From assembly GCA_902362865.1 (NCBI GenBank), contig CABIYE010000011.1:1-64000 (forward strand): DNA of 64,000 nucleotides. Reading direction: 5' to 3'. The DNA comes from Clostridiaceae bacterium (GTDB lineage: Bacteria > Bacillota > Clostridia > Lachnospirales > Lachnospiraceae). How positions within the stretch are numbered: the first letter of the stretch is position 1; each line of letters begins with the position of its first letter. This document shows, piece by piece, positions 1 to 64,000 of this stretch. The translations under genes and the position numbers were made by a program. A model generated the notes under the pieces. That model was not told the DNA's origin and searched no databases. It saw only the letters and a list, made by a program, of their open reading frames with translations.

Positions 1-102
1 CTGCACGGAAGAAACCGGAACTGCCGTCAATGTTACGGCCGCCGCCATAACAATTGCCGTAAAACCCGCAAATGCAGATTTTACTTTTTTCATAAGTTTC
101 AT
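1..102 (-). CDS. Exported protein, N-terminal fragment (cut by window edge)
   Basis: Only the first 34 codons lie in the window. They start at an ATG (100-102) behind an AAGGAAAG-type ribosome binding site. The visible residues form a signal peptide: Lys-rich start (MKLMKKVK), a hydrophobic core rich in Ala, Val and Thr, and an Ala-Val-Pro-Val region. No lipobox Cys is visible, so a secreted or wall-bound protein is more likely than a lipoprotein. It lies directly downstream of the LacI-type regulator gene on the same strand, with a LacI-type operator just before its ribosome binding site. It is therefore the probable target of that regulator and possibly a sugar-utilisation gene. The function itself cannot be read from this fragment. 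Confidence 0.7.
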   Translation of the reverse strand, partial: MKLMKKVKSAFAGFTAIVMAAAVTLTAVPVSSVQ

Positions 103-123
103 TCTCTTTCCTTCTTTAAAAAT

Positions 124-139
124 AGGTAATCGTTTACCT
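124..139. promoter_or_regulatory. LacI-family operator upstream of the exported-protein gene
   Basis: AGGTAATCGTTTACCT is a near-perfect palindrome centred on CG, the classic LacI/GalR operator form. It differs at one base from the site in front of the regulator gene at 1196-1211, read on the matching strand. It sits 20 bases or so before the start of the exported protein. Confidence 0.75.
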
Positions 140-147
140 TTTATAAT

Positions 148-173
148 AAAAATACGTATATATACGTATTTTT
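148..173. terminator. Perfect 26-bp AT-rich palindrome after the lacI-type gene
   Basis: AAAAATACGTATA is followed at once by its exact reverse complement. The palindrome starts 9 bases after the regulator's stop codon and ends in a T run on either strand. It can act as a weak bidirectional terminator, or as a second protein-binding site next to the operator. Confidence 0.45.
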
Positions 174-181
174 ATTTCAGC

Positions 182-1183
182 TTATACAGTACTTCTTTCC
201 ATAATCTCATACGGTAATATCATATCTGTTAATGGGATTTTATTCTCTATATATCCAATCAACATACTTGCAGCCTGCTTTCCCATTTCATAGGCATCTT
301 GTCTGACTGTGGTAAGTTCTGGATTTAAGTATTTTGAAATATATATGTCATCAAACCCTATGATTTTTATATCCCCGGGTATTTCTTTTCCCAATTTCTG
401 ACATGTACTAATTGCCCCAATTGCAATTGAATCATTTCCACATACGATACAATCAATTTCGGGATCTCTTTGTAACAAAACCATTGCTCCTATATTCCCC
501 GTCTCTACAGAAAAATCCCCCAAATAATGGAGTTTTTTATCAAAATCTATTCCCATTTCTTTTAGTCCCGTTATAAATCCTTCATACCGTTCTTTACTCG
601 GAGACATTAAAACATCAGATGTAATATACGCAATTTTTTTGCATCCTTTATTAACAATATATTTTGCTACATCACGCATTGCCGAAAAGTTATCAATTCC
701 AACACTTCCCATATTCTGGTTCTTATCAATTTTTCTGTCAACAGCTACAATTGGAATAGATATATCCCAAAGCAACCTTTTACTTGTTTCATAATCAGAA
801 CTAACATATATAATGCCATCTACCATTTTAGATTTTAATATATTTAAAAATTTTTCTTCTTGTATCGAATTATTATCTGTACTGCAAAAGAACATCGTAT
901 ATCCATGAACAAATGCCTCATCCTGTGCACCTTTCGCCATTTCCGGAAATGCATGACCAATATCTGGTATTACCAACCCTATTGTTCTTGTGCTTGCCTC
1001 TTTTAAACCTTTAGCCATACTATTGGGGATGTATTCCAAATTCTCGATTACTTCAAATACTCTCTGACGAGTTTCCTCTGAAATATGCTTATCTTTTCCA
1101 TTAATAATCTTTGACACTGTAGCAATTGAAACATCTGCCTGCATAGCAACATCTTTAATTGTGACACGATTCCTTTTTATCAT
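182..1183 (-). CDS. LacI/GalR-family transcriptional regulator
   Basis: 333 residues, the usual LacI-family length. The N terminus carries the helix-turn-helix and hinge (about residues 7-60: VTIKDVA, then VSIATVSKIING, then YIPNSMAKGL). The rest is a periplasmic-binding-protein-like effector domain (IGLVIPDIG, DGIIYVSS, CGNDSIAIGAI, IIGFDDI, LTTVRQD). Such proteins bind a sugar or sugar phosphate and release DNA. The gene has its own promoter with an operator just after the -10 box, so it very likely represses itself. The next gene downstream on the same strand has a near-identical operator, so the two form a small sugar-responsive unit. The effector cannot be predicted. Confidence 0.9.
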   Translation of the reverse strand: MIKRNRVTIKDVAMQADVSIATVSKIINGKDKHISEETRQRVFEVIENLEYIPNSMAKGLKEASTRTIGLVIPDIGHAFPEMAKGAQDEAFVHGYTMFFCSTDNNSIQEEKFLNILKSKMVDGIIYVSSDYETSKRLLWDISIPIVAVDRKIDKNQNMGSVGIDNFSAMRDVAKYIVNKGCKKIAYITSDVLMSPSKERYEGFITGLKEMGIDFDKKLHYLGDFSVETGNIGAMVLLQRDPEIDCIVCGNDSIAIGAISTCQKLGKEIPGDIKIIGFDDIYISKYLNPELTTVRQDAYEMGKQAASMLIGYIENKIPLTDMILPYEIMERSTV

Positions 1184-1195
1184 TATGACGCCCTT

Positions 1196-1250
1196 AGTTA
1201 AACGATTACCTTGTTTTCTTTACTATACTAAAAAACAACTAGTTTGTCAA
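1196..1250 (-). promoter_or_regulatory. lacI-type gene promoter with autoregulatory operator
   Basis: On the minus strand TTGACA (1245-1250) and TATAGT (1222-1227) are 17 bases apart. Just downstream is the operator AGGTAATCGTTTAACT (1196-1211), 15 of 16 bases identical to the site at 124-139. Binding there would block promoter clearance. Confidence 0.8.
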
Positions 1251-1315
1251 TATTTCCATCAACTCTTTGACCTGTACTATAAAAGTCAACTTCAAAATCC
1301 ACCACAGGTAGAAGC

Positions 1316-1363
1316 AAAAAAAGAAGCCCCACAGCCTTTTTGCTGCAAAGCCTCTTCTTTTTT
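1316..1363 (-). terminator. Terminator after the CstA-type gene
   Basis: AAAAAAGAAG and CTTCTTTTTT enclose a GC-containing inner hairpin. On the minus strand the structure ends in a T run, 17 bases after the transporter's stop codon. Confidence 0.7.
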
Positions 1364-1379
1364 CTAATAATAATCCGTC

Positions 1380-3113
1380 TTACGCCTCTTTTTTCTGTTT
1401 TGCCATGGTTTTTATACCATCTACAGCAAGTACAACAGCCAGAACAACCAGAAGCGCTGCAATAATCGCACGCACATAGCACCATGTCACGCCTGCGCCT
1501 CCTGCTGCAATTCCCGCAATGTTTGACTTCAGCGTAAAGCAAAGTGATGTAATCGTTACCACCAGCATAAATGCCATTGGGAACAGGAACATCTTGTTAT
1601 TCTTTCCTGCTTTTCCAAGCCAGGTTGCAACCGCCAGCAGACCAAGAGCTGCAAGAAGCTGGTTGGAAGCGCCGAAAAGCGGCCAGATATTCGCATATCC
1701 TGTAAGTCCAAGACCAATTCCCAGTACAACCGTTATCAGCGTTGCTACAAATGGATTGGTAAGAACCTTCTTATATCCTGTCACATCCTTGTAAGTCTCG
1801 CCCGGCTCAAGCCAGAATTCCTGGAACATGTAACGTGCAAGACGTGTCGCTGTATCCAGAGATGTCAGACAGAATACGGATACCGTAAGTACCAGTAATG
1901 TATAAGCAATCTCCTCTGTCCCTGCAAGTCCCGGAATAGAACCAAGCATCTTAGAAATACCTGTTGCAAATACAACGGTAGGCGTTACCGTCTCGCCTGA
2001 TGCATAATTTGCCCAGATATATCCAACTGCGCACAGAGAAATAATTGCCAGTGCACACTCAATCAACATACCGCCGTATGCAATCGGCTGAGCGTCCTTC
2101 TCATTATTCAGCTGTTTTGCCGTTGTTCCAGAACCAACCAATGAATGGAAGCCTGAGATAGCACCGCAGGCAATCGTTACAAACAACGCCGGGAACATAT
2201 AGCCAAGAGAAGTGCCTGTTGGCGCCAGCGTATCCTTAAAGCCTGTAAATGCCGGAATATCCATATGTGCTCCACCTGTAAAACCACATCCGATGATTCC
2301 CACTACAGCAACAATCATCATAAAGTAAAGCAGGAATGAACTTAAATAATCCCGAGGCTGAAGCAAAATCCATACCGGAGCCACAGATGCCGCCAGGATA
2401 TAGATTCCCACAATAATCATCCACGCCGTATTGCTCAGGTAAATCGGATGCCAGTTCATACCAATCACCATGCAGGCAATAATTGCCACAACACCGATAA
2501 CAGTGGAAACACCCAGGCCTGCATTTCTTCTATATACCAGAAAACCAAAGGCAATCGCAATAATGATGAAAAGAATAGAAATCATCGCTGTGGTTGCATT
2601 TGCAGCGCTGGCTACCTTATCCACCGCACCACTCTCTGTATAAGTTGCCATGAAAGTATTTGCCACGATAGAACCGAAAGCCGCTACAACCAGAATCAAT
2701 GTCAGGTAAGAAAAGATGATAAATAATTTCTTCGCCTTGGATCCCATGGTTGTGGCAATTACCTCGCCAATAGATTGTCCCTTATTACGGATGGATGCAA
2801 ATAATGCACCAAAATCATGAACCGCCCCAAAGAAAATACCACCAATCAATACCCACAGAAGTACCGGAACCCATCCAAACACTGCCGCCTGGATCGGACC
2901 GTTAATCGGACCTGCTCCTGCAATGGATGAAAAATGATGTCCCATCAGCACCGGAGCTTTCGCCGGAACATAATCCACACCGTCCTCTTCCGTATGGGAA
3001 GGTGTCTCTCTTGAAGGATCAATCCCCCACTGCTTGGAAAGCCATCTGCCGTATGTAAGATATGCAACGACAAGAATCGCAATTCCAATAATCAACACTG
3101 CTACGCCATTCAT
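1380..3113 (-). CDS. cstA: CstA-type carbon starvation / pyruvate or peptide transporter
   Basis: 577 residues from the ATG at 3113, which follows an AGGAGG-type site; an 11-codon upstream extension lacks one. The protein is almost wholly hydrophobic with more than a dozen membrane segments. It carries hallmarks of the CstA/BtsT family: GHHFSSIAGAGPINGP and HDFGALFASIRNKGQSIGEV near residues 55-120, then SGFHSLVGSGTTAKQLNNE in the middle. Family members import pyruvate or small peptides when carbon runs short. It is preceded at 50 bases by a small uncharacterised gene that is probably its operon partner, and a terminator follows. Pyruvate versus peptide as substrate cannot be settled from sequence. 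Confidence 0.93.
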   Translation of the reverse strand: MNGVAVLIIGIAILVVAYLTYGRWLSKQWGIDPSRETPSHTEEDGVDYVPAKAPVLMGHHFSSIAGAGPINGPIQAAVFGWVPVLLWVLIGGIFFGAVHDFGALFASIRNKGQSIGEVIATTMGSKAKKLFIIFSYLTLILVVAAFGSIVANTFMATYTESGAVDKVASAANATTAMISILFIIIAIAFGFLVYRRNAGLGVSTVIGVVAIIACMVIGMNWHPIYLSNTAWMIIVGIYILAASVAPVWILLQPRDYLSSFLLYFMMIVAVVGIIGCGFTGGAHMDIPAFTGFKDTLAPTGTSLGYMFPALFVTIACGAISGFHSLVGSGTTAKQLNNEKDAQPIAYGGMLIECALAIISLCAVGYIWANYASGETVTPTVVFATGISKMLGSIPGLAGTEEIAYTLLVLTVSVFCLTSLDTATRLARYMFQEFWLEPGETYKDVTGYKKVLTNPFVATLITVVLGIGLGLTGYANIWPLFGASNQLLAALGLLAVATWLGKAGKNNKMFLFPMAFMLVVTITSLCFTLKSNIAGIAAGGAGVTWCYVRAIIAALLVVLAVVLAVDGIKTMAKQKKEA

Positions 3114-3163
3114 ACAAATTCCTCCTCTTTCTCTAAATGTAATCATGTATATTGCTAGAAAGG

Positions 3164-3688
3164 TTAGAAAATTCCAGCCTTTGAGTAGCCCTTCACCATC
3201 TCTTTCGCCGCCCGGTTTCCAAGAATTTTCCGATTCTTCACATCGAACACCAGCAGACGGGCTTCACTGTATCCCCGGAGTCCCATCCGGTAATTCTTAA
3301 AATATTTGAAGTTCCTGATTTCCTTTGCCGCATCATCCGCCACACCACCGTCACAGATGAAAATTCCCGTCATATACGAATACATATGATCCTTCTCCGT
3401 ACACTTCCTGCCACCGCGCACAAGTTCTGGCTCAATGTAAGACACGATCTGCTTCCTGAACCGTTTCAGATCTTCCCCGTCCAAACGATCTAAACAACGA
3501 AAAAACGTATGCTCAAAGCAATTCGCCCGCCATAACTCTGCCGTTTTCACAAGGACATATTTCGCGCTGGTTACACAAAACTTTGCATACGCATCGTAGA
3601 TGTCCCCATCGACATCAAAAGGTCTTTCTATATCGTAGCTGGACTTATGGAAATCAAGCAGCCGCTCTAATAGATCTTTTCCTTCCAT
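3164..3688 (-). CDS. Conserved hypothetical protein co-transcribed with cstA
   Basis: 174 residues, no signal peptide or membrane segment. The start at 3688 follows a good AAGGAG site. I do not recognise a family. The protein is mixed alpha/beta, rich in aromatic and basic residues, with a C-terminal half (YFKNYRMGLRGYSEARLLVFDVKNRKILGN) that resembles a small ligand- or protein-binding fold, but no catalytic motif stands out. It is the first gene after a good promoter (3751-3779), and cstA follows after 50 bases, so the two are likely made together and it may modulate the transporter. That role is inference from position only. Confidence 0.75.
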   Translation of the reverse strand: MEGKDLLERLLDFHKSSYDIERPFDVDGDIYDAYAKFCVTSAKYVLVKTAELWRANCFEHTFFRCLDRLDGEDLKRFRKQIVSYIEPELVRGGRKCTEKDHMYSYMTGIFICDGGVADDAAKEIRNFKYFKNYRMGLRGYSEARLLVFDVKNRKILGNRAAKEMVKGYSKAGIF

Positions 3689-3715
3689 ATATAATTATAT
3701 CTCCTTACTATCACT

Positions 3716-3732
3716 TTACTTTGATAAAGTAA
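3716..3732. promoter_or_regulatory. Possible operator in the leader of the cstA operon
   Basis: TTACTTT-GAT-AAAGTAA is a perfect inverted repeat lying between the -10 box and the first gene of the operon, a common place for a repressor site. No binding protein can be named. Confidence 0.35.
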
Positions 3733-3750
3733 TTATAAAAATACTATAAA

Positions 3751-3779
3751 ATAATACCACCATTAAATAGAAAATGCAA
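3751..3779 (-). promoter_or_regulatory. Promoter of the hypothetical-cstA operon
   Basis: On the minus strand TTGCAT (3774-3779) and TATTAT (3751-3756) with a 17-base spacer, about 60 bases before the first gene. Confidence 0.6.
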
Positions 3780-3808
3780 TAGTTTTAGAGCACGCTCTGT
3801 TATTTTTT

Positions 3809-3972
3809 GTATCAGTTCAGCCATAAGTCGGATTGTGGGTGAATCATGCTTGCATGAATGAACACACGATCCGGCTTATGAGCGGAACGCCATTTTATGA
3901 GCAAAAATAGCTGCATAGCAGCGGAGAAGCATCGTAGATGCGTTTTGCGAATGGCGCGGGCTGAACTGTTAC
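3809..3972 (+). repeat. 164-bp structured repeat element, copy A
   Basis: This non-coding element is 95% identical (156 of 164 bases) to the inverted copy at 50634-50797. Its ends are inverted repeats: CAGTTCAGCC (3813-3822) against GGCTGAACTG (3959-3968). Inside are two further folded arms. One is a hairpin of 15 pairs with two G-U wobbles, from ATAAGTCGGA at 3824 to its partner ending near 3880. The other is a branched stem closed by CGCCATT/AATGGCG with small hairpins GCTGC-ATA-GCAGC and GCATC-GTA-GATGC. It fills the gap between the cstA-operon and asparaginase promoters. A short open frame across it is not supported as a gene. It could be a non-autonomous mobile element (MITE) or a structured RNA. 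Confidence 0.8.
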
Positions 3973-3981
3973 ATTTTTTCA

Positions 3982-4010
3982 TTGACTCTTTAACCGGTAC
4001 TATATAAAAT
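3982..4010 (+). promoter_or_regulatory. Asparaginase gene promoter
   Basis: TTGACT (3982-3987) and TAAAAT (4005-4010) with a 17-base spacer, starting ten bases after repeat copy A and followed by an AAAGGAGAG ribosome binding site. Confidence 0.7.
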
Positions 4011-4045
4011 ATTTTTAGTGTTAATGTCAAAGGAGAGTTTCCAAT

Positions 4046-5053
4046 ATGAAAAAAAAGATTTTACTGATTGCCACAGGCGGCACCATAGCATCCCTTCCTA
4101 CCGAAAACGGGCTGGCGCCGGCCCTGACTTCGGGGGAGCTTCTTGCTTATGCGCCGGATATGCGCATCCCCTGTGAGATAGATTCTATTCAGATCTGCAG
4201 CATAGACAGCACGGACGTCACGCCTGAGATATGGCTCCTGATTGCCCGTACAGTAGAACAGCACTACGAAAACTACGATGGTTTTGTGATCTGCCACGGA
4301 ACCGACACCATGGCATACTCTGCGTCTGCACTTTCCTATCTGATTCAGGATTCCGCCAAACCGATTGTATTTACCGGGGCACAGAAACCCATCAGCATGG
4401 AAATCACCGATGCCAAAACCAACCTGCGGGACAGCATCTTATACGCCTGCCAGGAAGATTCCCACGGAGTATCCTTGGTCTTTGACGGCAAGGTCATTGC
4501 CGGAACCCGCGCAAAGAAAGTCAACTCCAAAAGCTACCATGCCTTCGCCAGCATCAACTATCCCGAGCTTGCCGTTATCCGCGATGAGCGCATGATTCGC
4601 TATATTCCGGTTCCTGCCCCGGCAAAACCGGTAACCTTCTACCACAATATGAAGGAATCCGTATTCCTGTTAAAGCTGACTCCCGGCATGTCCGCAGATA
4701 TCCTATCGGCTATTTTTGAAAAATATGACTGCATCATCCTGGAGAGCTTCGGCGTGGGCGGCATTCCCCACGGTCTCCTGGACGAATTCTACCGGATTCT
4801 TCACTCCTGCCCGGCAGGTGAGAAAATTGTAGTAATGACAACCCAGGTGGTCGGCGAAGGCAGTGACGTAGGCATATATGAGGTAGGACAGCGGGTAAAA
4901 CAATCCATCGACTGCCTGGAAGCCTATGATATGACACTGGAATCCGTTTTCGCAAAAATGATGTGGCTTCTGGCAATCCCCGGACTCACCTGGGAGGAAC
5001 GTAAAGAGCGGTTCTACCAGACCATAAATTACGATATAGCACCTCCGATGTAA
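4046..5053 (+). CDS. ansA: L-asparaginase, type I (cytoplasmic)
   Basis: 335 residues, the normal length for type I asparaginase. It hydrolyses L-asparagine to aspartate and ammonia in the cytoplasm, as no signal peptide is present. The first catalytic Thr lies in ATGGTIAS (about residues 9-16). The second catalytic segment is GFVICHGTDTMAYSASALSY (about 78-97), holding the Thr-Asp pair. SFGVGGIPHG and TTQVVGEGSDVG in the C-terminal half match the family's effector and dimer region. The start follows AAAGGAGAG. It is the only clear plus-strand gene in the window, with its own promoter, and ends at a hairpin shared with the convergent GH43 gene. Confidence 0.93.
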   Translation: MKKKILLIATGGTIASLPTENGLAPALTSGELLAYAPDMRIPCEIDSIQICSIDSTDVTPEIWLLIARTVEQHYENYDGFVICHGTDTMAYSASALSYLIQDSAKPIVFTGAQKPISMEITDAKTNLRDSILYACQEDSHGVSLVFDGKVIAGTRAKKVNSKSYHAFASINYPELAVIRDERMIRYIPVPAPAKPVTFYHNMKESVFLLKLTPGMSADILSAIFEKYDCIILESFGVGGIPHGLLDEFYRILHSCPAGEKIVVMTTQVVGEGSDVGIYEVGQRVKQSIDCLEAYDMTLESVFAKMMWLLAIPGLTWEERKERFYQTINYDIAPPM

Positions 5054-5095
5054 CGCACATAACCCCAATACAACAATACCTAATTTACTCAGCAA

Positions 5096-5129
5096 GGGCA
5101 GGTGTGGCTTATATGCGTCACACCTGCCC
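5096..5129. terminator. Bidirectional terminator between ansA and the GH43-SLH gene
   Basis: GGGCAGGTGTG (5096-5106) and CACACCTGCCC (5119-5129) form a perfect 11-bp stem between the convergent stop codons. T-rich sequence follows on the plus strand. Confidence 0.75.
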
Positions 5130-5145
5130 CTGAATTTTATACCGT

Positions 5146-8100
5146 CTATTTATTTTCCATAAACCGCTGTATAATAGCAGCGCACTCTGCACGATTCAGG
5201 TTCCCCTGCGGCCTGAGCATTCCCTGGTCGCCTTTAAGCAATCCTTCTTCCACAGCCCATCTTACCGCATCTTCTGCAAATCCGCTTACAAGATTACTAT
5301 CCGGGAATCCTTTCAGGCTGTCCCTTCCGGCAGTATCCATTTCCTTGGCAGATGCATACCGATACAGCATTGTCACCATCTGCTCTCGGGTTATACTATC
5401 CGCCGGTCCGAAGTATCCTTTCCTGTCGCCGCCAGTATATCCGGTAACAATTCCCTGTTCACTCGCCCACATAACTGCATCTGTATAGAATTCATTGCGT
5501 CCTACGTCCTTGAACACGGTCTTATACTCCGTTTTCGGGCTTCCTTCCATTCGATACAATACAACCGCAAACTGCGCACGGCACAACTCTTCCGCCGGTC
5601 CAAAGCGCAGCGCCTCCATTCCGGTCATGATTCCTTTCTGATATACATAGCGTACATATGTTTCGTACCAACTGCCAGCTCCTACATCCGTAAATGGAAG
5701 CTCTTTAGGCGGATCCGTCGGGTCATCTGTGGGGTCATCCGCAGGATCGTCTGCCGGGTCATCCACAGGATCGTCTGCCGGGTCATCCGCAAATGCAGCA
5801 CACATCAGCAGATAAGTGTCCGCAGCCGACACATTCTGTGCACCATCGGCATAATCGGTTTCCGTGAGCGCTTGAATCTGATACCCTGTGCTCTTCAGAT
5901 TCGTAAGGGACAACATCCCCTCCCCTGTTGATGCCAGTACCACCAGATAGGAACCGTCATCATAGGTCTTACATTTACTCAGATCAATCTCATAATACAT
6001 CGCCGTATGCGTCTTACATGAAATCACCTGTGGTTCCGCTCCTTCTGACAGAACCGTAAGCTGCGCCGTCTTATCCTTTTCATCCGCCGCTTTCTTTACT
6101 TCCGCCTGTAGGGTAAACGGCACATCATCATCTGCGCCGCCCACCGGAACTGCGCAGAATGCAATCGCATTTCCCTTCCTAAGATATACTTCATTGTTCG
6201 GTCCGTTTTTCAGAATCTGCTCTAAGTCCCCGGTTCCATCAGCAGAGCCTTCCACCATCACAGTCCCGCCATGGTAAATGGAGATTCCCTGCGCTGAATC
6301 AAACACCGCCAGAGATACAGATGCTTCCTTTGTCGTGTCATTCGACGGTTCATCGTTCTCATCCTTCTTACCGGTCAGTATCTCATCCAGGTTTTCAAAA
6401 TGAACCTTGCCAAGCAGAAGCTCCCGAATCTCTGCAATATCTGCCTTCGCTTCCTTCTCCTGATAATACTGGCCGACCTCTGCCTTTAACGATTCTCCTA
6501 CTCCGGCCGGGTGATAGATGCGGATACCGTCAATATAGACCACTGAACGGACTGCCTCTTTAGTTCCTGCCCGCATTGCTCTTATGGTAGCCGTATAGGT
6601 TCCATATTCCAGATCCTTCACACTGATAATCGGGAGCTGATACAGATTGCCATTCTGATAAACAGTATCTACAATCTGGCTCTTTACCACCTTCTTATCT
6701 GCATCCCTTACTACCAGTGAAATTCCCGCCGTATCTGCGGTACTTCTTCCAACCACGTCAAAGCCCGTTCCATTAAAGGTAAATGTCATCGTGCCGCGGT
6801 CAGTACTGTCAGCCTCAAGCCGCGTGCTTCCGCCCGCACTGTCCGGTGTCTCTTCTCCATATACCGCATCATACCCATATACATCCTTCTGATGATTCGA
6901 CTGGAGCATATCTTGGGTAGTTCCTTCTTTTCCGGAAGCCCCGCTCACTGTTATTGCGGAGAAATCATCTTCATAATAGACAACGGTTGCAGGCACAACG
7001 GTAAGCGACGCCCCGACTGCCACGCCGTCTTCTGCTGTACGTATCTCGGTGTCTGCATTCTTCTTTACTTCCACCTGATACTCATAGACATCTGCATCCT
7101 CCATAAATGCTGTTGGCGTATAGAGAAGCTTCTCTTCCGTACATTCCAGCACGGCGCCATTTGCATCTACTTTCATCTGCCAGTCATCCTGTGTGCCAGA
7201 CACGCGAAAACCTTTCAGAATTGCCATATCTGCAGTTCCGGATTCCGCATCCGCCTGCGCAGGAAGATTTATACCTGTCATGCCATAAGCATTTGTTCCA
7301 GCTATCCGGTACAGGCCAAACGCATCCTCCCCAGACGCATTCAAGTCTGCCGTCAATCCGTAATCCAACACATACGCTTTATGATCTGCAGCGTAGACAT
7401 TGACGTGAATGGTAACCTGTTCTCCGTTTGTTTTCTCATAAACAACTGTAAATTCTCCGCAGACATTTCCCGTAAATGTAATTGCATTTTCTGCTGCTTC
7501 ACAGACCGCACCGTCATCCACCGAGATAATCCGCTGTATCTGCTGCGCCGGAATGCTTGCCTCTATCCCCCGTGCTGCATAAAATTGTACCGGAGTCTCC
7601 TTCTCATCTTCTACTACAATCGTCAATGACACATCTTTTGTACTCAACTCTTCTGACAATGTCATATTCAGAATCGGCGTCCCATCTGCCGCAAAATTCA
7701 ATGACTTTGCCCGGGCGTGGCGGCATGGATCACTCAGGGCATCGTCTCCCCTGCTTACATACTCACAAGTTCCGAAATTACCGTCAGCATCTACCGCATT
7801 GGAACAATTCATCGGTCTTGCATGGTATACGATTACAGGATTTCCATCTTTATCATAGGTAAATGAATTGTGTCCCGGGCCACACTGCGGGTCATATCCA
7901 TCCACCTCAAAATCTTCGCTTTTCAGAAGCGGCGTCGGATATTTTGTCCAGGAATCCGGATTCAGAAGATCTGCGCCTTCCTCGGCCGTCACCATTCCTA
8001 CACAGTAAGTATAATCAACCGCCGCCCCTGAGAAGCATAAGTGAATCTTTCCGTCATGCTTCAGCACTGCGGGTCCTTCATTAATAATCGTTCCTCCTTC

Positions 8101-11100
8101 CCACTCCCACGCGAAATCAGGAGTGGATACCAGCATAGAATCACTGATTAACTGCCACGGTTCATCCGGATTGATCTCTGCCAGATATATTTTGGAGATT
8201 CCACCCGGCTTCTCCGCCCATGCCACATAATGTCTTCCTGCACTTTCAAAATACGTCATATCCAGTGAAAATTCTGAGAATGCACTTCTTCCGTCCATTC
8301 CCGTATCCCCGGCTTTTGCCGTCACCTGATGGAGGTTCGACTCATCCGCCGTCTTCCAGCTATCCGGATTCATGGGATCATCACCCACACATTTCAGCAT
8401 ATGCGGACGGATATCCCATACCGTACCGGTCGAGCGGCTTGCCGTAAAGATCATATACCAACTTCCACCAATATAGTGCATCTCCGGCGCCCAGATATAA
8501 CGATGGGCTTTTTCTGATTCTGACGCAGACCAGATCGTCACTTCTTCTGCATCCGCCAGCCCCTCTATTGTATCTGCGTGGCGAAGAATAATTCTGTCAT
8601 ATCCGATCCCGCTGTCTCTCTCCGTATATCCGCAGACCGGATAGGAGGCTGTAAAATAATAACTTCCATCTTCTGCTTTTACCACATACGGGTCTGCTCG
8701 CTGTTCTACCAGAACATTTCCGTAATCCGGCTGTCTGAGCGTTCCCCTCACCGTATACGTTCCGGGTGTGGATGTATCCACATTCGCCCAGTCCGTCTCG
8801 TTCCAGTCTATCCCAAAATCTTTCGTGGTTCCGTCGCTGTAGGACGCCGTCGCTTTGGACGGTCTGCTAATTGTTGTCTTATCCGTCCCTATCTGCACCG
8901 TAACCGTCTCGAATGCAGAGACAGATGTATTTACCACACGGCTGTACTTCTTAAGAATTGCATCGTATTCTTCTTTTGTTACCTCGAATACACCGCATTC
9001 AATCGCACCTTCAGGAAGCTCTGCATTTACCGCCGCCTTCTGATATATCGTCTCTTCCGGCTGGGTAAATTTCTCAAAGTCTGTTGTGTATACAACGTAA
9101 GATTTGCCATCACTTGCTTCATAGCAGAACTCATAAGCATTTCTTTCTTCATTATAAATACAGTTCACATTCCAGATATTCTTTCCGCTTGCATCCAGTC
9201 TTACATAACGTGAGTTTGTAAAGCTAGTCAGATTATCCGAATCATAAAGAAATACATACCCGCTGCTGTGGTTATCATCCGCTATGACCCCGTAAGTTCC
9301 ATCCGCTTTGCGGAAGAATACCGGACTTCCCATCATCTTTGTTCCTTCAGAAGGATAGAGAATTGGTTGGTTGTTATAAAGCGCCTGATAGCTCTGTCCC
9401 TTATCCTCACTATAACCGATATGAAGTGCGTCTGTGCGGTCCGTATTGCCGCTTCTTACATAAGTAAGGATTCTTCCATAGGGTTCCTGGGCGACTGTCA
9501 GGTGAAATACTTTCTCCCTCGTTACGCCCTGATAAGTTACAGAAGCAGTCAGAGTTACCGCCTTATCTCCGGTTCCATTGTCCGGTCTTGTTACCTTCCC
9601 TTCTTTTGTCAAAAGGGCTTCATTATCCGACGACCATGTAACTGCAGCGCCGTCTCCGATACTGGACGGAAGTTCGATGTCCGCCGTCAGGGTTGTCGGA
9701 CTGATATTCAATCCTTCCATATAATAGGTAAGCCATCCGTCCGGTGTATCTGCCAGAACAGTTAAAGGAAATTCTTTGGTTACCGTTTTCCCGCCAAGCG
9801 TCAATGCTGCAGTCAGTGTTACCTCCTGGTTCTGATTTGTTGGAAGCGTTACCTTCCCCCTCGCATCCAGATAATCACTGTTACTGCTGCTCCAGGTGAT
9901 TTTGGCACCATTGACTCCGGTTGTGGGAAGGCTGATATCTTCCATCACATATTCATATGGAAGTGTCAGACGATCCACATCCTCCTGCAGAGCCTTATCA
10001 AGCGCTGTCTCATCCCCAAGACCTTCATAATAAATATTCGCAACACCTGCTTGGTCCATACTATAGGTATATACCCGGACATCCCGGACGCCGCCCTTAT
10101 AAAACGGGTCGGGATACGTGGACTTCCCGATATAAGATACAAGATTCTCGCCAAAATCACTCACATTCCGGCTCGTTTCTACCGTACCAATCAAGGTATT
10201 ATTATAATATGCCGTAATGCTTCCCGGCTGAATAATCGTCGTATATAACGCCCACTGCGCATCTGTCGCCGGACCTTGGATGCCCTGCGCGGCAATGGTC
10301 GGGCTGATGCCATACTCTGTATGATACGGTGCTCCTGTATTCTCTGAATTTGTAATAACAGACTTATAATACCCGGCAGGATTACACGGATTTAGAAGCC
10401 AGTAATTGGAAGCATTTCCAAAGAACATTGCCGAATAATTGCCGGCCCCGGTTTCATTTTTAAGCCACAGGGAAACCGTCAGTGTATTCCGGTTATCAAA
10501 AGTCCCCGACGGAATCTCCACATACGAAGCCTCGCTATTCACGGAGCCTCCCGGCAGCGTCAGCGCATCGCCCGCAATGCTGTAGCCGGTTCCCCGGATC
10601 GTTCCGTCATGTCCGTTTCCTGAGATGTCAGTAACCGTCGTTCCGCTGGTTCTGGAAAAATCATAATGCAGATAGGGCTTTCCGCCCTCTGCCGGAACGA
10701 ATGCGGTAAAAACTTTCGTATCCGTTACATTCCCCAATGCCACTTCTGCCGTAAGGGTAACTGTCTTGTCTTCTGCCGCCGGGGTCACCGTACCGTCATT
10801 ACGGATAACAGACGGTTCGGAAGATTCCCATGTAACCACGGTTCCGTAGCCTGCGGTATCTGCAAGCGTCAGATCTGATGTCACACCATTTAAGTTATCT
10901 ACCGTCAGATTGTCAACAGCCGTCTGTACCACAATCTCTTTTGTATTGTCTGCCGGAGCCTCTCCCATAATCGTCCGGATTTCTTCTTCGGAAAGAGCGT
11001 CCCCGTAGATGCATACATCCTGGAAGCTTCCCTGAAATGTCCAGTCATTCATATAATTCGACCGTCCGATATAAGCGAAAAGATTTGTACCGAAATCTGA

Positions 11101-11721
11101 CACCTGCCTGCTTTTCGCCGTTGTCCCAATTCTTTCCCCATTGATGTATCCGGTTATTGACGTGGGTGTAATGACAGTCGTGTAATGTGTCCAAACATTC
11201 TGGTACTGTTCCGTAGGAGTCTGATTCAATCCCGCTTCTGAGTTATAGGGCGCTCCTTCATTCACAGAATCTGTAAATACCGATTTGAAATTCTTCTGCG
11301 GACTGTAAGGATTAAACAGCCAGTAATTCACCGGCATATGATTCTTTGCTTCTGTGCCGAAGAAAAGCGCCGACCAATTTCCCGCGTTTACACCGGATTT
11401 TATCCATGCCGATATGGTCAGATACTCTTGTCCGGCAAACATTTCTCCCGGAATACTAACATAATTCGTATTACTATCCGTTCCTCCCGGAAGAACCATT
11501 CCCGCATCAGCGCCGCTTCCAAATGACACATTGCCCACACTGGTTCCGTGGCGCCCATTCCCTGAACGGTCCTGTACGTCTGTCAAAAGCTCGTACCGCG
11601 CCAAAAGCTTTTCCGCTGTTTCTGCCGCTTTGACCGGACTGCTAACCATCAGGCTTCCGGCCGCCAATGCAATAGTAAGAACGACTGCTAAAATTCTTCT
11701 TTTTCCTCTATTCCTCTTCAT
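5146..11721 (-). CDS. Giant SLH-anchored GH43-family glycosidase with LamG domains
   Basis: 2191 residues. A signal peptide (1-32) is followed by two LamG/concanavalin-like domains (about 40-260 and 350-565). Atrophied-Ig-like modules sit at about 265-345, 575-660 and 665-745. A five-bladed GH43-type propeller follows. Its key acids are visible as RADPYVV (about 1008, general base), WAPEMHY (about 1078) and INEGP (about 1214, general acid), with GPGHNSF near 1284. GH43 enzymes cut arabinan or xylan side chains; the exact substrate is unknown. The C-terminal third shares modules with the giant SLH protein upstream. It ends in an Asp-Pro linker and three SLH domains (about 2005-2191) for wall attachment. 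Start ATG overlaps the radical SAM gene by 14 bases, so it is the last gene of that operon. Confidence 0.85.
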   Translation of the reverse strand: MKRNRGKRRILAVVLTIALAAGSLMVSSPVKAAETAEKLLARYELLTDVQDRSGNGRHGTSVGNVSFGSGADAGMVLPGGTDSNTNYVSIPGEMFAGQEYLTISAWIKSGVNAGNWSALFFGTEAKNHMPVNYWLFNPYSPQKNFKSVFTDSVNEGAPYNSEAGLNQTPTEQYQNVWTHYTTVITPTSITGYINGERIGTTAKSRQVSDFGTNLFAYIGRSNYMNDWTFQGSFQDVCIYGDALSEEEIRTIMGEAPADNTKEIVVQTAVDNLTVDNLNGVTSDLTLADTAGYGTVVTWESSEPSVIRNDGTVTPAAEDKTVTLTAEVALGNVTDTKVFTAFVPAEGGKPYLHYDFSRTSGTTVTDISGNGHDGTIRGTGYSIAGDALTLPGGSVNSEASYVEIPSGTFDNRNTLTVSLWLKNETGAGNYSAMFFGNASNYWLLNPCNPAGYYKSVITNSENTGAPYHTEYGISPTIAAQGIQGPATDAQWALYTTIIQPGSITAYYNNTLIGTVETSRNVSDFGENLVSYIGKSTYPDPFYKGGVRDVRVYTYSMDQAGVANIYYEGLGDETALDKALQEDVDRLTLPYEYVMEDISLPTTGVNGAKITWSSSNSDYLDARGKVTLPTNQNQEVTLTAALTLGGKTVTKEFPLTVLADTPDGWLTYYMEGLNISPTTLTADIELPSSIGDGAAVTWSSDNEALLTKEGKVTRPDNGTGDKAVTLTASVTYQGVTREKVFHLTVAQEPYGRILTYVRSGNTDRTDALHIGYSEDKGQSYQALYNNQPILYPSEGTKMMGSPVFFRKADGTYGVIADDNHSSGYVFLYDSDNLTSFTNSRYVRLDASGKNIWNVNCIYNEERNAYEFCYEASDGKSYVVYTTDFEKFTQPEETIYQKAAVNAELPEGAIECGVFEVTKEEYDAILKKYSRVVNTSVSAFETVTVQIGTDKTTISRPSKATASYSDGTTKDFGIDWNETDWANVDTSTPGTYTVRGTLRQPDYGNVLVEQRADPYVVKAEDGSYYFTASYPVCGYTERDSGIGYDRIILRHADTIEGLADAEEVTIWSASESEKAHRYIWAPEMHYIGGSWYMIFTASRSTGTVWDIRPHMLKCVGDDPMNPDSWKTADESNLHQVTAKAGDTGMDGRSAFSEFSLDMTYFESAGRHYVAWAEKPGGISKIYLAEINPDEPWQLISDSMLVSTPDFAWEWEGGTIINEGPAVLKHDGKIHLCFSGAAVDYTYCVGMVTAEEGADLLNPDSWTKYPTPLLKSEDFEVDGYDPQCGPGHNSFTYDKDGNPVIVYHARPMNCSNAVDADGNFGTCEYVSRGDDALSDPCRHARAKSLNFAADGTPILNMTLSEELSTKDVSLTIVVEDEKETPVQFYAARGIEASIPAQQIQRIISVDDGAVCEAAENAITFTGNVCGEFTVVYEKTNGEQVTIHVNVYAADHKAYVLDYGLTADLNASGEDAFGLYRIAGTNAYGMTGINLPAQADAESGTADMAILKGFRVSGTQDDWQMKVDANGAVLECTEEKLLYTPTAFMEDADVYEYQVEVKKNADTEIRTAEDGVAVGASLTVVPATVVYYEDDFSAITVSGASGKEGTTQDMLQSNHQKDVYGYDAVYGEETPDSAGGSTRLEADSTDRGTMTFTFNGTGFDVVGRSTADTAGISLVVRDADKKVVKSQIVDTVYQNGNLYQLPIISVKDLEYGTYTATIRAMRAGTKEAVRSVVYIDGIRIYHPAGVGESLKAEVGQYYQEKEAKADIAEIRELLLGKVHFENLDEILTGKKDENDEPSNDTTKEASVSLAVFDSAQGISIYHGGTVMVEGSADGTGDLEQILKNGPNNEVYLRKGNAIAFCAVPVGGADDDVPFTLQAEVKKAADEKDKTAQLTVLSEGAEPQVISCKTHTAMYYEIDLSKCKTYDDGSYLVVLASTGEGMLSLTNLKSTGYQIQALTETDYADGAQNVSAADTYLLMCAAFADDPADDPVDDPADDPADDPTDDPTDPPKELPFTDVGAGSWYETYVRYVYQKGIMTGMEALRFGPAEELCRAQFAVVLYRMEGSPKTEYKTVFKDVGRNEFYTDAVMWASEQGIVTGYTGGDRKGYFGPADSITREQMVTMLYRYASAKEMDTAGRDSLKGFPDSNLVSGFAEDAVRWAVEEGLLKGDQGMLRPQGNLNRAECAAIIQRFMENK
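5715..5790 (-). repeat. In-frame tandem repeats encoding the DDPADDP linker
   Basis: Repeated 12-15-base units of the type GGGTCATCCGCA / GGATCGTCTGCC encode the (A/V/T)DDP linker before the SLH domains. Length changes in these units would stay in frame. Confidence 0.6.
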
Positions 11722-12820
11722 CCTCTTCCTTCTCCTGTTTTATAAGTCTGACATATTCCTTCGTTAATCTGCACAAATATTCTGGTTTTTCTTCCATATT
11801 CCCCTGTCCTTCCGCCTGCACAACCGCACCGCAGACAGCGCATACTTTCCGGTATTCACAGACAGAGCACGCTCCGGGAAGCCGAAATCCGCCGATTTTC
11901 TCCCCAATCTCTTTCCACCGCTCCGTGAAATTCTCTGCTTCCACTTTTACGCTCGGCTCTGTCATCATGCCGCAGCCCCGAAGCTTAAAATCCCACGTAA
12001 TCCAAAAGACGCTTCTTCCTGCCATGCACTGCATCTTTTCATCTACCGGGCAATCTCCCCGCATCTCGGGGACTCCCTTTAAGACCCCTTCCTTCCGCGC
12101 TTCCCAGTAGCCTCCCCGGAAGCGGAACTGTTCGCTTCTCCACTGCAGGTATCCGGCTTTCTCCGGTGTCATGCGGCAATCCGCCGCCGGACAGTCCGTC
12201 TCTTTCTTTCGCACCGGCGGAAACATATACGAAGTGATTCTTGCCGGGAGGTCATGTTCCGCTATGAAAGCCTGGATTCTATCCTGCTCCTTTGCATTTT
12301 CTTCTGTGAAACTCACATTGATGCTGACATGGATACCCGCTTCCTTCAGCATCAGGATTGCTTCTGTCGCCCGCTGATATCCGTCCCTATAACCGCACAG
12401 TTCCCCGTACGCCTCCGCAGAACCGCCATACAAAGTAACATTCATCTTAGACGGCGGCATTTTTTTCAGCCATTCTACTGTTTCCCCGGTAATCATCGTT
12501 CCATTGGTGTTAATGGTAATCAAAAGTCCCATCCGGCACAGACCTTCATAGATCTCCCGGAAATCCGGCCGCAAAAATGGTTCTCCGCCGGTCAGCAAAA
12601 GAAACAACATCCCTGAATCCCTGCATACTTTTCCCAACTGAAGCCACTCTTTTGCCGTGCGAAGCTTGCCGGCCCGCTCCTGTTCTTCCTTAGACATCCG
12701 AATATAGCACATTTTACAATTCATATTGCAGCAAGGCGTCAACTCAAAGGTTCCCCCTATCGGAATATGCTTATATGCCGCTTTGGAATACAAATATTTT
12801 CTAATCTGTGGATTCTCCAT
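11708..12820 (-). CDS. Radical SAM/SPASM enzyme (peptide-modifying type)
   Basis: 370 residues. The [4Fe-4S] motif CxxxCxxC is at residues 31-38 (CNMNCKMC) in a typical TPCCNMNCKMCY context. It is followed by LLLTGGEPFLRPDF (SAM binding) and TINTNG. The C-terminal third has a SPASM-like cysteine set (CPVDEKMQC, GCGMM, CSVCEYRKVCAVCG) for auxiliary clusters. SPASM enzymes most often modify ribosomal peptides, or act as maturases. The gene overlaps its upstream neighbour by 20 bases and the downstream GH43 gene by 14, so all are translated together. Four genes upstream in the same run is a small Cys-containing peptide that is the likely substrate. The reaction cannot be predicted. Confidence 0.88.
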   Translation of the reverse strand: MENPQIRKYLYSKAAYKHIPIGGTFELTPCCNMNCKMCYIRMSKEEQERAGKLRTAKEWLQLGKVCRDSGMLFLLLTGGEPFLRPDFREIYEGLCRMGLLITINTNGTMITGETVEWLKKMPPSKMNVTLYGGSAEAYGELCGYRDGYQRATEAILMLKEAGIHVSINVSFTEENAKEQDRIQAFIAEHDLPARITSYMFPPVRKKETDCPAADCRMTPEKAGYLQWRSEQFRFRGGYWEARKEGVLKGVPEMRGDCPVDEKMQCMAGRSVFWITWDFKLRGCGMMTEPSVKVEAENFTERWKEIGEKIGGFRLPGACSVCEYRKVCAVCGAVVQAEGQGNMEEKPEYLCRLTKEYVRLIKQEKEEDEEE

Positions 12821-13592
12821 TCTCTTCCCCTTCCGGCTCCTGCGTCTTCTTCATGCCTGTAATCTTGCTGGCGCCGTCCTTGTAATGTTCCGAAGTAATC
12901 TCCTGCGTCTCTCCTGCAGGGATTTCTCCCAGCGAAATCCTATATGCAATTCCCCCCGGATAGGCATAGCCGCCCAGCCAGTTCTTATAAATGATCTGCA
13001 CACCGTTTACAGTATTCTCTCCCTGATTGGTTACATAGATTTTCCCATCCTTCTCCTCTGTATCCAGAACAGAAAGCTCTGTATCCGTTTCAAGGAAACC
13101 GAAATTATCTCCGACTACTTTATATTCCGCATCCTTCCGGAACGTCTTTCCTTCCAGTTCCTGAGCCAGAACCGTTCCGCCGGAGGGAAGCGCTGACACC
13201 TGGAAATGATACGTCTCTCCCTTTTCATCTTCAATCCAAAGCTGCATGACTTCCAGCGTGTCTTCTGCTATATTTGTCAAAATAAGGCTGAACACATCTT
13301 CCTTCTCCTGATCCCCGCCATCCTCATAAAACACACCGGCATAGCTTCCGGCATATTCAAGCAGAACTTCCGGATTACTGAGGTCGCCTTCCAATACTTT
13401 TTCCGCTTCCTCCCCTTCAAATCCCGGGAACAGATCTACGGTCATCGTTACCTCCGGTTTATCTGAAGATCCTGCCGTCTCCGTATCCTTCCTTCCGGCC
13501 ATCTTCCACACAATCACAAGTACTGCCACACAGATAACACTTCCTGCAAGAACCAGAATCTTTTTTCGTCTTCTATTCTTTTCTGTCTTCAA
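12801..13592 (-). CDS. Membrane-anchored hypothetical protein of the peptide cluster
   Basis: 263 residues from a TTG start preceded by GGAGAGG. A basic N terminus (KNRRRKK) and one membrane helix (about 11-32) put the rest outside the cell. The outer part is acidic with beta-rich segments (VFSLILTNIAEDTLEVMQLWIEDEKGETYHF; YVTNQGENTVNGVQIIYKNW), resembling two FxLyD/Ig-like beta sandwiches. I do not recognise a named family. It lies between the HprK-like gene and the radical SAM gene, overlapping the latter, so it probably serves the same pathway, for instance as a surface receptor or assembly factor. That is inference. Confidence 0.75.
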   Translation of the reverse strand: MKTEKNRRRKKILVLAGSVICVAVLVIVWKMAGRKDTETAGSSDKPEVTMTVDLFPGFEGEEAEKVLEGDLSNPEVLLEYAGSYAGVFYEDGGDQEKEDVFSLILTNIAEDTLEVMQLWIEDEKGETYHFQVSALPSGGTVLAQELEGKTFRKDAEYKVVGDNFGFLETDTELSVLDTEEKDGKIYVTNQGENTVNGVQIIYKNWLGGYAYPGGIAYRISLGEIPAGETQEITSEHYKDGASKITGMKKTQEPEGEENGESTD

Positions 13593-13637
13593 TGTTCCTC
13601 TCCTTCTCTTTCGATTTCCTTGCGCGCATTTTCCCGG

Positions 13638-14513
13638 TTATACTCCATCCTGCCGGAATCTTCTGCGCAAATCCTCCACTGCACTGGCGTCTTTCCTGCA
13701 TTGAAAGGTATATACCGGGATCTTCTCTGCAGCCGAAAATAAAAGTTCCGCCTGCTTTTTTTTCATCTTCTCATCCATATAGGCAAATGTACTTTCCCGC
13801 ATAAGCGGCAGAATACATCTGCTTTCCTTCAATTTCTGAATCTGATTCCTTTCTCCCTGGCTCAGAATAACAATCGCCCGCACCGGCGACTGATAATTCC
13901 GGTAGACGCCGGAAGAACCGGCGTAAGGAGAGCCTGCCGCAAAGATTCTTCCCTCCTTCTCATAAAGAACCGCCCGGTCGCCATTCATGGTAACGCCGCC
14001 GCCATACTGTTCCCACAATTGCGCCTGGGTAGATTTGCCGATTCCGGAAGGGCCTGAGAAAAGAACCGCGCCTTCCTCCGTCTCCACATAGGCGGCATGA
14101 AGCAGGATTCTTCCCCTGGTGTAAAACATTTCCTCAAACGCCATGTAAAAGCTCCAGTTCTTCGCTCTCTTAAAATCCTCCTGCACTTCTTTCGGAAGAT
14201 AGAGCCGGTATTGGTCTGCACATTCCCGCCTCCGTACCAAAGTTACCTCTCTTTCTTTATGAACCTTACTGTAGGGAAAGGTACGGTAACGGTACTGTCC
14301 GTCTTCTGTAATCCGGCAGAATTCCCCTGCATATAACTCCCGCTCTCCCCTCCTGTCACGAGAAGGCCTGCCTGTAAGAACCTCATACAGAATCTCCGGT
14401 GTTCTCGGCTCTTCCAAAAGGAATGCCCTGTATCTTTCTTCTAACTCCAACGGCATCCCTGTTATCCAGCGAAATGAAATTCCCGCCACAGAAAAATCAT
14501 ACTGGTATTTCAT
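13638..14513 (-). CDS. HPr kinase-like P-loop protein (peptide-cluster kinase)
   Basis: 291 residues. A Walker A loop, FSGPSGIGKSTQAQLW (about 160-175), is followed by GDRAVLYEKEGRIFAAGSPYAGSSG, the order seen in the C-terminal domain of HPr kinase/phosphorylase. The HprK N-terminal domain is missing, and the first 150 residues are of a kind seen in HprK-like proteins of RiPP (ribosomal peptide) clusters, some of which phosphorylate the peptide. The start at 14513 has a strong GGAGGGAAGAGG site. It follows the small peptide gene across a hairpin and precedes the membrane protein by 45 bases. A role in sugar control through HPr is unlikely because of this setting. Confidence 0.82.
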   Translation of the reverse strand: MKYQYDFSVAGISFRWITGMPLELEERYRAFLLEEPRTPEILYEVLTGRPSRDRRGERELYAGEFCRITEDGQYRYRTFPYSKVHKEREVTLVRRRECADQYRLYLPKEVQEDFKRAKNWSFYMAFEEMFYTRGRILLHAAYVETEEGAVLFSGPSGIGKSTQAQLWEQYGGGVTMNGDRAVLYEKEGRIFAAGSPYAGSSGVYRNYQSPVRAIVILSQGERNQIQKLKESRCILPLMRESTFAYMDEKMKKKQAELLFSAAEKIPVYTFQCRKDASAVEDLRRRFRQDGV

Positions 14514-14527
14514 CCTCTTCCCTCCAA

Positions 14528-14575
14528 AAAAGCAAAACGAAACAGAAACAAATCCTGCTTCTGTTCCGTCTTTCT
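14528..14575 (-). terminator. Intercistronic hairpin between peptide gene and kinase gene
   Basis: On the minus strand ACGGAACAGAA pairs with TTCTGTTTCGT and is followed by a T-rich run (TTTTGCTTTTTT), directly after the peptide stop codon. It looks like a leaky terminator that would give much peptide mRNA and less mRNA for the enzymes. Confidence 0.6.
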
Positions 14576-14584
14576 CTTTAAATA

Positions 14585-14839
14585 TTACGAAGTATATATT
14601 GCATTATCTGCGGGTCCGTGAAGACAGATACCATCGTATTCTTCATGGCTATATGGAATTTCGCATGAATCCGAAAAAATCCCTATCGAAAATGCATCCT
14701 CCATAAGCGGATTATTTGTTGATGTACATTGATTGTCCATCATCGTAACAATCGCCCCGCATCCGGACGCAGTCGCAATTATTTCACTAGCCGAAAATTC
14801 TTCAATCATAATCCTGGGTTTCTGATATGTTTTTTTCAT
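14585..14839 (-). CDS. Small Cys-containing peptide, candidate RiPP precursor
   Basis: 84 residues from the ATG at 14839, which has GAGGAGGAG eight bases upstream; a GTG at 14848 is a poorer choice. The N terminus (MKKTYQKPRIMIEEFSASEI) has the Lys-Pro and Glu-Phe leader pattern common in small Firmicutes peptides next to radical SAM enzymes. The C-terminal part holds four cysteines (SGCG, NQCT, DSCE, GICL) and ends IYTS. Its ribosome binding site overlaps the stop codon of the giant SLH gene, so it is translationally coupled to it. A hairpin and then the HprK-like kinase, membrane protein and radical SAM genes follow. The precursor role rests on leader pattern and context, not on a recognised family. 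Confidence 0.7.
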   Translation of the reverse strand: MKKTYQKPRIMIEEFSASEIIATASGCGAIVTMMDNQCTSTNNPLMEDAFSIGIFSDSCEIPYSHEEYDGICLHGPADNAIYTS

Positions 14840-14844
14840 AATTC

Positions 14845-17800
14845 TCACTCCTCCTCATCTGTCAGCAGACTCTGCCGCTCCTGGAACCGCTGAATGATTG
14901 CTGCGCACATTGCACGGTTGGTATCTCCCTGCGGATTGATCATACCATTATCACCTTGGATCAGTTTTTCAGAAACTGCCCACGCAACACCCTTGGCGGC
15001 AAATGCACTTACCTGCCTGCTGTCTTCAAAGCCTGACATATCAGAGGAAGCTTCCATACTCTCTCCCTTATACTGTGCATACCGATACATCATAACTGCA
15101 ATCTGTTCACGGGTAATCGGGTCTGTCGGTCCAAAACAGCCCGCCCGGTCACCGGAAGTATAACCTGTGATTACACCGATATCCTTCTGGCTTGCCCATA
15201 TAACTGCATCTGTATAGAACTGATTATCCGCAACATCCTTAAAGGTCTCCTTGTACGCTACCTTCGGACTGCCTGCCATACGGTACAAAATCACTGCAAA
15301 CTGTGCTCTGCAGATGGTCTGATCCGGTCCGAAATACGTCTTATCCAGACCTGTCATAATTCCCTTCTTATACACATAGCGGACATAGGATTCATACCAG
15401 CTTCCGGCCGGGACATCCACAAAGGGAAGCGCCTTACTATCATCATCCGGTCTGATATCCGGCTTCGTATCCGGCTCAGCGTCCGGCTTCGTATCCGGCG
15501 TCGTGTCTGAATCTGCGTCCGGCTTCGTATCCGGCGTCGTGTCCGAATCAACGTCCGGCTTTGTATCCGGCGTCGTGTCCGGAGCAACATCCGGCTCCTC
15601 CGCTTTACTTACGAACATCGCCTTCATAAGACTATAGGTATCTGCCGCAAGCGTTGATGGCTCGTTCGGATTCTCTGTAAGATCAGAACCGGCAACCGGT
15701 GTCAACGTATAGCCTTTTACTTTCAGATTTGTAAGCGAAACCATACTCTCTCCCGTAGATGCCAGGATTACCAGATAGGATCCATCCGCATACCGCTTAC
15801 AATTTGCCAGATCAATCTTATAATACATCGGTGTATAAGTCGTAAGTGTAATCGTCTGTGCCTTCTCATTATCAGCTGTAAGAACTTTTATTTCTGCAGA
15901 TGATTTCTGATCATCCGCCACCTTCTTCGCCTCGATCTGTAAGGTTCTGTCTGCTTCTGGAATTGCACTGCCTGCTTCCGGAACCGCACGGAATGCGATT
16001 GCATTACCTGCGGCAAGATATACCTCATTGTTCGGTCCGCGCTTCAGTATTTTCTCTAAACTGTCAATCGCATCAATTGGCACGGTCGTATCCGGATTCT
16101 CAACCTGTGCATTTCCTGCATGGTACATCACCACTCCAAGTTCCGGATCCACTGCCACAAGAGAAACAGCAGAGCCACTTGTAGTCGTTGTTGTTCCTGT
16201 CGTACTGTCATCCCCGGAACTATCCATGTTCTTTAAAATTGCGTCCAGATTCTCAAACTTAACAGACCCAAGAAGGAGGTCTCTCACTTCTTTAATATCG
16301 GCCTTATATTCGGAGCCCAGATAATATTGGCTTACAGCTGTGTTCTTTCCGTCCTTTGTATTTGCAGGATCGTAAATACGGATTGCATCTATATATACAT
16401 AGCTGTTGGTAACTGTCTCATCCGCCCTGTTCTTCGTCCTCATTGCCTTAATCGTCACATCATACTGGCCGTATGCAAGATCCTTGATGCTTACCATCGG
16501 AAGCTGATACAACTTACCATTTGCGTAAGAAGTATCTACAATTGTGCTCTTCTCAAGCTTGCCCGGAACACCTTCGGTATCCGAATGTTCTCTGACTATT
16601 ACCGCAAGGCCTGCCGTATCTATCGTGCTTCTGCCTATCAGGTCAAATCCTCTTCCCCGGAAGGTAAATTCCATCGTTCCTCTATTGGCGGCATTAGACG
16701 CATCAAGCCTTGTGCTACCTTCGGCGCTGTCCAAAGTATTTTCTCTGCTCTCATAAAGAGTCTTTATTTCATCCGCCTCAAGCGCCCGGTCGTAGATACG
16801 CACATCGCGGACGTCACCTGCAAAATAGTCATCACCATTTCCTCTATAGGGAGATGTTCCAATATATCCCACCAGGTCTCTCTGCAAATCTGCAAGACTA
16901 ATTCCTGTTGCCGGATTCTCAGCTACTTTCTCTCCATTACAGTAAAGAGTCATTTTATTCGCTCCAAGAACCACTGTATACAAGGCAAGTTCACCACGCT
17001 TGGCAGCAGCGGTTATGGTTTGTGGGTTGTTATGCCAGGAACCAAGTGTAATAACTGAACTTATATTGCTGCTAGAATCATCTGGCTTCAGCGACCAATA
17101 GTGTGTCGGCCAGTTCCCATCATTGCTTCCGATATACATTGCAATATAATTTCTTGTAACATCTGACTGATTCTTCATCCACACAGACACTGTCATATCC
17201 GTCTTATCATTCGTAAGCCCTGTCGGAAGCTCTACGTAAGCAGCATCGCTGCCTGAAGCTCCTCCCGGTAATGTCAGTGTATCGCCGCTTATCTTCGCTC
17301 CCGACTGCCTGATATATCCATTGTTACCTTTTCCGGAAATATCAGCCACCGGTGTATTTGCTGCAACCGTTCCGTCCGCATTCGCCGTCACAGTTGAGAA
17401 ATCATAATGTACAAGCAAGTTCTCCTCAACAACCGAAGCATTCGTATTCGTGCTGTATACGGCATCATATCCATATACACCCGTCTGATCATTCGACTGC
17501 ATAAGCTTACCGCCTGCTGCCTTCTGGTTATCTCCTGTCACTGTAATCGCCTGAAAATCATCCTCATAATATACTACCTCTGCCGGAACCATCGTTATCG
17601 TTCCAGCCATACGTACGCCGTCTGCAGAAGTTGCTTCCGGGGCGTCCATATCAGTATCCAATGACTTCTTTACATCCACACGATAATTGTACACATCCGC
17701 ATTCTCCATAAATGCGGTCGGCGTATAGATCAGCTTTGTGCCATCCAACTGAAGCGTTGAAGTATCTGTATTTACCATTGTAGTATTTTTTCCATACGCA

Positions 17801-18390
17801 TCCCAGGCGTCAGCCTGTGCATTGCCCTGGCTGATACCCATAAACTCATTCGCCGCTGTTACACCACTAATGCTCAGCCCGGTATCTCCGACAATTTCAT
17901 ATTTTCCTGCCGTGCTTGTCTCACGGATACCAACACTGCTTCCCTTCGCATTCAGATCTACCGGAAGGCCATAATCCAGTACATATGCATGGTTCTTCGG
18001 TTCATACACATGCACGGTCGCTCTGGCCGGGTTACCATTGACATCTACGTAATCAATGACTACATTTTCCTGCAGCTCGCCTTTAAATTTGATTCCACTA
18101 TTGGCGCCTGAAGCATCCTTCTCAATATCTGCAGTACAATAAACAATAGGAGAGTTGGTAATTTCCTGTATTCCTGGAATCGGAAGGAACGTCTCATGAT
18201 CCTTCCATGCATAAAACTCGCTGCTGCTCTTTGTCATATTTGAAATAACATCAACAGTCCCTGGTCTTATATCTCCATCAACTGTGCCGCTTATATGATC
18301 ATTTCCTACCGTCTGGTATTCTTTCTCATAAGTTCCCGCCGCAAGATCTTCCCGGAACGTATAAGCTGTCAACGCCAGCGGTTGTATCAT
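14845..18390 (-). pseudogene. C-terminal part of the giant SLH surface protein (frame 3 of 3)
   Basis: 1181 codons open, beginning inside the gene without a signal peptide or ribosome binding site. It continues the protein begun at 22763 after a +1 frameshift near 18380. Content: a module also found in the GH43 protein (HAYVLDYGL near 165), a LamG domain (about 329-548) inserted into a second shared module, an Asp-Thr-Pro-Lys linker (about 930-985) and three SLH domains (about 988-1181) that would bind wall polysaccharide. If the frameshift is real and not bypassed, this anchor region is not made and the upstream part would be secreted but not attached. The three frames joined give 2638 residues. 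Confidence 0.8.
15461..15592 (-). repeat. 36-bp in-frame tandem repeats (SLH linker)
   Basis: One 24-base and three 36-base units (15461-15484, 15485-15520, 15521-15556, 15557-15592) of GGCTTCGTATCCGGCGTCGT type encode the DTTPDTKPDxDS linker ahead of the SLH domains. Unit changes would keep the frame. Confidence 0.8.
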
Positions 18391-21300
18391 CTCCCTCGTA
18401 AACGGTATAATCTCCTACATAGACGAATGCCTCGCTTCCGGAACCAAAGAGATTGGACAGCGTCAGTTGGAACTTAAAGGTATCTTCACTTTGTTCATCC
18501 CCATACATCTCTTTTTTTATCGTAACAGCATTCGTCTTTACCGTATTAACATACGCTGCGGTTAAGTTGACAATTTCCACTCCGTTTTCACTCAGCGATA
18601 CACTACCGTCTTTATCATACAGTGCAAACTGCCCTTCTGTGTTACCGTCATACGTTGATTTTTCGTCGTCAATAACGTACCCTTCACTGCTTCCAAGCAC
18701 ATTTTTATGTGAATCATACAAATTCCAACTGGTGGCATATTTCTCCGAATCCGCTGTCTGGCTTACCGCAAATAATGTTCCTGCTTCATCCAAAAACCCT
18801 GTTGGATTATCTTCTGTAGCCACTCTCTGAACCAGAAGAATGGAATCTTCTCCTTTCACCGTTATATGCCCCTCTTTGAGCGTGTCTGTGGAATAACGGG
18901 TCCCGTCATTGTATGCAACCTCTTCCCCATCTACCGGCTGAAGCCCTTTGCCACTTTCCTTATAATCAGAGGAAACGTCCAGTCCAAAGCTTTCCTGCTT
19001 GATAATCTCTGCCATCCGATCTTTCAGAGCGTCGTTGACGCCATCCGTATTTACCGTATTTGTAATGGCAATGGTATTTTCCTGCGGGAAGTTAAAACGA
19101 ATCTTTAAGTTCCCTTCCAGCTTTCCTCTTTCCGTATAATAGATTACCGCTTTATGCTCGACAGACGGGTCAGAGAAATCCAGCCCAAGTTCTTCGAAAG
19201 TCTTCGTTACTGTACTGCCTGCCGGTCCTGCAGCATCATTTCTTCTTGTCACTGCTTCGTCATAAGTCTCAATAGTTCGTGCATAAGTAGTTACGGTCTG
19301 TTCTGCAAAATCAACCACACCTTCACATTCTCCGTGAGAACCGCCGATGTCAAGCGCTAGCTTCCCGTCGATATAGAGGAAGAAATCATCATCCCCATTG
19401 AATTCAAACCTGATAGGAACACGCTCTCCTGAACCATTTTTACTTGAAAGCTTTCCATCATATGTAGAACGGAAATTAAAAGCCATCTTTGCCGCGAATC
19501 CGCAATTCGCCACATCCTTGTCATCGCCATTTTGATTGAATGGAAGGAAGCTTATTCCGTCATGGCCGACATAGCCGTTTCTTGCATCATAACACCGGTT
19601 ATCGGGAACCCATGTAACCGTATTATTAGGATCTTCTGAAATATGAATGGTTTCTTTTCCTGCATCACCGCTCTGGAACTCATAATAGTCAATCCCGGTT
19701 GCTTCATCTGTCACCGTTTTAAATGGCATCAGCACATTCTCATAAATGTTCATATAGACGCTTCCCTGCTCATCTGCCGCAAGTGCATCACTAACATCAT
19801 TAAAATACGGCGTCAAAGCGTCATTCATAGTCAGCGTATCATTCTCTCCAAGATTCGGATCCATACTTCCCTGCGCCGCCAGCTGGGTATACTGGTGTGC
19901 ATTATATCCCCATATTGATCCGTAGAAGTTTTCCCCATATTCTTTAAAGGAAACGCCTTCGCCCGGTTCGTACTGGTACTCCATCAGATGGGAATTATTA
20001 TTCGGGTCTTCGTCATAATCTCTGTACGCTTCATCCAGGCTGTAGAAATCTCCCCAGTAAATCGGATGGAAATTATAAGATTTCAGATCTCCTGTAAGCG
20101 TAAGTTTCTCTTTCCAATACTTGTCAACCGCCTTATTGAACTGTACAAATTCAGACTCGCTGCTGACAATCTCTCCCGCTTCATTCCGTTTCATAACATA
20201 ACTGTTAGAATTGTAATTTCCTTTTCCCTCTCGCTCCGGGTCTGACAGATAATCATACCACGTAGATTTTACCGTGAACATCTGCTTCCCGTTTTCATCG
20301 AGAACTTCCTTCTGTTGAGACTCGACAACATTGTATACGGAAATATCCACGGTCTGAGACTTCCCGCCATACGTAATGGTAACCGTCTGATTTCCAAGTT
20401 CTGACTTGTAGCCCGTCACTTCATAATCTTCCGGCGCAAGAGTCACGCTAGAACCATTCGCCAAAGTAACTTTCACATCCAGATACTCCTGCAGATGCCC
20501 GGCAAGTACCTTGATTCTGCCATCAGGAGCAACTTCTGCCCCTTCTTTCGGAGATACCGTCAACGCATTGACCTCCGGGTGAATTGCCTTGTCATAAATC
20601 TGAAAATTATCGATATATCCGCCGTAATATTCATAGATTCCGCCGGGATGTCCCCAGTTTGCTTTGCCAATCTGCGCAATCCCGCCGTTTTCTCCAATAA
20701 TATCCTGCAGCGGGTAATAACTTCTTATCTCATCCTTCTTCTCGCCATTTACATATAAAGTCGTCTTTTCGCTGCTGATCACAAGATCAATGTGCCTCCA
20801 CGAAGACGCAAGCCCGGCCGTATCTACATCGATCGAAGGCAGCCGGAATCCTGACGCTGCATTATCCCAGTAATGCACATACATATGCCTGCCGGCTTCC
20901 TGGATACCAATATATTTTTCTTTCAGATACTCCTGTGAAACAGTGTTTTCCGCCGCATAAAAAGACCACTTCCCGGTGGAAAGATCCACATAGGGTTTAC
21001 TGTCATAGGAAATCGTAATCTCTTTCTGCCCTTTTAACGGAGAAGCCCCATTCTGCAAAAGATTCAGATAGGTTCTGTTCTTTTCTGCAAGAAACAGCTC
21101 CGTACTGCCGTCACCGTCCGTATCATAGACAAGGAAAGGCCTTGCAACCGCTCCCGCCCCTGCAAATCCTGTCTCTTCATCATCAAAAGTGAAGTCTGCA
21201 ATTTTCTTGGCAGCCGTTGCTGCCTCTTTATTTCCATATACTGCCGACACCTCGTCCGCTGTCAGCGCACCGTCATATATACGGAAATTATCCAGCATAC

Positions 21301-22450
21301 CATTATAGAATTCACCGTCTCCCCAGTTGGCGCGGCCAATCTGAAAGATCCCGCCGGATTCGCCAAGGATATCGGCCAATGTCGCTGCATTCTCTGCTGC
21401 TTCGCTGGCTTTCACCAATTCGCCGTCAATATAAAGCGAAGTACAATCCGCATCATACACCACCGCTACATTTTTCCATTCTCCCATAACCGGAGCCTGA
21501 TTGGTACGCACATCAAGATCTGCCTTTCCGGAGTTCTGATCTGCCTGACGGATCACATCTGTTGAGCCACTATTCTCATCCACAGCTATATAATTCGGAT
21601 TTCTCCAATCTTGAGCATCGATATCTTTCGCAGCGTAGAATGGCCAGTCATTTGTATAACTGTTGCCTTCAAAATAACTGTCGAATACGATTGTTGCCGT
21701 CGTAAGTCCATGAAGAACCGGCGTCCCATCTGCCTTCGTCACATACAGTGTCTGCTCTTTTCCGCGAAGGTCAAGAGCCTTACCATCTGTTTCCCTGATC
21801 TGCATGATTCCGTCGCTGTCGCCTGTTACAGAAGCCTTGGCAGCTCCGCCTGAGAAGCTGTCTCCTTCCATGCTTTCGAAATCAAAATCAGCGAGAAGCG
21901 GGATTTCACTTACATCCGCTGTACCTGCAACCTGCTCCGCTGTGAGTGCGCCATCGTACACCTGGAAGTTATCAATATAACCATTATAGAATTCTCCTTC
22001 ACCCCAGTTCGCCTTTCCGATCCAAAAGACGCTGTTCTCACCCAAAATATCAGACAATGGTGTAGCGCCTGTATTTTCTGTTGTCGCAATCTGTTCACCA
22101 TCCTGATACAAGGTAATGGTTGTTGCATCCACGACAACTGCTACCTTTTTCCACTGGTTCGAAGCAAGCGCTTTACCGCTATCCGGAAGCAGCAGCATAG
22201 AACCCGGATCTGTTCCCAGGAGGCCATCGCCGGTCTGGCGTCCGGCTCCATACCTTTCTACTCTGCTCACTCCCTCTATAATGCCAAGATAGTTTAAGTT
22301 CCCTTCCTTTACCGTACCTTTATCCCCCGTCTGTATTGGGCGTATTCGCATCACTGTCTGCACAGAATGCCCATGACTGTCCAGTTCCCAGGTAATAGCT
22401 GTCATACATAATCGTGACGGCATCTTTTCCGGTAAGCAGCGGGGTTCCAT
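18326..22450 (-). pseudogene. Central part of the giant surface protein: LamG repeats and fibro-slime domain (frame 2 of 3)
   Basis: 1374 codons open; true coding starts after the first frameshift near 22324, since the first 40 or so residues here are out-of-frame. Three LamG-like glycan-binding modules follow, each ending in a YNGxxDNFxxYDGALTADEV-type motif. Next come an Ig-like bacterial module (about 690-770) and a fibro-slime/PA14-type domain (about 780-1200, with FNGDDDFFLYIDGKLALDIGG near 1016). A pilin-like beta domain ends the frame (TFKFQLTLSNLF). The frame closes at 18326 shortly after leaving the real reading frame. There is no enzyme motif; the protein looks like an adhesin or glycan binder. 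It is the middle of one gene, not an independent one. Confidence 0.8.
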
Positions 22451-22763
22451 CTGCCTTCGTCACTGTCAAATACTTATCCTCGGTCAGATCCAGATAATGA
22501 TCCGTTATTCTGTCTGTCAGCGTATAGCCGCCGTCCGTCATTGCCGCAGCTTCTGTGCCATAGGAATCCGTAAATTTTAAACCGTTCAGCGCCGTGCCCG
22601 TCACGCTGTTAAAATCCAGCGAAACCATCGGATTCTCTGTTGTGCCATCCGGCCCTTTGGGCGTCTGCGCCGCCGCCGGAAGCTGAATACTGGTTGAAAA
22701 AAGTGCCGTCGCCAACAATGCGGCGCCTATTCTCCGTCCTGCCTTCCTTTTTCTCTCCCTCAC
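22320..22763 (-). pseudogene. N-terminal part of the giant surface protein: signal peptide and first LamG (frame 1 of 3)
   Basis: 147 residues from a GTG at 22763 with AAAGGAGAG at good spacing; an upstream ATG-led extension has no such site. It carries a signal peptide (VRERKRKAGRRIG, then a hydrophobic stretch to AAAQ) and the first half of a LamG domain. The frame ends at a TAA right after a run of five G (22324-22328); four G would carry the frame on into the central part. As written, only a short secreted fragment is made. It is the first gene of the operon that includes the small peptide and radical SAM genes, so early stop could also lower their coupled translation. Confidence 0.8.
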
Positions 22764-22819
22764 TTTAATCTCTCCTTTACTTTGCTTTAACATTTGTATA
22801 TTTATTTTATTGTATCTTT

Positions 22820-22850
22820 TCTTCAGCAAAAAAGCTACATACTTTAGTAT
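22820..22850 (-). terminator. Weak terminator after the LCP gene
   Basis: On the minus strand CATACT pairs with AGTATG and is followed by TAGCTTTTTT in the 110-base gap before the giant SLH gene. It would only partly separate the polysaccharide genes from the peptide/SLH genes. Confidence 0.4.
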
Positions 22851-22873
22851 GCGATTTTTCACTGTTTTTTCTA

Positions 22874-23812
22874 TTAATACAGATAATCCTGTATATTCTT
22901 TTTATTTTCTTCTATATTTATCTCCAGGACAGCCATTCCCTCATAATCAGCAAACTGATAAGTGCCCTCTGCGGGGACGCTGATCTGCTGCACTTTCAAA
23001 TTCTCCTCTGCCAGTACTTTTTCTGCCATATCATAGATATCGGCAATTGCCATATTGGTCTTCACCTGCGTCATGCAGAAATTAATCAGGGAAAGAACTG
23101 CCGCCGGATCTTTCTCCTGCATCACCTTCCGGTAGATTCCGTTCAGCACGCTCCTCTGCCGCCTTGTCCTGCCGAAATCATTGTCAAGAGAGCGGTTCCT
23201 CGCATGTGACAGCGCCTGTGTTCCGGTGAGAAGATTTATCCCCTCCTGTGCATCGGGCATACCATTCGCACGGTAATACTCTGCTTCTTCCGCCGTAAAA
23301 GGCACTTCTATCCCGCCCAGATTGTCAATCACATTTACCAGATTATCAAAGCTGATCGTAATATAGTTCTGAATATCAAGACCGTACACCTTATTTATAG
23401 TATTAATCGTCAGCCCCACGCCTCCATAAGCGTAGGTATGCCCCAGCCTGCTCTTCCCATAACCGTCAATTTCCACCAGAGAATCTCTCAGGAATGACGC
23501 CAGCGTTGCCTTCTTTTCTTTTGCATTATAAGAAACCAGCATAATACTATCCGAACGTCCCATATCCGTATTAGGATCCCTGGAATCTGTTCCCACCAAA
23601 AGTACGTTAAATACTTCTTCGTCCTGTATCTCTTCCCTTGCAATCGCCACCTGAGAAGCCGTCGGGTCCACATCCTCCGGTTCCTTTACCGCTACGGAAT
23701 CCTTGTAGATCTGCCGGAGCAAAAAAGCACACACACCGACAACCATCAGTATGATTGCCAAAAGTATCACGGCAAGAATCTTAATCTTCTTATGCTCTTT
23801 GAAAAACTTCAC
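22874..23812 (-). CDS. LytR-CpsA-Psr (LCP) family glycopolymer ligase
   Basis: 312 residues from a GTG at 23812 behind GGGAGGAAGAGA. A 31-codon upstream extension to an ATG lies inside the cpsB gene and has no site. A membrane helix (about 12-35) anchors an extracellular LCP domain. Key motifs are visible: GTDSRDPNTDMGRSDSIML, SFLRDSLVEIDG, YAYGGVGLTINTINKVYG, and the Arg-rich ALSHARNRSLDNDFGRTRRQ. LCP enzymes move polysaccharide from lipid carrier to peptidoglycan. It overlaps the end of cpsB by about 20 bases and closes the polysaccharide-control gene run. A second LCP gene lies at 55386-56348. Confidence 0.92.
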   Translation of the reverse strand: MKFFKEHKKIKILAVILLAIILMVVGVCAFLLRQIYKDSVAVKEPEDVDPTASQVAIAREEIQDEEVFNVLLVGTDSRDPNTDMGRSDSIMLVSYNAKEKKATLASFLRDSLVEIDGYGKSRLGHTYAYGGVGLTINTINKVYGLDIQNYITISFDNLVNVIDNLGGIEVPFTAEEAEYYRANGMPDAQEGINLLTGTQALSHARNRSLDNDFGRTRRQRSVLNGIYRKVMQEKDPAAVLSLINFCMTQVKTNMAIADIYDMAEKVLAEENLKVQQISVPAEGTYQFADYEGMAVLEINIEENKKNIQDYLY

Positions 23813-24596
23813 ACTCTCTTCCTCCCGTTCTTTCCTGTAGCTTTTGCTTCGGCATACAGCGGATAAGCTTCTGATTCTTAAGTATCCGTCGTGGATTTTC
23901 TTCAAAAATCACCTGTAAATACTTCTCCGGATAATTTTCCTGCAGCATTTGGTACGTATCCTTCATGCAGGGTGTCCTCTGATAAGAACCGTGGGCGTCG
24001 CTTGCAATCACCGAGACCAGCCTTTCCTTCATCATATACTCTGCCGCCGCCCTGGCTCTCCGCCCAAAACGTCCATGAAAGCTTCCCTTATTCACCTGGA
24101 TTGGATAGTGCTTTTCCCTCCATTCCTGCAGGATCCCGGGAATCTCCCGGACAAATTCATACCGCTCTGCATGGGCGATAACAGGAACCAGATTCATTGC
24201 CCTGATCCTGTCCAACACATCCCCTGCAAACCCCGGATCTTCGTCAAATGCAAATTCAACCAGCAGATACCTGCTTCCATTCAGCGTGAGTATCTTCCCA
24301 TCCCGCAAAAGCTCCGGCAAATCCCAGGTGGCAAACACCTCGGCTCCCGGCAGGATTTGGATGGGAATCTCTGCCTGTTCTGCCGCTCCGGCCACACGCC
24401 GAAACAGTTCCCTGTACTCTCTGCCCGCATAATTTCCATTGCTTCCCGGAATATTGCAGTGGGGTGTTGCCGCAATTGCCGTTACCCCGGAATCCGCTGC
24501 CATCCTTGCCATATGCAGCGCTTCGCCTATGTCTGCCGCGCCATCGTCAATTCCGGGCAGTATATGTGCGTGTATATCAATCATTTTCTCCATCAT
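23790..24596 (-). CDS. CpsB/YwqE-type PHP tyrosine phosphatase
   Basis: 268 residues at most. The start is uncertain among three close ATGs (24596, 24593, 24584); the last gives the usual family opening MIDIHAHILPGIDDGA. That sequence holds the metal-binding His-x-His and Asp residues of the PHP domain, completed by ATPHCN, HAERY and IASDAHG. Such manganese-dependent phosphatases dephosphorylate the tyrosine tail of CpsD-type kinases and thus set capsule polymer length or output. It lies 6 bases after the ABC exporter frame and overlaps the LCP gene. The BY-kinase with a tyrosine-rich tail at 27798-29270 is its likely substrate. Confidence 0.9.
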   Translation of the reverse strand: MMEKMIDIHAHILPGIDDGAADIGEALHMARMAADSGVTAIAATPHCNIPGSNGNYAGREYRELFRRVAGAAEQAEIPIQILPGAEVFATWDLPELLRDGKILTLNGSRYLLVEFAFDEDPGFAGDVLDRIRAMNLVPVIAHAERYEFVREIPGILQEWREKHYPIQVNKGSFHGRFGRRARAAAEYMMKERLVSVIASDAHGSYQRTPCMKDTYQMLQENYPEKYLQVIFEENPRRILKNQKLIRCMPKQKLQERTGGRECEVFQRA

Positions 24597-24602
24597 CCCT
24601 CT

Positions 24603-25763
24603 TTAAAAATCCATCGCCATCTGTCCGGCTTCATCCTCTGACAGCTCTGTTATCTTTGTATCCATTACCCGGTACACTCTCCTGCACATACTCAGCACAC
24701 TCGGCCGATGCGTCGTCACAATACAGGTTCTGCCGGAATCCCGACTGATAAGGTTCTTCAGTACCCTCCGTTCTGTCGCCACGTCCAGCGCTGAAGTTGC
24801 TTCATCTAACAACAGAACCGGACATTCCCGCAGCACGGCTCTTGCTATGGCAATCCGCTGCGCCTGTCCCTCCGAAAGACCTCTGCCTTTTTCCCCCACG
24901 CTGCTGTGGATGCCCTTCGGCAGTTTCTCCACAAATTCCCATGCACATGCAGTTTTCAGAGCTTCTATGATCTCCCCGTCCGTCGCATCCTCTCTCACCA
25001 TTCGCATATTTTCAGCAATGGTTCCTGTCAGAATCGTATTTCCCTGTGGCACGTAGGCAAAAAGTTGTCTTGTATGCACACCCGCCTCTATCTGCCGCTC
25101 TCCGGACTTTATAAGAAAGACCTTTCCCGCTTCCGGGCGGATTAATCCAAGAATCAGACGAACCATAGTCGTTTTTCCCTCTCCGGAAGGCCCCACCAAC
25201 GCTACGATTTCTCCCGGGCAGGCTCTGAATTGTGACTGTCCAATGACCTTCTTGCCCTGGACATAAGAGAATTCTACATTCTCCATTCGTACCTCTAGTC
25301 CGCCTGCCGTCCACAGGGGAACCTTCCATTCTCCCTCGCCGCACATTTCTTCCCATTCATGCCCCTTCGCATCTTCTTCCCTGGGAAGCTCCATAATCTC
25401 CCGGATGCGCCGGGCCGACACGGAACTGCTTAAAAAGCCCGGTATCAGTGACGCCATCTGATGAAATGCCGCCGATAGGCTGCTTCTTTGCTGCAAGAAC
25501 AGAGTCATCGTCCCATAAGTAATATCCCGCGTCCACAGACGGAACAGGCAGTAACCGAATGCCACAAACTGTACCAGCATCCCTAACACCGACAAAGCCG
25601 CATTGGCCTTAATCGTAAAGAGGTTATATTTCAGGCTGATTTCTTTGAATTTTTCCTGCCATCCATGCATTTTTCCGTTATATCTGTCCGTAATTCCAAA
25701 GGATTTAATCGTATCCAGATTGTAGAAAGCTTCCGCCTCAAAAGTCATAAGATGGCTGCTCAT
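24603..25763 (-). pseudogene. ABC exporter, C-terminal part with ATPase domain (frame 2 of 2)
   Basis: 386 codons. The ATG at 25763 is internal: the sequence continues the last membrane helices of the exporter (residues 1-110) and then the ATPase. Walker A is LVGPSGEGKTTM, the Q-loop is YVPQGN, the signature is GLSEGQAQR, and Walker B is CPVLLLDEATSALD, followed by the switch His in TTHRP. The frame meets the N-terminal part at an ATGA overlap. Adding one base near 25768 (AAG-TCC to AAG-GTC-C) joins both into one 605-residue exporter reading SGK-VREMSSHL. No peptidase C39 domain is present. In this locus it could export polysaccharide units or the small peptide. As written it is probably inactive. 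Confidence 0.82.
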
Positions 25764-26419
25764 CTCCCGGACTTCCCGCTGTAATCTCTCTGTTTCTTAA
25801 TCAACAAACGGGAAGAAGCCAGCAGAAACGGAGCGCTTCCCATGGCGATGACTGCCATCACCCAGTCATAATGCAGAATCACAAAAAAAGTAGCCACAAA
25901 CTTATAGATTGACAGAATAACTGTCGGGAGCCAGCTAATTGCATTACCGCTGACGGTCTTAATATCGCCGTTAAATCGATTCAGTAAATCTCCGTTGGTG
26001 AAATGGTTCAACTCCAGCCAGTCCGTGTCCATAATATGCCCGAAAACATCTGCCTGAATATCGTTGTTAATCAAGATACTCAGCTTTGTAGATACCCGGC
26101 TAATTAAACTGTCAAACAAGAGACTCAGCATGGAGCTGCCCGCCATAATGACAGCCAGTACAGCAAGCTTGCTTGTCTGATAACCGGTAATAATATCAAT
26201 CAGATATTTTCCCGCCACACTTCCTGCAAGCCCCAGAGTAGTACTGAGTATTCCCAAAAGCACATAGACGGCTATCGCGCCTTTGTACCGGATACTATAA
26301 TGGAAGCTCCATTTCCAGTCCTCTATGATTTCTGAAAATGTACCATTTTTCCAGTGGGAAATCAGCATAGCCAGAGAACTGCCTTCCGGATTCTTCTGTT
26401 CTTTCATTCTTGTCCGCAT
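25760..26419 (-). pseudogene. ABC exporter, N-terminal membrane part (frame 1 of 2)
   Basis: 219 codons with four clear membrane helices (AIAVYVLLGILSTTLGLAG, LAVLAVIMAGSSMLSLLF, ILSIYKFVATFFVIL, WVMAVIAMGSAPFLLASS) and the coupling-helix region DWLELNHFTNGDLLNRFNGD, as in homodimeric exporters. It stops at TGA after QRDYSGKSGR, where an intact exporter would go on into the fifth helix. The frame needs one extra base to continue into the ATPase frame. Since the break splits the membrane domain, two separate functional chains are unlikely. It starts 15 bases after the second Wzz/BY-kinase gene. Confidence 0.8.
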
Positions 26420-26434
26420 CCTTTCCCGCAGCTT

Positions 26435-27814
26435 CTAATCATCATTCAGAACACAGCCGATAATATGTACATTGTGCTCCGCAAATTGTTCCAGACAATT
26501 CAGGATGAAATCAGCCCTTGCGAAATCCTTCTTTACCACCAGTACGATTCCATCCACATACTGCGCCAGGATTCCTGCATCAGCAAGAAGTCCGATGGGC
26601 GCGCTGTCAAGAATTACATACTCCGCTTTATCTTTCAGAGAATCAATCAGCTCCTTCATCTTTGGGTTGTCCAGAAGCTCTGTACTGTCCGCGTCCGCAT
26701 TTCCTCCGGAAACATACAGGAAATTCTCCAAATCCGAAAATCCCATCTTCTCCCCGTACTGTATGCACTCTTCTAAATCCAGTTCTCCCGTTAAATACTC
26801 TGCCAATCCCTTTTCTTTGCCGGCCTTTAATATCTCACTGTCTGAGGGATTTCTCAGATCGCAGTCAATCAGCGCTGTTTTCTTATGATTCTGCGCCAGG
26901 GACAAAGCCAGGTTGACCGCTGTCGTACTCTTCCCCTCATCTGCCAGCGCACTGGTAATCAGAATACTCTTCAGCCCATTTTCGTGGGCGCTGTATTCGA
27001 TCCTATTGCGGATAAGCCGGAAAGCCTCCACAAATTCCTGACTGATTTTCTTGTCCATGATATTAGACGGCTGTTTCGTTCTCCTGCTCCTCGTTTTGCG
27101 GTGAAGCCTGGGAACCGTTCCAATACATTTCATATTGATCCGCCTCATACAGTCCTCTTCTCTCCGAACCGTCCTGTTAGCAAATGCCATAAATGCAGCC
27201 AGCAAAAGTCCCGCGCCAATCCCGGCGATTCCGCCTCTGGCTGCGTTTCTTTTCACATCCTTCGGTTTGTCCGCATGAGCCGGAATCCCCGTCTCATCCA
27301 GCATCTCCATATTCACTTTTCCCACAATCAATTCTGACACAGACGGGTAATTATTTACCACCGCTCTCAGAGTTCGATAGGCGCGCTCCGCATCCGTATC
27401 TGTCACAGAAAGGGTCAAAAGATTCGTATTCTCCACCACCGACGCCTTAATCCTTCCCGGCACTGCATCCACGGAAAGCTCTTTCGCCACCTTCCGCTGC
27501 AGCACACCGCTGGTAAGAATATGCGGAAACGTAGTCGCCATCTGCTCTGCCGCACTGTTGTCGAAGAAACTGCTGTTGGTATATGTCCCGTCCTCCTGCT
27601 CTTCGTAGATATTAATGGTAAATGTAGCGGAGGCCGTATATCTTGGCTGATATGTCATATTCACCCACAGGCCGGATACCAGAGCGCCAATTATTCCCAG
27701 TACGAGAACCATCTTCCACGTCCTTTTTAACATCTTAAGATAATCCGCTGCAAAGGCAGTCAGATCAATCATCTCTTCTTCCTTTACTTTGTGTACTTCA
27801 TTTTGTCCGCCCAT
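26435..27814 (-). CDS. Wzz/BY-kinase fusion protein without tyrosine tail
   Basis: 459 residues from the ATG at 27814 (GAGGGAG upstream). The longer frame reading MATATVTAM is an out-of-frame echo of the upstream gene's repeats. N-terminal Wzz/CapA part: two membrane helices with an outer loop between (about 30-210). C-terminal BY-kinase: Walker A SALADEGKSTTAVNL, Walker A' ALIDCDLRN, Walker B YVILDSAPIG. The protein ends at CVLNDD, so the usual C-terminal tyrosine cluster is absent. It could act as co-polymerase or as partner that activates the tailed kinase encoded just upstream, with which it overlaps by 17 bases. Confidence 0.88.
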   Translation of the reverse strand: MGGQNEVHKVKEEEMIDLTAFAADYLKMLKRTWKMVLVLGIIGALVSGLWVNMTYQPRYTASATFTINIYEEQEDGTYTNSSFFDNSAAEQMATTFPHILTSGVLQRKVAKELSVDAVPGRIKASVVENTNLLTLSVTDTDAERAYRTLRAVVNNYPSVSELIVGKVNMEMLDETGIPAHADKPKDVKRNAARGGIAGIGAGLLLAAFMAFANRTVRREEDCMRRINMKCIGTVPRLHRKTRSRRTKQPSNIMDKKISQEFVEAFRLIRNRIEYSAHENGLKSILITSALADEGKSTTAVNLALSLAQNHKKTALIDCDLRNPSDSEILKAGKEKGLAEYLTGELDLEECIQYGEKMGFSDLENFLYVSGGNADADSTELLDNPKMKELIDSLKDKAEYVILDSAPIGLLADAGILAQYVDGIVLVVKKDFARADFILNCLEQFAEHNVHIIGCVLNDD

Positions 27815-29270
27815 ATCCCGACTCCCTCTTATCTGTCTCCCGGCGTGGAGAATCGTATTTCCCGTACCTGCCATACCCATAGCCATAGCCGTAACCGTAG
27901 CCGTAGCCATAACCAGAAACCAGCGAGCCTTTGCCGCTCATCACATCGTTAAACACACAGCCCAACAGGCCTTTGCCATAATCATTTAACAGATCAATTG
28001 CATCGTTAATATATTTTACCTGCGTCCCGTTCTGCTTCACTACAAGCAGGGATGCATCCGCATATCCGGCAAGGACTTCCGTGTCGGAGCGCTTGTATAC
28101 CGGCGGTGCGTCTATAATAATCAAATCCATCTTCCGGCGCATCTGTGCGACAAATTCTTCCATTCTCCCGGAAGCCAGCAGCTCCGTCGCATGAACTGCC
28201 TTTGTCTGGTTCACCATTACGCTGTAACCGTACTTCTCCAAATAGCTGACCGCTTCTTCCGGATCGCCGCCTTCTGCCAGACATCCGCCCCAGTCAGCAG
28301 CCTGCTTTGGATTTAACGGCAGGCGCTTCAGCAGCTCACAATTCTTGATATCCCCCTCGATCAGAAGAATCTTCCGGGACTGCTTTGCCATCAAATACGC
28401 CAGATTCACTGCCACAGTCGTCTTGCCTTCTCCCGGCGCAGCGCTGGTAACCAGAATGACCTTGACATTCTCATACCGCACCTGATACAGAAGCTTCATC
28501 CGCATCTTCTTCATTGCCTCGGTATAGCCAAAGCTTACGGACGGCTCTGTAATCACTATTTTCTTTTTCTTCCTCTTCAGAAAATCCCTGATATTCCGAT
28601 ATTTTCTCTCATGGCACAGCACACCGAAAAGCGTGGTGTCCAGTTTCTCCGCAGCCTCTTTTTCATTCTTGACCGTGTCCTTCAGACAAGAAAGCATCGC
28701 CAGCAAAATCAGCATGACAGCCGTGCCAATGAGAAATGCTTTCTGCATAATCTCCTTCCCACGGAACACCTGATCCGGTGCCGCCGGATATCCGGGCTTT
28801 TCAAATATTTCCATTACCACTTCGCCCAGCACATTCCTGCCTACCTCTGGGTAATATTCCAGCATCCCCCGCAGAAGCTTAAGCGCAGTCTCCGGACTGT
28901 CCGCGGTCACAGACACCGATAACAGATTCGTCTCCGGCACAACCTTAATTTTCACCTTTCCGTCAAAACTGTCCATTCCCAGCCCGTCGCTTACCATCTT
29001 CTTCAATACGTTACTGTCCATGACAGACCGGAAAACCTCTGTCATCTTCTGCGTTTTCGTCAGATTTGCATATGCCCCCGTGCTGCCGTTCCGGGAAGAA
29101 ACTACGAAAGTAGTTCTTGAAGTATAGGTCGGCTGATACAAAAGCCTGCCCCCTATATACGCAAGAAATGCCGCCGATATTCCGATAGCCACAGCCACCC
29201 ACAAATCATGGAATACATCTCTGATTATACAATAAATATCAATCTCCTGTTGTCTCGTCTCTCTCTCCAA
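27798..29270 (-). CDS. Wzz/BY-kinase fusion with Gly-Tyr repeat tail
   Basis: 490 residues, TTG start at 29270 after a GGGG-containing site. The Wzz/CapA part has membrane helices at about 22-44 and 178-197. The kinase part has Walker A SAAPGEGKTTVAVNL, Walker A' ILLIEGDIKN and Walker B LIIIDAPPV. The tail (about 450-490) is unusual: seven Gly-Tyr pairs in a row, then RYGKY and a final GYG, giving about ten tyrosines for autophosphorylation. These kinases set chain length and export of surface polysaccharide together with the CpsB phosphatase. A tandem hexanucleotide repeat encodes the tail. The gene follows the Ig-like membrane protein by 20 bases and overlaps the second fusion gene. Confidence 0.9.
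   Translation of the reverse strand: MERETRQQEIDIYCIIRDVFHDLWVAVAIGISAAFLAYIGGRLLYQPTYTSRTTFVVSSRNGSTGAYANLTKTQKMTEVFRSVMDSNVLKKMVSDGLGMDSFDGKVKIKVVPETNLLSVSVTADSPETALKLLRGMLEYYPEVGRNVLGEVVMEIFEKPGYPAAPDQVFRGKEIMQKAFLIGTAVMLILLAMLSCLKDTVKNEKEAAEKLDTTLFGVLCHERKYRNIRDFLKRKKKKIVITEPSVSFGYTEAMKKMRMKLLYQVRYENVKVILVTSAAPGEGKTTVAVNLAYLMAKQSRKILLIEGDIKNCELLKRLPLNPKQAADWGGCLAEGGDPEEAVSYLEKYGYSVMVNQTKAVHATELLASGRMEEFVAQMRRKMDLIIIDAPPVYKRSDTEVLAGYADASLLVVKQNGTQVKYINDAIDLLNDYGKGLLGCVFNDVMSGKGSLVSGYGYGYGYGYGYGYGRYGKYDSPRRETDKRESGYGRTK
27871..27912 (-). repeat. Hexanucleotide tandem repeat encoding (Gly-Tyr)7
   Basis: Seven consecutive six-base units of the form CC(A/G)TA(A/C/G) on the plus strand. Gain or loss of a unit would add or remove one Gly-Tyr pair in frame. 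Confidence 0.8.
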
Positions 29271-29290
29271 AATTCTAACCCCATTCCGCC

Positions 29291-30088
29291 TTAGTTCACG
29301 ATTACGATCAGCCTGTTTTTTCCCATGTCTTTTTCGCCATATACAACGTAATCCACATAGTATACTCCCGGCGTGCTCACAACTACATTGGATTCGATCT
29401 GAAGCGTCCCTTCCTGATCTGCGCTGTCAAAATACTGTGCCGGATCAAAGCCCGTATTTGCTCCAATATAGATCAGGTATTCCTTAAGCTTCACCTGTAT
29501 TTTTTCCGCCGACGCATTATATACCTCCAGCGGCAGCCTGAGTTCTGCAGTCCTGCCCGCGCTGTCCGTGACCCGGAGATCTACATACCGTATCCCCACC
29601 GTCTTTTCGTCAGAAGCATTCTTCATCGTATATTTAATCTGTCCGCTCAGATCTCCGTCAAGTAAGCTTTCTGCCTCCACCCTGTCCAGCACATTTAGCG
29701 TATCTCCTGCCTTGTACCGCAGAGAATCCTTAAGCTTAAACCAGGGTCCCTGATAATCGATATATTTCAGCGTGCGCTCAGCTCTTCCCACATTGCCCTT
29801 CTCATCAATCGCAGCATAGGTTATGGTTCGTTCATTCTCCTCTGTAATCTCTGATATCTGCTCCACTACCAGCGTACCGCTTACGTCGCCTGACAGATTA
29901 TCCTCTGCTTTCACATCCGCAAGCAGTTTCTCTTCTCCATCTTCTACATGAAGCAGCAATTCCCCTTCCGGAAATGTAATCTCTGGCGGGACTCGATCCT
30001 GCCCCGTCTTCTCATATACCCGAAAAGCCACAAACATTACTGTTGACAGAAGCAGCACTACAATACTTATGATTCTGATCTTCTTCAT
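29291..30088 (-). CDS. Membrane-anchored protein with Ig-like domains
   Basis: 265 residues from the ATG at 30088, better spaced from GGGAG than the GTG at 30100. One N-terminal membrane helix (IISIVVLLLSTVMFVAF) anchors an extracellular part with three beta-sandwich repeats of the kind seen in DUF5011/cadherin-like domains: VPPEITFPEGE..DNLSGDVSG, YIDYQGPWFKL..SLLDGDLSG, and a last repeat ending GVYYVDYVVYGEKDMGKNRLIVIV. The x-DGDLSG-type motifs often bind calcium. It sits between the regulator and the first Wzz/BY-kinase, so it may help polysaccharide assembly on the cell surface. The specific role is unknown. Confidence 0.8.
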   Translation of the reverse strand: MKKIRIISIVVLLLSTVMFVAFRVYEKTGQDRVPPEITFPEGELLLHVEDGEEKLLADVKAEDNLSGDVSGTLVVEQISEITEENERTITYAAIDEKGNVGRAERTLKYIDYQGPWFKLKDSLRYKAGDTLNVLDRVEAESLLDGDLSGQIKYTMKNASDEKTVGIRYVDLRVTDSAGRTAELRLPLEVYNASAEKIQVKLKEYLIYIGANTGFDPAQYFDSADQEGTLQIESNVVVSTPGVYYVDYVVYGEKDMGKNRLIVIVN

Positions 30089-30108
30089 TCGGCATCTCAC
30101 TCCCTTTT

Positions 30109-31674
30109 CTACTGCAAAAGTCCCTTCTCTCTTCCCTTCACAAGCGCCTGGACTCTGCTGTTCACTCCCAGTTTTTTATACAGACTGTACAAATGTCCCT
30201 TTACAGTCGGTAATTTCAGATTCAGCTCCCGGCACATCTGTGCGTTCGTCATCCCAAGGCTGATATTCTGAAGCATAATCATTTCCATCATCGTAAGCTT
30301 TTCGTCCGTCTCCTGCGGCAATTCATGATAATATTTCCGGCTTTTACGGGCAAGACGTCTGAACGTTTCTATATAATCTGCCTCCGGCATCCGAAGGACA
30401 TTTCCATAATTATATTTCTTTTTCTGCCGCCACCCTTCCTGAAAATTTGTACTCATCCATGCCGCATACTCATCCAGCGTCTCACAGCCGCAGATGCCAT
30501 ATGTTGTATAAAATCTCACGTACCGAAAATTCCCCGTTATTACAAAGGATTCTATCACATACCGCAGCGACTGGTTTTTCTTCCCTTCCTCCCTGTTTAC
30601 CAACGCCAATAAAAACAAAGCTTCCGCCTGAAAGCGCGTACTATGATAGTTCTGGAAACAGGGCAGCAGCCTTTGCAGAATCGGTTCTGCCTTTTCATAC
30701 TGATTCAAATGTACATAACATTTCGCCAAATACCACAATACAAGGTAATTTTCTTCGTTAATCTCAAGCACGGACTCACTGCGCATGTCATAGATCCATC
30801 TTAACACTTGCTCTCGTCCTTCTCCCTGTAGGGAATATACACTCATAACTGCTTCCATACTCTTCCTGCAAAGCGGATGATCTTCCCATCGCAGAATTTT
30901 CTTTTGCTGCTCAATAGCATCTGCCGTTCTCTCACCCGAATAACTTTCCCGAAGCATATATAAAAGAGACAGCTTTGCCAAGTCCTTCTGCCAGTTTTCT
31001 CCGGTTCGGACTGTAAAAAGATATCTCCAGTTTTCATCCTCAATATCATCCTGCCGGTTTATTTCAAAATAATACTCCATCTGCGCCAAAAGATAAAACG
31101 CCCATTCTTCCTCACCCAGGTATTCCTTCCAAATCCGGGCGCGTCTTCTTTCCTCTTTTTTCAGTACGCAAAATAAACCGGACAAATCTCTGATTCCACA
31201 CAAGAAAGAACAGGAATTGCCAATCATATAGTAGATTCTCGCCCGTCCGTTCCTCTTGCCATAACTTTCCAGCTGTTCCAGCCAGTCTTCCAGAGTTTCT
31301 TCCGGATCCATATATAATAAATTCAAATAAACTTCTTCCGCTTTCTCATCGGTTCCTTCCGCCGCACGCCGCACTGCTCTGCGGAATCCTTTCATGTCCC
31401 GCCGGGCAATACAGTATACTGCCTGCAGGTAACAACACGCCGACGACAAGTCTTTCCACTCCATCACTTCCCCATACGATACCCCCAGGGAAGGAACCAG
31501 AGTATAATTTTGAAGCATACACCGTCTGTATTTCTCTCCATTTCCAGACTGCTTCAGACATTCCAACGCTTCTCTCACATAGCCATGAGAACCGTACCAT
31601 TCTCCCAGACATTCTAATAGGAATTTGCTTTTACCCCCCCCGAGCCGAATCCGGAAGAGCATTGCTGAACGCAC
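30109..31674 (-). pseudogene. MalT/LAL-type LuxR regulator, C-terminal part with HTH (frame 2 of 2)
   Basis: 521 codons from an internal ATG. It is a long alpha-helical TPR-like region, as in MalT-type regulators, followed by a LuxR helix-turn-helix at about 455-510 (LTMMEMIMLQNISLGMTNAQ, then KLPTVKGHLYSLYKKLGV). The real coding frame enters at the G8 tract (31634-31641); upstream residues in this frame are not homologous. With nine G the two frames join into a protein of 809 residues, a normal length for this family. Such regulators activate nearby operons on sensing a ligand. It lies 20 bases ahead of the first polysaccharide gene and is the probable master switch of the locus. Confidence 0.82.
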
Positions 31675-32537
31675 TGCCTAAAAACCGGCAGTATTTTCCA
31701 CCGTTCTTTTCCTGTATCACACAGCAGAAATCCTTTTCGTCCTAATACTCTTAAGGATTCTGCAACTCCCTCAAGTTTCCACACATCCCGGCAAAGTTCC
31801 TCGTTAATCCACGGACATTGTGCCGCTCCGGTTAATATCGCTTTCTCCTTCGAAGAAAGCGTATCCCACATCTCCTGCCGGATATATCTATCTATCTCAT
31901 ACCGCTGCCTTAACTGCTCCACTGTCACATCTGCTGCATTCTCACCTTTTGAACCCAAAGACAGACGAATCATCATATCTACACAACCTGCCCATCCTCC
32001 GCTAACCTTATAGATTTCTTCCGCATCCAGCGAACTTCCCATATACTCTGCAAATCTACGTATCTCACCTATGGTAAACAAAAAGGATTCCGGCGGCAGC
32101 AGCTCCATTCTGCGGCTCCACAGAAGTTCCAAAAAGCTCTCTTCCATCTCTTCCCTGCTAATTACAACCATACGCCATGTGCGCGGAAGTCTGCCAATCA
32201 ATTCAACCACATGCTCCCGGATCTGTTCCGGAAGTTCGCATGGTAAATTCTCCAATATCACCCAGATATTCTTCTCATCCATACGCTCTTCCAATTCCTT
32301 AAACTTCTCCGCACATCGCTTTGGATCCTTCACTTCTTCCTCCATCCGGAACAGGACAGGCACCACTTCCGTCCGTCTTGCCAACAGCATTTTCACAGCC
32401 GTCGTCTTTCCAGAGGCAGCTATGCCCTCCAGATAAACAGAAGGGAACCTTTCCAGTTCCCTTTCCAGCACTCCAGACTTATCTACATAATACTGTTTTT
32501 GCGATAAAGAACTATAATAGGTATCACTGTCTGCCAT
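31614..32537 (-). pseudogene. MalT/LAL-type LuxR regulator, N-terminal ATPase part (frame 1 of 2)
   Basis: 307 residues, ATG start at 32537 overlapping the PqqD-like gene by 14 bases. It is the STAND-type ATPase of MalT-like regulators: Walker A YLEGIAASGKTTAVKML (about 33-49), Walker B-like WVILENLP, then WRMVVISRE and the winged-helix segment SGGWAGCVDMMIRLSL. The frame runs into the G8 tract, then ends after GGVKANSY. Without the C-terminal half it lacks the DNA-binding domain. Depending on the G count in each cell, it would be full length (active) or truncated (inactive), which makes this a candidate on/off switch. Confidence 0.82.
31634..31641 (-). repeat. Poly-G tract (G8) at the regulator frame junction
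   Basis: Eight C on the plus strand, read as eight G in the gene. Upstream codons stay in the ATPase frame (TTC-GGC-TCG-GGG); downstream codons of the TPR/HTH part need one more G, giving GGG-GGT-AAA-AGC. It is the longest run of G or C that I see in the window. Confidence 0.85.
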
Positions 32538-32802
32538 CTTCCGTCAGTATGCCTCCCTCAATCAGAGCATTTAAAAACTCCTGAATATCCTCTTTTGCAA
32601 CTTCTTCTTCCACATCATATTCTTCCAGGACACCTGCAACCATTTCCTCTATCGTAACATCATTCTGAAGCATATTCCATAGAAAAACACCTACTTCATT
32701 CACCGTAATCAAACCATGAAATTCCAGCGACGTCTCTCCGGTTGGTATGATAATATAATCACCGGCAATCTCTCTGAGCATGAACTCTTTCCCTACCCTC
32801 AT
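32524..32802 (-). CDS. PqqD-family peptide-recognition protein (RRE)
   Basis: 92 residues from the ATG at 32802; an ATG three codons upstream is too close to the GAAAGGG site. The sequence has the PqqD fold pattern: FMLREIAGDYIIIPTGE (beta hairpin), ITVNEVGVFLWNML (helix), then helices ending in IQEFLNALIEGGIL. Such small proteins bind the leader of a ribosomal peptide and present it to a radical SAM enzyme or kinase. No modifying enzyme is adjacent, but a radical SAM/SPASM gene, an HprK-like gene and a candidate precursor are downstream on the same strand. It overlaps the regulator gene by 14 bases and is first in the locus after a promoter. Confidence 0.88.
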   Translation of the reverse strand: MRVGKEFMLREIAGDYIIIPTGETSLEFHGLITVNEVGVFLWNMLQNDVTIEEMVAGVLEEYDVEEEVAKEDIQEFLNALIEGGILTEDGRQ

Positions 32803-32844
32803 GAACTTCATCCCTTTCGTACTTTACCTCGACAAATTATCATT

Positions 32845-32873
32845 AGTATAGCATCAAAAAAAATAAAAAACAA
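32845..32873 (-). promoter_or_regulatory. Promoter of the PqqD/regulator/polysaccharide locus
   Basis: On the minus strand TTGTTT (32868-32873) and TATACT (32845-32850), 17 bases apart with an A/T-rich spacer, about 45 bases before the PqqD start. Confidence 0.55.
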
Positions 32874-32909
32874 TATTTCAGCAATTTTTTCTCAACTACT
32901 CTTGGAGAG

Positions 32910-34013
32910 TTATTCACAATATTGCTTTAACTCATCAAGTCTGCGCCGGAACATTTCCCCTTCCTTTTCCATGCACATGTCCCGGAATATATTCATATCT
33001 ATCTTACTCTTCTCTCTGAGCCCAATGTGCTTTACCGCTTCAATTGCTGCTTCCCGCTGCGACAAATGTCGTGGCAGGACAGTCAGGCAATTAGCTCCAT
33101 CCAAATCATCATATTCTAAAAAACATCGATTAAAATCCATCAGCGGATACAGAGAAATACATTCATTATTACTATTGTCAACCAGGAATCCCCAATTTTC
33201 CGGATGACGGTCTGTATTCCCTGTCAGATAGTCCAGAATATTCATGCCATAATACGTAATCGGATCAATCTTTTTGCAGATATCAAGCGTATTCAAATCA
33301 TGATTACAGGCATAAATATCAAAAGCCATCTTTGACACCATTGAATATTTTTTTGATGTCACAATCCGACTTTCCGACACACACTCTCCATCATATAAAC
33401 ATTCCCGATACTTAACCTGCGGCACATCAAAGCACTGACAAACCATACTCGCCAAAATCTCTTTTTTTACCGCCTCTTTCTCTCCGTCTTTTAAAAGATA
33501 GAAACCATCTTCCTTCCGAATCCAGGCTTTGGGAAAACATCCCCTAGTCGACAAATCCGGTGCCAATTCCTGATTGGTAACCGTCATCTGCCTGCCTCTA
33601 AGAGATATTTCCACAAGAGCCTCATCCAAAGGATTATCATATAAATTCAATCTGGCAAAAGTAATCTCTTCTCCCACACTTCTCACCCAGTATACGTCTG
33701 TTAATGAGACACAATGATAAGACAATGCAATATCCGCTCTGTCTTTATCCGTAACTGCCTGAGTCACTCCAATACTATTTAGTATTTCTTTCGCATATTT
33801 TCTATCCAGTGAAAGCATTCTTGATGCACACCAATGATTAAAATTCAGAATATTATTAATCATTGTATCAATGTCCAAACTATCATCTTCTAAATACAGG
33901 TCATAGGGCATAAACTTTTCTTTAAGAATCGTCGCTTTTCCATTCGACGAAAGTTCCGCCACAACTTTATCCATATGCATAATCTGATAAATAACAAGAT
34001 CGCTCTTCTTCAT
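32910..34013 (-). CDS. HipA-like kinase-fold protein (orphan)
   Basis: 367 residues, ATG at 34013. The C-terminal half has the HipA/PI-kinase-like catalytic signature: NILDYLTGNTDRHPENWGFLVD (about 255-277; catalytic Asp in DRHPEN) and LYPLMDFNRC (metal-binding Asp). The N-terminal half is not like the usual HipA N domain, and no HipB-type antitoxin gene is adjacent, so a standard HipAB pair is not supported. It may be a stand-alone protein kinase. It lies between the surface locus and tuf, with its own flanking gaps. The substrate is unknown. Confidence 0.78.
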   Translation of the reverse strand: MKKSDLVIYQIMHMDKVVAELSSNGKATILKEKFMPYDLYLEDDSLDIDTMINNILNFNHWCASRMLSLDRKYAKEILNSIGVTQAVTDKDRADIALSYHCVSLTDVYWVRSVGEEITFARLNLYDNPLDEALVEISLRGRQMTVTNQELAPDLSTRGCFPKAWIRKEDGFYLLKDGEKEAVKKEILASMVCQCFDVPQVKYRECLYDGECVSESRIVTSKKYSMVSKMAFDIYACNHDLNTLDICKKIDPITYYGMNILDYLTGNTDRHPENWGFLVDNSNNECISLYPLMDFNRCFLEYDDLDGANCLTVLPRHLSQREAAIEAVKHIGLREKSKIDMNIFRDMCMEKEGEMFRRRLDELKQYCE

Positions 34014-34111
34014 CGGCTCATCTCCCTATTGTTCTATATTTCCCCATATATCATACCATATCTTTCTTTCATTTGACAGCAGCTCTTTTGACACCCTGAA
34101 CCACAAAAAAA

Positions 34112-34139
34112 CCGTTCCATGCATTTAAGCATGAAACGG
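34112..34139 (-). terminator. Terminator after tuf
   Basis: CCGTTCCATGC (34112-34122) and GCATGAAACGG (34129-34139) form an 11-bp stem followed on the minus strand by a run of seven T, 42 bases after the tuf stop codon. Confidence 0.85.
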
Positions 34140-34181
34140 CTTTTTATATTTCATTCACTTAATCCAATACGCTTATGGAAA

Positions 34182-35375
34182 TTACTCAATAATCTCCTTA
34201 ACTACGCCTGATCCTACTGTACGTCCGCCTTCACGGATAGCGAAACGAAGACCCTGCTCCATAGCTACCGGGTGAATCAGTTCGCATGTCATCTCTACGT
34301 GGTCACCAGGCATACACATCTCTGTTCCTTCCGGAAGACCACAGATACCTGTTACGTCCGTTGTTCTGAAGTAGAACTGTGGACGATAGTTGTTGAAGAA
34401 TGGAGTATGACGTCCACCTTCATCTTTTGTCAGTACGTAAACCTGAGATGTGAATTTGTGATGGCACTTTACAGAGCCTGGCTTACACAGACACTGTCCT
34501 CTTTCGATCTCTGTTCTCTGAACACCACGAAGAAGAGCACCGATGTTATCACCAGCCTGAGCCTCATCAAGAAGCTTACGGAACATCTCAACACCTGTTA
34601 CAACTACTTTACGGTTTTCTTCTTTAATACCAACGATTTCTACTTCGTCAGATACATGAAGAACACCACGCTCTACTCTACCTGTAGCAACTGTTCCACG
34701 TCCTGTAATAGAGAATACGTCCTCTACAGGCATAAGGAATGGCTGATCTACTGCACGCTGCGGATCCGGAATATAGCTGTCTACTGCATCCATAAGTTCC
34801 ATGATCTTGTCGCCCCATTCTCCTGACGGATCTTCAAGAGCCTTCAGAGCTGAACCCTGGATAATCGGTGTGTCATCTCCCGGGAACTCATACTCGTCTA
34901 ACAGTTCACGGATTTCCATCTCTACTAATTCAAGAAGTTCTTCATCATCTACCATATCACATTTGTTCATGAATACAACGATGTAAGGAACACCTACCTG
35001 ACGGGAAAGCAGGATATGCTCTCTTGTCTGAGCCATAACACCATCTGTAGCAGCAACAACAAGGATAGCACCATCCATCTGAGCTGCACCGGTAATCATG
35101 TTCTTAACGTAGTCAGCATGTCCTGGGCAGTCTACGTGAGCATAGTGACGCTTCTCTGTCTCATACTCAACGTGAGCTGTGGAAATTGTGATACCACGTT
35201 CTCTTTCTTCCGGAGCCTTATCGATGTTCTCGAAATCTACAGCAGCGTTACCAGCTACTCTCTCAGCAAGAGTCTTGGTGATAGCAGCTGTAAGAGTTGT
35301 TTTACCGTGGTCAACGTGACCGATTGTACCAATATTACAATGTGGTTTTGTTCTTTCAAATTTAGCCTTTGCCAT
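34182..35375 (-). CDS. tuf: Elongation factor Tu
   Basis: 397 residues, full length. It brings aminoacyl-tRNA to the ribosome as a GTP complex. G1 [10 protein letters not shown] (about 18-27), G3 [13 protein letters not shown]4 [10 protein letters not shown] and the switch I segment [16 protein letters not shown] are intact. The C-terminal barrels ([24 protein letters not shown]) are complete. It starts after AAGGAGG. It is the last gene of the str operon, 153 bases after fusA, with its own extra promoter in that gap and a terminator behind. Confidence 0.98.
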
Positions 35376-35450
35376 TTTGAATAATCCTCCTTAATTAAAT
35401 CGCCATATCTGGCATTCTACTAATATTAACAATTTACTCAGCTAGTTCTG

Positions 35451-35479
35451 ATTATATTTCAAATCAACCCGTTTTTCAA
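35451..35479 (-). promoter_or_regulatory. Internal promoter for tuf
   Basis: On the minus strand TTGAAA (35474-35479) and TATAAT (35451-35456) with a 17-base spacer in the fusA-tuf gap. It would let tuf be expressed above the rest of the operon. Confidence 0.7.
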
Positions 35480-35528
35480 GCCTTTTTCATACTTTTTAGC
35501 ATAAATTACATAACAGTTCAGCTTGCGG

Positions 35529-37643
35529 TTAATTTTTTCCGGATAATACTTTTTCCTGTACAGACTTCGGAACCGGTTCATATTTCTCAAAGAACATAGA
35601 GTAATTACCACGTCCCTGTGTTCTGGAACGTAAGTCTGTTGAATAACCGAACATCTCTGAAAGCGGTACGTAGCCACGTACAATCTTTCCGCCGCCCAGG
35701 TCATCCATACCTTCGATACGTCCTCTCCTGGAGTTAATATCGCCGATGATATCTCCCATATACTCTTCCGGCATCGTTACTTCTACCTTCATAATAGGCT
35801 CAAGCAGTACCGGAGCAGCCTTCTTCATCGCATCCTTGAATGCAAGAGAACCTGCAATGTGGAATGCCATTTCGCTTGAATCGACTTCATGGTAAGAACC
35901 ATCATATACATTAGCCTTAAGGCCGACAACCGGGAATCCTCCAAGGATACCGGATTTCATTGCTTCTTCAATACCCTCGCCGACAGCCGGGATATATTCC
36001 TTCGGAATTGCACCGCCGACAACAGTAGACTCAAACTTAAATACTTCCTCGCCATTGACATCCATTGGCTCGAATTTAACCTTACAGTGTCCGTACTGTC
36101 CACGTCCACCGGACTGCTTCGCGTACTTGCTGTCAACATCAACAGCTTTCGTAAATGCTTCCTTATAAGCAACCTGAGGAGCACCTACATTAGCTTCTAC
36201 CTTAAACTCACGAAGAAGTCTGTCTACAATAATCTCAAGATGAAGCTCACCCATACCGGCGATAATAGTCTGTCCTGTCTCCGGATCCGTATGCGCGCGG
36301 AATGTCGGGTCTTCTTCTGCCAGTTTCGCAAGAGATTCACCAAGTTTACCCTGGGAAGCCTTGGTCTTCGGCTCAATCGCAAGCTCGATAACCGGCTCCG
36401 GGAATTCCATGGATTCCAGGATTACCGGATGCTGTTCGTCACAGATGGTATCTCCTGTTGTCGTAAACTTGAATCCAATTGCTGCCGCAATATCACCGGA
36501 ATATACTTTATCAAGCTCCTGTCTCTTATTTGCATGCATCTGCAGGATACGTCCTACACGCTCCTTCTTGCCCTTCGTTGCATTCAGGACATAGGAACCT
36601 GAGTTACAGGATCCGGAATACACACGGAAGTAAGCAAGCTTACCTACAAATGGGTCTGTCATAATCTTAAATGCCAGCGCTGAGAACGGCTCTTCATCTG
36701 AAGAATGTCTTACAACTTCATTTCCATCCTCATCCACACCTTCGATCGGCGGAATGTCTGTCGGAGCCGGCATATATTCAACGATTGCGTCCAAAAGCTT
36801 CTGAACACCTTTATTTCTATATGCTGTACCACAGCAAACCGGAACTGCCGTACATTCACATGTCGCCTTACGCAGAACTCTCTTCAGGTCATCTACAGAC
36901 GGCTCCTCGCCCTCCAGATATTCCATCATAAGATCATCATCCAGCTCGCAGATTTTCTCTACCAGCTCTGTATGATACAGTTCCGCATCATCTTTCATAT
37001 CTTCCGGAATCTCTACAACGGAAATGTCATCACCCTTCTCATCATTGTAGATGTAAGCTTCCATTTCCATCAGGTCAATGATTCCCTTAAATTCATCTTC
37101 TTTACCAATTGGCAGCTGAAGACAGATTGCATTCTTACCAAGTCTGGTTTTAATCTGCTCTACTGCATTGTAGAAATCAGCTCCCAGAATGTCCATCTTG
37201 TTGATGAAAGCCATTCTTGGTACGTTGTATGTGTCTGCCTGACGCCATACATTCTCTGACTGCGGCTCAACACCACCCTTAGCACAGAACACGCCGACAG
37301 CGCCGTCCAGTACACGGAGTGAACGCTCAACTTCAACAGTAAAGTCAACGTGTCCCGGAGTATCAATAATATTGATACGGTGTTCCAGGGCACCTGCCTT
37401 CGGTTTTGTGTGATCTTCCAAAGTCCAGTGGCATGTTGTAGCTGCAGAAGTAATCGTGATACCTCTTTCCTGCTCCTGTTCCATCCAGTCCATGGTAGCA
37501 GTACCCTCATGAGTATCACCAATCTTATAGTTTACACCGGTATAGTAGAGAATACGCTCTGTCAGCGTAGTCTTACCGGCATCAATATGCGCCATAATAC
37601 CGATATTTCTGGTTCTCTCTAATGGATATTCTCTTCCAGCCAT
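35529..37643 (-). CDS. fusA: Elongation factor G
   Basis: 704 residues, full length. It is the GTPase for ribosomal translocation and recycling. G1 [15 protein letters not shown] (about 18-32), G2 [12 protein letters not shown]3 [17 protein letters not shown]4 [10 protein letters not shown] are intact, and domains II-V are complete up to [22 protein letters not shown]. Start ATG follows GGAGGCAACA. It is third in the rpsL-rpsG-fusA-tuf operon, with 15 bases between it and rpsG. Confidence 0.98.
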
Positions 37644-37658
37644 TGTTGCCTCCTAAAA

Positions 37659-38189
<531 letters not shown>

Positions 38190-38337
38190 TCATCGGTACT
38201 CACATGTGTCGTTCTGATGATACTGTGTAGTGCACAGGGCATACCTTCTATAATCATAACCCTGCAACTTACTTTCTCATAGTTCTGTTTGTGAATATTC
38301 AATTCAATATGGTAGTTCTTCTTACTAGGCTCGAAAA

Positions 38338-38760
38338 CTACTTCTTAGCGTCTTTTGGTCTCTTAGCGCCGTATTTAGAACGAGCCTGTCTTCTCTTCGC
38401 TACACCTGCTGTATCCAGTGTACCTCTGACAATGTGGTATCTTGTACCAGGAAGGTCTTTTACTCTTCCTCCACGGATCAGAACAACGCTATGCTCCTGA
38501 AGGTTGTGTCCTTCTCCCGGGATATAGCTTGTTACTTCGATTCCGTTAGACAGACGAACTCTGGCGATCTTTCTAAGAGCTGAGTTAGGCTTCTTAGGTG
38601 TAGCAGTCTTAACAGCTGTACACACGCCTCTCTTCTGAGGAGCAGAAGCATCTGTCGCTCTCTTTCTTAAAGAGTTGTAACCTTTCTGAAGTGCCGGAGC
38701 TGTAGATTTCTTTACAGAAGTCTGACGTCCCTTTCTAACTAACTGATTAAATGTTGGCAT
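38338..38760 (-). CDS. rpsL: 30S ribosomal protein S12
   Basis: 140 residues from the ATG at 38760 ([13 protein letters not shown]), after AGGAGGTGAAAGAG. S12 sits in the decoding centre. The conserved loops [17 protein letters not shown] and [27 protein letters not shown] are present, with Lys at both classical streptomycin-resistance positions (KPNS and GRVKDLPG), so no resistance change is seen there. First gene of the str operon, behind a clear promoter. Confidence 0.97.
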
Positions 38761-38857
38761 CTCTTTCACCTCCTATGATGTAAAATAAGTTACTGGTTAA
38801 ACAAATCTTGTTTAAACGCGCACAAAAAATGAATGCATCTTACATGCACGCTAGACT

Positions 38858-38886
38858 ATTTTATTATGTTTAAATCTAAAAGTCAA
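38858..38886 (-). promoter_or_regulatory. Promoter of the str operon (rpsL-rpsG-fusA-tuf)
   Basis: On the minus strand TTGACT (38881-38886) and TAAAAT (38858-38863), spacer 17 bases, about 100 bases before rpsL. Confidence 0.75.
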
Positions 38887-38934
38887 GGCATTTTTCCGGG
38901 TTTTAGAAAAATACAGCGCAAAAGACTGTTATCC

Positions 38935-39498
38935 CTATAATCCCAGCACATCGGAAATAGCGCCCATTTCTTCCAACGCCACATCAATCAAATCATCCAG
39001 GCTGAGTCCCGTAAACTCGATCACTTCCATATAATCACGGTTTGCTCCTGCCGCGAATCTCATTTCATTAAACCGCTTCATTACGGATTTGTGCTTCACA
39101 CTGGCAATTTTCTTATCCGGATAAATCTGAGCAACCGCTTTTACAAAGCCACTCATCGGATCTGCCGCCAGAACAGAATACTGCAGCTTTGTCTTTGCTT
39201 TCATACCACATTTAGGATTGTGCGCCTTGATTGCGTCAAACAACACTTTGTCATCGATTCCTTCTTTTTTCAAAATCTCTACAGACGTAGGACCATGAAC
39301 ACTCAAATCATGCTGCCAATCACACTGCTCTTCATCCAGATCATGCAGAAGACCTACGATTCCCCAGTATTCCACCTCGTCGGGAGCAAGCCTCTTAGCA
39401 AGCCCTTTCATGATTGCTTCCACAGCATAAGAATGTGTGATATAATTTTCACCTTTCATGTACTTCATTAAAATCTCATGTGCCTGTTCTCTGTTCAC
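38935..39498 (-). CDS. HD-domain hydrolase
   Basis: 187 residues from the GTG at 39498, which has GCAGGAGGG at good distance; a longer in-frame start at 39525 has none. The HD metal-binding set is visible: THSYAVEAIMKGLAKR (first His), LLHDLDEEQ (His-Asp pair), VHGPTS and a later Asp in AADPMSG. HD proteins of this type are metal-dependent phosphohydrolases for nucleotides or related compounds. The natural substrate is unknown. It lies between pepP-like and rpsL genes on the same strand, with gaps on both sides, so it is probably a separate transcript. Confidence 0.88.
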   Translation of the reverse strand: MNREQAHEILMKYMKGENYITHSYAVEAIMKGLAKRLAPDEVEYWGIVGLLHDLDEEQCDWQHDLSVHGPTSVEILKKEGIDDKVLFDAIKAHNPKCGMKAKTKLQYSVLAADPMSGFVKAVAQIYPDKKIASVKHKSVMKRFNEMRFAAGANRDYMEVIEFTGLSLDDLIDVALEEMGAISDVLGL

Positions 39499-39611
39499 TT
39501 TTATTCCCTCCTGCTTTAAATCCACCTATACTATATATGTACAGTAGTTTACCATACTCCCGACAAAATGTGAATCCTTTTGCAAACGGTACTCTTTAAC
39601 AGTTTCAGTGG

Positions 39612-39650
39612 CAAAAAAATCCGCTTAGCAGTATTCCAGCTAAACGGATT
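39612..39650 (-). terminator. Terminator after the Xaa-Pro peptidase gene
   Basis: AATCCGCTTAGC (39618-39629) and GCTAAACGGATT (39639-39650) pair with one mismatch and are followed on the minus strand by seven T. Confidence 0.8.
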
Positions 39651-39698
39651 CCTGTTTCTATTATTTAATTTGCTTATCCTTTACATATATTATTACTA

Positions 39699-40784
39699 TT
39701 ATTCTTCCGGTACTACAATCAAATCCTTTGTAAAGTGATTCAATACTTCACATCCATCTTCTGTGATAATCACAAGGTCTTCAATACGAACGCCGATGCC
39801 TTCATCCGGAAGATAGATTCCCGGCTCTACAGAAAAGCACTGTCCAACCTGAATAATATCTTCATTTACAGAAGACACATCGCCAAACTCATGGTCTTCA
39901 AGACCGATAGAATGACCGGTTCTGTGTGTAAAGTATTTCCCATATCCCTTCTCTTCAATATAATTTCTTGCAGCAAGGTCAACGTCGCACATTCTGTTAC
40001 CGGGCTTTGCCGCCTCAATGCCGCGTCTGTTTGCTTCCACTACAATATCATAGATTTCCTTCGCTCTGTCAGACACTTCGCCGATAAATACCGTTCTTGT
40101 CATATCAGAAGCATAATTATCCTTAAATCCGCCGATATCCAGGATGACACAATCGCCGCGTTTTCCCTTGGAATCATCTGTTACATGATGCGGATCCGCC
40201 GCTCCCTTTGCATAAGCCGTAATCGGGTCGAAGGATACATCCTCACAGCCAAGTTCCTTGTAAATGTCACGGATTTTCTGGTTCAGTTCTTTTTCCGTAA
40301 GTCCTTTTGCTACCCACGGGATCAGCTTTTCCATAGCAATATCATTCAATCTGGAGGATTCGCGCATTAACTCCTGCTCTTTTTCGTCCTTTACCATACG
40401 GATATAGTCAACGATCGGAGAACCATTGACAAACTTACTTCCTCCGCCCAGCTCCTGAAGACGGATTAAGAATCTTGCCGGCCATGTCTTGTCGATACCC
40501 ATAACCTTGTCCTTCTCTACAAAACGGCTTAAGATTTCAACCCCGTCCTGAATATCGTTGTACCATACCAGTTCAACTCCCAGATCTTTCTCCTGCGGGA
40601 AAAGTTCATTGATTACAAGCTTATGATTCCCGTTTACATTCAGGTAAAGAGCAAGAAGCCTTTCCCCCGGAATAATCCACTTGCCTGTCAAATAAAAAAT
40701 AGCAACCGGGTCGGAAATAATCATCTGCGGCACGCCATGCTCTTCCATTGATTTTAAAATTCTTGATACTTTTCCTTGATCCAT
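39699..40784 (-). CDS. M24-family Xaa-Pro aminopeptidase
   Basis: 361 residues from the ATG at 40784, preceded by a GGGGAAAA site; an ATG nine codons earlier has none. An N-terminal creatinase-type domain (about 1-125) precedes the pita-bread catalytic domain. Metal ligands are visible as DIGGFKDNYASDMTRT (two Asp), HRTGHSIGLEDHE (His), FSVEPGIYLP (Glu) and VRIEDLV (Glu). It removes N-terminal residues before proline, in the cytoplasm. It has its own consensus promoter and terminator and so is a single-gene unit. Confidence 0.92.
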   Translation of the reverse strand: MDQGKVSRILKSMEEHGVPQMIISDPVAIFYLTGKWIIPGERLLALYLNVNGNHKLVINELFPQEKDLGVELVWYNDIQDGVEILSRFVEKDKVMGIDKTWPARFLIRLQELGGGSKFVNGSPIVDYIRMVKDEKEQELMRESSRLNDIAMEKLIPWVAKGLTEKELNQKIRDIYKELGCEDVSFDPITAYAKGAADPHHVTDDSKGKRGDCVILDIGGFKDNYASDMTRTVFIGEVSDRAKEIYDIVVEANRRGIEAAKPGNRMCDVDLAARNYIEEKGYGKYFTHRTGHSIGLEDHEFGDVSSVNEDIIQVGQCFSVEPGIYLPDEGIGVRIEDLVIITEDGCEVLNHFTKDLIVVPEE

Positions 40785-40853
40785 CGTTTTCCCCAACCTT
40801 TCATTAGTCATTACTTGAAACCGGCTCTCTGAGTGCCGATTTTTCTTTCTTCA

Positions 40854-40882
40854 ATTATAGTATCTTCCCTTATAAAAGTCAA
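40854..40882 (-). promoter_or_regulatory. Promoter of the Xaa-Pro peptidase gene
   Basis: On the minus strand TTGACT (40877-40882) and a consensus TATAAT (40854-40859), spacer 17 bases. A hairpin CGGAGAGA/TCTCTCCG (40884-40914) lies just upstream, after the HTH gene, and may end that transcript. Confidence 0.75.
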
Positions 40883-40953
40883 TCGGAGAGACAGGGTATT
40901 CTCCATCTCTCCGAATAAAACTTGTAACCACTCAGCCGGAGAAGGCTTATAGC

Positions 40954-41250
40954 CTAAGCCTGTCCATCTGCCTGATCCACAAGGCAGATCTCTAACTGCA
41001 TTCCCATGCTTGCCGCCACTCTCGCCAGCATATCCACTGTGGGGCTGTGCTTACCTCCCTCAAGCCTCGCAATATTCGGTCTCTTCACGCCTGATACGTC
41101 AGCAACCTGCTGCTGCGTCAGCCCCTTATCCTTGCGGGCCTTTGCATACTGTCTTCCCACCGCCTCGCTGAGCTTCTCCTGATATGCTCTTACTACATAT
41201 CTGTTATCCTTCATCTCCACCATCTCAATCTCTGCATTCTCACGCTTCAT
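40954..41250 (-). CDS. XRE-family helix-turn-helix regulator
   Basis: 98 residues from the ATG at 41250 (GGAGGAT upstream). A longer open frame runs through the promoter and is rejected. The Cro/C1-type HTH is at about 40-90: GRQYAKARKDKGLTQQQVAD, VSGVKRPNIARLEGGKHSPTVDMLARVAASMG. The N terminus (EMVEMKDNRYVVRAYQEKL) is typical of short regulators or HigA-type antitoxins, but no toxin gene is next to it. It has its own promoter; its targets are unknown. Confidence 0.85.
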   Translation of the reverse strand: MKRENAEIEMVEMKDNRYVVRAYQEKLSEAVGRQYAKARKDKGLTQQQVADVSGVKRPNIARLEGGKHSPTVDMLARVAASMGMQLEICLVDQADGQA

Positions 41251-41278
41251 ATCCCATCCTCCATGGTCCGTTTTTTTA

Positions 41279-41307
41279 ATAGTATCAACAGCGTTACTTG
41301 TTGTCAA
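41279..41307 (-). promoter_or_regulatory. Promoter of the XRE regulator gene
   Basis: On the minus strand TTGACA (41302-41307) and TACTAT (41279-41284) with a 17-base spacer, just after the rpoC terminator. Confidence 0.7.
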
Positions 41308-41328
41308 GTCTTTTTTAGAAAAATTAGG

Positions 41329-41375
41329 ATATGCCGGAAAATTTCTGTCATAAAGACTGTAATTTTCCGGCATAT
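41329..41375 (-). terminator. rpoC terminator
   Basis: ATATGCCGGAAAATT (41329-41343) and its exact complement (41361-41375) form a 15-bp stem 22 bases after the rpoC stop codon, followed on the minus strand by a T-rich stretch. Confidence 0.8.
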
Positions 41376-41396
41376 CTTAATCATACCCTATTGATT

Positions 41397-44300
41397 CTAT
41401 TCTTCTATTTCTACTACTTCTTCAGCATCAGGCATCTCGATCTCTTCATCAAAGGACAATTCATCATCCATATCCAATTCCGTATCCAGCTTCACATCAC
41501 GGTACTTTCTCATACCCGTACCTGCCGGAATCGGCTTACCGATAATAACATTCTCCTTCATTCCTACCAGATGGTCAACCTTGCCCTTGATAGCTGCTTC
41601 TGTCAGAACTTTCGTAGTCTCCTGGAAGGATGCTGCTGACAGGAAGGAATTCGTTGCAAGAGACGCTTTGGTTATACCAAGCATTACCTGTGATCCGGTT
41701 GCAGGCGTAAGTCCTTCTGCTTCCAGTTCTTCATTCTTATCCTCAAATTCCAGAATATCTACCATTGTTCCCGGAAGGAATCCGGAATCTCCGGCTTCTT
41801 CAATATGAATCTTCTTCAGCATCTGACGTACAAGCACCTCGATATGCTTATCGTTAATATCAACACCCTGAAGACGGTAAACTCTCTGAACCTCACGCAG
41901 CATATAATCCTGCACCGCGCGCAGTCCCTTAATCTTCAACAGATCATGCGGATTTACACTACCCTCTGTCAGCTCATCGCCCGCTGCCAGAACCGCTCCG
42001 TCCATAATCTTGATTCTGGAACCATATGGAATCAGATAAGCCTTAGATTCGCCGGTCTCATTATTGGTCACAATAATCTCGCGCTTCTTCTTTGTATCGT
42101 TAATTGACGCAACACCGCTGATTTCCGTAATGATTGCAAGTCCCTTCGGCTTTCTCGCCTCAAAAAGCTCCTCGACACGGGGAAGACCCTGTGTAATATC
42201 ATCACCGGCAACACCGCCCGTATGGAAGGTTCTCATGGTAAGCTGTGTACCCGGCTCGCCAATGGACTGTGCCGCGATAATACCAACAGCCTCGCCCACC
42301 TGTACCGGCTCTCCGGTCGCCATGTTAGCTCCGTAGCACTTCGCGCACACGCCGTTATGCGATTTACAGGTAAGGATGGTACGGATCTTAATCTTCTTCG
42401 GCGTTTCTCCATTTTCATCCACACCATATTTCATAATTCTCTCCGCACGTTTTGGAGTAACCATATGATTTGCTTTTACGATAACATTACCGTCTTTATC
42501 ATGAATATCCTCGCACAGGAAGCGTCCTGTAATACGTTCCTGAAGGCTTTCAATCTCTTCATTTCCATCCATGAATGCCTCAACATACATTCCGGGGATT
42601 TCTTTCCCATCTTTACGGCAGTCAACATCATGAATAATCACGTGCTGGGAAACATCAACCATTCGTCTGGTCAGGTATCCGGAATCGGCAGTACGCAGAG
42701 CCGTATCTGACAGACCTTTTCGTGCTCCGTGCGCAGACATAAAGTATTCCAATACGTCCAAACCTTCACGGAAATTGGACTTAATTGGCAACTCAATAGT
42801 ACGTCCGGTCGTATCCGCCATCAATCCACGCATACCTGCAAGCTGTTTAATCTGTTTGTCAGAGCCACGGGCTCCTGAATCTGCCATCATGAAAATATTG
42901 TTATATTTATCCAAACCGGAAAGCAGCGCCTCTGTCAGGGCATCATCTGTTGCCTTCCAGGTTTCTACAACTTCTTTGTAACGCTCTTCTTCCGTAATCA
43001 GACCACGCTTATAGTTTCTCGTAATCCTGTCTACAGTTTCCTGTGCCTTCGCAATCATTTCCGGTTTCTGCGGCGGTACCGTCATATCCGAGATAGATAC
43101 GGTCATAGCCGCCCTTGTGGAGTACTTATAACCGGTTGCCTTAATAGCATCCAGCACTTCCGCCGTCTTCGTCGCACCGTGGGTATTGATTACTTTCTCA
43201 AGGATCTTCTTCAGCTGTTTCTTTCCTACATGGAAATCAATTTCCGGAAGAAGCTCATTGCCTTCCACTTCACGGTCTACGAATCCCAGATCCTGCGGAA
43301 TGATTTCATTGAAAATGAACCGTCCCAGCGTAGATTCTACCGTTCCTGTCTTCACAGTTCCATCCGGCATGGTCTTAGACACACGGACTTTAATCCGGGA
43401 ATGCAGAGTCAGCGCCTCGTTTTCATATGCAAGAATCGCTTCATTCACGCTCTTAAATATCTTACCCTCGCCAAGTGCTCCCGGCCTCTCCTGTGTCAGA
43501 TAATAAATACCAAGCACCATATCCTGAGAAGGAACGGCAACCGGTCCTCCGTCAGAAGGCTTCAGAAGGTTATTCGGTGACAGAAGCAGGAAACGGCATT
43601 CTGCCTGTGCCTCAACGGAAAGAGGAAGATGTACAGCCATCTGGTCTCCGTCAAAGTCTGCATTGTAAGCCGTACATACCAATGGATGAAGCTTAATCGC
43701 CTTACCTTCTACAAGGATGGGCTCAAATGCCTGAATACCAAGTCTGTGGAGCGTAGGGGCACGGTTCAGCATAACCGGATGCTCTTTGATAACATCCTCC
43801 AGCACATCCCATACCTCCGGCTGCCATCTCTCCACCATCTTCTTCGCATTTTTAATATTGTGCGCAATTCCATTCTGCACCAGCTCTTTCATAACAAAAG
43901 GCTTGAACAGCTCAAGCGCCATCTCTTTCGGAAGGCCGCACTGATAAATCTTAAGCTCCGGTCCCACGACAATAACCGAACGTCCGGAATAGTCAACACG
44001 CTTACCCAGCAAGTTCTGACGGAAACGTCCGGATTTACCCTTCAGCATATCAGAAAGGGATTTCAGCGCTCTGTTTCCGGGTCCTGTTACCGGACGGCCG
44101 CGGCGTCCGTTGTCAATCAGGGCGTCCACTGCCTCCTGCAGCATTCTCTTTTCATTTCTTACGATAATATCCGGCGCGCCAAGCTCAAGCAGGCGTTTCA
44201 GACGGTTATTTCTATTAATAATTCTTCTGTACAGATCATTCAGGTCAGAGGTTGCAAAACGTCCGCCGTCAAGCTGGACCATCGGACGAAGATCCGGCGG

Positions 44301-45023
44301 AATCACCGGGATATTCGTCATAATCATCCATTCCGGCTTATTTCCGGATTCACGGAAAGCTTCCACCACTTCCAGACGCTTCACGATTCGCGCGCGTTTC
44401 TGTCCGGTCGCGCCTTCCAGTCCTGCCTGAAGTTCTTCGTATTCTTTATCAAGGTCAATGGCTTCCAGAAGCTCTTTGATGGATTCAGCGCCCATACCTA
44501 CACGGAAGCTGCTGCCCCATTTCTCTCTTGCTTCCTGATACTCCTGCTCAGACAATACCTGTTTGTACTGTAAATCCGTGTCGCCCTTATCCAGCACGAT
44601 ATAAGACGCAAAATACAGCACCTTCTCCAGTGTTCGCGGAGAAAGATCCAGAATCAGTCCCATACGGCTGGGAATCCCCTTGAAGTACCAGATATGTGAC
44701 ACCGGAGCTGCAAGGGCAATATGCCCCATACGCTCACGTCTTACACTTGACTTTGTTACTTCTACACCGCATCGATCGCAGACTACGCCCTTATAACGGA
44801 TTTTCTTATATTTACCACAATGGCATTCCCAGTCCTTGCTTGGACCGAAAATCCTCTCACAGTAAAGACCGTCCTTCTCCGGCTTCAATGTTCTATAGTT
44901 AATAGTCTCCGGCTTCGTTACCTCGCCTCTGGACCACTCTAATACTTTTTCAGGTGATGCCAACCCGATTTTGATTGCATCAAACGTCATTGGCTGATAT
45001 GTTTGTTCATTAGTATTTGGCAT
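41397..45023 (-). CDS. rpoC: RNA polymerase subunit beta'
   Basis: 1208 residues, normal for Clostridia, which lack the long beta' insertion of proteobacteria. N-terminal zinc-binding Cys set ([20 protein letters not shown], about 72-91), active-site [12 protein letters not shown] (three catalytic Asp binding Mg2+), rifampicin-independent bridge and trigger segments ([34 protein letters not shown]) and the second zinc site ([13 protein letters not shown]) are intact. It starts 14 bases after rpoB and ends before a strong terminator. Confidence 0.98.
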
Positions 45024-45037
45024 ACTGGCACCCCTTC

Positions 45038-48000
45038 CTATTCATCATCTGACAATTCATCAAATTCAATCATGAAATCATCATCGTCCGGCTCATCGAA
45101 TTCGTCAAATTCATCGTCGTCCGGCTCATCTACGTCAACAAGTTCCTCTCCCTCGAATTCCTGAGCTGTATAGCCATGCTCTCCGAAGTTCTCATCATCG
45201 GAATAGTGTCTGTCTCCTTCAATCAGAGAATGGAAATCTGTCTCACCCATGTCAACCGTCTCCATAATCTCCACTTCTGTATTATCATCACGGAGCACAC
45301 GTACATCCAGACCCAGTGACTGCAATTCCTTAAGAAGCACCTTGAAGGATTCCGGAATTCCCGGTTCAGGGATGTTCTCGCCCTTAATAATCGCTTCATA
45401 AGTCTTCACACGTCCGGTCACATCGTCAGATTTGATCGTCAGGATCTCCTGCAGCGTGTAGGATGCACCATACGCTTCCAACGCCCAAACTTCCATCTCT
45501 CCGAAACGCTGTCCGCCGAACTGGGCTTTTCCACCCAGAGGCTGCTGCGTTACCAGTGAATATGGTCCGGTAGAACGGGCATGGATCTTATCGTCTACCA
45601 GATGATGCAGCTTCAGGTAATGCATGTGTCCAATGGTTACCGGACTGTCGAAATACTCTCCGGTACGACCGTCACGCAGGCGGACTTTACCATCCCTTGA
45701 AAGCGGTACTCCCTTCCACAGCTCCCTGTGATCCCGGTTGTCATACAAATACTGCATAACCTCCGGAAGAAGTTCTTCCTTATGCCGCTTCTCAAACTCT
45801 TCCCACTCCAGATTTACGTAGTCATTCGCCAAATCCAGCGTATCCATAATATCATTTTCATCAGCGCCGTCAAATACCGGCGTTGCAATGTTAAATCCTA
45901 ATGCTTTTGCTGCCAGTGACAGATGGATCTCCAACACCTGTCCGATATTCATACGTGAAGGTACACCCAATGGGTTCAGAACAATATCCAGCGGACGTCC
46001 ATTGGGCAGGAACGGCATATCCTCAACAGGAAGCACACGGGAAACAACACCCTTGTTACCGTGACGTCCCGCCATCTTATCACCCACGGAAATCTTTCTT
46101 TTCTGGGCAATGTAAATGCGCACGCACTGGTTTACGCCCGGAGAAAGTTCATCACCATTTTCTCTGGTAAATACCTTCGCATCTACAACAATACCATACT
46201 CACCGTGAGGTACTTTCAAAGAAGTATCTCTGACTTCACGCGCCTTCTCACCAAAGATTGCACGGAGAAGCCTTTCTTCTGCCGTAAGCTCTGTCTCTCC
46301 CTTCGGAGTAACCTTACCCACCAGAATATCTCCGGCACGAACCTCCGCACCAATGCGGATAATTCCCCTGTCGTCCAGATTCTTCAGCGCATCATCGCCG
46401 ACACCCGGAATATCTCTTGTAATTTCCTCCGGCCCAAGCTTGGTATCACGTGCTTCTGCTTCATACTCTTCAATATGAATAGAAGTATATACATCATCGC
46501 GGACCAGTCTCTCACTCAAAAGAACTGCATCCTCGTAGTTATAGCCTTCCCACGTCATAAAACCAATCAACGGGTTCTTGCCAAGCGCCATCTCTCCGTT
46601 AGAAGTAGATGGTCCGTCTGCAATTACCTGCCCTGCTTCCACCCGGTCTCCTTTAAAGACAATCGGCCTCTGGTTGTAGCAGTTACTCTGATTACTGCGG
46701 AGGAACTTGGTTAATTTATATTTCTTCAACGATTTATCATCCTGACGAATCGTAATTTCCGTAGAAGTAGAACGCTCAACAATACCGCCCGCTTCTGCAA
46801 TGATGCAGACGCCGGAGTCCACTGCTGATTTTTCTTCCATACCTGTTCCTACTACCGGAGCTTCCGTCAGCATAAGCGGTACCGCCTGACGCTGCATGTT
46901 GGATCCCATCAGCGCACGGTTCGCATCGTCATTTTCCAGGAAAGGAATCAATGCTGTAGCCACAGAGAACACCATCTTCGGAGACACGTCCATGTAATCA
47001 AACATGGTTCTCTCATATTCCTGCGTCTCTTCACGGTAACGACCGGATACATTCTTATGGATGAAATGTCCTTCCTCATCCAACGGCTCATTCGCCTGTG
47101 CCACATGGTAATTATCTTCTTCGTCAGCAGTCATGTACACTACTTCTTCTGTTACCACCGGGTTCTTTGGATCGTCATGATTAATCTTGCGGTACGGAGC
47201 TTCTACGAAACCATACTGGTTAATTCTCGCATAGCACGCCAGAGAGTTAATCAAACCGATATTCGGACCTTCAGGCGTCTCAATCGGGCACATTCTTCCA
47301 TAATGAGAATAGTGAACGTCTCGAACCTCGAATCCGGCACGATCTCTTGACAGACCGCCGGGGCCAAGGGCGGAAAGACGTCTCTTGTGTGTCAGCTCAC
47401 CCAGCGGATTGTTCTGATCCATGAACTGTGACAGCTGGGAAGAACCAAAGAACTCCTTCACCGCCGCCGTAACCGGCTTAATATTAATCAGGGACTGCGG
47501 GGAAATTCCCTCCAGATCCTGTGTTGTCATACGCTCACGGACAACCCTCTCCAGTCTTGACAGACCGATTCTGTACTGGTTCTGAAGAAGCTCACCGACA
47601 GAACGAATACGCCGATTGCCCAAATGGTCAATATCGTCATCATTTCCCAGGCCATATTCCAAATGAATATTATAGTTTACAGAAGCCAAAATGTCTTCCT
47701 TCGTTATATGTTTCGGAATCAGGTCGTGGAGATCCCTGCGGATCAAACGCTTCAGCTCATCCACATCTCCGGCAGATTCCTCCAAAATTCCTGCAAGAAC
47801 CGGATAATATACCTGTTCCGTAACCCCTACTTCCTTCGGGTCAATATCAACAATTGCCTGAAGATCCACCATCATGTTAGAAAGAACTTTAATATTTCTC
47901 TCTTCTTCCTCACGCTCAATCCACACGAAAGGAGCAGCCGCATTCTGAATCGCGTCCGCAATTTCTCTGGTAATCTTCGTCCCTTTTTCAGCAATCACTT

Positions 48001-48913
48001 CGCCGGTAAGCGGGCTTGCCACATCTTCAGCAAGAACCTGACCAGTAATTCGGTTTTTAAGGGCCAGCTTCTTATTAAACTTATAACGTCCGACCTTCGC
48101 CAGATCATAACGTCTCGGGTCAAAGAACATACTTGTAATCAAGCTTTCTGCACTGTCTACGGCAAGCGGCTCGCCCGGACGTATTTTCTTATATAATTCC
48201 AGAAGTCCTTCCTGATAATTGGTGGCAGCATCCTTTTCAAAGCTTGCCAGAATCTTCGGCTCCTCGCCGAATAATTCAATGATTTCAGGATTCGTACCGA
48301 TACCAAGCGCACGGATCAGCACAGTAATCGGCACCTTTCTTGTTCTGTCTACACGAACATAAAAAACGTCATTGGAGTCTGTCTCATATTCCAACCATGC
48401 GCCACGGTTCGGAATAACGGTAGATGAAAAAAGCCTTTTTCCAAGTTTGTCATGCGCAATTGCATAATAAATGCCGGGCGAACGAACCAACTGGCTTACA
48501 ATAACACGTTCCGCACCGTTAATCACAAACGTACCAGTCGCCGTCATCAACGGCAGGTCACCCATAAAGATCTCATGCTCATTGATCTCGTCTGTTTCTT
48601 TGTTGTGAAGTCTTACCCTCACCTTCAGCGGCGCCGCATACGTCGCGTCACGCTCTTTACACTCTTCAATCGTGTACTTCACATCATCTTCACACAAGGT
48701 AAAATCCACAAATTCCAGGCTCAAATGACCGCTGTAATCGCTAATCGGAGAAATGTCATCAAATACTTCTTTTAATCCTTCATCCAGGAACCACTGGTAG
48801 GAATCTTTCTGGACTTCAATCAAATTAGGCATCTGAAGCACTTCTTTTTGTCTGGAATAGCTCATGCGTGAGCTTTTTCCGCTTTTGATAGGACGAATTC
48901 TGTTTTTCTCCAT
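45038..48913 (-). CDS. rpoB: RNA polymerase subunit beta
   Basis: 1291 residues from the ATG at 48913, with AAGGAG eleven bases upstream; a GTG four codons earlier overlaps that site. The rifampicin-binding region ([31 protein letters not shown]) carries the sensitive-type residues (Gln, Asp, His, Ser in the usual places). The C terminus contains [24 protein letters not shown], followed by an acidic tail rich in Asp and Glu ([19 protein letters not shown]), longer than in many relatives. It is separated from rplL by 336 bases that hold two hairpins. Confidence 0.98.
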
Positions 48914-48970
48914 ATGACGTTTCACTCCTTGTATATTTTTTGTAAGGTTTTACCGAAGAAACCTTCATAT

Positions 48971-48983
48971 TTCCCAGATTTAC
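48971..48983. repeat. 13-bp direct repeat, first copy
   Basis: TTCCCAGATTTAC recurs exactly at 49161-49173. The two copies flank the 57-bp palindrome in the rplL-rpoB gap, as footprints of an inserted element might, but could be chance. Confidence 0.3.
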
Positions 48984-49058
48984 TCACGTTTTTATGGCCT
49001 ATAATGCCATAATAGCGTACTATCAACTATACCACAAAGTCAAGAAATTTGTCAAGCA

Positions 49059-49115
49059 AAAAGTTAATTCAAGACGTAGTAAAGTGACACTTTACTACGT
49101 CTTGAATTAACTTTT
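49059..49115. other. 57-bp near-perfect palindrome in the rplL-rpoB gap
   Basis: Two 28-base arms (49059-49086 and 49088-49115) are exact complements around one central A. The outer ends are AAAAGTTAATTC/GAATTAACTTTT, so the hairpin ends in a T run on either strand. It can be a strong bidirectional terminator, an attenuator between rplL and rpoB, or an RNase III processing site. Such long perfect stems are unusual within this operon. Confidence 0.75.
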
Positions 49116-49188
49116 ACCCTGTACCCAATTGAACGCAGGGGTGTCCCTCAATGAAAAGTATTCCCAGATTTACCCATTTCAATCACAA

Positions 49189-49216
49189 AAGGAACCCCAC
49201 ATACATGGGGTTCCTT
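49189..49216 (-). terminator. Hairpin/attenuator after rplL
   Basis: AAGGAACCCCA (49189-49199) pairs exactly with TGGGGTTCCTT (49206-49216), with TTTT after it on the minus strand, 34 bases after rplL. It probably lowers read-through into rpoBC. Confidence 0.75.
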
Positions 49217-49249
49217 CCACTCATTTCACAATTCACATTCCATTCAGAA

Positions 49250-49627
49250 TTATTTAAGGTTAACTTCTGCGCCTTCGCCTTCAAGCTTAGCCTTGATTTC
49301 TTCTGCTTCTGCCTTAGAAACACCTTCTTTTACTACCTTCGGTGCTCCGTCTACTAATTCCTTAGCTTCCTTCAGACCAAGTCCTGTAATCTCACGTACA
49401 GCCTTGATTACTTTTACTTTAGAAGCGCCTGCTGCAACTAATTCTACGTCAAACTCATCTTTCTCTTCTGCTGCAGCAGCTCCATCTCCAGCTGCTGCTG
49501 CAACTACAACGCCTGCTGCTGCAGATACACCAAATTCTTCTTCACATGCTTTTACTAAGTCATTTAACTCTAATACAGATAACTCTTTGATAGCTTCAAT
49601 AAATTCTGCTGTTGTTAATTTAGCCAT
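49250..49627 (-). CDS. rplL: 50S ribosomal protein L7/L12
   Basis: 125 residues from the ATG at 49627 (GGAGGAAAATAAA upstream). N-terminal dimer helices ([31 protein letters not shown]), an Ala-rich hinge and the C-terminal factor-binding domain ([47 protein letters not shown]) are complete. It forms the flexible stalk that recruits EF-Tu and EF-G. It lies 44 bases after rplJ. Confidence 0.98.
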
Positions 49628-49671
49628 TTTATTTTCCTCCATTTTTCAATTATTTTATTTGATAACTATTC

Positions 49672-50220
49672 CTACTCCTCTGTTGCCGGAGCCTCTGCTG
49701 CTTCCTCTGCCGGAGCTTCTTCTGCTGCGGCCGGAGCGCCTCCCTGCTCTGCAATCTGATTAAGTACACGAGCAAGATTGGTAATTGGTGACTGTAAGCT
49801 TCCAAGCAATTTGGACAGAAGTTCTTCTCTTGACGGAATCTTTGCAATCTCTCCAAGAGCTTCTGCGTCATATGCCACGCCTTCAACCACACCAGCTTTT
49901 AATTCAAGAGCCTTCGCATCTTTTGCAAATTTGCAAATAATTCTTGCCGGAGCTGTCGCGTCATCCTTAGAAATCGCAATTGCGCTCGGTCCTTCCAAGT
50001 GCTCGTCTAAAGCAGCGAACTCAGTTCCTTCAAAAGCTCTCTTCATCATTGTGTTTTTACAAACCTTGTAAATGATTCCCGCTTCTCTTAACTGTTTACG
50101 AAGCTCTGTATCCTGAGCAACCGTCAGTCCACGGTAATCAACCAGCACGATTGACTGTGCGCCCTGAATATCATCTACAATAGCCTGTACGATAGGTTGT
50201 TTTAATTCAACTTTTGCCAC
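49672..50220 (-). CDS. rplJ: 50S ribosomal protein L10
   Basis: 182 residues. L10 anchors L7/L12 dimers to 23S rRNA and represses its own mRNA through the leader at 50445-50568. The rRNA-binding N-terminal part (QPIVQAIVDDIQGAQSIVLVDYRGLTVAQDTELRKQLREAG) is intact. The tail is Ala/Glu/Pro-rich (APAAAEEAPAEEAAEAPATEE), longer than in many relatives. Start ATG follows AAGGAGGTGCACC. It has its own promoter, separate from rplKA, and an unusually long structured leader of about 350 bases. Confidence 0.97.
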   Translation of the reverse strand: MAKVELKQPIVQAIVDDIQGAQSIVLVDYRGLTVAQDTELRKQLREAGIIYKVCKNTMMKRAFEGTEFAALDEHLEGPSAIAISKDDATAPARIICKFAKDAKALELKAGVVEGVAYDAEALGEIAKIPSREELLSKLLGSLQSPITNLARVLNQIAEQGGAPAAAEEAPAEEAAEAPATEE

Positions 50221-50276
50221 GAATGGTGCACCTCCTTGTTAGATTTTGGTTTTCGCACCGCCGATAGATAGAACAA

Positions 50277-50400
50277 AGCGGACAGGTCCGCTTCGAACAC
50301 CCTGTATCCCTCAATCCTTGCGGGACTTGCTCCGCTTTGCGGCGCCGATGTGCGGCTGCTGCAAGCAGCCTTCCTTTGCACATCGTGCGCATCCCGCGGA
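50277..50400 (-). ncRNA. Structured, pseudoknot-like segment between L10 attenuator and rplJ
   Basis: On the minus strand CTCCGC (from 50400) can pair with GCGGAG (50330-50335), while the overlapping GCGGGA can pair with TCCCGC (50320-50325): an H-type pseudoknot. Between them GATGTGC pairs with GCACATC and GGCTGC with GCAGCC. A last hairpin, AGCGGAC/GTCCGCT (50277-50292), precedes the ribosome binding site. This is extra to the L10 leader. It may be an inserted repeat or a second control element. An open frame across it is not credible as a gene. Confidence 0.5.
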
Positions 50401-50402
50401 GT

Positions 50403-50448
50403 TTTTAATGATATAGGAAATTCGAAGAAATTTCCTATATCATTAAAA
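50403..50448. repeat. 20-bp perfect inverted repeat after the L10 attenuator
   Basis: Arms at 50403-50422 and 50429-50448 (starting TTTTAATGATATAGG) match exactly around a six-base loop. It begins at the T run of the L10 attenuator. It looks like a palindromic insertion, or a second hairpin of the leader. Confidence 0.7.
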
Positions 50449-50568
50449 GCCTCTGCATCCAAAGACGCAGAGGCTCATAAATTCATACACATTGTATCAA
50501 ATCTATCCTTCCTCGGTAGGCGTTTCTATCCTTACGCTTTTACAGCACCTACTGTCTTCGGCAGTTAC
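50445..50568 (-). promoter_or_regulatory. L10 leader (ribosomal protein autoregulation)
   Basis: The minus strand carries the L10-leader pattern: CTGCCGAAGACAGTAGGTGC, then GCGTAAGGATAG and CGCCTACCGAGGAAGGAT. It ends in a terminator stem, GCCTCTGCGTC/GATGCAGAGGC (plus 50449-50459 and 50464-50474), followed by TTTT. Excess L10-L12 complex binds the kink-turn region and favours premature termination. Confidence 0.88.
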
Positions 50569-50574
50569 TTGATT

Positions 50575-50603
50575 AAAATAGCATACTTTTCAATACATGT
50601 CAA
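50575..50603 (-). promoter_or_regulatory. rplJL promoter
   Basis: On the minus strand TTGACA (50598-50603) and TATTTT (50575-50580), spacer 17 bases, just ahead of the L10 leader. Confidence 0.7.
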
Positions 50604-50633
50604 TATTTTTAGAATAAAAAATTTGTTTAAAAA

Positions 50634-50797
50634 GTAACAGTTCCGCCCGCGCCATTCGCAAAACGCATCTACGATGTTTCTCCGCTACTATGCAGCTATT
50701 TTTGCTCATAAAATGGCGCTCCGCTCATAAACCGGATCGTGTGTTCATTCATGCAAGCATGATTCACCCACAATCCGGCTTATGGCTGAACCGTTAC
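50634..50797 (-). repeat. 164-bp structured repeat element, copy B
   Basis: Inverted second copy of the element at 3809-3972, 156 of 164 bases identical. Terminal inverted repeats are GTAACAGTTCCGCC (50634-50647) and GGCTGAACCGTTAC (50784-50797), 12 of 14 paired. Several differences from copy A lie in stems and keep pairing through wobble: AAGTCGG/CCGGCTT in A is AAGCCGG/CCGGTTT in B. It lies between the rplA terminator and the rplJ promoter, disturbing neither. Confidence 0.8.
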
Positions 50798-50802
50798 CTA
50801 AA

Positions 50803-50837
50803 AAAGGAGTATCAGGCCAAAGCCCAATACCCCTTTT
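50803..50837 (-). terminator. Terminator of the rplK-rplA unit
   Basis: AAAAGGAGTATCAGGC and GCCCAATACCCCTTTT pair across a short loop and end in a T run on the minus strand, 17 bases after rplA. Confidence 0.75.
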
Positions 50838-50853
50838 ATTCTATTCGATGTTA

Positions 50854-51546
50854 TTAGCCTAATTTAGCCGGATTAATCTTCACTCCCGGTCCCATGGTAG
50901 AAGTAAGTACCACGCTCTTTAAGAACTGGCCCTTTACTGCTGCTGGTCTGGCTTTATTAATCGCATCGATAAGCGTCTGGAAGTTGTCTGCAAGCTGCTC
51001 TTCGGTAAAGGATGCTTTACCTACCGGCACATGAATAATATTTGTCTTATCAAGTCTGTACTCAATCTTACCAGCTTTGATCTCCTGAATCGCCTTTGTT
51101 ACGTCCATCGTTACAGTACCGGCCTTCGGGTTCGGCATAAGTCCTTTTGGTCCAAGTACACGACCGATACGTCCTACAACACCCATCATGTCTGGTGTAG
51201 CAACTACAACGTCAAATTCAAACCAGTTTTCCTTCTGGATCTTCTCGATCAGTTCCATTCCTCCAACGTAATCTGCTCCTGCTGCCTTTGCTTCATCTGC
51301 CTTGGCATCCTTCGCAAATACCAGGATACGAACCTTCTTACCCGTTCCGTGCGGCAGTACAACCGCTCCACGGATCTGCTGGTCAGCGTGGCGTCCATCA
51401 CAGCCTGTTCTGATATGAGCTTCAATTGTTTCATCAAATTTAGCTACTGCTGTTTTCTTCACTAATGCAACTGCTTCATCTCTATCATAAAGAGTTCCTC
51501 TGTCAATCGTTTTAGCAGCCTCAATATATTTCTTTCCTCGTTTCAT
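50854..51546 (-). CDS. rplA: 50S ribosomal protein L1
   Basis: 230 residues, full length. L1 binds the mobile L1 stalk of 23S rRNA and represses its own operon. Family motifs are visible: [54 protein letters not shown] and [12 protein letters not shown]. Start ATG follows AAGGAGGTATTTTTTA. It follows rplK by 79 bases with a leader similar to the one ahead of rplK. Confidence 0.98.
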
Positions 51547-51600
51547 TAAAAAATACCTCCTTGTGGTAATGTCGGGATAACCCTCCCACTTTTTGCTTCA
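51547..51600 (-). promoter_or_regulatory. Repeated leader ahead of rplA (possible L1 target)
   Basis: On the minus strand AGTGGGAGGG, then TCCCGACATTACCAC, then AAGGAGGTA. The same blocks precede rplK at 52052-52110. GGGAGG..CATTACCAC-type leaders fit L1 translational feedback. Confidence 0.45.
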
Positions 51601-51625
51601 TTAAAATTCAGTTGCTCCCGGTCTC

Positions 51626-52051
51626 CTAATCAACTACAGTTACTCCCATAGAACGGCAAGTACCTGCAATCATACTCATTGCCGCTTCTACGCTTGCCGC
51701 GTTAAGATCCGGCATCTTTGTCTCAGCGATTTCCTGCAGCTGAGCTTTCGTAATTGTTGCAACCTTTTTCTTATTCGGAACGCCTGAACCGGATTTAATC
51801 TTGCAGGCCTTCTTAATCAAAACTGCTGCCGGTGGTGTCTTTGTAATGAAGCTGAAACTTCTGTCATTATAAACCGTGATAACTACAGGGATAATCATAT
51901 CACCCTGATCTGCGGTTCTTGCATTAAACTGCTTTGTAAATTCAACGATATTCACGCCATGCTGTCCAAGTGCAGGACCAACCGGCGGAGCCGGAGTTGC
52001 CTTGCCGGCAGGAATCTGCAATTTAATATAACCTTCTACTTTTTTTGCCAT
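51626..52051 (-). CDS. rplK: 50S ribosomal protein L11
   Basis: 141 residues, full length. L11 forms the GTPase-associated centre with L10. Motifs [34 protein letters not shown] and [28 protein letters not shown] are intact. Start follows AAGGAGGTAATTAGAC. It lies 64 bases after nusG and is transcribed with rpmG-secE-nusG and rplA. Confidence 0.98.
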
Positions 52052-52112
52052 GTCTAATTACCTCCTTGTGGTAATGTCGGGAACGTCATACACGCCCCTC
52101 CCACTTTTGAAT
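52052..52112 (-). promoter_or_regulatory. Repeated leader ahead of rplK (possible L1 target)
   Basis: Minus strand AAAAGTGGGAGGGG, then TCCCGACATTACCACAAGG, then AGGTAATTAG. It shares its two conserved blocks with the rplA leader, spaced differently. Confidence 0.45.
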
Positions 52113-52115
52113 CTG

Positions 52116-52631
52116 TTACATTTTTTTCACTTCAGCGAAACTTAATTCCACTGGCGTTTCGCGGCCAAATAGCTCAACATTGATTGTAAGACTCTGCTTT
52201 TGCATATTCATTGTCTGGATAGTGCCGACAGTATCTGCCCATGCACCGGAAATCACCTGGATAGTATCTCCGATTTCATAATCCACAACAATGTCCTCCT
52301 GTCTGATACCCAGTCCGGCCATTTCCGCATCCGTAAGCGGAACCGGCTTGGAGCCTGGTCCGACAAATCCTGTCACACCTCTTGTATTACGCACCACATA
52401 CCATGTGTCATCATTCATAAACATATGGATCAGCACATAACCGGGAAACATCTTCTTCTGTGTCGCCTTCTGAACGCCGTTTTTCAATTCCACGACATCC
52501 TGCATCGGAACACGCACTTCCAGAATCTGATCTTCCAGATGTCTGTTCTCAATTGTCTTATCAATGTTCGCTTTCACCTTGTTTTCATACCCTGAATAGG
52601 TATGAACTACATACCATTTTGCCTCTGACAT
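52116..52631 (-). CDS. nusG: Transcription termination/antitermination factor NusG
   Basis: 171 residues: N-terminal NGN domain (KWYVVHTYSGYENKVKANIDK; MFPGYVLIHMFMNDDTWYVVRNTRGVTGFVG) and C-terminal KOW domain (VDYEIGDTIQVISGAWADTVGTIQ). It binds the RNA polymerase clamp and links it to ribosome or Rho. Start ATG follows AAAGGTG. It lies 31 bases after secE. Confidence 0.97.
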   Translation of the reverse strand: MSEAKWYVVHTYSGYENKVKANIDKTIENRHLEDQILEVRVPMQDVVELKNGVQKATQKKMFPGYVLIHMFMNDDTWYVVRNTRGVTGFVGPGSKPVPLTDAEMAGLGIRQEDIVVDYEIGDTIQVISGAWADTVGTIQTMNMQKQSLTINVELFGRETPVELSFAEVKKM

Positions 52632-52662
52632 AAAATCACCTTTCTTGCATGCAGTTTATCAG

Positions 52663-52857
52663 TTATCTTACTAATAAATCTACACCGTACTGCACCAGGA
52701 AATCAACGATTGCAATAATCACTCCTACTGCTACAGTCACAGAAACTACTGCCGTTGTCTGCTTTGCAAGTGTCACTTTATCTGGCCAAATGACTTTCTT
52801 AAATTCTGCCTTCATTCCTTTGAACCAGCTTTTTTTCTGAGTCTTCTGATCACTCAT
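52663..52857 (-). CDS. secE: Preprotein translocase subunit SecE
   Basis: 64 residues from the ATG at 52857 (AAGGAG ten bases upstream; the GTG three codons earlier is too close). The pattern is that of a short Gram-positive SecE: basic stretch KKSWFKGMKAEFKKVIWPDKVTL, then one membrane helix (AVVSVTVAVGVIIAIVDFLVQYG). It clamps the SecY channel. It lies between rpmG and nusG. Confidence 0.95.
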   Translation of the reverse strand: MSDQKTQKKSWFKGMKAEFKKVIWPDKVTLAKQTTAVVSVTVAVGVIIAIVDFLVQYGVDLLVR

Positions 52858-52881
52858 GAAATTCACACTCCTTCTTGACGA

Positions 52882-53031
52882 CTATTTCGTTTCTTTGTGC
52901 AATGTGTGTGATTTACAGAATCTACAGTACTTCTTGGTTTCCATGCGTTCCGGATGTTTTTTCTTATCCTTGGTCATGTTGTAGTTACGCTGCTTGCATT
53001 CTGTACATTCTAATGTAATTCTAGTACGCAC
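52882..53031 (-). CDS. rpmG: 50S ribosomal protein L33
   Basis: 49 residues from a GTG at 53031 (GAGGTGG upstream), found by translating the gap. The protein reads [18 protein letters not shown] to SHTLHKETK and keeps both CxxC pairs (CTEC and CRFC), so it is the zinc-binding form of L33, not the zinc-free paralogue used under zinc shortage. First gene of the rpmG-secE-nusG-rplKA unit. Confidence 0.95.
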
Positions 53032-53138
53032 AACTTCCACCTCGCTTCATATTTGTAATATTAACGTGTTACTCCCGACAGCTTGCAGGGCTGCCGGATT
53101 TTAGGCATAAAAAAAAGACCTACTTCCATCGCCACAAT

Positions 53139-53168
53139 ACTATATCATAATACCCACAATGAAGTCAA
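53139..53168 (-). promoter_or_regulatory. Promoter of rpmG-secE-nusG-rplKA
   Basis: On the minus strand TTGACT (53163-53168) and TATAGT (53139-53144), spacer 18 bases. About 110 untranslated bases follow, including GCAGCCCTGCAAGCTGTC, which can fold weakly. Confidence 0.65.
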
Positions 53169-53183
53169 GCCTTTTCTCTTCTT

Positions 53184-53906
53184 CTATTCTTTCTCTTCCG
53201 GCTCGTACCGGTAATACTCTCCGTATCCTTTCTTACCATAACTGGCGCCGTAATATTTATTGTAATAGCCGCCCTGTTTTTTGCGGTCCACCTTATTCAG
53301 GACAACTCCCATAACGGTACATCCTGCATTCTCCAGCTTCTCTTTTACATTCTGCGCCAAACGGTATTTCGTCTTCGCAGATTCTACCACCATGATTGCA
53401 CCGTCGCAATTCTTCGCAATAATCGCAGCATCAATTACCATACCAAGCGGCGGAGAATCAATAATAATGTATTCATAAACTTTACGCAGTGACTCTATCA
53501 TACTGCGGAAACGCTTTGTAGACAACAGTTCCGTAGGATTCGGAACCAGTGGTCCGGCAAGCATTACATGCATCTTCGGCACATTTGTTTCTATCACAAT
53601 ATCCGCAAGAGAACACTGTCCGGACAGGAAATGGGACAATCCTTGTTCCACGCCCTGAATCTGAAGTCTGGAAACCATCACCGATTTGCGCATATCCGCA
53701 TCAATCAGAAGTACCGGTTTATTCAACTCTGCGAACGTATATGCAAGCTCAATCGCACTCCGGGTCTTTCCTTCTCCCGGCACGCAGCTCGTCACAAGGA
53801 TTACTCTTTTATCATCCCCACAAAATTGAACATTGGTACGCAATGTCTTCAACGCCTCTCTTGTTGCATATGCCATTTGTCGAATTTCAATCTTTGCCTT
53901 TTTCAT
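53184..53906 (-). CDS. CpsD/CapB-type BY-kinase
   Basis: 240 residues. Soluble bacterial tyrosine kinase: Walker A TSCVPGEGKTRSAIELAY (about 39-56), Walker A' VLLIDADMRKS, Walker B YIIIDSPPLG. The C-terminal tail is rich in tyrosine (GGYYNKYYGASYGKKGYGEYYRY), nine or so targets for autophosphorylation. It works with the separate CapA/Wzz membrane partner at 57103-57804, unlike the fused kinases at 26-29 kb. Start overlaps cpsB by 20 bases with GGAGAGGGTT upstream. Last gene of the second capsule-control run. Confidence 0.93.
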   Translation of the reverse strand: MKKAKIEIRQMAYATREALKTLRTNVQFCGDDKRVILVTSCVPGEGKTRSAIELAYTFAELNKPVLLIDADMRKSVMVSRLQIQGVEQGLSHFLSGQCSLADIVIETNVPKMHVMLAGPLVPNPTELLSTKRFRSMIESLRKVYEYIIIDSPPLGMVIDAAIIAKNCDGAIMVVESAKTKYRLAQNVKEKLENAGCTVMGVVLNKVDRKKQGGYYNKYYGASYGKKGYGEYYRYEPEEKE

Positions 53907-54618
53907 AACCCTCTCCTGCTTTAATAATATTAAGCGGGTTTTTCACAAAAACCCTGTGGACATACTCCCGTCCATATCTGCGCTCCACATATGCGGAGCA
54001 CTTTCCCAAATTCGGCTTTCTTCTTTTTCCGTCATGTGCGTCCGACGCAATGAAATCCACCAAATCCTCATCCATAAGACCTTTTATATATTTCTTTGTC
54101 TTTCTGCCGCTGCCTCCCAGAACCGCCCCTGCATTCACCTGAATATAAGCTCCTAATTCTCTTAGTTCCTGCACAAGATCCGGCATCCTGCAGCAGTCAT
54201 ATCTTTCTATGTGCGCAACAATCGGATTATAGCCCCGCGCAACAAGCTCATATATATGATTTCGTATCGTCAGGAAGGTATCATCCGGAGCGAATTCTAT
54301 CAAAACATAATCCGAACCCGCCATCAACGGATGTTTCCCAGCCTCAATATCTGCGGCCATCTCTGCATACCGGTAAAATTCACACCCCAGATACAGACGA
54401 ATCCCTTTCGCTTCCGCCGCCTTCTTCATAAGCTGATAATACTTTTCTATTCGCTCCGCCGGAGCTTCAAACATATGCGGCCGGTAATGAGGAGTTGCAA
54501 TTGCGACGCGCACACCCTCATCATACATGGCGGCGAGCACTTTTCCTGCCTCTTCCACCGTCTCCGGTCCATCATCTACTCTGGGAATCAGATGACAATG
54601 AATATCTACTAATTTCAT
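53887..54618 (-). CDS. CpsB-type PHP tyrosine phosphatase (second copy)
   Basis: 243 residues from the ATG at 54618 (GGAAGG upstream). PHP metal motifs: MKLVDIHCHLIPRVDDGPET, ATPHYRPHMF, AHIERYD and IASDAHDG. It dephosphorylates the tail of the CpsD kinase encoded just downstream. It lies after a hairpin terminator that partly separates it from the SPKTS-anchored protein gene, so levels of the phosphatase/kinase pair may be lower than the upstream genes. It is a paralogue of the phosphatase at 23790. Confidence 0.92.
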   Translation of the reverse strand: MKLVDIHCHLIPRVDDGPETVEEAGKVLAAMYDEGVRVAIATPHYRPHMFEAPAERIEKYYQLMKKAAEAKGIRLYLGCEFYRYAEMAADIEAGKHPLMAGSDYVLIEFAPDDTFLTIRNHIYELVARGYNPIVAHIERYDCCRMPDLVQELRELGAYIQVNAGAVLGGSGRKTKKYIKGLMDEDLVDFIASDAHDGKRRKPNLGKCSAYVERRYGREYVHRVFVKNPLNIIKAGEGYEKGKD

Positions 54619-54636
54619 AATGAGGTTTCCTTCCAA

Positions 54637-54678
54637 AAAAAACTCTTCTCACGGAGAAGTCTCCCAGAAGAGTTTTCT
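54637..54678 (-). terminator. Terminator after the sortase-substrate gene
   Basis: AACTCTTCT (54641-54649) and AGAAGAGTT (54666-54674) pair, with a run of eight T following on the minus strand. It lies 17 bases after the stop codon and before cpsB. Confidence 0.8.
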
Positions 54679-54694
54679 TTCTAATCCACTCAGA

Positions 54695-55315
54695 CTATCT
54701 TAATACAGATTTTTTCTTCAGTCCGCACAAAGCAACTACCGCAACGATTCCCATCAACGCAATCGCCGTTGATGAAGAAGCGCTTGTCTTCGGAGAAACA
54801 GTAGTCGTAGATAAAGTTGTCTTATCTACTACAAATGCCAGCAAAGATGCGCTGTTAATTGTAAATGTAACCGTTCCGTTTCCTACCGTCACTGCTAACT
54901 TCTCCCAGGCACTTCCGTTCCAGCAAAGTACATACACCTTGCTTCCCTCTGTAACGCCGGGCATATTAACCGTCATCGTTACCGGGAACTCAACATCGCC
55001 CTCTGCCTTTGTATATTTGACATCCGTAACAATCATATTCGCATTCCAATCTGAACCCATAGCATTTTTCAGGCCGTCTTCTGTCCTGATCTCAGCCGCC
55101 GGTGCCTGATATTCTTCCGGTATTGAAGAATCATCCGTATCTACCAGAGAAATCTTACTGGTAACATCCTGTCCGTTTGCATCCAGGGCACGCGCAACAC
55201 CGCGTACACGGAATACAGTGCTTCCGCTCGGGCTGTCTGCCGCGCATACGGACATTCCCAAACACATCACAACCGCCATTGTCAGCGCCATTATTCTTGT
55301 TAATTTTGCTTTCAT
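54695..55315 (-). CDS. Secreted protein with SPKTS sorting signal (sortase B substrate)
   Basis: 206 residues from the ATG at 55315 (GGGAGGAAATAAAA upstream; four upstream Met codons are untranslated lead). Signal peptide 1-27 (to VCAAD). The C terminus is a sorting signal: SPKTS, a hydrophobic helix (TAIALMGIVAVVALCGL) and a basic end KKKSVLR. SPKT-type motifs are known targets of clostridial class B sortases, and such a sortase is encoded two genes upstream. The middle part is beta-rich (VEFPVTMTVNMPGVTEGSKVYVL) with no catalytic motif, resembling a small wall-bound structural or adhesion domain. Confidence 0.85.
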   Translation of the reverse strand: MKAKLTRIMALTMAVVMCLGMSVCAADSPSGSTVFRVRGVARALDANGQDVTSKISLVDTDDSSIPEEYQAPAAEIRTEDGLKNAMGSDWNANMIVTDVKYTKAEGDVEFPVTMTVNMPGVTEGSKVYVLCWNGSAWEKLAVTVGNGTVTFTINSASLLAFVVDKTTLSTTTVSPKTSASSSTAIALMGIVAVVALCGLKKKSVLR

Positions 55316-55385
55316 TTTTATTTCCTCCCTACACATCATCATCACAAAATCATTTTTTGCTGTACTACTTTATAATATAACACTT

Positions 55386-56348
55386 TTATACTTCTTTGTA
55401 AAAGTATTTTACAAGAATTGTTTTCATTTCTTCCGCATTAACAACAAATTGCGCATACCCGTCCTTTTCTGTCACCTCTCCCGGAAGCTCCAGCATGTCC
55501 TCTGCATATTTATATTCCGCAAGATCTGCCAATTCATCCGCTGTCATGTTCGTAGTTACATAAGGTTCTATCTCCTGATACATAGATACATATTCCTCTT
55601 TTTCCAGAGAAAGATTCCTCATTTTCTGTATCAGCGCTCCCATAAATTGAGACTGTCGTTCCATTCGCTGATTATTGCTGTCCAGGCTCTGCACGTCTCT
55701 GCTCCGCACATATTTTTCCGCCATCCCACCATCCAGCGTAACTTCGGCGCCCGCATAAAACGCCGGGTCAATCTCCGTATAATCCTCCGGAACCGTAAGC
55801 GTCACGCCGCCGATAACATCCGTCGCAGCCGCAATCCCATCCAGCGACAACGCTATATAGGAATCCACTTCTATTCCTCCCAGCAGCTCGCTCACACGCT
55901 CACCCGTCAGACGGCAGCTCCGGTTCTTTCCGTCACCAAACGCATACTGGAGCGCGATCTGCCCTTCTGTCGTCATCAGCAGCTCATTATTGGTATCGTA
56001 AATATCCAAATCTACTACCGTATCCCTGGAAATCTGTATGATCTTCCCTTCTTTGGTTTCACGGTTCATTACCAACAGATTCAGGCTATCTGTCTGTCCC
56101 GCATCACCAGGCTGATTTCCAACCTCTGCCTGCGCTTCCTTATCTACACCCATAAAAAGCACCGTATAGATATCCGGATTCCTCTTATACTTCTTGCCAT
56201 TATACGTAAGATATTCTTCCTGATAATCCTTTTCTTCCGCCGGCTCCTTCTGACTTTCTTTTCCCTGATAGACCGTGTAGCCGACACCACACAACAACGC
56301 CAGGCAAACCAGCCCCAATAAAACCAGAAGTATATTTTTACTTTTCAT
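55386..56348 (-). CDS. LCP-family glycopolymer ligase (second copy)
   Basis: 320 residues. N-terminal membrane helix (ILLVLLGLVCLALLCGVGYTVY) and an external LCP domain with VLFMGVDKEAQ, TDSLNLLVMNRETKEGKIIQISRDTVVDLD, GRKNRSCRLTG-like arginine region (DGKNRSCRLTGERV) and KYVRSRDVQSLDSNNQRMERQ. It attaches a surface polymer to the wall. It overlaps the sortase gene by 11 bases, so the two are made together. A paralogue of the LCP gene at 22874. Confidence 0.9.
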   Translation of the reverse strand: MKSKNILLVLLGLVCLALLCGVGYTVYQGKESQKEPAEEKDYQEEYLTYNGKKYKRNPDIYTVLFMGVDKEAQAEVGNQPGDAGQTDSLNLLVMNRETKEGKIIQISRDTVVDLDIYDTNNELLMTTEGQIALQYAFGDGKNRSCRLTGERVSELLGGIEVDSYIALSLDGIAAATDVIGGVTLTVPEDYTEIDPAFYAGAEVTLDGGMAEKYVRSRDVQSLDSNNQRMERQSQFMGALIQKMRNLSLEKEEYVSMYQEIEPYVTTNMTADELADLAEYKYAEDMLELPGEVTEKDGYAQFVVNAEEMKTILVKYFYKEV

Positions 56349-57102
56349 CCACTAACACTGCCCCTAACAAAAATCTGTGATGCGGTTCCGACTCCAGGCA
56401 GGTACTCAGTGTAATAATCCGATCCTCTGGCGTAACCTCCACACCTTCCGCAAATTGATTCCGCACATCCTCAGATGCATATAGGGAATCCAGAAATGCC
56501 TGCCGTCCTGATTCCGCCGAGAAATCAAAGGAAACCGGAATCAGTCTATCATCATATACCACCGCTGCAAACACTTTATAGCTCCGTATATGGTCTCTTG
56601 TATAAACCGTTATATTCTGATGGCTCTTTAGGTAATCCATATCCATATAATTGTGGACATCGTGAAACATCGTCTCATTGCCATTTCCCATTCTATGTCC
56701 ATAAATCACTGTATTATAATCCGTAAAATCAGCCGCATTATACGTCTGTATAAAAATAGCCCCCGCCGGAGAATAATTTCCTTCCCAGGAATGCTCCAGA
56801 TAGAATTCTTCATCCGTTCTGCTTTGGACGATTGGATAATCAATATGTGTATCTTCTATTCTTATCCATGCACACACTTCCGGATTCTGCGCCTGGAGCG
56901 AAGCAAAATCAATAGGAATTTCCACAGGCTCCGCCGCTTCCGGTGTCTCCTCATTACTTTCTATCTTATACTCTTCATACTCTTCTGCTGTCCCCATATT
57001 TTCCCGGGGCATCCAGATATAATACCAAATAAGATATGCACCGCAGAGCACAGCAATCAGCGAAAAAACACCCATCAATATCTTGCGTATTCTATCACCC
57101 AA
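56338..57102 (-). CDS. srtB: Class B sortase
   Basis: 254 residues from a TTG at 57102 behind AGAGGCG; an ATG nine codons later is the alternative. One N-terminal membrane helix, then the sortase barrel. Catalytic His in VIYGHRMGNG, Cys in IITLSTCLE, Arg in HHRFLLGAVLV. The long helix between (FSAESGRQAFLDSLY) is typical of class B. It joins SPKTx proteins to the peptidoglycan cross-bridge. The only sorting-signal protein I see in the window is encoded two genes downstream. It is adjacent to the CapA/Wzz gene with no gap. Confidence 0.92.
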   Translation of the reverse strand: MGDRIRKILMGVFSLIAVLCGAYLIWYYIWMPRENMGTAEEYEEYKIESNEETPEAAEPVEIPIDFASLQAQNPEVCAWIRIEDTHIDYPIVQSRTDEEFYLEHSWEGNYSPAGAIFIQTYNAADFTDYNTVIYGHRMGNGNETMFHDVHNYMDMDYLKSHQNITVYTRDHIRSYKVFAAVVYDDRLIPVSFDFSAESGRQAFLDSLYASEDVRNQFAEGVEVTPEDRIITLSTCLESEPHHRFLLGAVLVDEK

Positions 57103-57804
57103 CTATTTACGCCTCTTTTCCAGCGGCATCGCTGCAAGTGTATGTAAACCGAGATATTTTCGCACATCTTCTTCCGTCTGGATCGTGTCATTCATCAGAT
57201 ACTGAACCAGAATAAGCAGACACGCCAGCGCTGCGCCTGCCAGACCGCCCATCAGCACATTCTTCTGAAAATTCGGGCTTGCAGGACTTGTGGGTTCTAC
57301 CGCTCTCTCTGCAATATTAGGCTTATCCGTATTCATAATATCCGCAACCTGCTCCGTCATAACCTCAGCGTAGGCATTAGAAAGCTTTGCTGCCGTCGCA
57401 GGATCCGGATCGGTTACTGTAAGCTTCAGCATATGTGTCTCTGAAGGATTTTCCACGTTCATACGGGATACCAGCTCCGAGTAGGTCAAATCCATCCCCG
57501 ATGTTTCAATTACTTCGTTCACCACAGTTCGGCTCTTAGCAAGCATCTGAAAATCCGCCGTCAGCTGTGTGCCAAGCTGTAAATCAGTCACAGACGTGAT
57601 ACTGGTCGTCTTGGACAAAACATAAATCGTAGATGTAGCAGAATACTGGGGCGTTATCAAAAGCTTGGTATAAAGCCCCGACACCAGCACTCCAAGAACC
57701 AGACATCCGATAATCAGCCACCATTTACGCAGAAATAAATGAAACACTTCTATCAGATCTATCTGTGTTTCTTCTATTTTTCTCGTTCGTTCACTTTCAT
57801 TCAT
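57103..57804 (-). CDS. CapA/Wzz-family polysaccharide chain-length protein
   Basis: 233 residues with two membrane helices (about 27-48 and 184-204) around an external domain, and a short cytoplasmic end (TIQTEEDVRKYLGLHTLAAMP). This is the CapA/YveK type that activates a separate CpsD kinase, here the one at 53184. The Pro-rich PTSPASPNF before helix two is a family trait. First gene of the second capsule-control run, with its own promoter. No glycosyltransferases follow, so the run controls or attaches a polymer made elsewhere. Confidence 0.9.
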   Translation of the reverse strand: MNESERTRKIEETQIDLIEVFHLFLRKWWLIIGCLVLGVLVSGLYTKLLITPQYSATSTIYVLSKTTSITSVTDLQLGTQLTADFQMLAKSRTVVNEVIETSGMDLTYSELVSRMNVENPSETHMLKLTVTDPDPATAAKLSNAYAEVMTEQVADIMNTDKPNIAERAVEPTSPASPNFQKNVLMGGLAGAALACLLILVQYLMNDTIQTEEDVRKYLGLHTLAAMPLEKRRK

Positions 57805-57851
57805 ATACTCTTCTCCTGTATAACTATCTTTTCATACATCTAACATCGTCC

Positions 57852-57880
57852 ATTCTAGCATGAAAAAAAACCCTTATCAA
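57852..57880 (-). promoter_or_regulatory. Promoter of the CapA-sortase-LCP run
   Basis: On the minus strand TTGATA (57875-57880) and TAGAAT (57852-57857), spacer 17 bases, between jetD and the CapA/Wzz gene. Confidence 0.65.
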
Positions 57881-57947
57881 CCACAAAAAGATTTTTTCCA
57901 TTAATTGTACAATTTCCGCCTGAAAGCGGTCTGTTTTTGTATAAAAT

Positions 57948-59273
57948 TTACTCATGTCCGACACTGTGCCTTTTTAGTGAGAGACACAGTTTCTCAATCA
58001 TCGCTTCCTGGTATGCCGCTTTCCTTTCTCTGCCGATTGCTTCTTTCATTTCCTGAAGCTCACTGATGCGGACACGTTCCAGCTTCTTCACCCTTCCAGC
58101 ATCCAGCCTTACTTCTGACAGATGTTTCTCATACCACGGCACGCAATAATTCCATAATTGCAGGCGTTCCTGATACCGTTCCTTCAGCCGCTGTGCAATC
58201 AAAAGCCCCTCCGGGTCAAAATCCCCGGCGTACCAAAACACCGTCTCCTCCGGGAATTTATCCATCAGGGCGAGAACCGCCAGCCTGAGCTGACCATTCC
58301 CACAAAGAAAAGTACCCTTAGGGAATTCACTAACCAGAACAGAAAACACCGTGGGATTTTCCACCACATAGACCATTCCGGCCTGCCCTTCTATCCTTTC
58401 AAGGTTCCCGATTGTCTGAAGCGTCAATTTCACCGGCTCCTGATTTTCCAAAAAGCCTTCCAATCCCATATGAACAGTCCCGTCCGCCCTGTACCCATGG
58501 ATTCCATAGGCAAGCACGTCATTTGACACCCCGTCTTTCAAAATCCCCGCTTCATAATAAACACTGTATTGATACTCTGCCCGGGAAACTTCCTTTGGCC
58601 TGCTCTTCCCAAAACGCTCTTTCAAATAAGCAGACAAAAGTTTCCCGCCCACACGGCCGTCATCAAAATAATGAGGATTGCCTGTAACCTTCGAGGCAAA
58701 TACTGCCAGAAATTCCGGCTTCTTCCTCTCTGACTTCTCGGGCAGGCATGTATCTGCCTTCATCACATATCCCAGGACATCTGAAAGCTTCTCCGGGCTT
58801 TCCCGATACAGCTGCATAATCAGCAGATAGCCCTCCTTCCGCTCTCTCAACACGCTCTCCAGCCAATCCTTCCCCTCTCCCTCCGGGTACCCGGAAAGCA
58901 GTTTGCCAAAGAAATCCTTCCTTTTTTCGCTTTGCTTCTGCCGTTCTTCTTTCTTTACTGTCAGCGGCTCTCCAAAATATGCTTCCAGAATTTCTTCCCA
59001 TGTTATCTCTGAAAACCTGCTGTCCTGCAGGCATTTTTCCATAGCTCCCGCAGAAATGGTGATACTCTTATTTTCAGCATAATCTTTCTGGAAAAAACCG
59101 CTCAGCTGATTCCTTTCCTCCCTGTCAAGGCCGGCAAGCACAATCGTGCCTCCCATATGCCCCAGGCTTCCGTATTTATCCCGCACCTTTCGAAACAACT
59201 TTTCATAAACAGGGCGGGCTTTAAAATATGCCACGCACTCTTCCAACACAGCGCTTTCATTCCTTTTATCCAT
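57948..59273 (-). CDS. jetD: Wadjet system protein JetD (Toprim-type plasmid nuclease)
   Basis: 441 residues. The C-terminal half is a Toprim-like fold (DUF2220/JetD): a catalytic Glu in VVENPTVFSVL and the Asp pair in TVFWYAGDFDPEGLLIAQRLKERY (about 355-378). The N-terminal part matches the DUF3322-type arm. JetD cuts small circular DNA held by the JetABC motor and so limits plasmids. It overlaps jetC by 8 bases, as usual for these operons, and is its last gene. Nothing suggests truncation. Confidence 0.9.
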   Translation of the reverse strand: MDKRNESAVLEECVAYFKARPVYEKLFRKVRDKYGSLGHMGGTIVLAGLDREERNQLSGFFQKDYAENKSITISAGAMEKCLQDSRFSEITWEEILEAYFGEPLTVKKEERQKQSEKRKDFFGKLLSGYPEGEGKDWLESVLRERKEGYLLIMQLYRESPEKLSDVLGYVMKADTCLPEKSERKKPEFLAVFASKVTGNPHYFDDGRVGGKLLSAYLKERFGKSRPKEVSRAEYQYSVYYEAGILKDGVSNDVLAYGIHGYRADGTVHMGLEGFLENQEPVKLTLQTIGNLERIEGQAGMVYVVENPTVFSVLVSEFPKGTFLCGNGQLRLAVLALMDKFPEETVFWYAGDFDPEGLLIAQRLKERYQERLQLWNYCVPWYEKHLSEVRLDAGRVKKLERVRISELQEMKEAIGRERKAAYQEAMIEKLCLSLKRHSVGHE

Positions 59274-62200
59274 GCTGCAAATCCTTCTCCGTTACCATGC
59301 TTTTTATTTTCCCATTCCATACATAACGGATGACCGTAACATACTTTATGTTCTCCGGGCGCAGCAATTGATGGATTGCCAATCCCGGCACCGTATCATA
59401 ATCTCCCCACAAGATCTGGGAATTAATCATGAAGTTAAAGTCAAATTCTACCATTAGCCGGAACATATCCCGGATATTCATCTCGTCTACCCCTGCAAAC
59501 GCTTCATCCAGTGAAATCAAGCGGGGCGCGTCTTTTCTGGCCCCCGCATATTTCGCTACAACTGCCGAAAAAAGCGGCACATACATAGCCATCGCCTTCT
59601 CACCGCCGCTGAAGGTAAAAAATACCCGGTCTGTCAATTCTTTCTTCTTCTCTCCGGTTTTCTGGCATTCCAACTGGAATTCAAACCACTGGCGGTAATC
59701 CAGCACTTCCCGCATCACTGCATGGAACGACTGCACATTGCCCGAATCATTCGACGCTTTCCGCGCTTCCTCTATCTTAGAGCGGAAATGTCTCGAAAGC
59801 TGCTCTGCTTCTTCCAGACGCATGATTTCCGTATCTTTCTGTAACAGTTCCACCAGTTCCCTGGTGTCCAGCTGCTCCTCCTTGTCTGCGCGCTTGTTCT
59901 TCCAACGAAGGCTTAAGGTAAGCCCGCTGGAAGTCTTCATGGACTCCATGAGGGTATTCATCTTTTCCACCCAGCGCTTGCTCGCCTGGATTTTCCCCCT
60001 GATTTTTTTACTGATTGTATTCGCCAGAATATCTTCAAACAGCTCTCTATCCTTATCACTCAGCAATCTTTGCTGAATCTGCGCATCTTCACGCATCCCG
60101 GCAATCAATTCTTTAAACTTCACAGGCACGCCCCGGTATTTGGCGCCAATGTCAATCCGCCGCATCCCTGTATCAAAAACGCCTGTCTCACTGTCCAGCT
60201 CTTCAAATAACGTATGCAGTGTAATCTGGTATTCCAGCAGATATCCGCGGTTCTGATGATACGCTCCCTGGAGATTCTCTAATATCTCGCTCTGCTTCTT
60301 ACTTCCGAACCTTCCGGCAAGCATACTGCACAGCTTCTTCGCCAGGATCTCCGCGTCATCCTCCCCGAATCGACTCTCCACATAGCCCAGCCGGTATTCC
60401 AGCTCAAAGGCACGCTCCAACCGCTCTTTCGTCTCTCTTGCCTTCCCGGCAGCAATCTCCGTCTCTGTCCGCTTCTCCAGAAGCTGCCCCTCCATAGACT
60501 TAAGCTCCGACTTACGCGTAACAGAAGCCTCAATCTCTGAAGGAAGCTTTTCCAGCCGCCCCACACAATACTCCAGCCGTTCCCGGATTTTTTCATAATC
60601 TGTCAGCGCAAGCTGGGCAAGAACGGATGCCAGGCTCTTTTCGGCCTCTCTTTCCTTCTGCGCCGTCCGATTGAAATCATAACGGATATCGTCCAGATCT
60701 TTATCAATTTCTTCCAGATAATTCTCCTGCACCCTGGAAAATGCAATCCCATTGGTATACTTGCCGTAAGTAATCTGAAGCCCTGTCAGCTCTTCTCTAT
60801 AAGCAGCCAGCGATTCCATGGCTTTCCGGAACACATCCAGCCTCGGCGTAAGGTAACATTTCCGGCATGCCTCCTGCACCTTCAGCCGCACTTCATCCAA
60901 CGCCCGGCGCTCCGTCTCAACAAGTTCCTTCTGCCTTTTAACCTTGCGTTCTATATCCTCCAGCACAGACTGTTTTCTTTCCAGCTCTTTTGCCGCCGTC
61001 TTAAGATCCTGCTCTTTAGGAAATGCTTTCCACTCTGCCTCCAGGGCTTCCTTCCGCCTCCGGATTCCTGCCAGCTCTTCTTCTGCCTGCCGTATTTCCG
61101 CCTCCAGCTTCCGGCACATTTCTTCCAATTCCTGTATTTTCTGCTGCTGATACCTCTCTCTTGCCAAAGTGCCAATAAAACAAGGCTGATAGGTGCCGGT
61201 GACGGTTCCTTCCACAATTCCCATACCATAATTTCCATTTTCATCAACCCAGGAACCTTCCGCACGCTCTTCTCCTTCACCGTTTTTCCATCCAATGGCT
61301 GTAAGAATCCTGGAAACCTGCTGATAAAGAAAGATATCGCCCTCTTCATTATCCACGTCCAGACAATCCATGATATTGTTCCGCACATGGGAGACATCGC
61401 CGAAAATGTAACGGTCACATACGCCATCCCCCATAGACAGCGCCTGTTCCCTGTATTCTTCCGGAATAATCAGCGCATCCAGAATTCCCATGTGAAGAAG
61501 CGCTTCTTCCAGATTGGCTTTCTGCGCTTCCGTCAGCCTCTTATCAAAATCAATCACCTTATAAAACTGCAGATAAGGGACTCCTTTTTCCTGCAGACGC
61601 CTGCGGTTTTCTTCCACCGCCTCACTTCTTTCCGGTTCCGGCTCTTTCTGGTTCTTCCATTGCTCCAGCTCTGCCAACGCCTCGCTGTACTCCGCCTTCT
61701 TCCCGTTCAGTTCCTGTCCGGCTTCCATAAGCGCCGCAGAAATCTCCTGGGTTTTCTCTTCAAATTCTCCATTCGCCAGCTCCCGCACCGACCAATAGTC
61801 CGTCTCCGTATCATACTGTTCAATTGCCCTTGCCATTTTCTGCAGGGTTCCCGCCGACAAATGCAGCTCTTTATTTCCCTTTTCCCACCGGTAAATATTC
61901 TCAATCGTCTCCTGCTTCGTCTCATGCAGAAGATTTTCATACTGTAAGACCTCCCGCTGCGCACGGTTCTTCTCTTCCTGATAGCCATCCAGTTCCTGCA
62001 AAAACCTGCTGTATCTCTCCTGGCAGGCTTTTTCCTCCTCCAGCGCCATTTTGCCAGATTCTACCCTCTGCATATAGGTACGCAAAAGCTCTATATGAGA
62101 AGCAAAAGAATAGGCGCCGCCCTTCGCGTCCGTCAGTTCTTTCCGCATGAAGGAAAAATCATCAAATGGGATCTCACCCAGTTCTTCTTCCATAACTTTC

Positions 62201-63369
62201 AAGCTTTCTTCAATGGATTGCCAGAGCAGCTCATTTTCCCGGGACTGTCCTTTAAGCTTCTGCTCTGTTTCCAGGAATCTCTCCCTTTTTTCTTCCTCCT
62301 GCCGCTTCTTTTCCTTTAAGGCTTCCTTCGTCCCTTCCAGCTCTCTGCGGATCTCCAGCTCCCTTTCCTTCAGCCTCGCCGCATCGCTGTCCGCAAGGGA
62401 CTCTCTCTCCTGCAGGCAAATCTTCTGCTCCTGCTTCAGTTCTGTATAGCGCTGTTCTTCCTGCTCCTTCTGCTCCCTGCACCGTGCCATCTCCTGTTCC
62501 AGCGATTCCGCTTTTTTCTGAAGCCCCCGGTAATCTTCCGCCGCTTTTACAAATAGCAGCGATTTATCATACAAGGTAATCTCATTATATTGATTGTATA
62601 CCTTTTCAATCTGCTCTGCCGCATGGATACTATCATACAGCGTATCCAGATTCGTCTTCAGGCTGTCCATATTCTCAATCGCTTCCGACATCGGACGCAA
62701 ATCATCCTCTGACAGAGTCTGCAGCGAACTGCTTAAGATTTCATTTATCACAGTAGGCTTAAAATCCTTAGAAAGCTTCGGCGTCCTGAGCTGAATCAAC
62801 AGATCCAAAAGCTCTTTATATTCTTCCATGGTCTCAAACCCAAACAAAAGCCTGTTCACACACTGAGCATACTCTCCCTGCGAATCCATCACCTGCCCGC
62901 CGTCGCCAATACGGTTGCGCAACTCCAACTTCGTACATGCAATCTTATTCTGGCCTTCCTTATAAAGGAAAAAATCCTTCCCCACTCTCCGCCCGTCCGT
63001 CAGGCAGAAATACCAGGATTCCAGCTTCTTGCTTTTCCTCGCCCTGATTCCAATCCCGAGCGTAAGAAATTCTTCGCTCTCCCTGCGTTTCAGCTCCATG
63101 TAAAGATAACCGGTGCGTTCCTGGCGCTCATCCCCTTCTTCCAACAGGTAATTCTCCATTTTTCTTGCCCTTGAGCCAAAAGGATCCAAGCGCTCCGGCC
63201 GCATATTTCCATCCAGAAGCAGTGGAATAAAACTCTGCATGGTAACGGACTTCCCGGAACCATTCGCCCCTCTCAGAAGCATCCTTCCATCTAGAAAATA
63301 GAATTCCTCCTCGTCATAGTACCAGAAATCCAAAAGCCCCACTCTGTATATCTGCCATTTACTATTCAT
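59266..63369 (-). CDS. jetC: Wadjet system SMC-like ATPase JetC
   Basis: 1367 residues from the ATG at 63369 (GGAGGACGAG upstream); an upstream in-frame ATG would extend 25 codons into jetB and is rejected. Walker A LRGANGSGKSVTMQSF lies near the N terminus (about 33-48). Two long coiled coils (about 290-560 and 760-1050) flank a hinge. The C-terminal head has the signature FTFSGGEKAMAMY and Walker B PRLISLDEAFAGVDE. It is the MksB-type motor that extrudes circular DNA. It overlaps jetB and jetD by 8 bases each. Confidence 0.93.
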   Translation of the reverse strand: MNSKWQIYRVGLLDFWYYDEEEFYFLDGRMLLRGANGSGKSVTMQSFIPLLLDGNMRPERLDPFGSRARKMENYLLEEGDERQERTGYLYMELKRRESEEFLTLGIGIRARKSKKLESWYFCLTDGRRVGKDFFLYKEGQNKIACTKLELRNRIGDGGQVMDSQGEYAQCVNRLLFGFETMEEYKELLDLLIQLRTPKLSKDFKPTVINEILSSSLQTLSEDDLRPMSEAIENMDSLKTNLDTLYDSIHAAEQIEKVYNQYNEITLYDKSLLFVKAAEDYRGLQKKAESLEQEMARCREQKEQEEQRYTELKQEQKICLQERESLADSDAARLKERELEIRRELEGTKEALKEKKRQEEEKRERFLETEQKLKGQSRENELLWQSIEESLKVMEEELGEIPFDDFSFMRKELTDAKGGAYSFASHIELLRTYMQRVESGKMALEEEKACQERYSRFLQELDGYQEEKNRAQREVLQYENLLHETKQETIENIYRWEKGNKELHLSAGTLQKMARAIEQYDTETDYWSVRELANGEFEEKTQEISAALMEAGQELNGKKAEYSEALAELEQWKNQKEPEPERSEAVEENRRRLQEKGVPYLQFYKVIDFDKRLTEAQKANLEEALLHMGILDALIIPEEYREQALSMGDGVCDRYIFGDVSHVRNNIMDCLDVDNEEGDIFLYQQVSRILTAIGWKNGEGEERAEGSWVDENGNYGMGIVEGTVTGTYQPCFIGTLARERYQQQKIQELEEMCRKLEAEIRQAEEELAGIRRRKEALEAEWKAFPKEQDLKTAAKELERKQSVLEDIERKVKRQKELVETERRALDEVRLKVQEACRKCYLTPRLDVFRKAMESLAAYREELTGLQITYGKYTNGIAFSRVQENYLEEIDKDLDDIRYDFNRTAQKEREAEKSLASVLAQLALTDYEKIRERLEYCVGRLEKLPSEIEASVTRKSELKSMEGQLLEKRTETEIAAGKARETKERLERAFELEYRLGYVESRFGEDDAEILAKKLCSMLAGRFGSKKQSEILENLQGAYHQNRGYLLEYQITLHTLFEELDSETGVFDTGMRRIDIGAKYRGVPVKFKELIAGMREDAQIQQRLLSDKDRELFEDILANTISKKIRGKIQASKRWVEKMNTLMESMKTSSGLTLSLRWKNKRADKEEQLDTRELVELLQKDTEIMRLEEAEQLSRHFRSKIEEARKASNDSGNVQSFHAVMREVLDYRQWFEFQLECQKTGEKKKELTDRVFFTFSGGEKAMAMYVPLFSAVVAKYAGARKDAPRLISLDEAFAGVDEMNIRDMFRLMVEFDFNFMINSQILWGDYDTVPGLAIHQLLRPENIKYVTVIRYVWNGKIKSMVTEKDLQHG

Positions 63370-63982
63370 CTCGTCCTCCGTTTTCCAGAAAATCTTTTGG
63401 ATACCGCCCGGCAATCTTCCCTGCAGCCGTGCTAATTCTGACATCCTGTCTGTCCTGCTCTATCAGCCCCAGTTCTGTCATATAGGCCTGCACCTCTCCA
63501 CAGAATTCTCCGGTGGTCATATCTCTGTAAGTCTTAATAAATCCCTTCCCATACCGTTCCTTACAGCTTTCCAGAATCTCCCGGAACTTCTCCCGCGGCA
63601 GCCGGATTTCTTCCTGTACGCCGGGTTCTATCCTTCCATCCCGTATCCATTCTCCGATAATTCCATGGATTAACATGACAATATCTGACAGCGTATTTTC
63701 TTCCGGAAAACATCTTCCCATCCTGCACTCATCTCCCAACACGAGAAATGCACTCGTTCTGTGCACATGAAGCTCACAATCCAGGTACTCTTCCAAATCT
63801 CCCTGAATCATATTGCGGTAATTACGCACATAGGCAAAATCCTCTTCCGTCTCCGCATTTTTATACATTCCCATCGTCATCAGAAGTCTCCGGTAAACCC
63901 GTTGCCTTCTTACAATCCCCCGGTCTTCATCCACATCAATCCACTCTTGCTTTTCAAAATCTTCCGGGCTGGAATACCCCAT
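63362..63982 (-). CDS. jetB: Wadjet system protein JetB (MksE-like), start at window edge uncertain
   Basis: At least 206 residues. The frame is open to the window edge (six more codons), so the ATG at 63982, which has only a weak AGGA in front, may be internal. The sequence is a winged-helix kleisin-partner type (RRQRVYRRLLMTMGMYKNAETE; NTLSDIVMLIHGIIGEWIRDG; GFIKTYRDMTTGEFCGEVQAYMTELGLIEQ). JetB links JetA (kleisin) to JetC heads. Position directly before jetC supports this. jetA should lie just beyond the right edge. Confidence 0.83.
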   Translation of the reverse strand: MGYSSPEDFEKQEWIDVDEDRGIVRRQRVYRRLLMTMGMYKNAETEEDFAYVRNYRNMIQGDLEEYLDCELHVHRTSAFLVLGDECRMGRCFPEENTLSDIVMLIHGIIGEWIRDGRIEPGVQEEIRLPREKFREILESCKERYGKGFIKTYRDMTTGEFCGEVQAYMTELGLIEQDRQDVRISTAAGKIAGRYPKDFLENGGRDE

Positions 63983-64000
63983 AATATCCTGGGTAAAATT

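Follow-up and report, generated by a model that had tools for sequence, protein, structure and literature searches.

Phase variation, in the strict definition, requires spontaneous switching in both directions, without selection and at a high rate; since such reversal is lacking for the poly-C tract in mga of group A Streptococcus, PMC11868660 does not count that tract as evolved phase variation. The mga tract changes from C8 to C7, with revertants recovered in mice, complementation demonstrated, and different tract lengths found in public genomes (PMC10330708, PMC11868660). The poly-C tract in bvgS of Bordetella pertussis alternates between C6 and C7, and its switching was shown experimentally (PMC1891110). 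G tracts in a pilus gene cluster of Bifidobacterium breve occurred as G11 and G12 in culture, with equivalents in other bifidobacteria (PMC9187656). PMC7098570 deals with a T tract between genes, and PMC3711429 surveys frame transitions in general. In the literature on phase variation and homopolymers, Lachnospiraceae, LuxR/MalT/LAL regulators, PqqD, and capsule, judged partly from listings, we found no such switch described in this group.

Within a 64-kb stretch of DNA (the whole stretch analysed, hereafter the window), we found a run of eight G at the frame break of a MalT-like regulator, on whose coding strand it lies. This run makes the regulator a likely candidate for a genetic on/off switch of a type already known, and a putative case of reversible phase variation. 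It is the sole G or C run longer than six in the window. The operon around it, from its first gene onward, reads as follows.

32524-32811, minus strand: PqqD-family gene, the operon's first gene, with a 14-base overlap with the start of the regulator
31614-32537, minus strand: first piece of the regulator, the ATPase/winged-helix part, 307 aa
31634-31641, minus strand: G8 tract, at the regulator's frame break
30109-31674, minus strand: second regulator piece, a 521-aa open frame with the TPR region and the C-terminal LuxR-type HTH
29291-30100, minus strand: gene with an Ig-like surface-protein domain, directly behind the regulator
27798-29270 and 26435-27910, minus strand: two adjacent Wzz/tyrosine-autokinase-type genes
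24603-26419, minus strand: ABC exporter, in two ORFs of 219 and 386 aa
22874-24596, minus strand: CpsB/CapC-type and LytR-CpsA-Psr-type genes
14845-22862, minus strand: giant laminin-G/SLH surface protein, out of frame

The two ORFs of the regulator overlap over 61 bases (31614-31674) with the G run inside the overlap, and the 307 aa of the first piece include a short out-of-frame tail that ends soon after the tract. The tract is so placed that a single step in its length opens or breaks the gene, as is expected of a phase-variable tract. From the letters of the sequence, an earlier note had proposed that the ATPase half and the TPR/HTH half of one regulator meet at these eight G, that nine G would give a continuous protein of 809 residues, the normal size of the family, and that the gene stands second in a surface locus. 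The ORFs and the position of the tract bear out the coordinates and lengths, the arithmetic is correct, a natural protein having just these 809 aa (P0001, described below), the median length of 807.5 aa among the 120 matches listed accords with the family size, and the PqqD gene does precede the regulator.

Considered on its own, the G8 run is unremarkable, because synonymous-codon shuffling of the coding sequence of the window (37 coding stretches, 54,348 bases, which comprise most, not all, of its genes) produced a G run of at least eight in 111 of 500 rounds. The same coding stretches, as observed, carry 17 G runs of five and a single run of eight, and words of seven G number 2 in the window against a shuffle mean of 8.57; a G6 at 12952-12957 lies in a gene outside the shuffled stretches. 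Retention of the tract beyond chance was accordingly not seen, either in the shuffles or in the 18 homologous genes of other species (L001-L013, L023-L026, and L033), none of which carries a G run longer than six, so that the tract is no old shared feature. All 18 of these regulators are uninterrupted. What is notable is the coincidence of a long run exactly on the frame break with another natural form that ends at the same codons.

The regulator is MalT-like (LAL/STAND-type). Regulators of this type have about 800-900 residues, with an N-terminal P-loop NTPase and winged helix, a TPR-type middle, and a C-terminal LuxR HTH. TPR matches and the C-terminal LuxR HTH were found in P0001, whereas the first piece alone matched no Pfam family, with no significant Pfam match. 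The N-terminal part was recognised from the regulator family profile, which matched MalT 8bob_C at an E-value of 1.7e-14 over profile positions 74-339, from Foldseek with the regulator model, and from a conserved G-x-AASGKTT stretch near residue 38-46, which we take to be the Walker A motif. In Foldseek 8bob was the top match and 1hz4 (MalT domain III) stood at rank 26; TM-scores being low (for 8bob, 0.20 when scaled to the query length), these structural matches are support at the level of the family only. An assignment to MalT proper was rejected, with 65.1 bits against the cut-off of 537 of NCBIfam NF003420. AlphaFold, run with 14 sequences, modelled P0001 at a mean pLDDT of 82.7; residues 296-301 make up one of four segments with pLDDT below 50 and lie between the helices 284-294 and 301-317. 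The tract therefore codes a poorly ordered inter-domain linker, and the broken allele parts the ATPase/winged-helix region from the TPR and DNA-binding regions.

Using the second regulator piece as a protein query, we obtained 210 matches, 120 of them listed, and among those listed only three were shorter than 700 aa. The best match, P0001 from Faecalimonas umbilicata, is intact with 809 aa and represents 65 member sequences; it is 99% identical to the second piece of the window, from which it differs at four residues, and its residues at the tract position are those of the in-frame reading. On account of this protein identity, the window organism is probably F. umbilicata or a very close relative. 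By taxonomy and database listing, F. umbilicata, a commensal, belongs to the Lachnospiraceae, and human faeces are the source of its type strain, JCM 30896. With the first piece as query, three proteins were obtained. One of these, P0121 (301 aa, 22 member sequences), is identical to residues 1-301 of P0001 and terminates inside the tract; a tract one base shorter, with the flanks of the window, would give a stop right after the second glycine, which is the very end of P0121.

Alternatively, P0121 could stem from contigs that stop within the tract. Each of the 243 proteins from our three database searches starts with M, suggesting that they are closed ORFs and not pieces cut off at contig edges. 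If truncations were uniform over the range of 169-537 aa spanned by the first-piece search, the chance of an end within three residues of the tract would be an estimated ∼3 in 369. At residues 53, 143, and 156 the haplotype of the window is unlike both P0001 and P0121, and hence truncation in the tract appears on two haplotypes. The forms seen are thus the intact P0001 and the truncated P0121, both at the protein level, and the eight G in the DNA of the window; for other strains the evidence consists throughout of clustered proteins. These data strongly suggest that a second form, truncated within the tract, occurs naturally, and since it accompanies an intact 809-aa form, the site appears to vary between strains. 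A protein of ∼510 aa from this species corresponding to the second piece only was not present among the 120 of 210 matches listed. We also noticed two relatives of the regulator pieces, P0123 (240 aa) and P0027 (549 aa), both with the longest contig 2970, which perhaps represent the regulator of one relative broken elsewhere.

We looked for related DNA in several genome sets. The second regulator piece matched 6 of 397 genomes of the family, the best at 48% identity, so no second copy from the species was recovered, and among the genomes of three genera the matches were 1 of 11, 0 of 4, and 0 of 1. A species probe from a gene whose position and size suggest rpoB gave no more than 83% identity across all genome sets scanned (250 of 397 genomes scored; 392; 1 and 3; 368, largely the same ones; and 195). 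Viral contigs held no relative of the window and no exact flank match, and plasmids matched at the EF-Tu region only (15 records).

A scan of genome contigs for the regulator gave 20 loci, 13 of which (L001-L013) carry a full regulator and were compared, while the remaining 7 match at the HTH end only and were left out of the comparison. The PqqD gene lies directly upstream of the regulator in 13 of the 13 loci; that PqqD serves the regulator as a peptide-binding partner is an idea we put forward on this arrangement. In L001, a Lachnospiraceae MAG, the whole gene order from PqqD to the giant SLH protein is as in the window and the regulator is intact. A scan for promoters and terminators was uninformative (17 promoter-like sites vs a shuffle mean of 18.7; 14 terminator-like sites vs 8.4).

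Several neighbouring genes deserve mention in their own right. At 11708-14513 lie a radical SAM gene, an HprK-like gene, and a 263-aa gene, which together with PqqD resemble a SynChlorMet-type cassette; every NCBIfam score for these cassette genes was far below the cut-off. Just upstream of the operon, at 32910-34013, a 367-aa protein that we presume to be HipA-like shows a sub-threshold PI3/4-kinase match and partial matches to the PADLOC candidate family PDC-M03A. A second capsule-type set, with AAA, CpsB/CapC, LytR-CpsA-Psr, sortase, and Wzz matches, occupies 53184-57804, and Wadjet type II-like genes with strong PADLOC matches to JetD2, JetC2, and JetB2 occupy 57948-63982, the JetB2-matching gene being cut by the end of the window.

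With the L001 proteins as rulers, we compared nine genes of the operon and found three of them out of frame in the window, namely the regulator and two that the earlier note had not remarked on, those for the exporter and the giant SLH protein. The exporter is broken near 25.77 kb, at a place without a long run. In the giant SLH protein the break falls near 22.3 kb, at a G5; overlapping open frames point to a probable second break in the latter near 18.35 kb, again at a site without a long run. F. umbilicata has an intact exporter of 601 aa (P0125). A 386-aa form (P0124, 39 member sequences), one residue off the window, begins at the start of the window's second exporter ORF, on which ground the exporter break is probably natural and present in other assemblies too. 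The two exporter ORFs overlap as ATGA, an arrangement with which coupled translation is also possible. P0128 was rejected as evidence for the exporter break in another species, as 282 of its residues match the window before it diverges; it looks like a chimeric contig. P0127 was likewise discarded as evidence, being contained in the window's exporter ORF. The additional breaks are compatible both with locus decay in some lineages and with a switch, and they keep the assembly-error reading alive.

In our view the broken regulator is probably a real, mutation-prone on/off allele. The best explanation, to which we give reasonable though far from full credence, is a slippage-prone G run in the linker of the regulator encoded by the second gene of this capsule/S-layer-type operon, with the sequenced strain carrying the broken allele. 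An unbroken G run in the linker would gain or lose bases by slipped-strand mispairing at replication; in-frame lengths would yield the 809-residue regulator, and other lengths only the ATPase/winged-helix part, devoid of the TPR part and the DNA-binding domain. Such a truncated product would presumably not be a working regulator, and polarity might perhaps reduce expression of the downstream genes, which follow at close spacing; the sequenced strain would then represent the broken state. The occurrence of whole and truncated forms, the latter apparently on two haplotypes, fits a length change by slipped-strand mispairing. The earlier note had gone further and suggested that a G8/G9 change could turn a whole surface programme on and off. 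Of this, the intact 809-aa form and the 301-aa form ending in the tract support a site that is apparently variable between strains; that one step in the tract switches the whole programme is weakened, because the exporter and the giant SLH protein are out of frame too, and the state of the regulator alone therefore cannot set the whole programme here.

A stronger version, which we regard as doubtful, is that a reversible switch of multiple lengths, in the linker of a PqqD-coupled STAND regulator, is the master control of the whole capsule/S-layer operon in a human gut Lachnospiraceae, and that lineages remaining in the off state lose the exporter and the giant SLH protein by drift; if true, it would explain the extra frame breaks. 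Were such toggling of a MalT-like regulator of a surface operon to occur in a gut commensal Firmicute, it would be an instance of bet-hedging among gut microbes, with the caution that a deposited genome records such an operon in the state of one cell.

The main rival to the switch is one-way decay of the locus, that is, an ordinary indel at the most mutable spot of the regulator in an operon that some lineages are losing, with the tract as an accident. This would amount to a strain-level loss of the surface programme. We rate it as unlikely. The three of nine genes out of frame, together with the probable 18.35-kb break and the probable recurrence of the exporter break in other assemblies indicated by P0124, are what such decay would produce. 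The regulator break, however, sits in a long mononucleotide run, unlike the exporter and 18.35-kb breaks, and P0121 shares the position of its break with the window but not the haplotype; moreover, the identity of P0121 with the intact P0001 over 301 residues is that of a recent or recurrent change.

An assembly or sequencing error, with the true tract of the strain in frame, is improbable in our estimation, even though eight G are a difficult run, several frame breaks fall within 18 kb of one contig, and the nearest named strain is intact. Against an error stand long genes of the window that are unbroken (2191 aa at 5146-11721, 1208 and 1295 aa at 41.4-48.9 kb, and 1392 aa at 59.3-63.4 kb), the exporter break probably shared with other assemblies through P0124, and the termination of P0121 at the same tract. 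Recoding, in which a ribosomal slip yields some full-length protein, or a split gene whose pieces work as separate chains, is very improbable: the broken allele does present two in-frame GGG codons after a G, in phase for a minus-one slip into the second frame and thus, by the heptamer rule of programmed minus-one ribosomal frameshifting, a slippery heptamer on the reading of the sequence, but programmed frameshifting was rejected, as RNA folds in three stretches at and behind the tract were no better than shuffles (z of -0.50, -0.93, and 0.48) and leave no stimulatory structure, the run is absent from the 18 homologues, whose genes are uninterrupted, and P0001 has no break to bridge.

Returning to the slippage-prone tract that we favour, its closest parallels are the systems introduced at the outset. 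With mga it shares a run of eight G/C within the coding sequence of a surface-protein regulator, where one step truncates or shifts the product (PMC10330708); it differs in the family of the regulator, and the data on reversal and complementation belong to mga, whereas the evidence from the window is that of sequence. The likeness to bvgS lies in a length change of a coding run that truncates a master regulator and shuts its programme off; bvgS, in contrast, is a sensor kinase of a pathogen with experimentally demonstrated switching (PMC1891110). B. breve offers a gut commensal with an intragenic G tract in genes for a surface structure, the deposited sequence of which consists of two ORFs that are fused at another tract length (PMC9187656); its tracts are longer and lie in a pilus gene cluster, whereas that of the window lies in a regulator and is unshared with the other species compared. 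To MalT itself the regulator is linked by the family profile match to 8bob_C and by the TPR region with the C-terminal LuxR HTH, and it is set apart by a score below the MalT cut-off and by its place in a surface operon. The regulator tract switches compared here, bvgS and mga, come from pathogens, while the tract of the window belongs to a commensal gut Firmicute.
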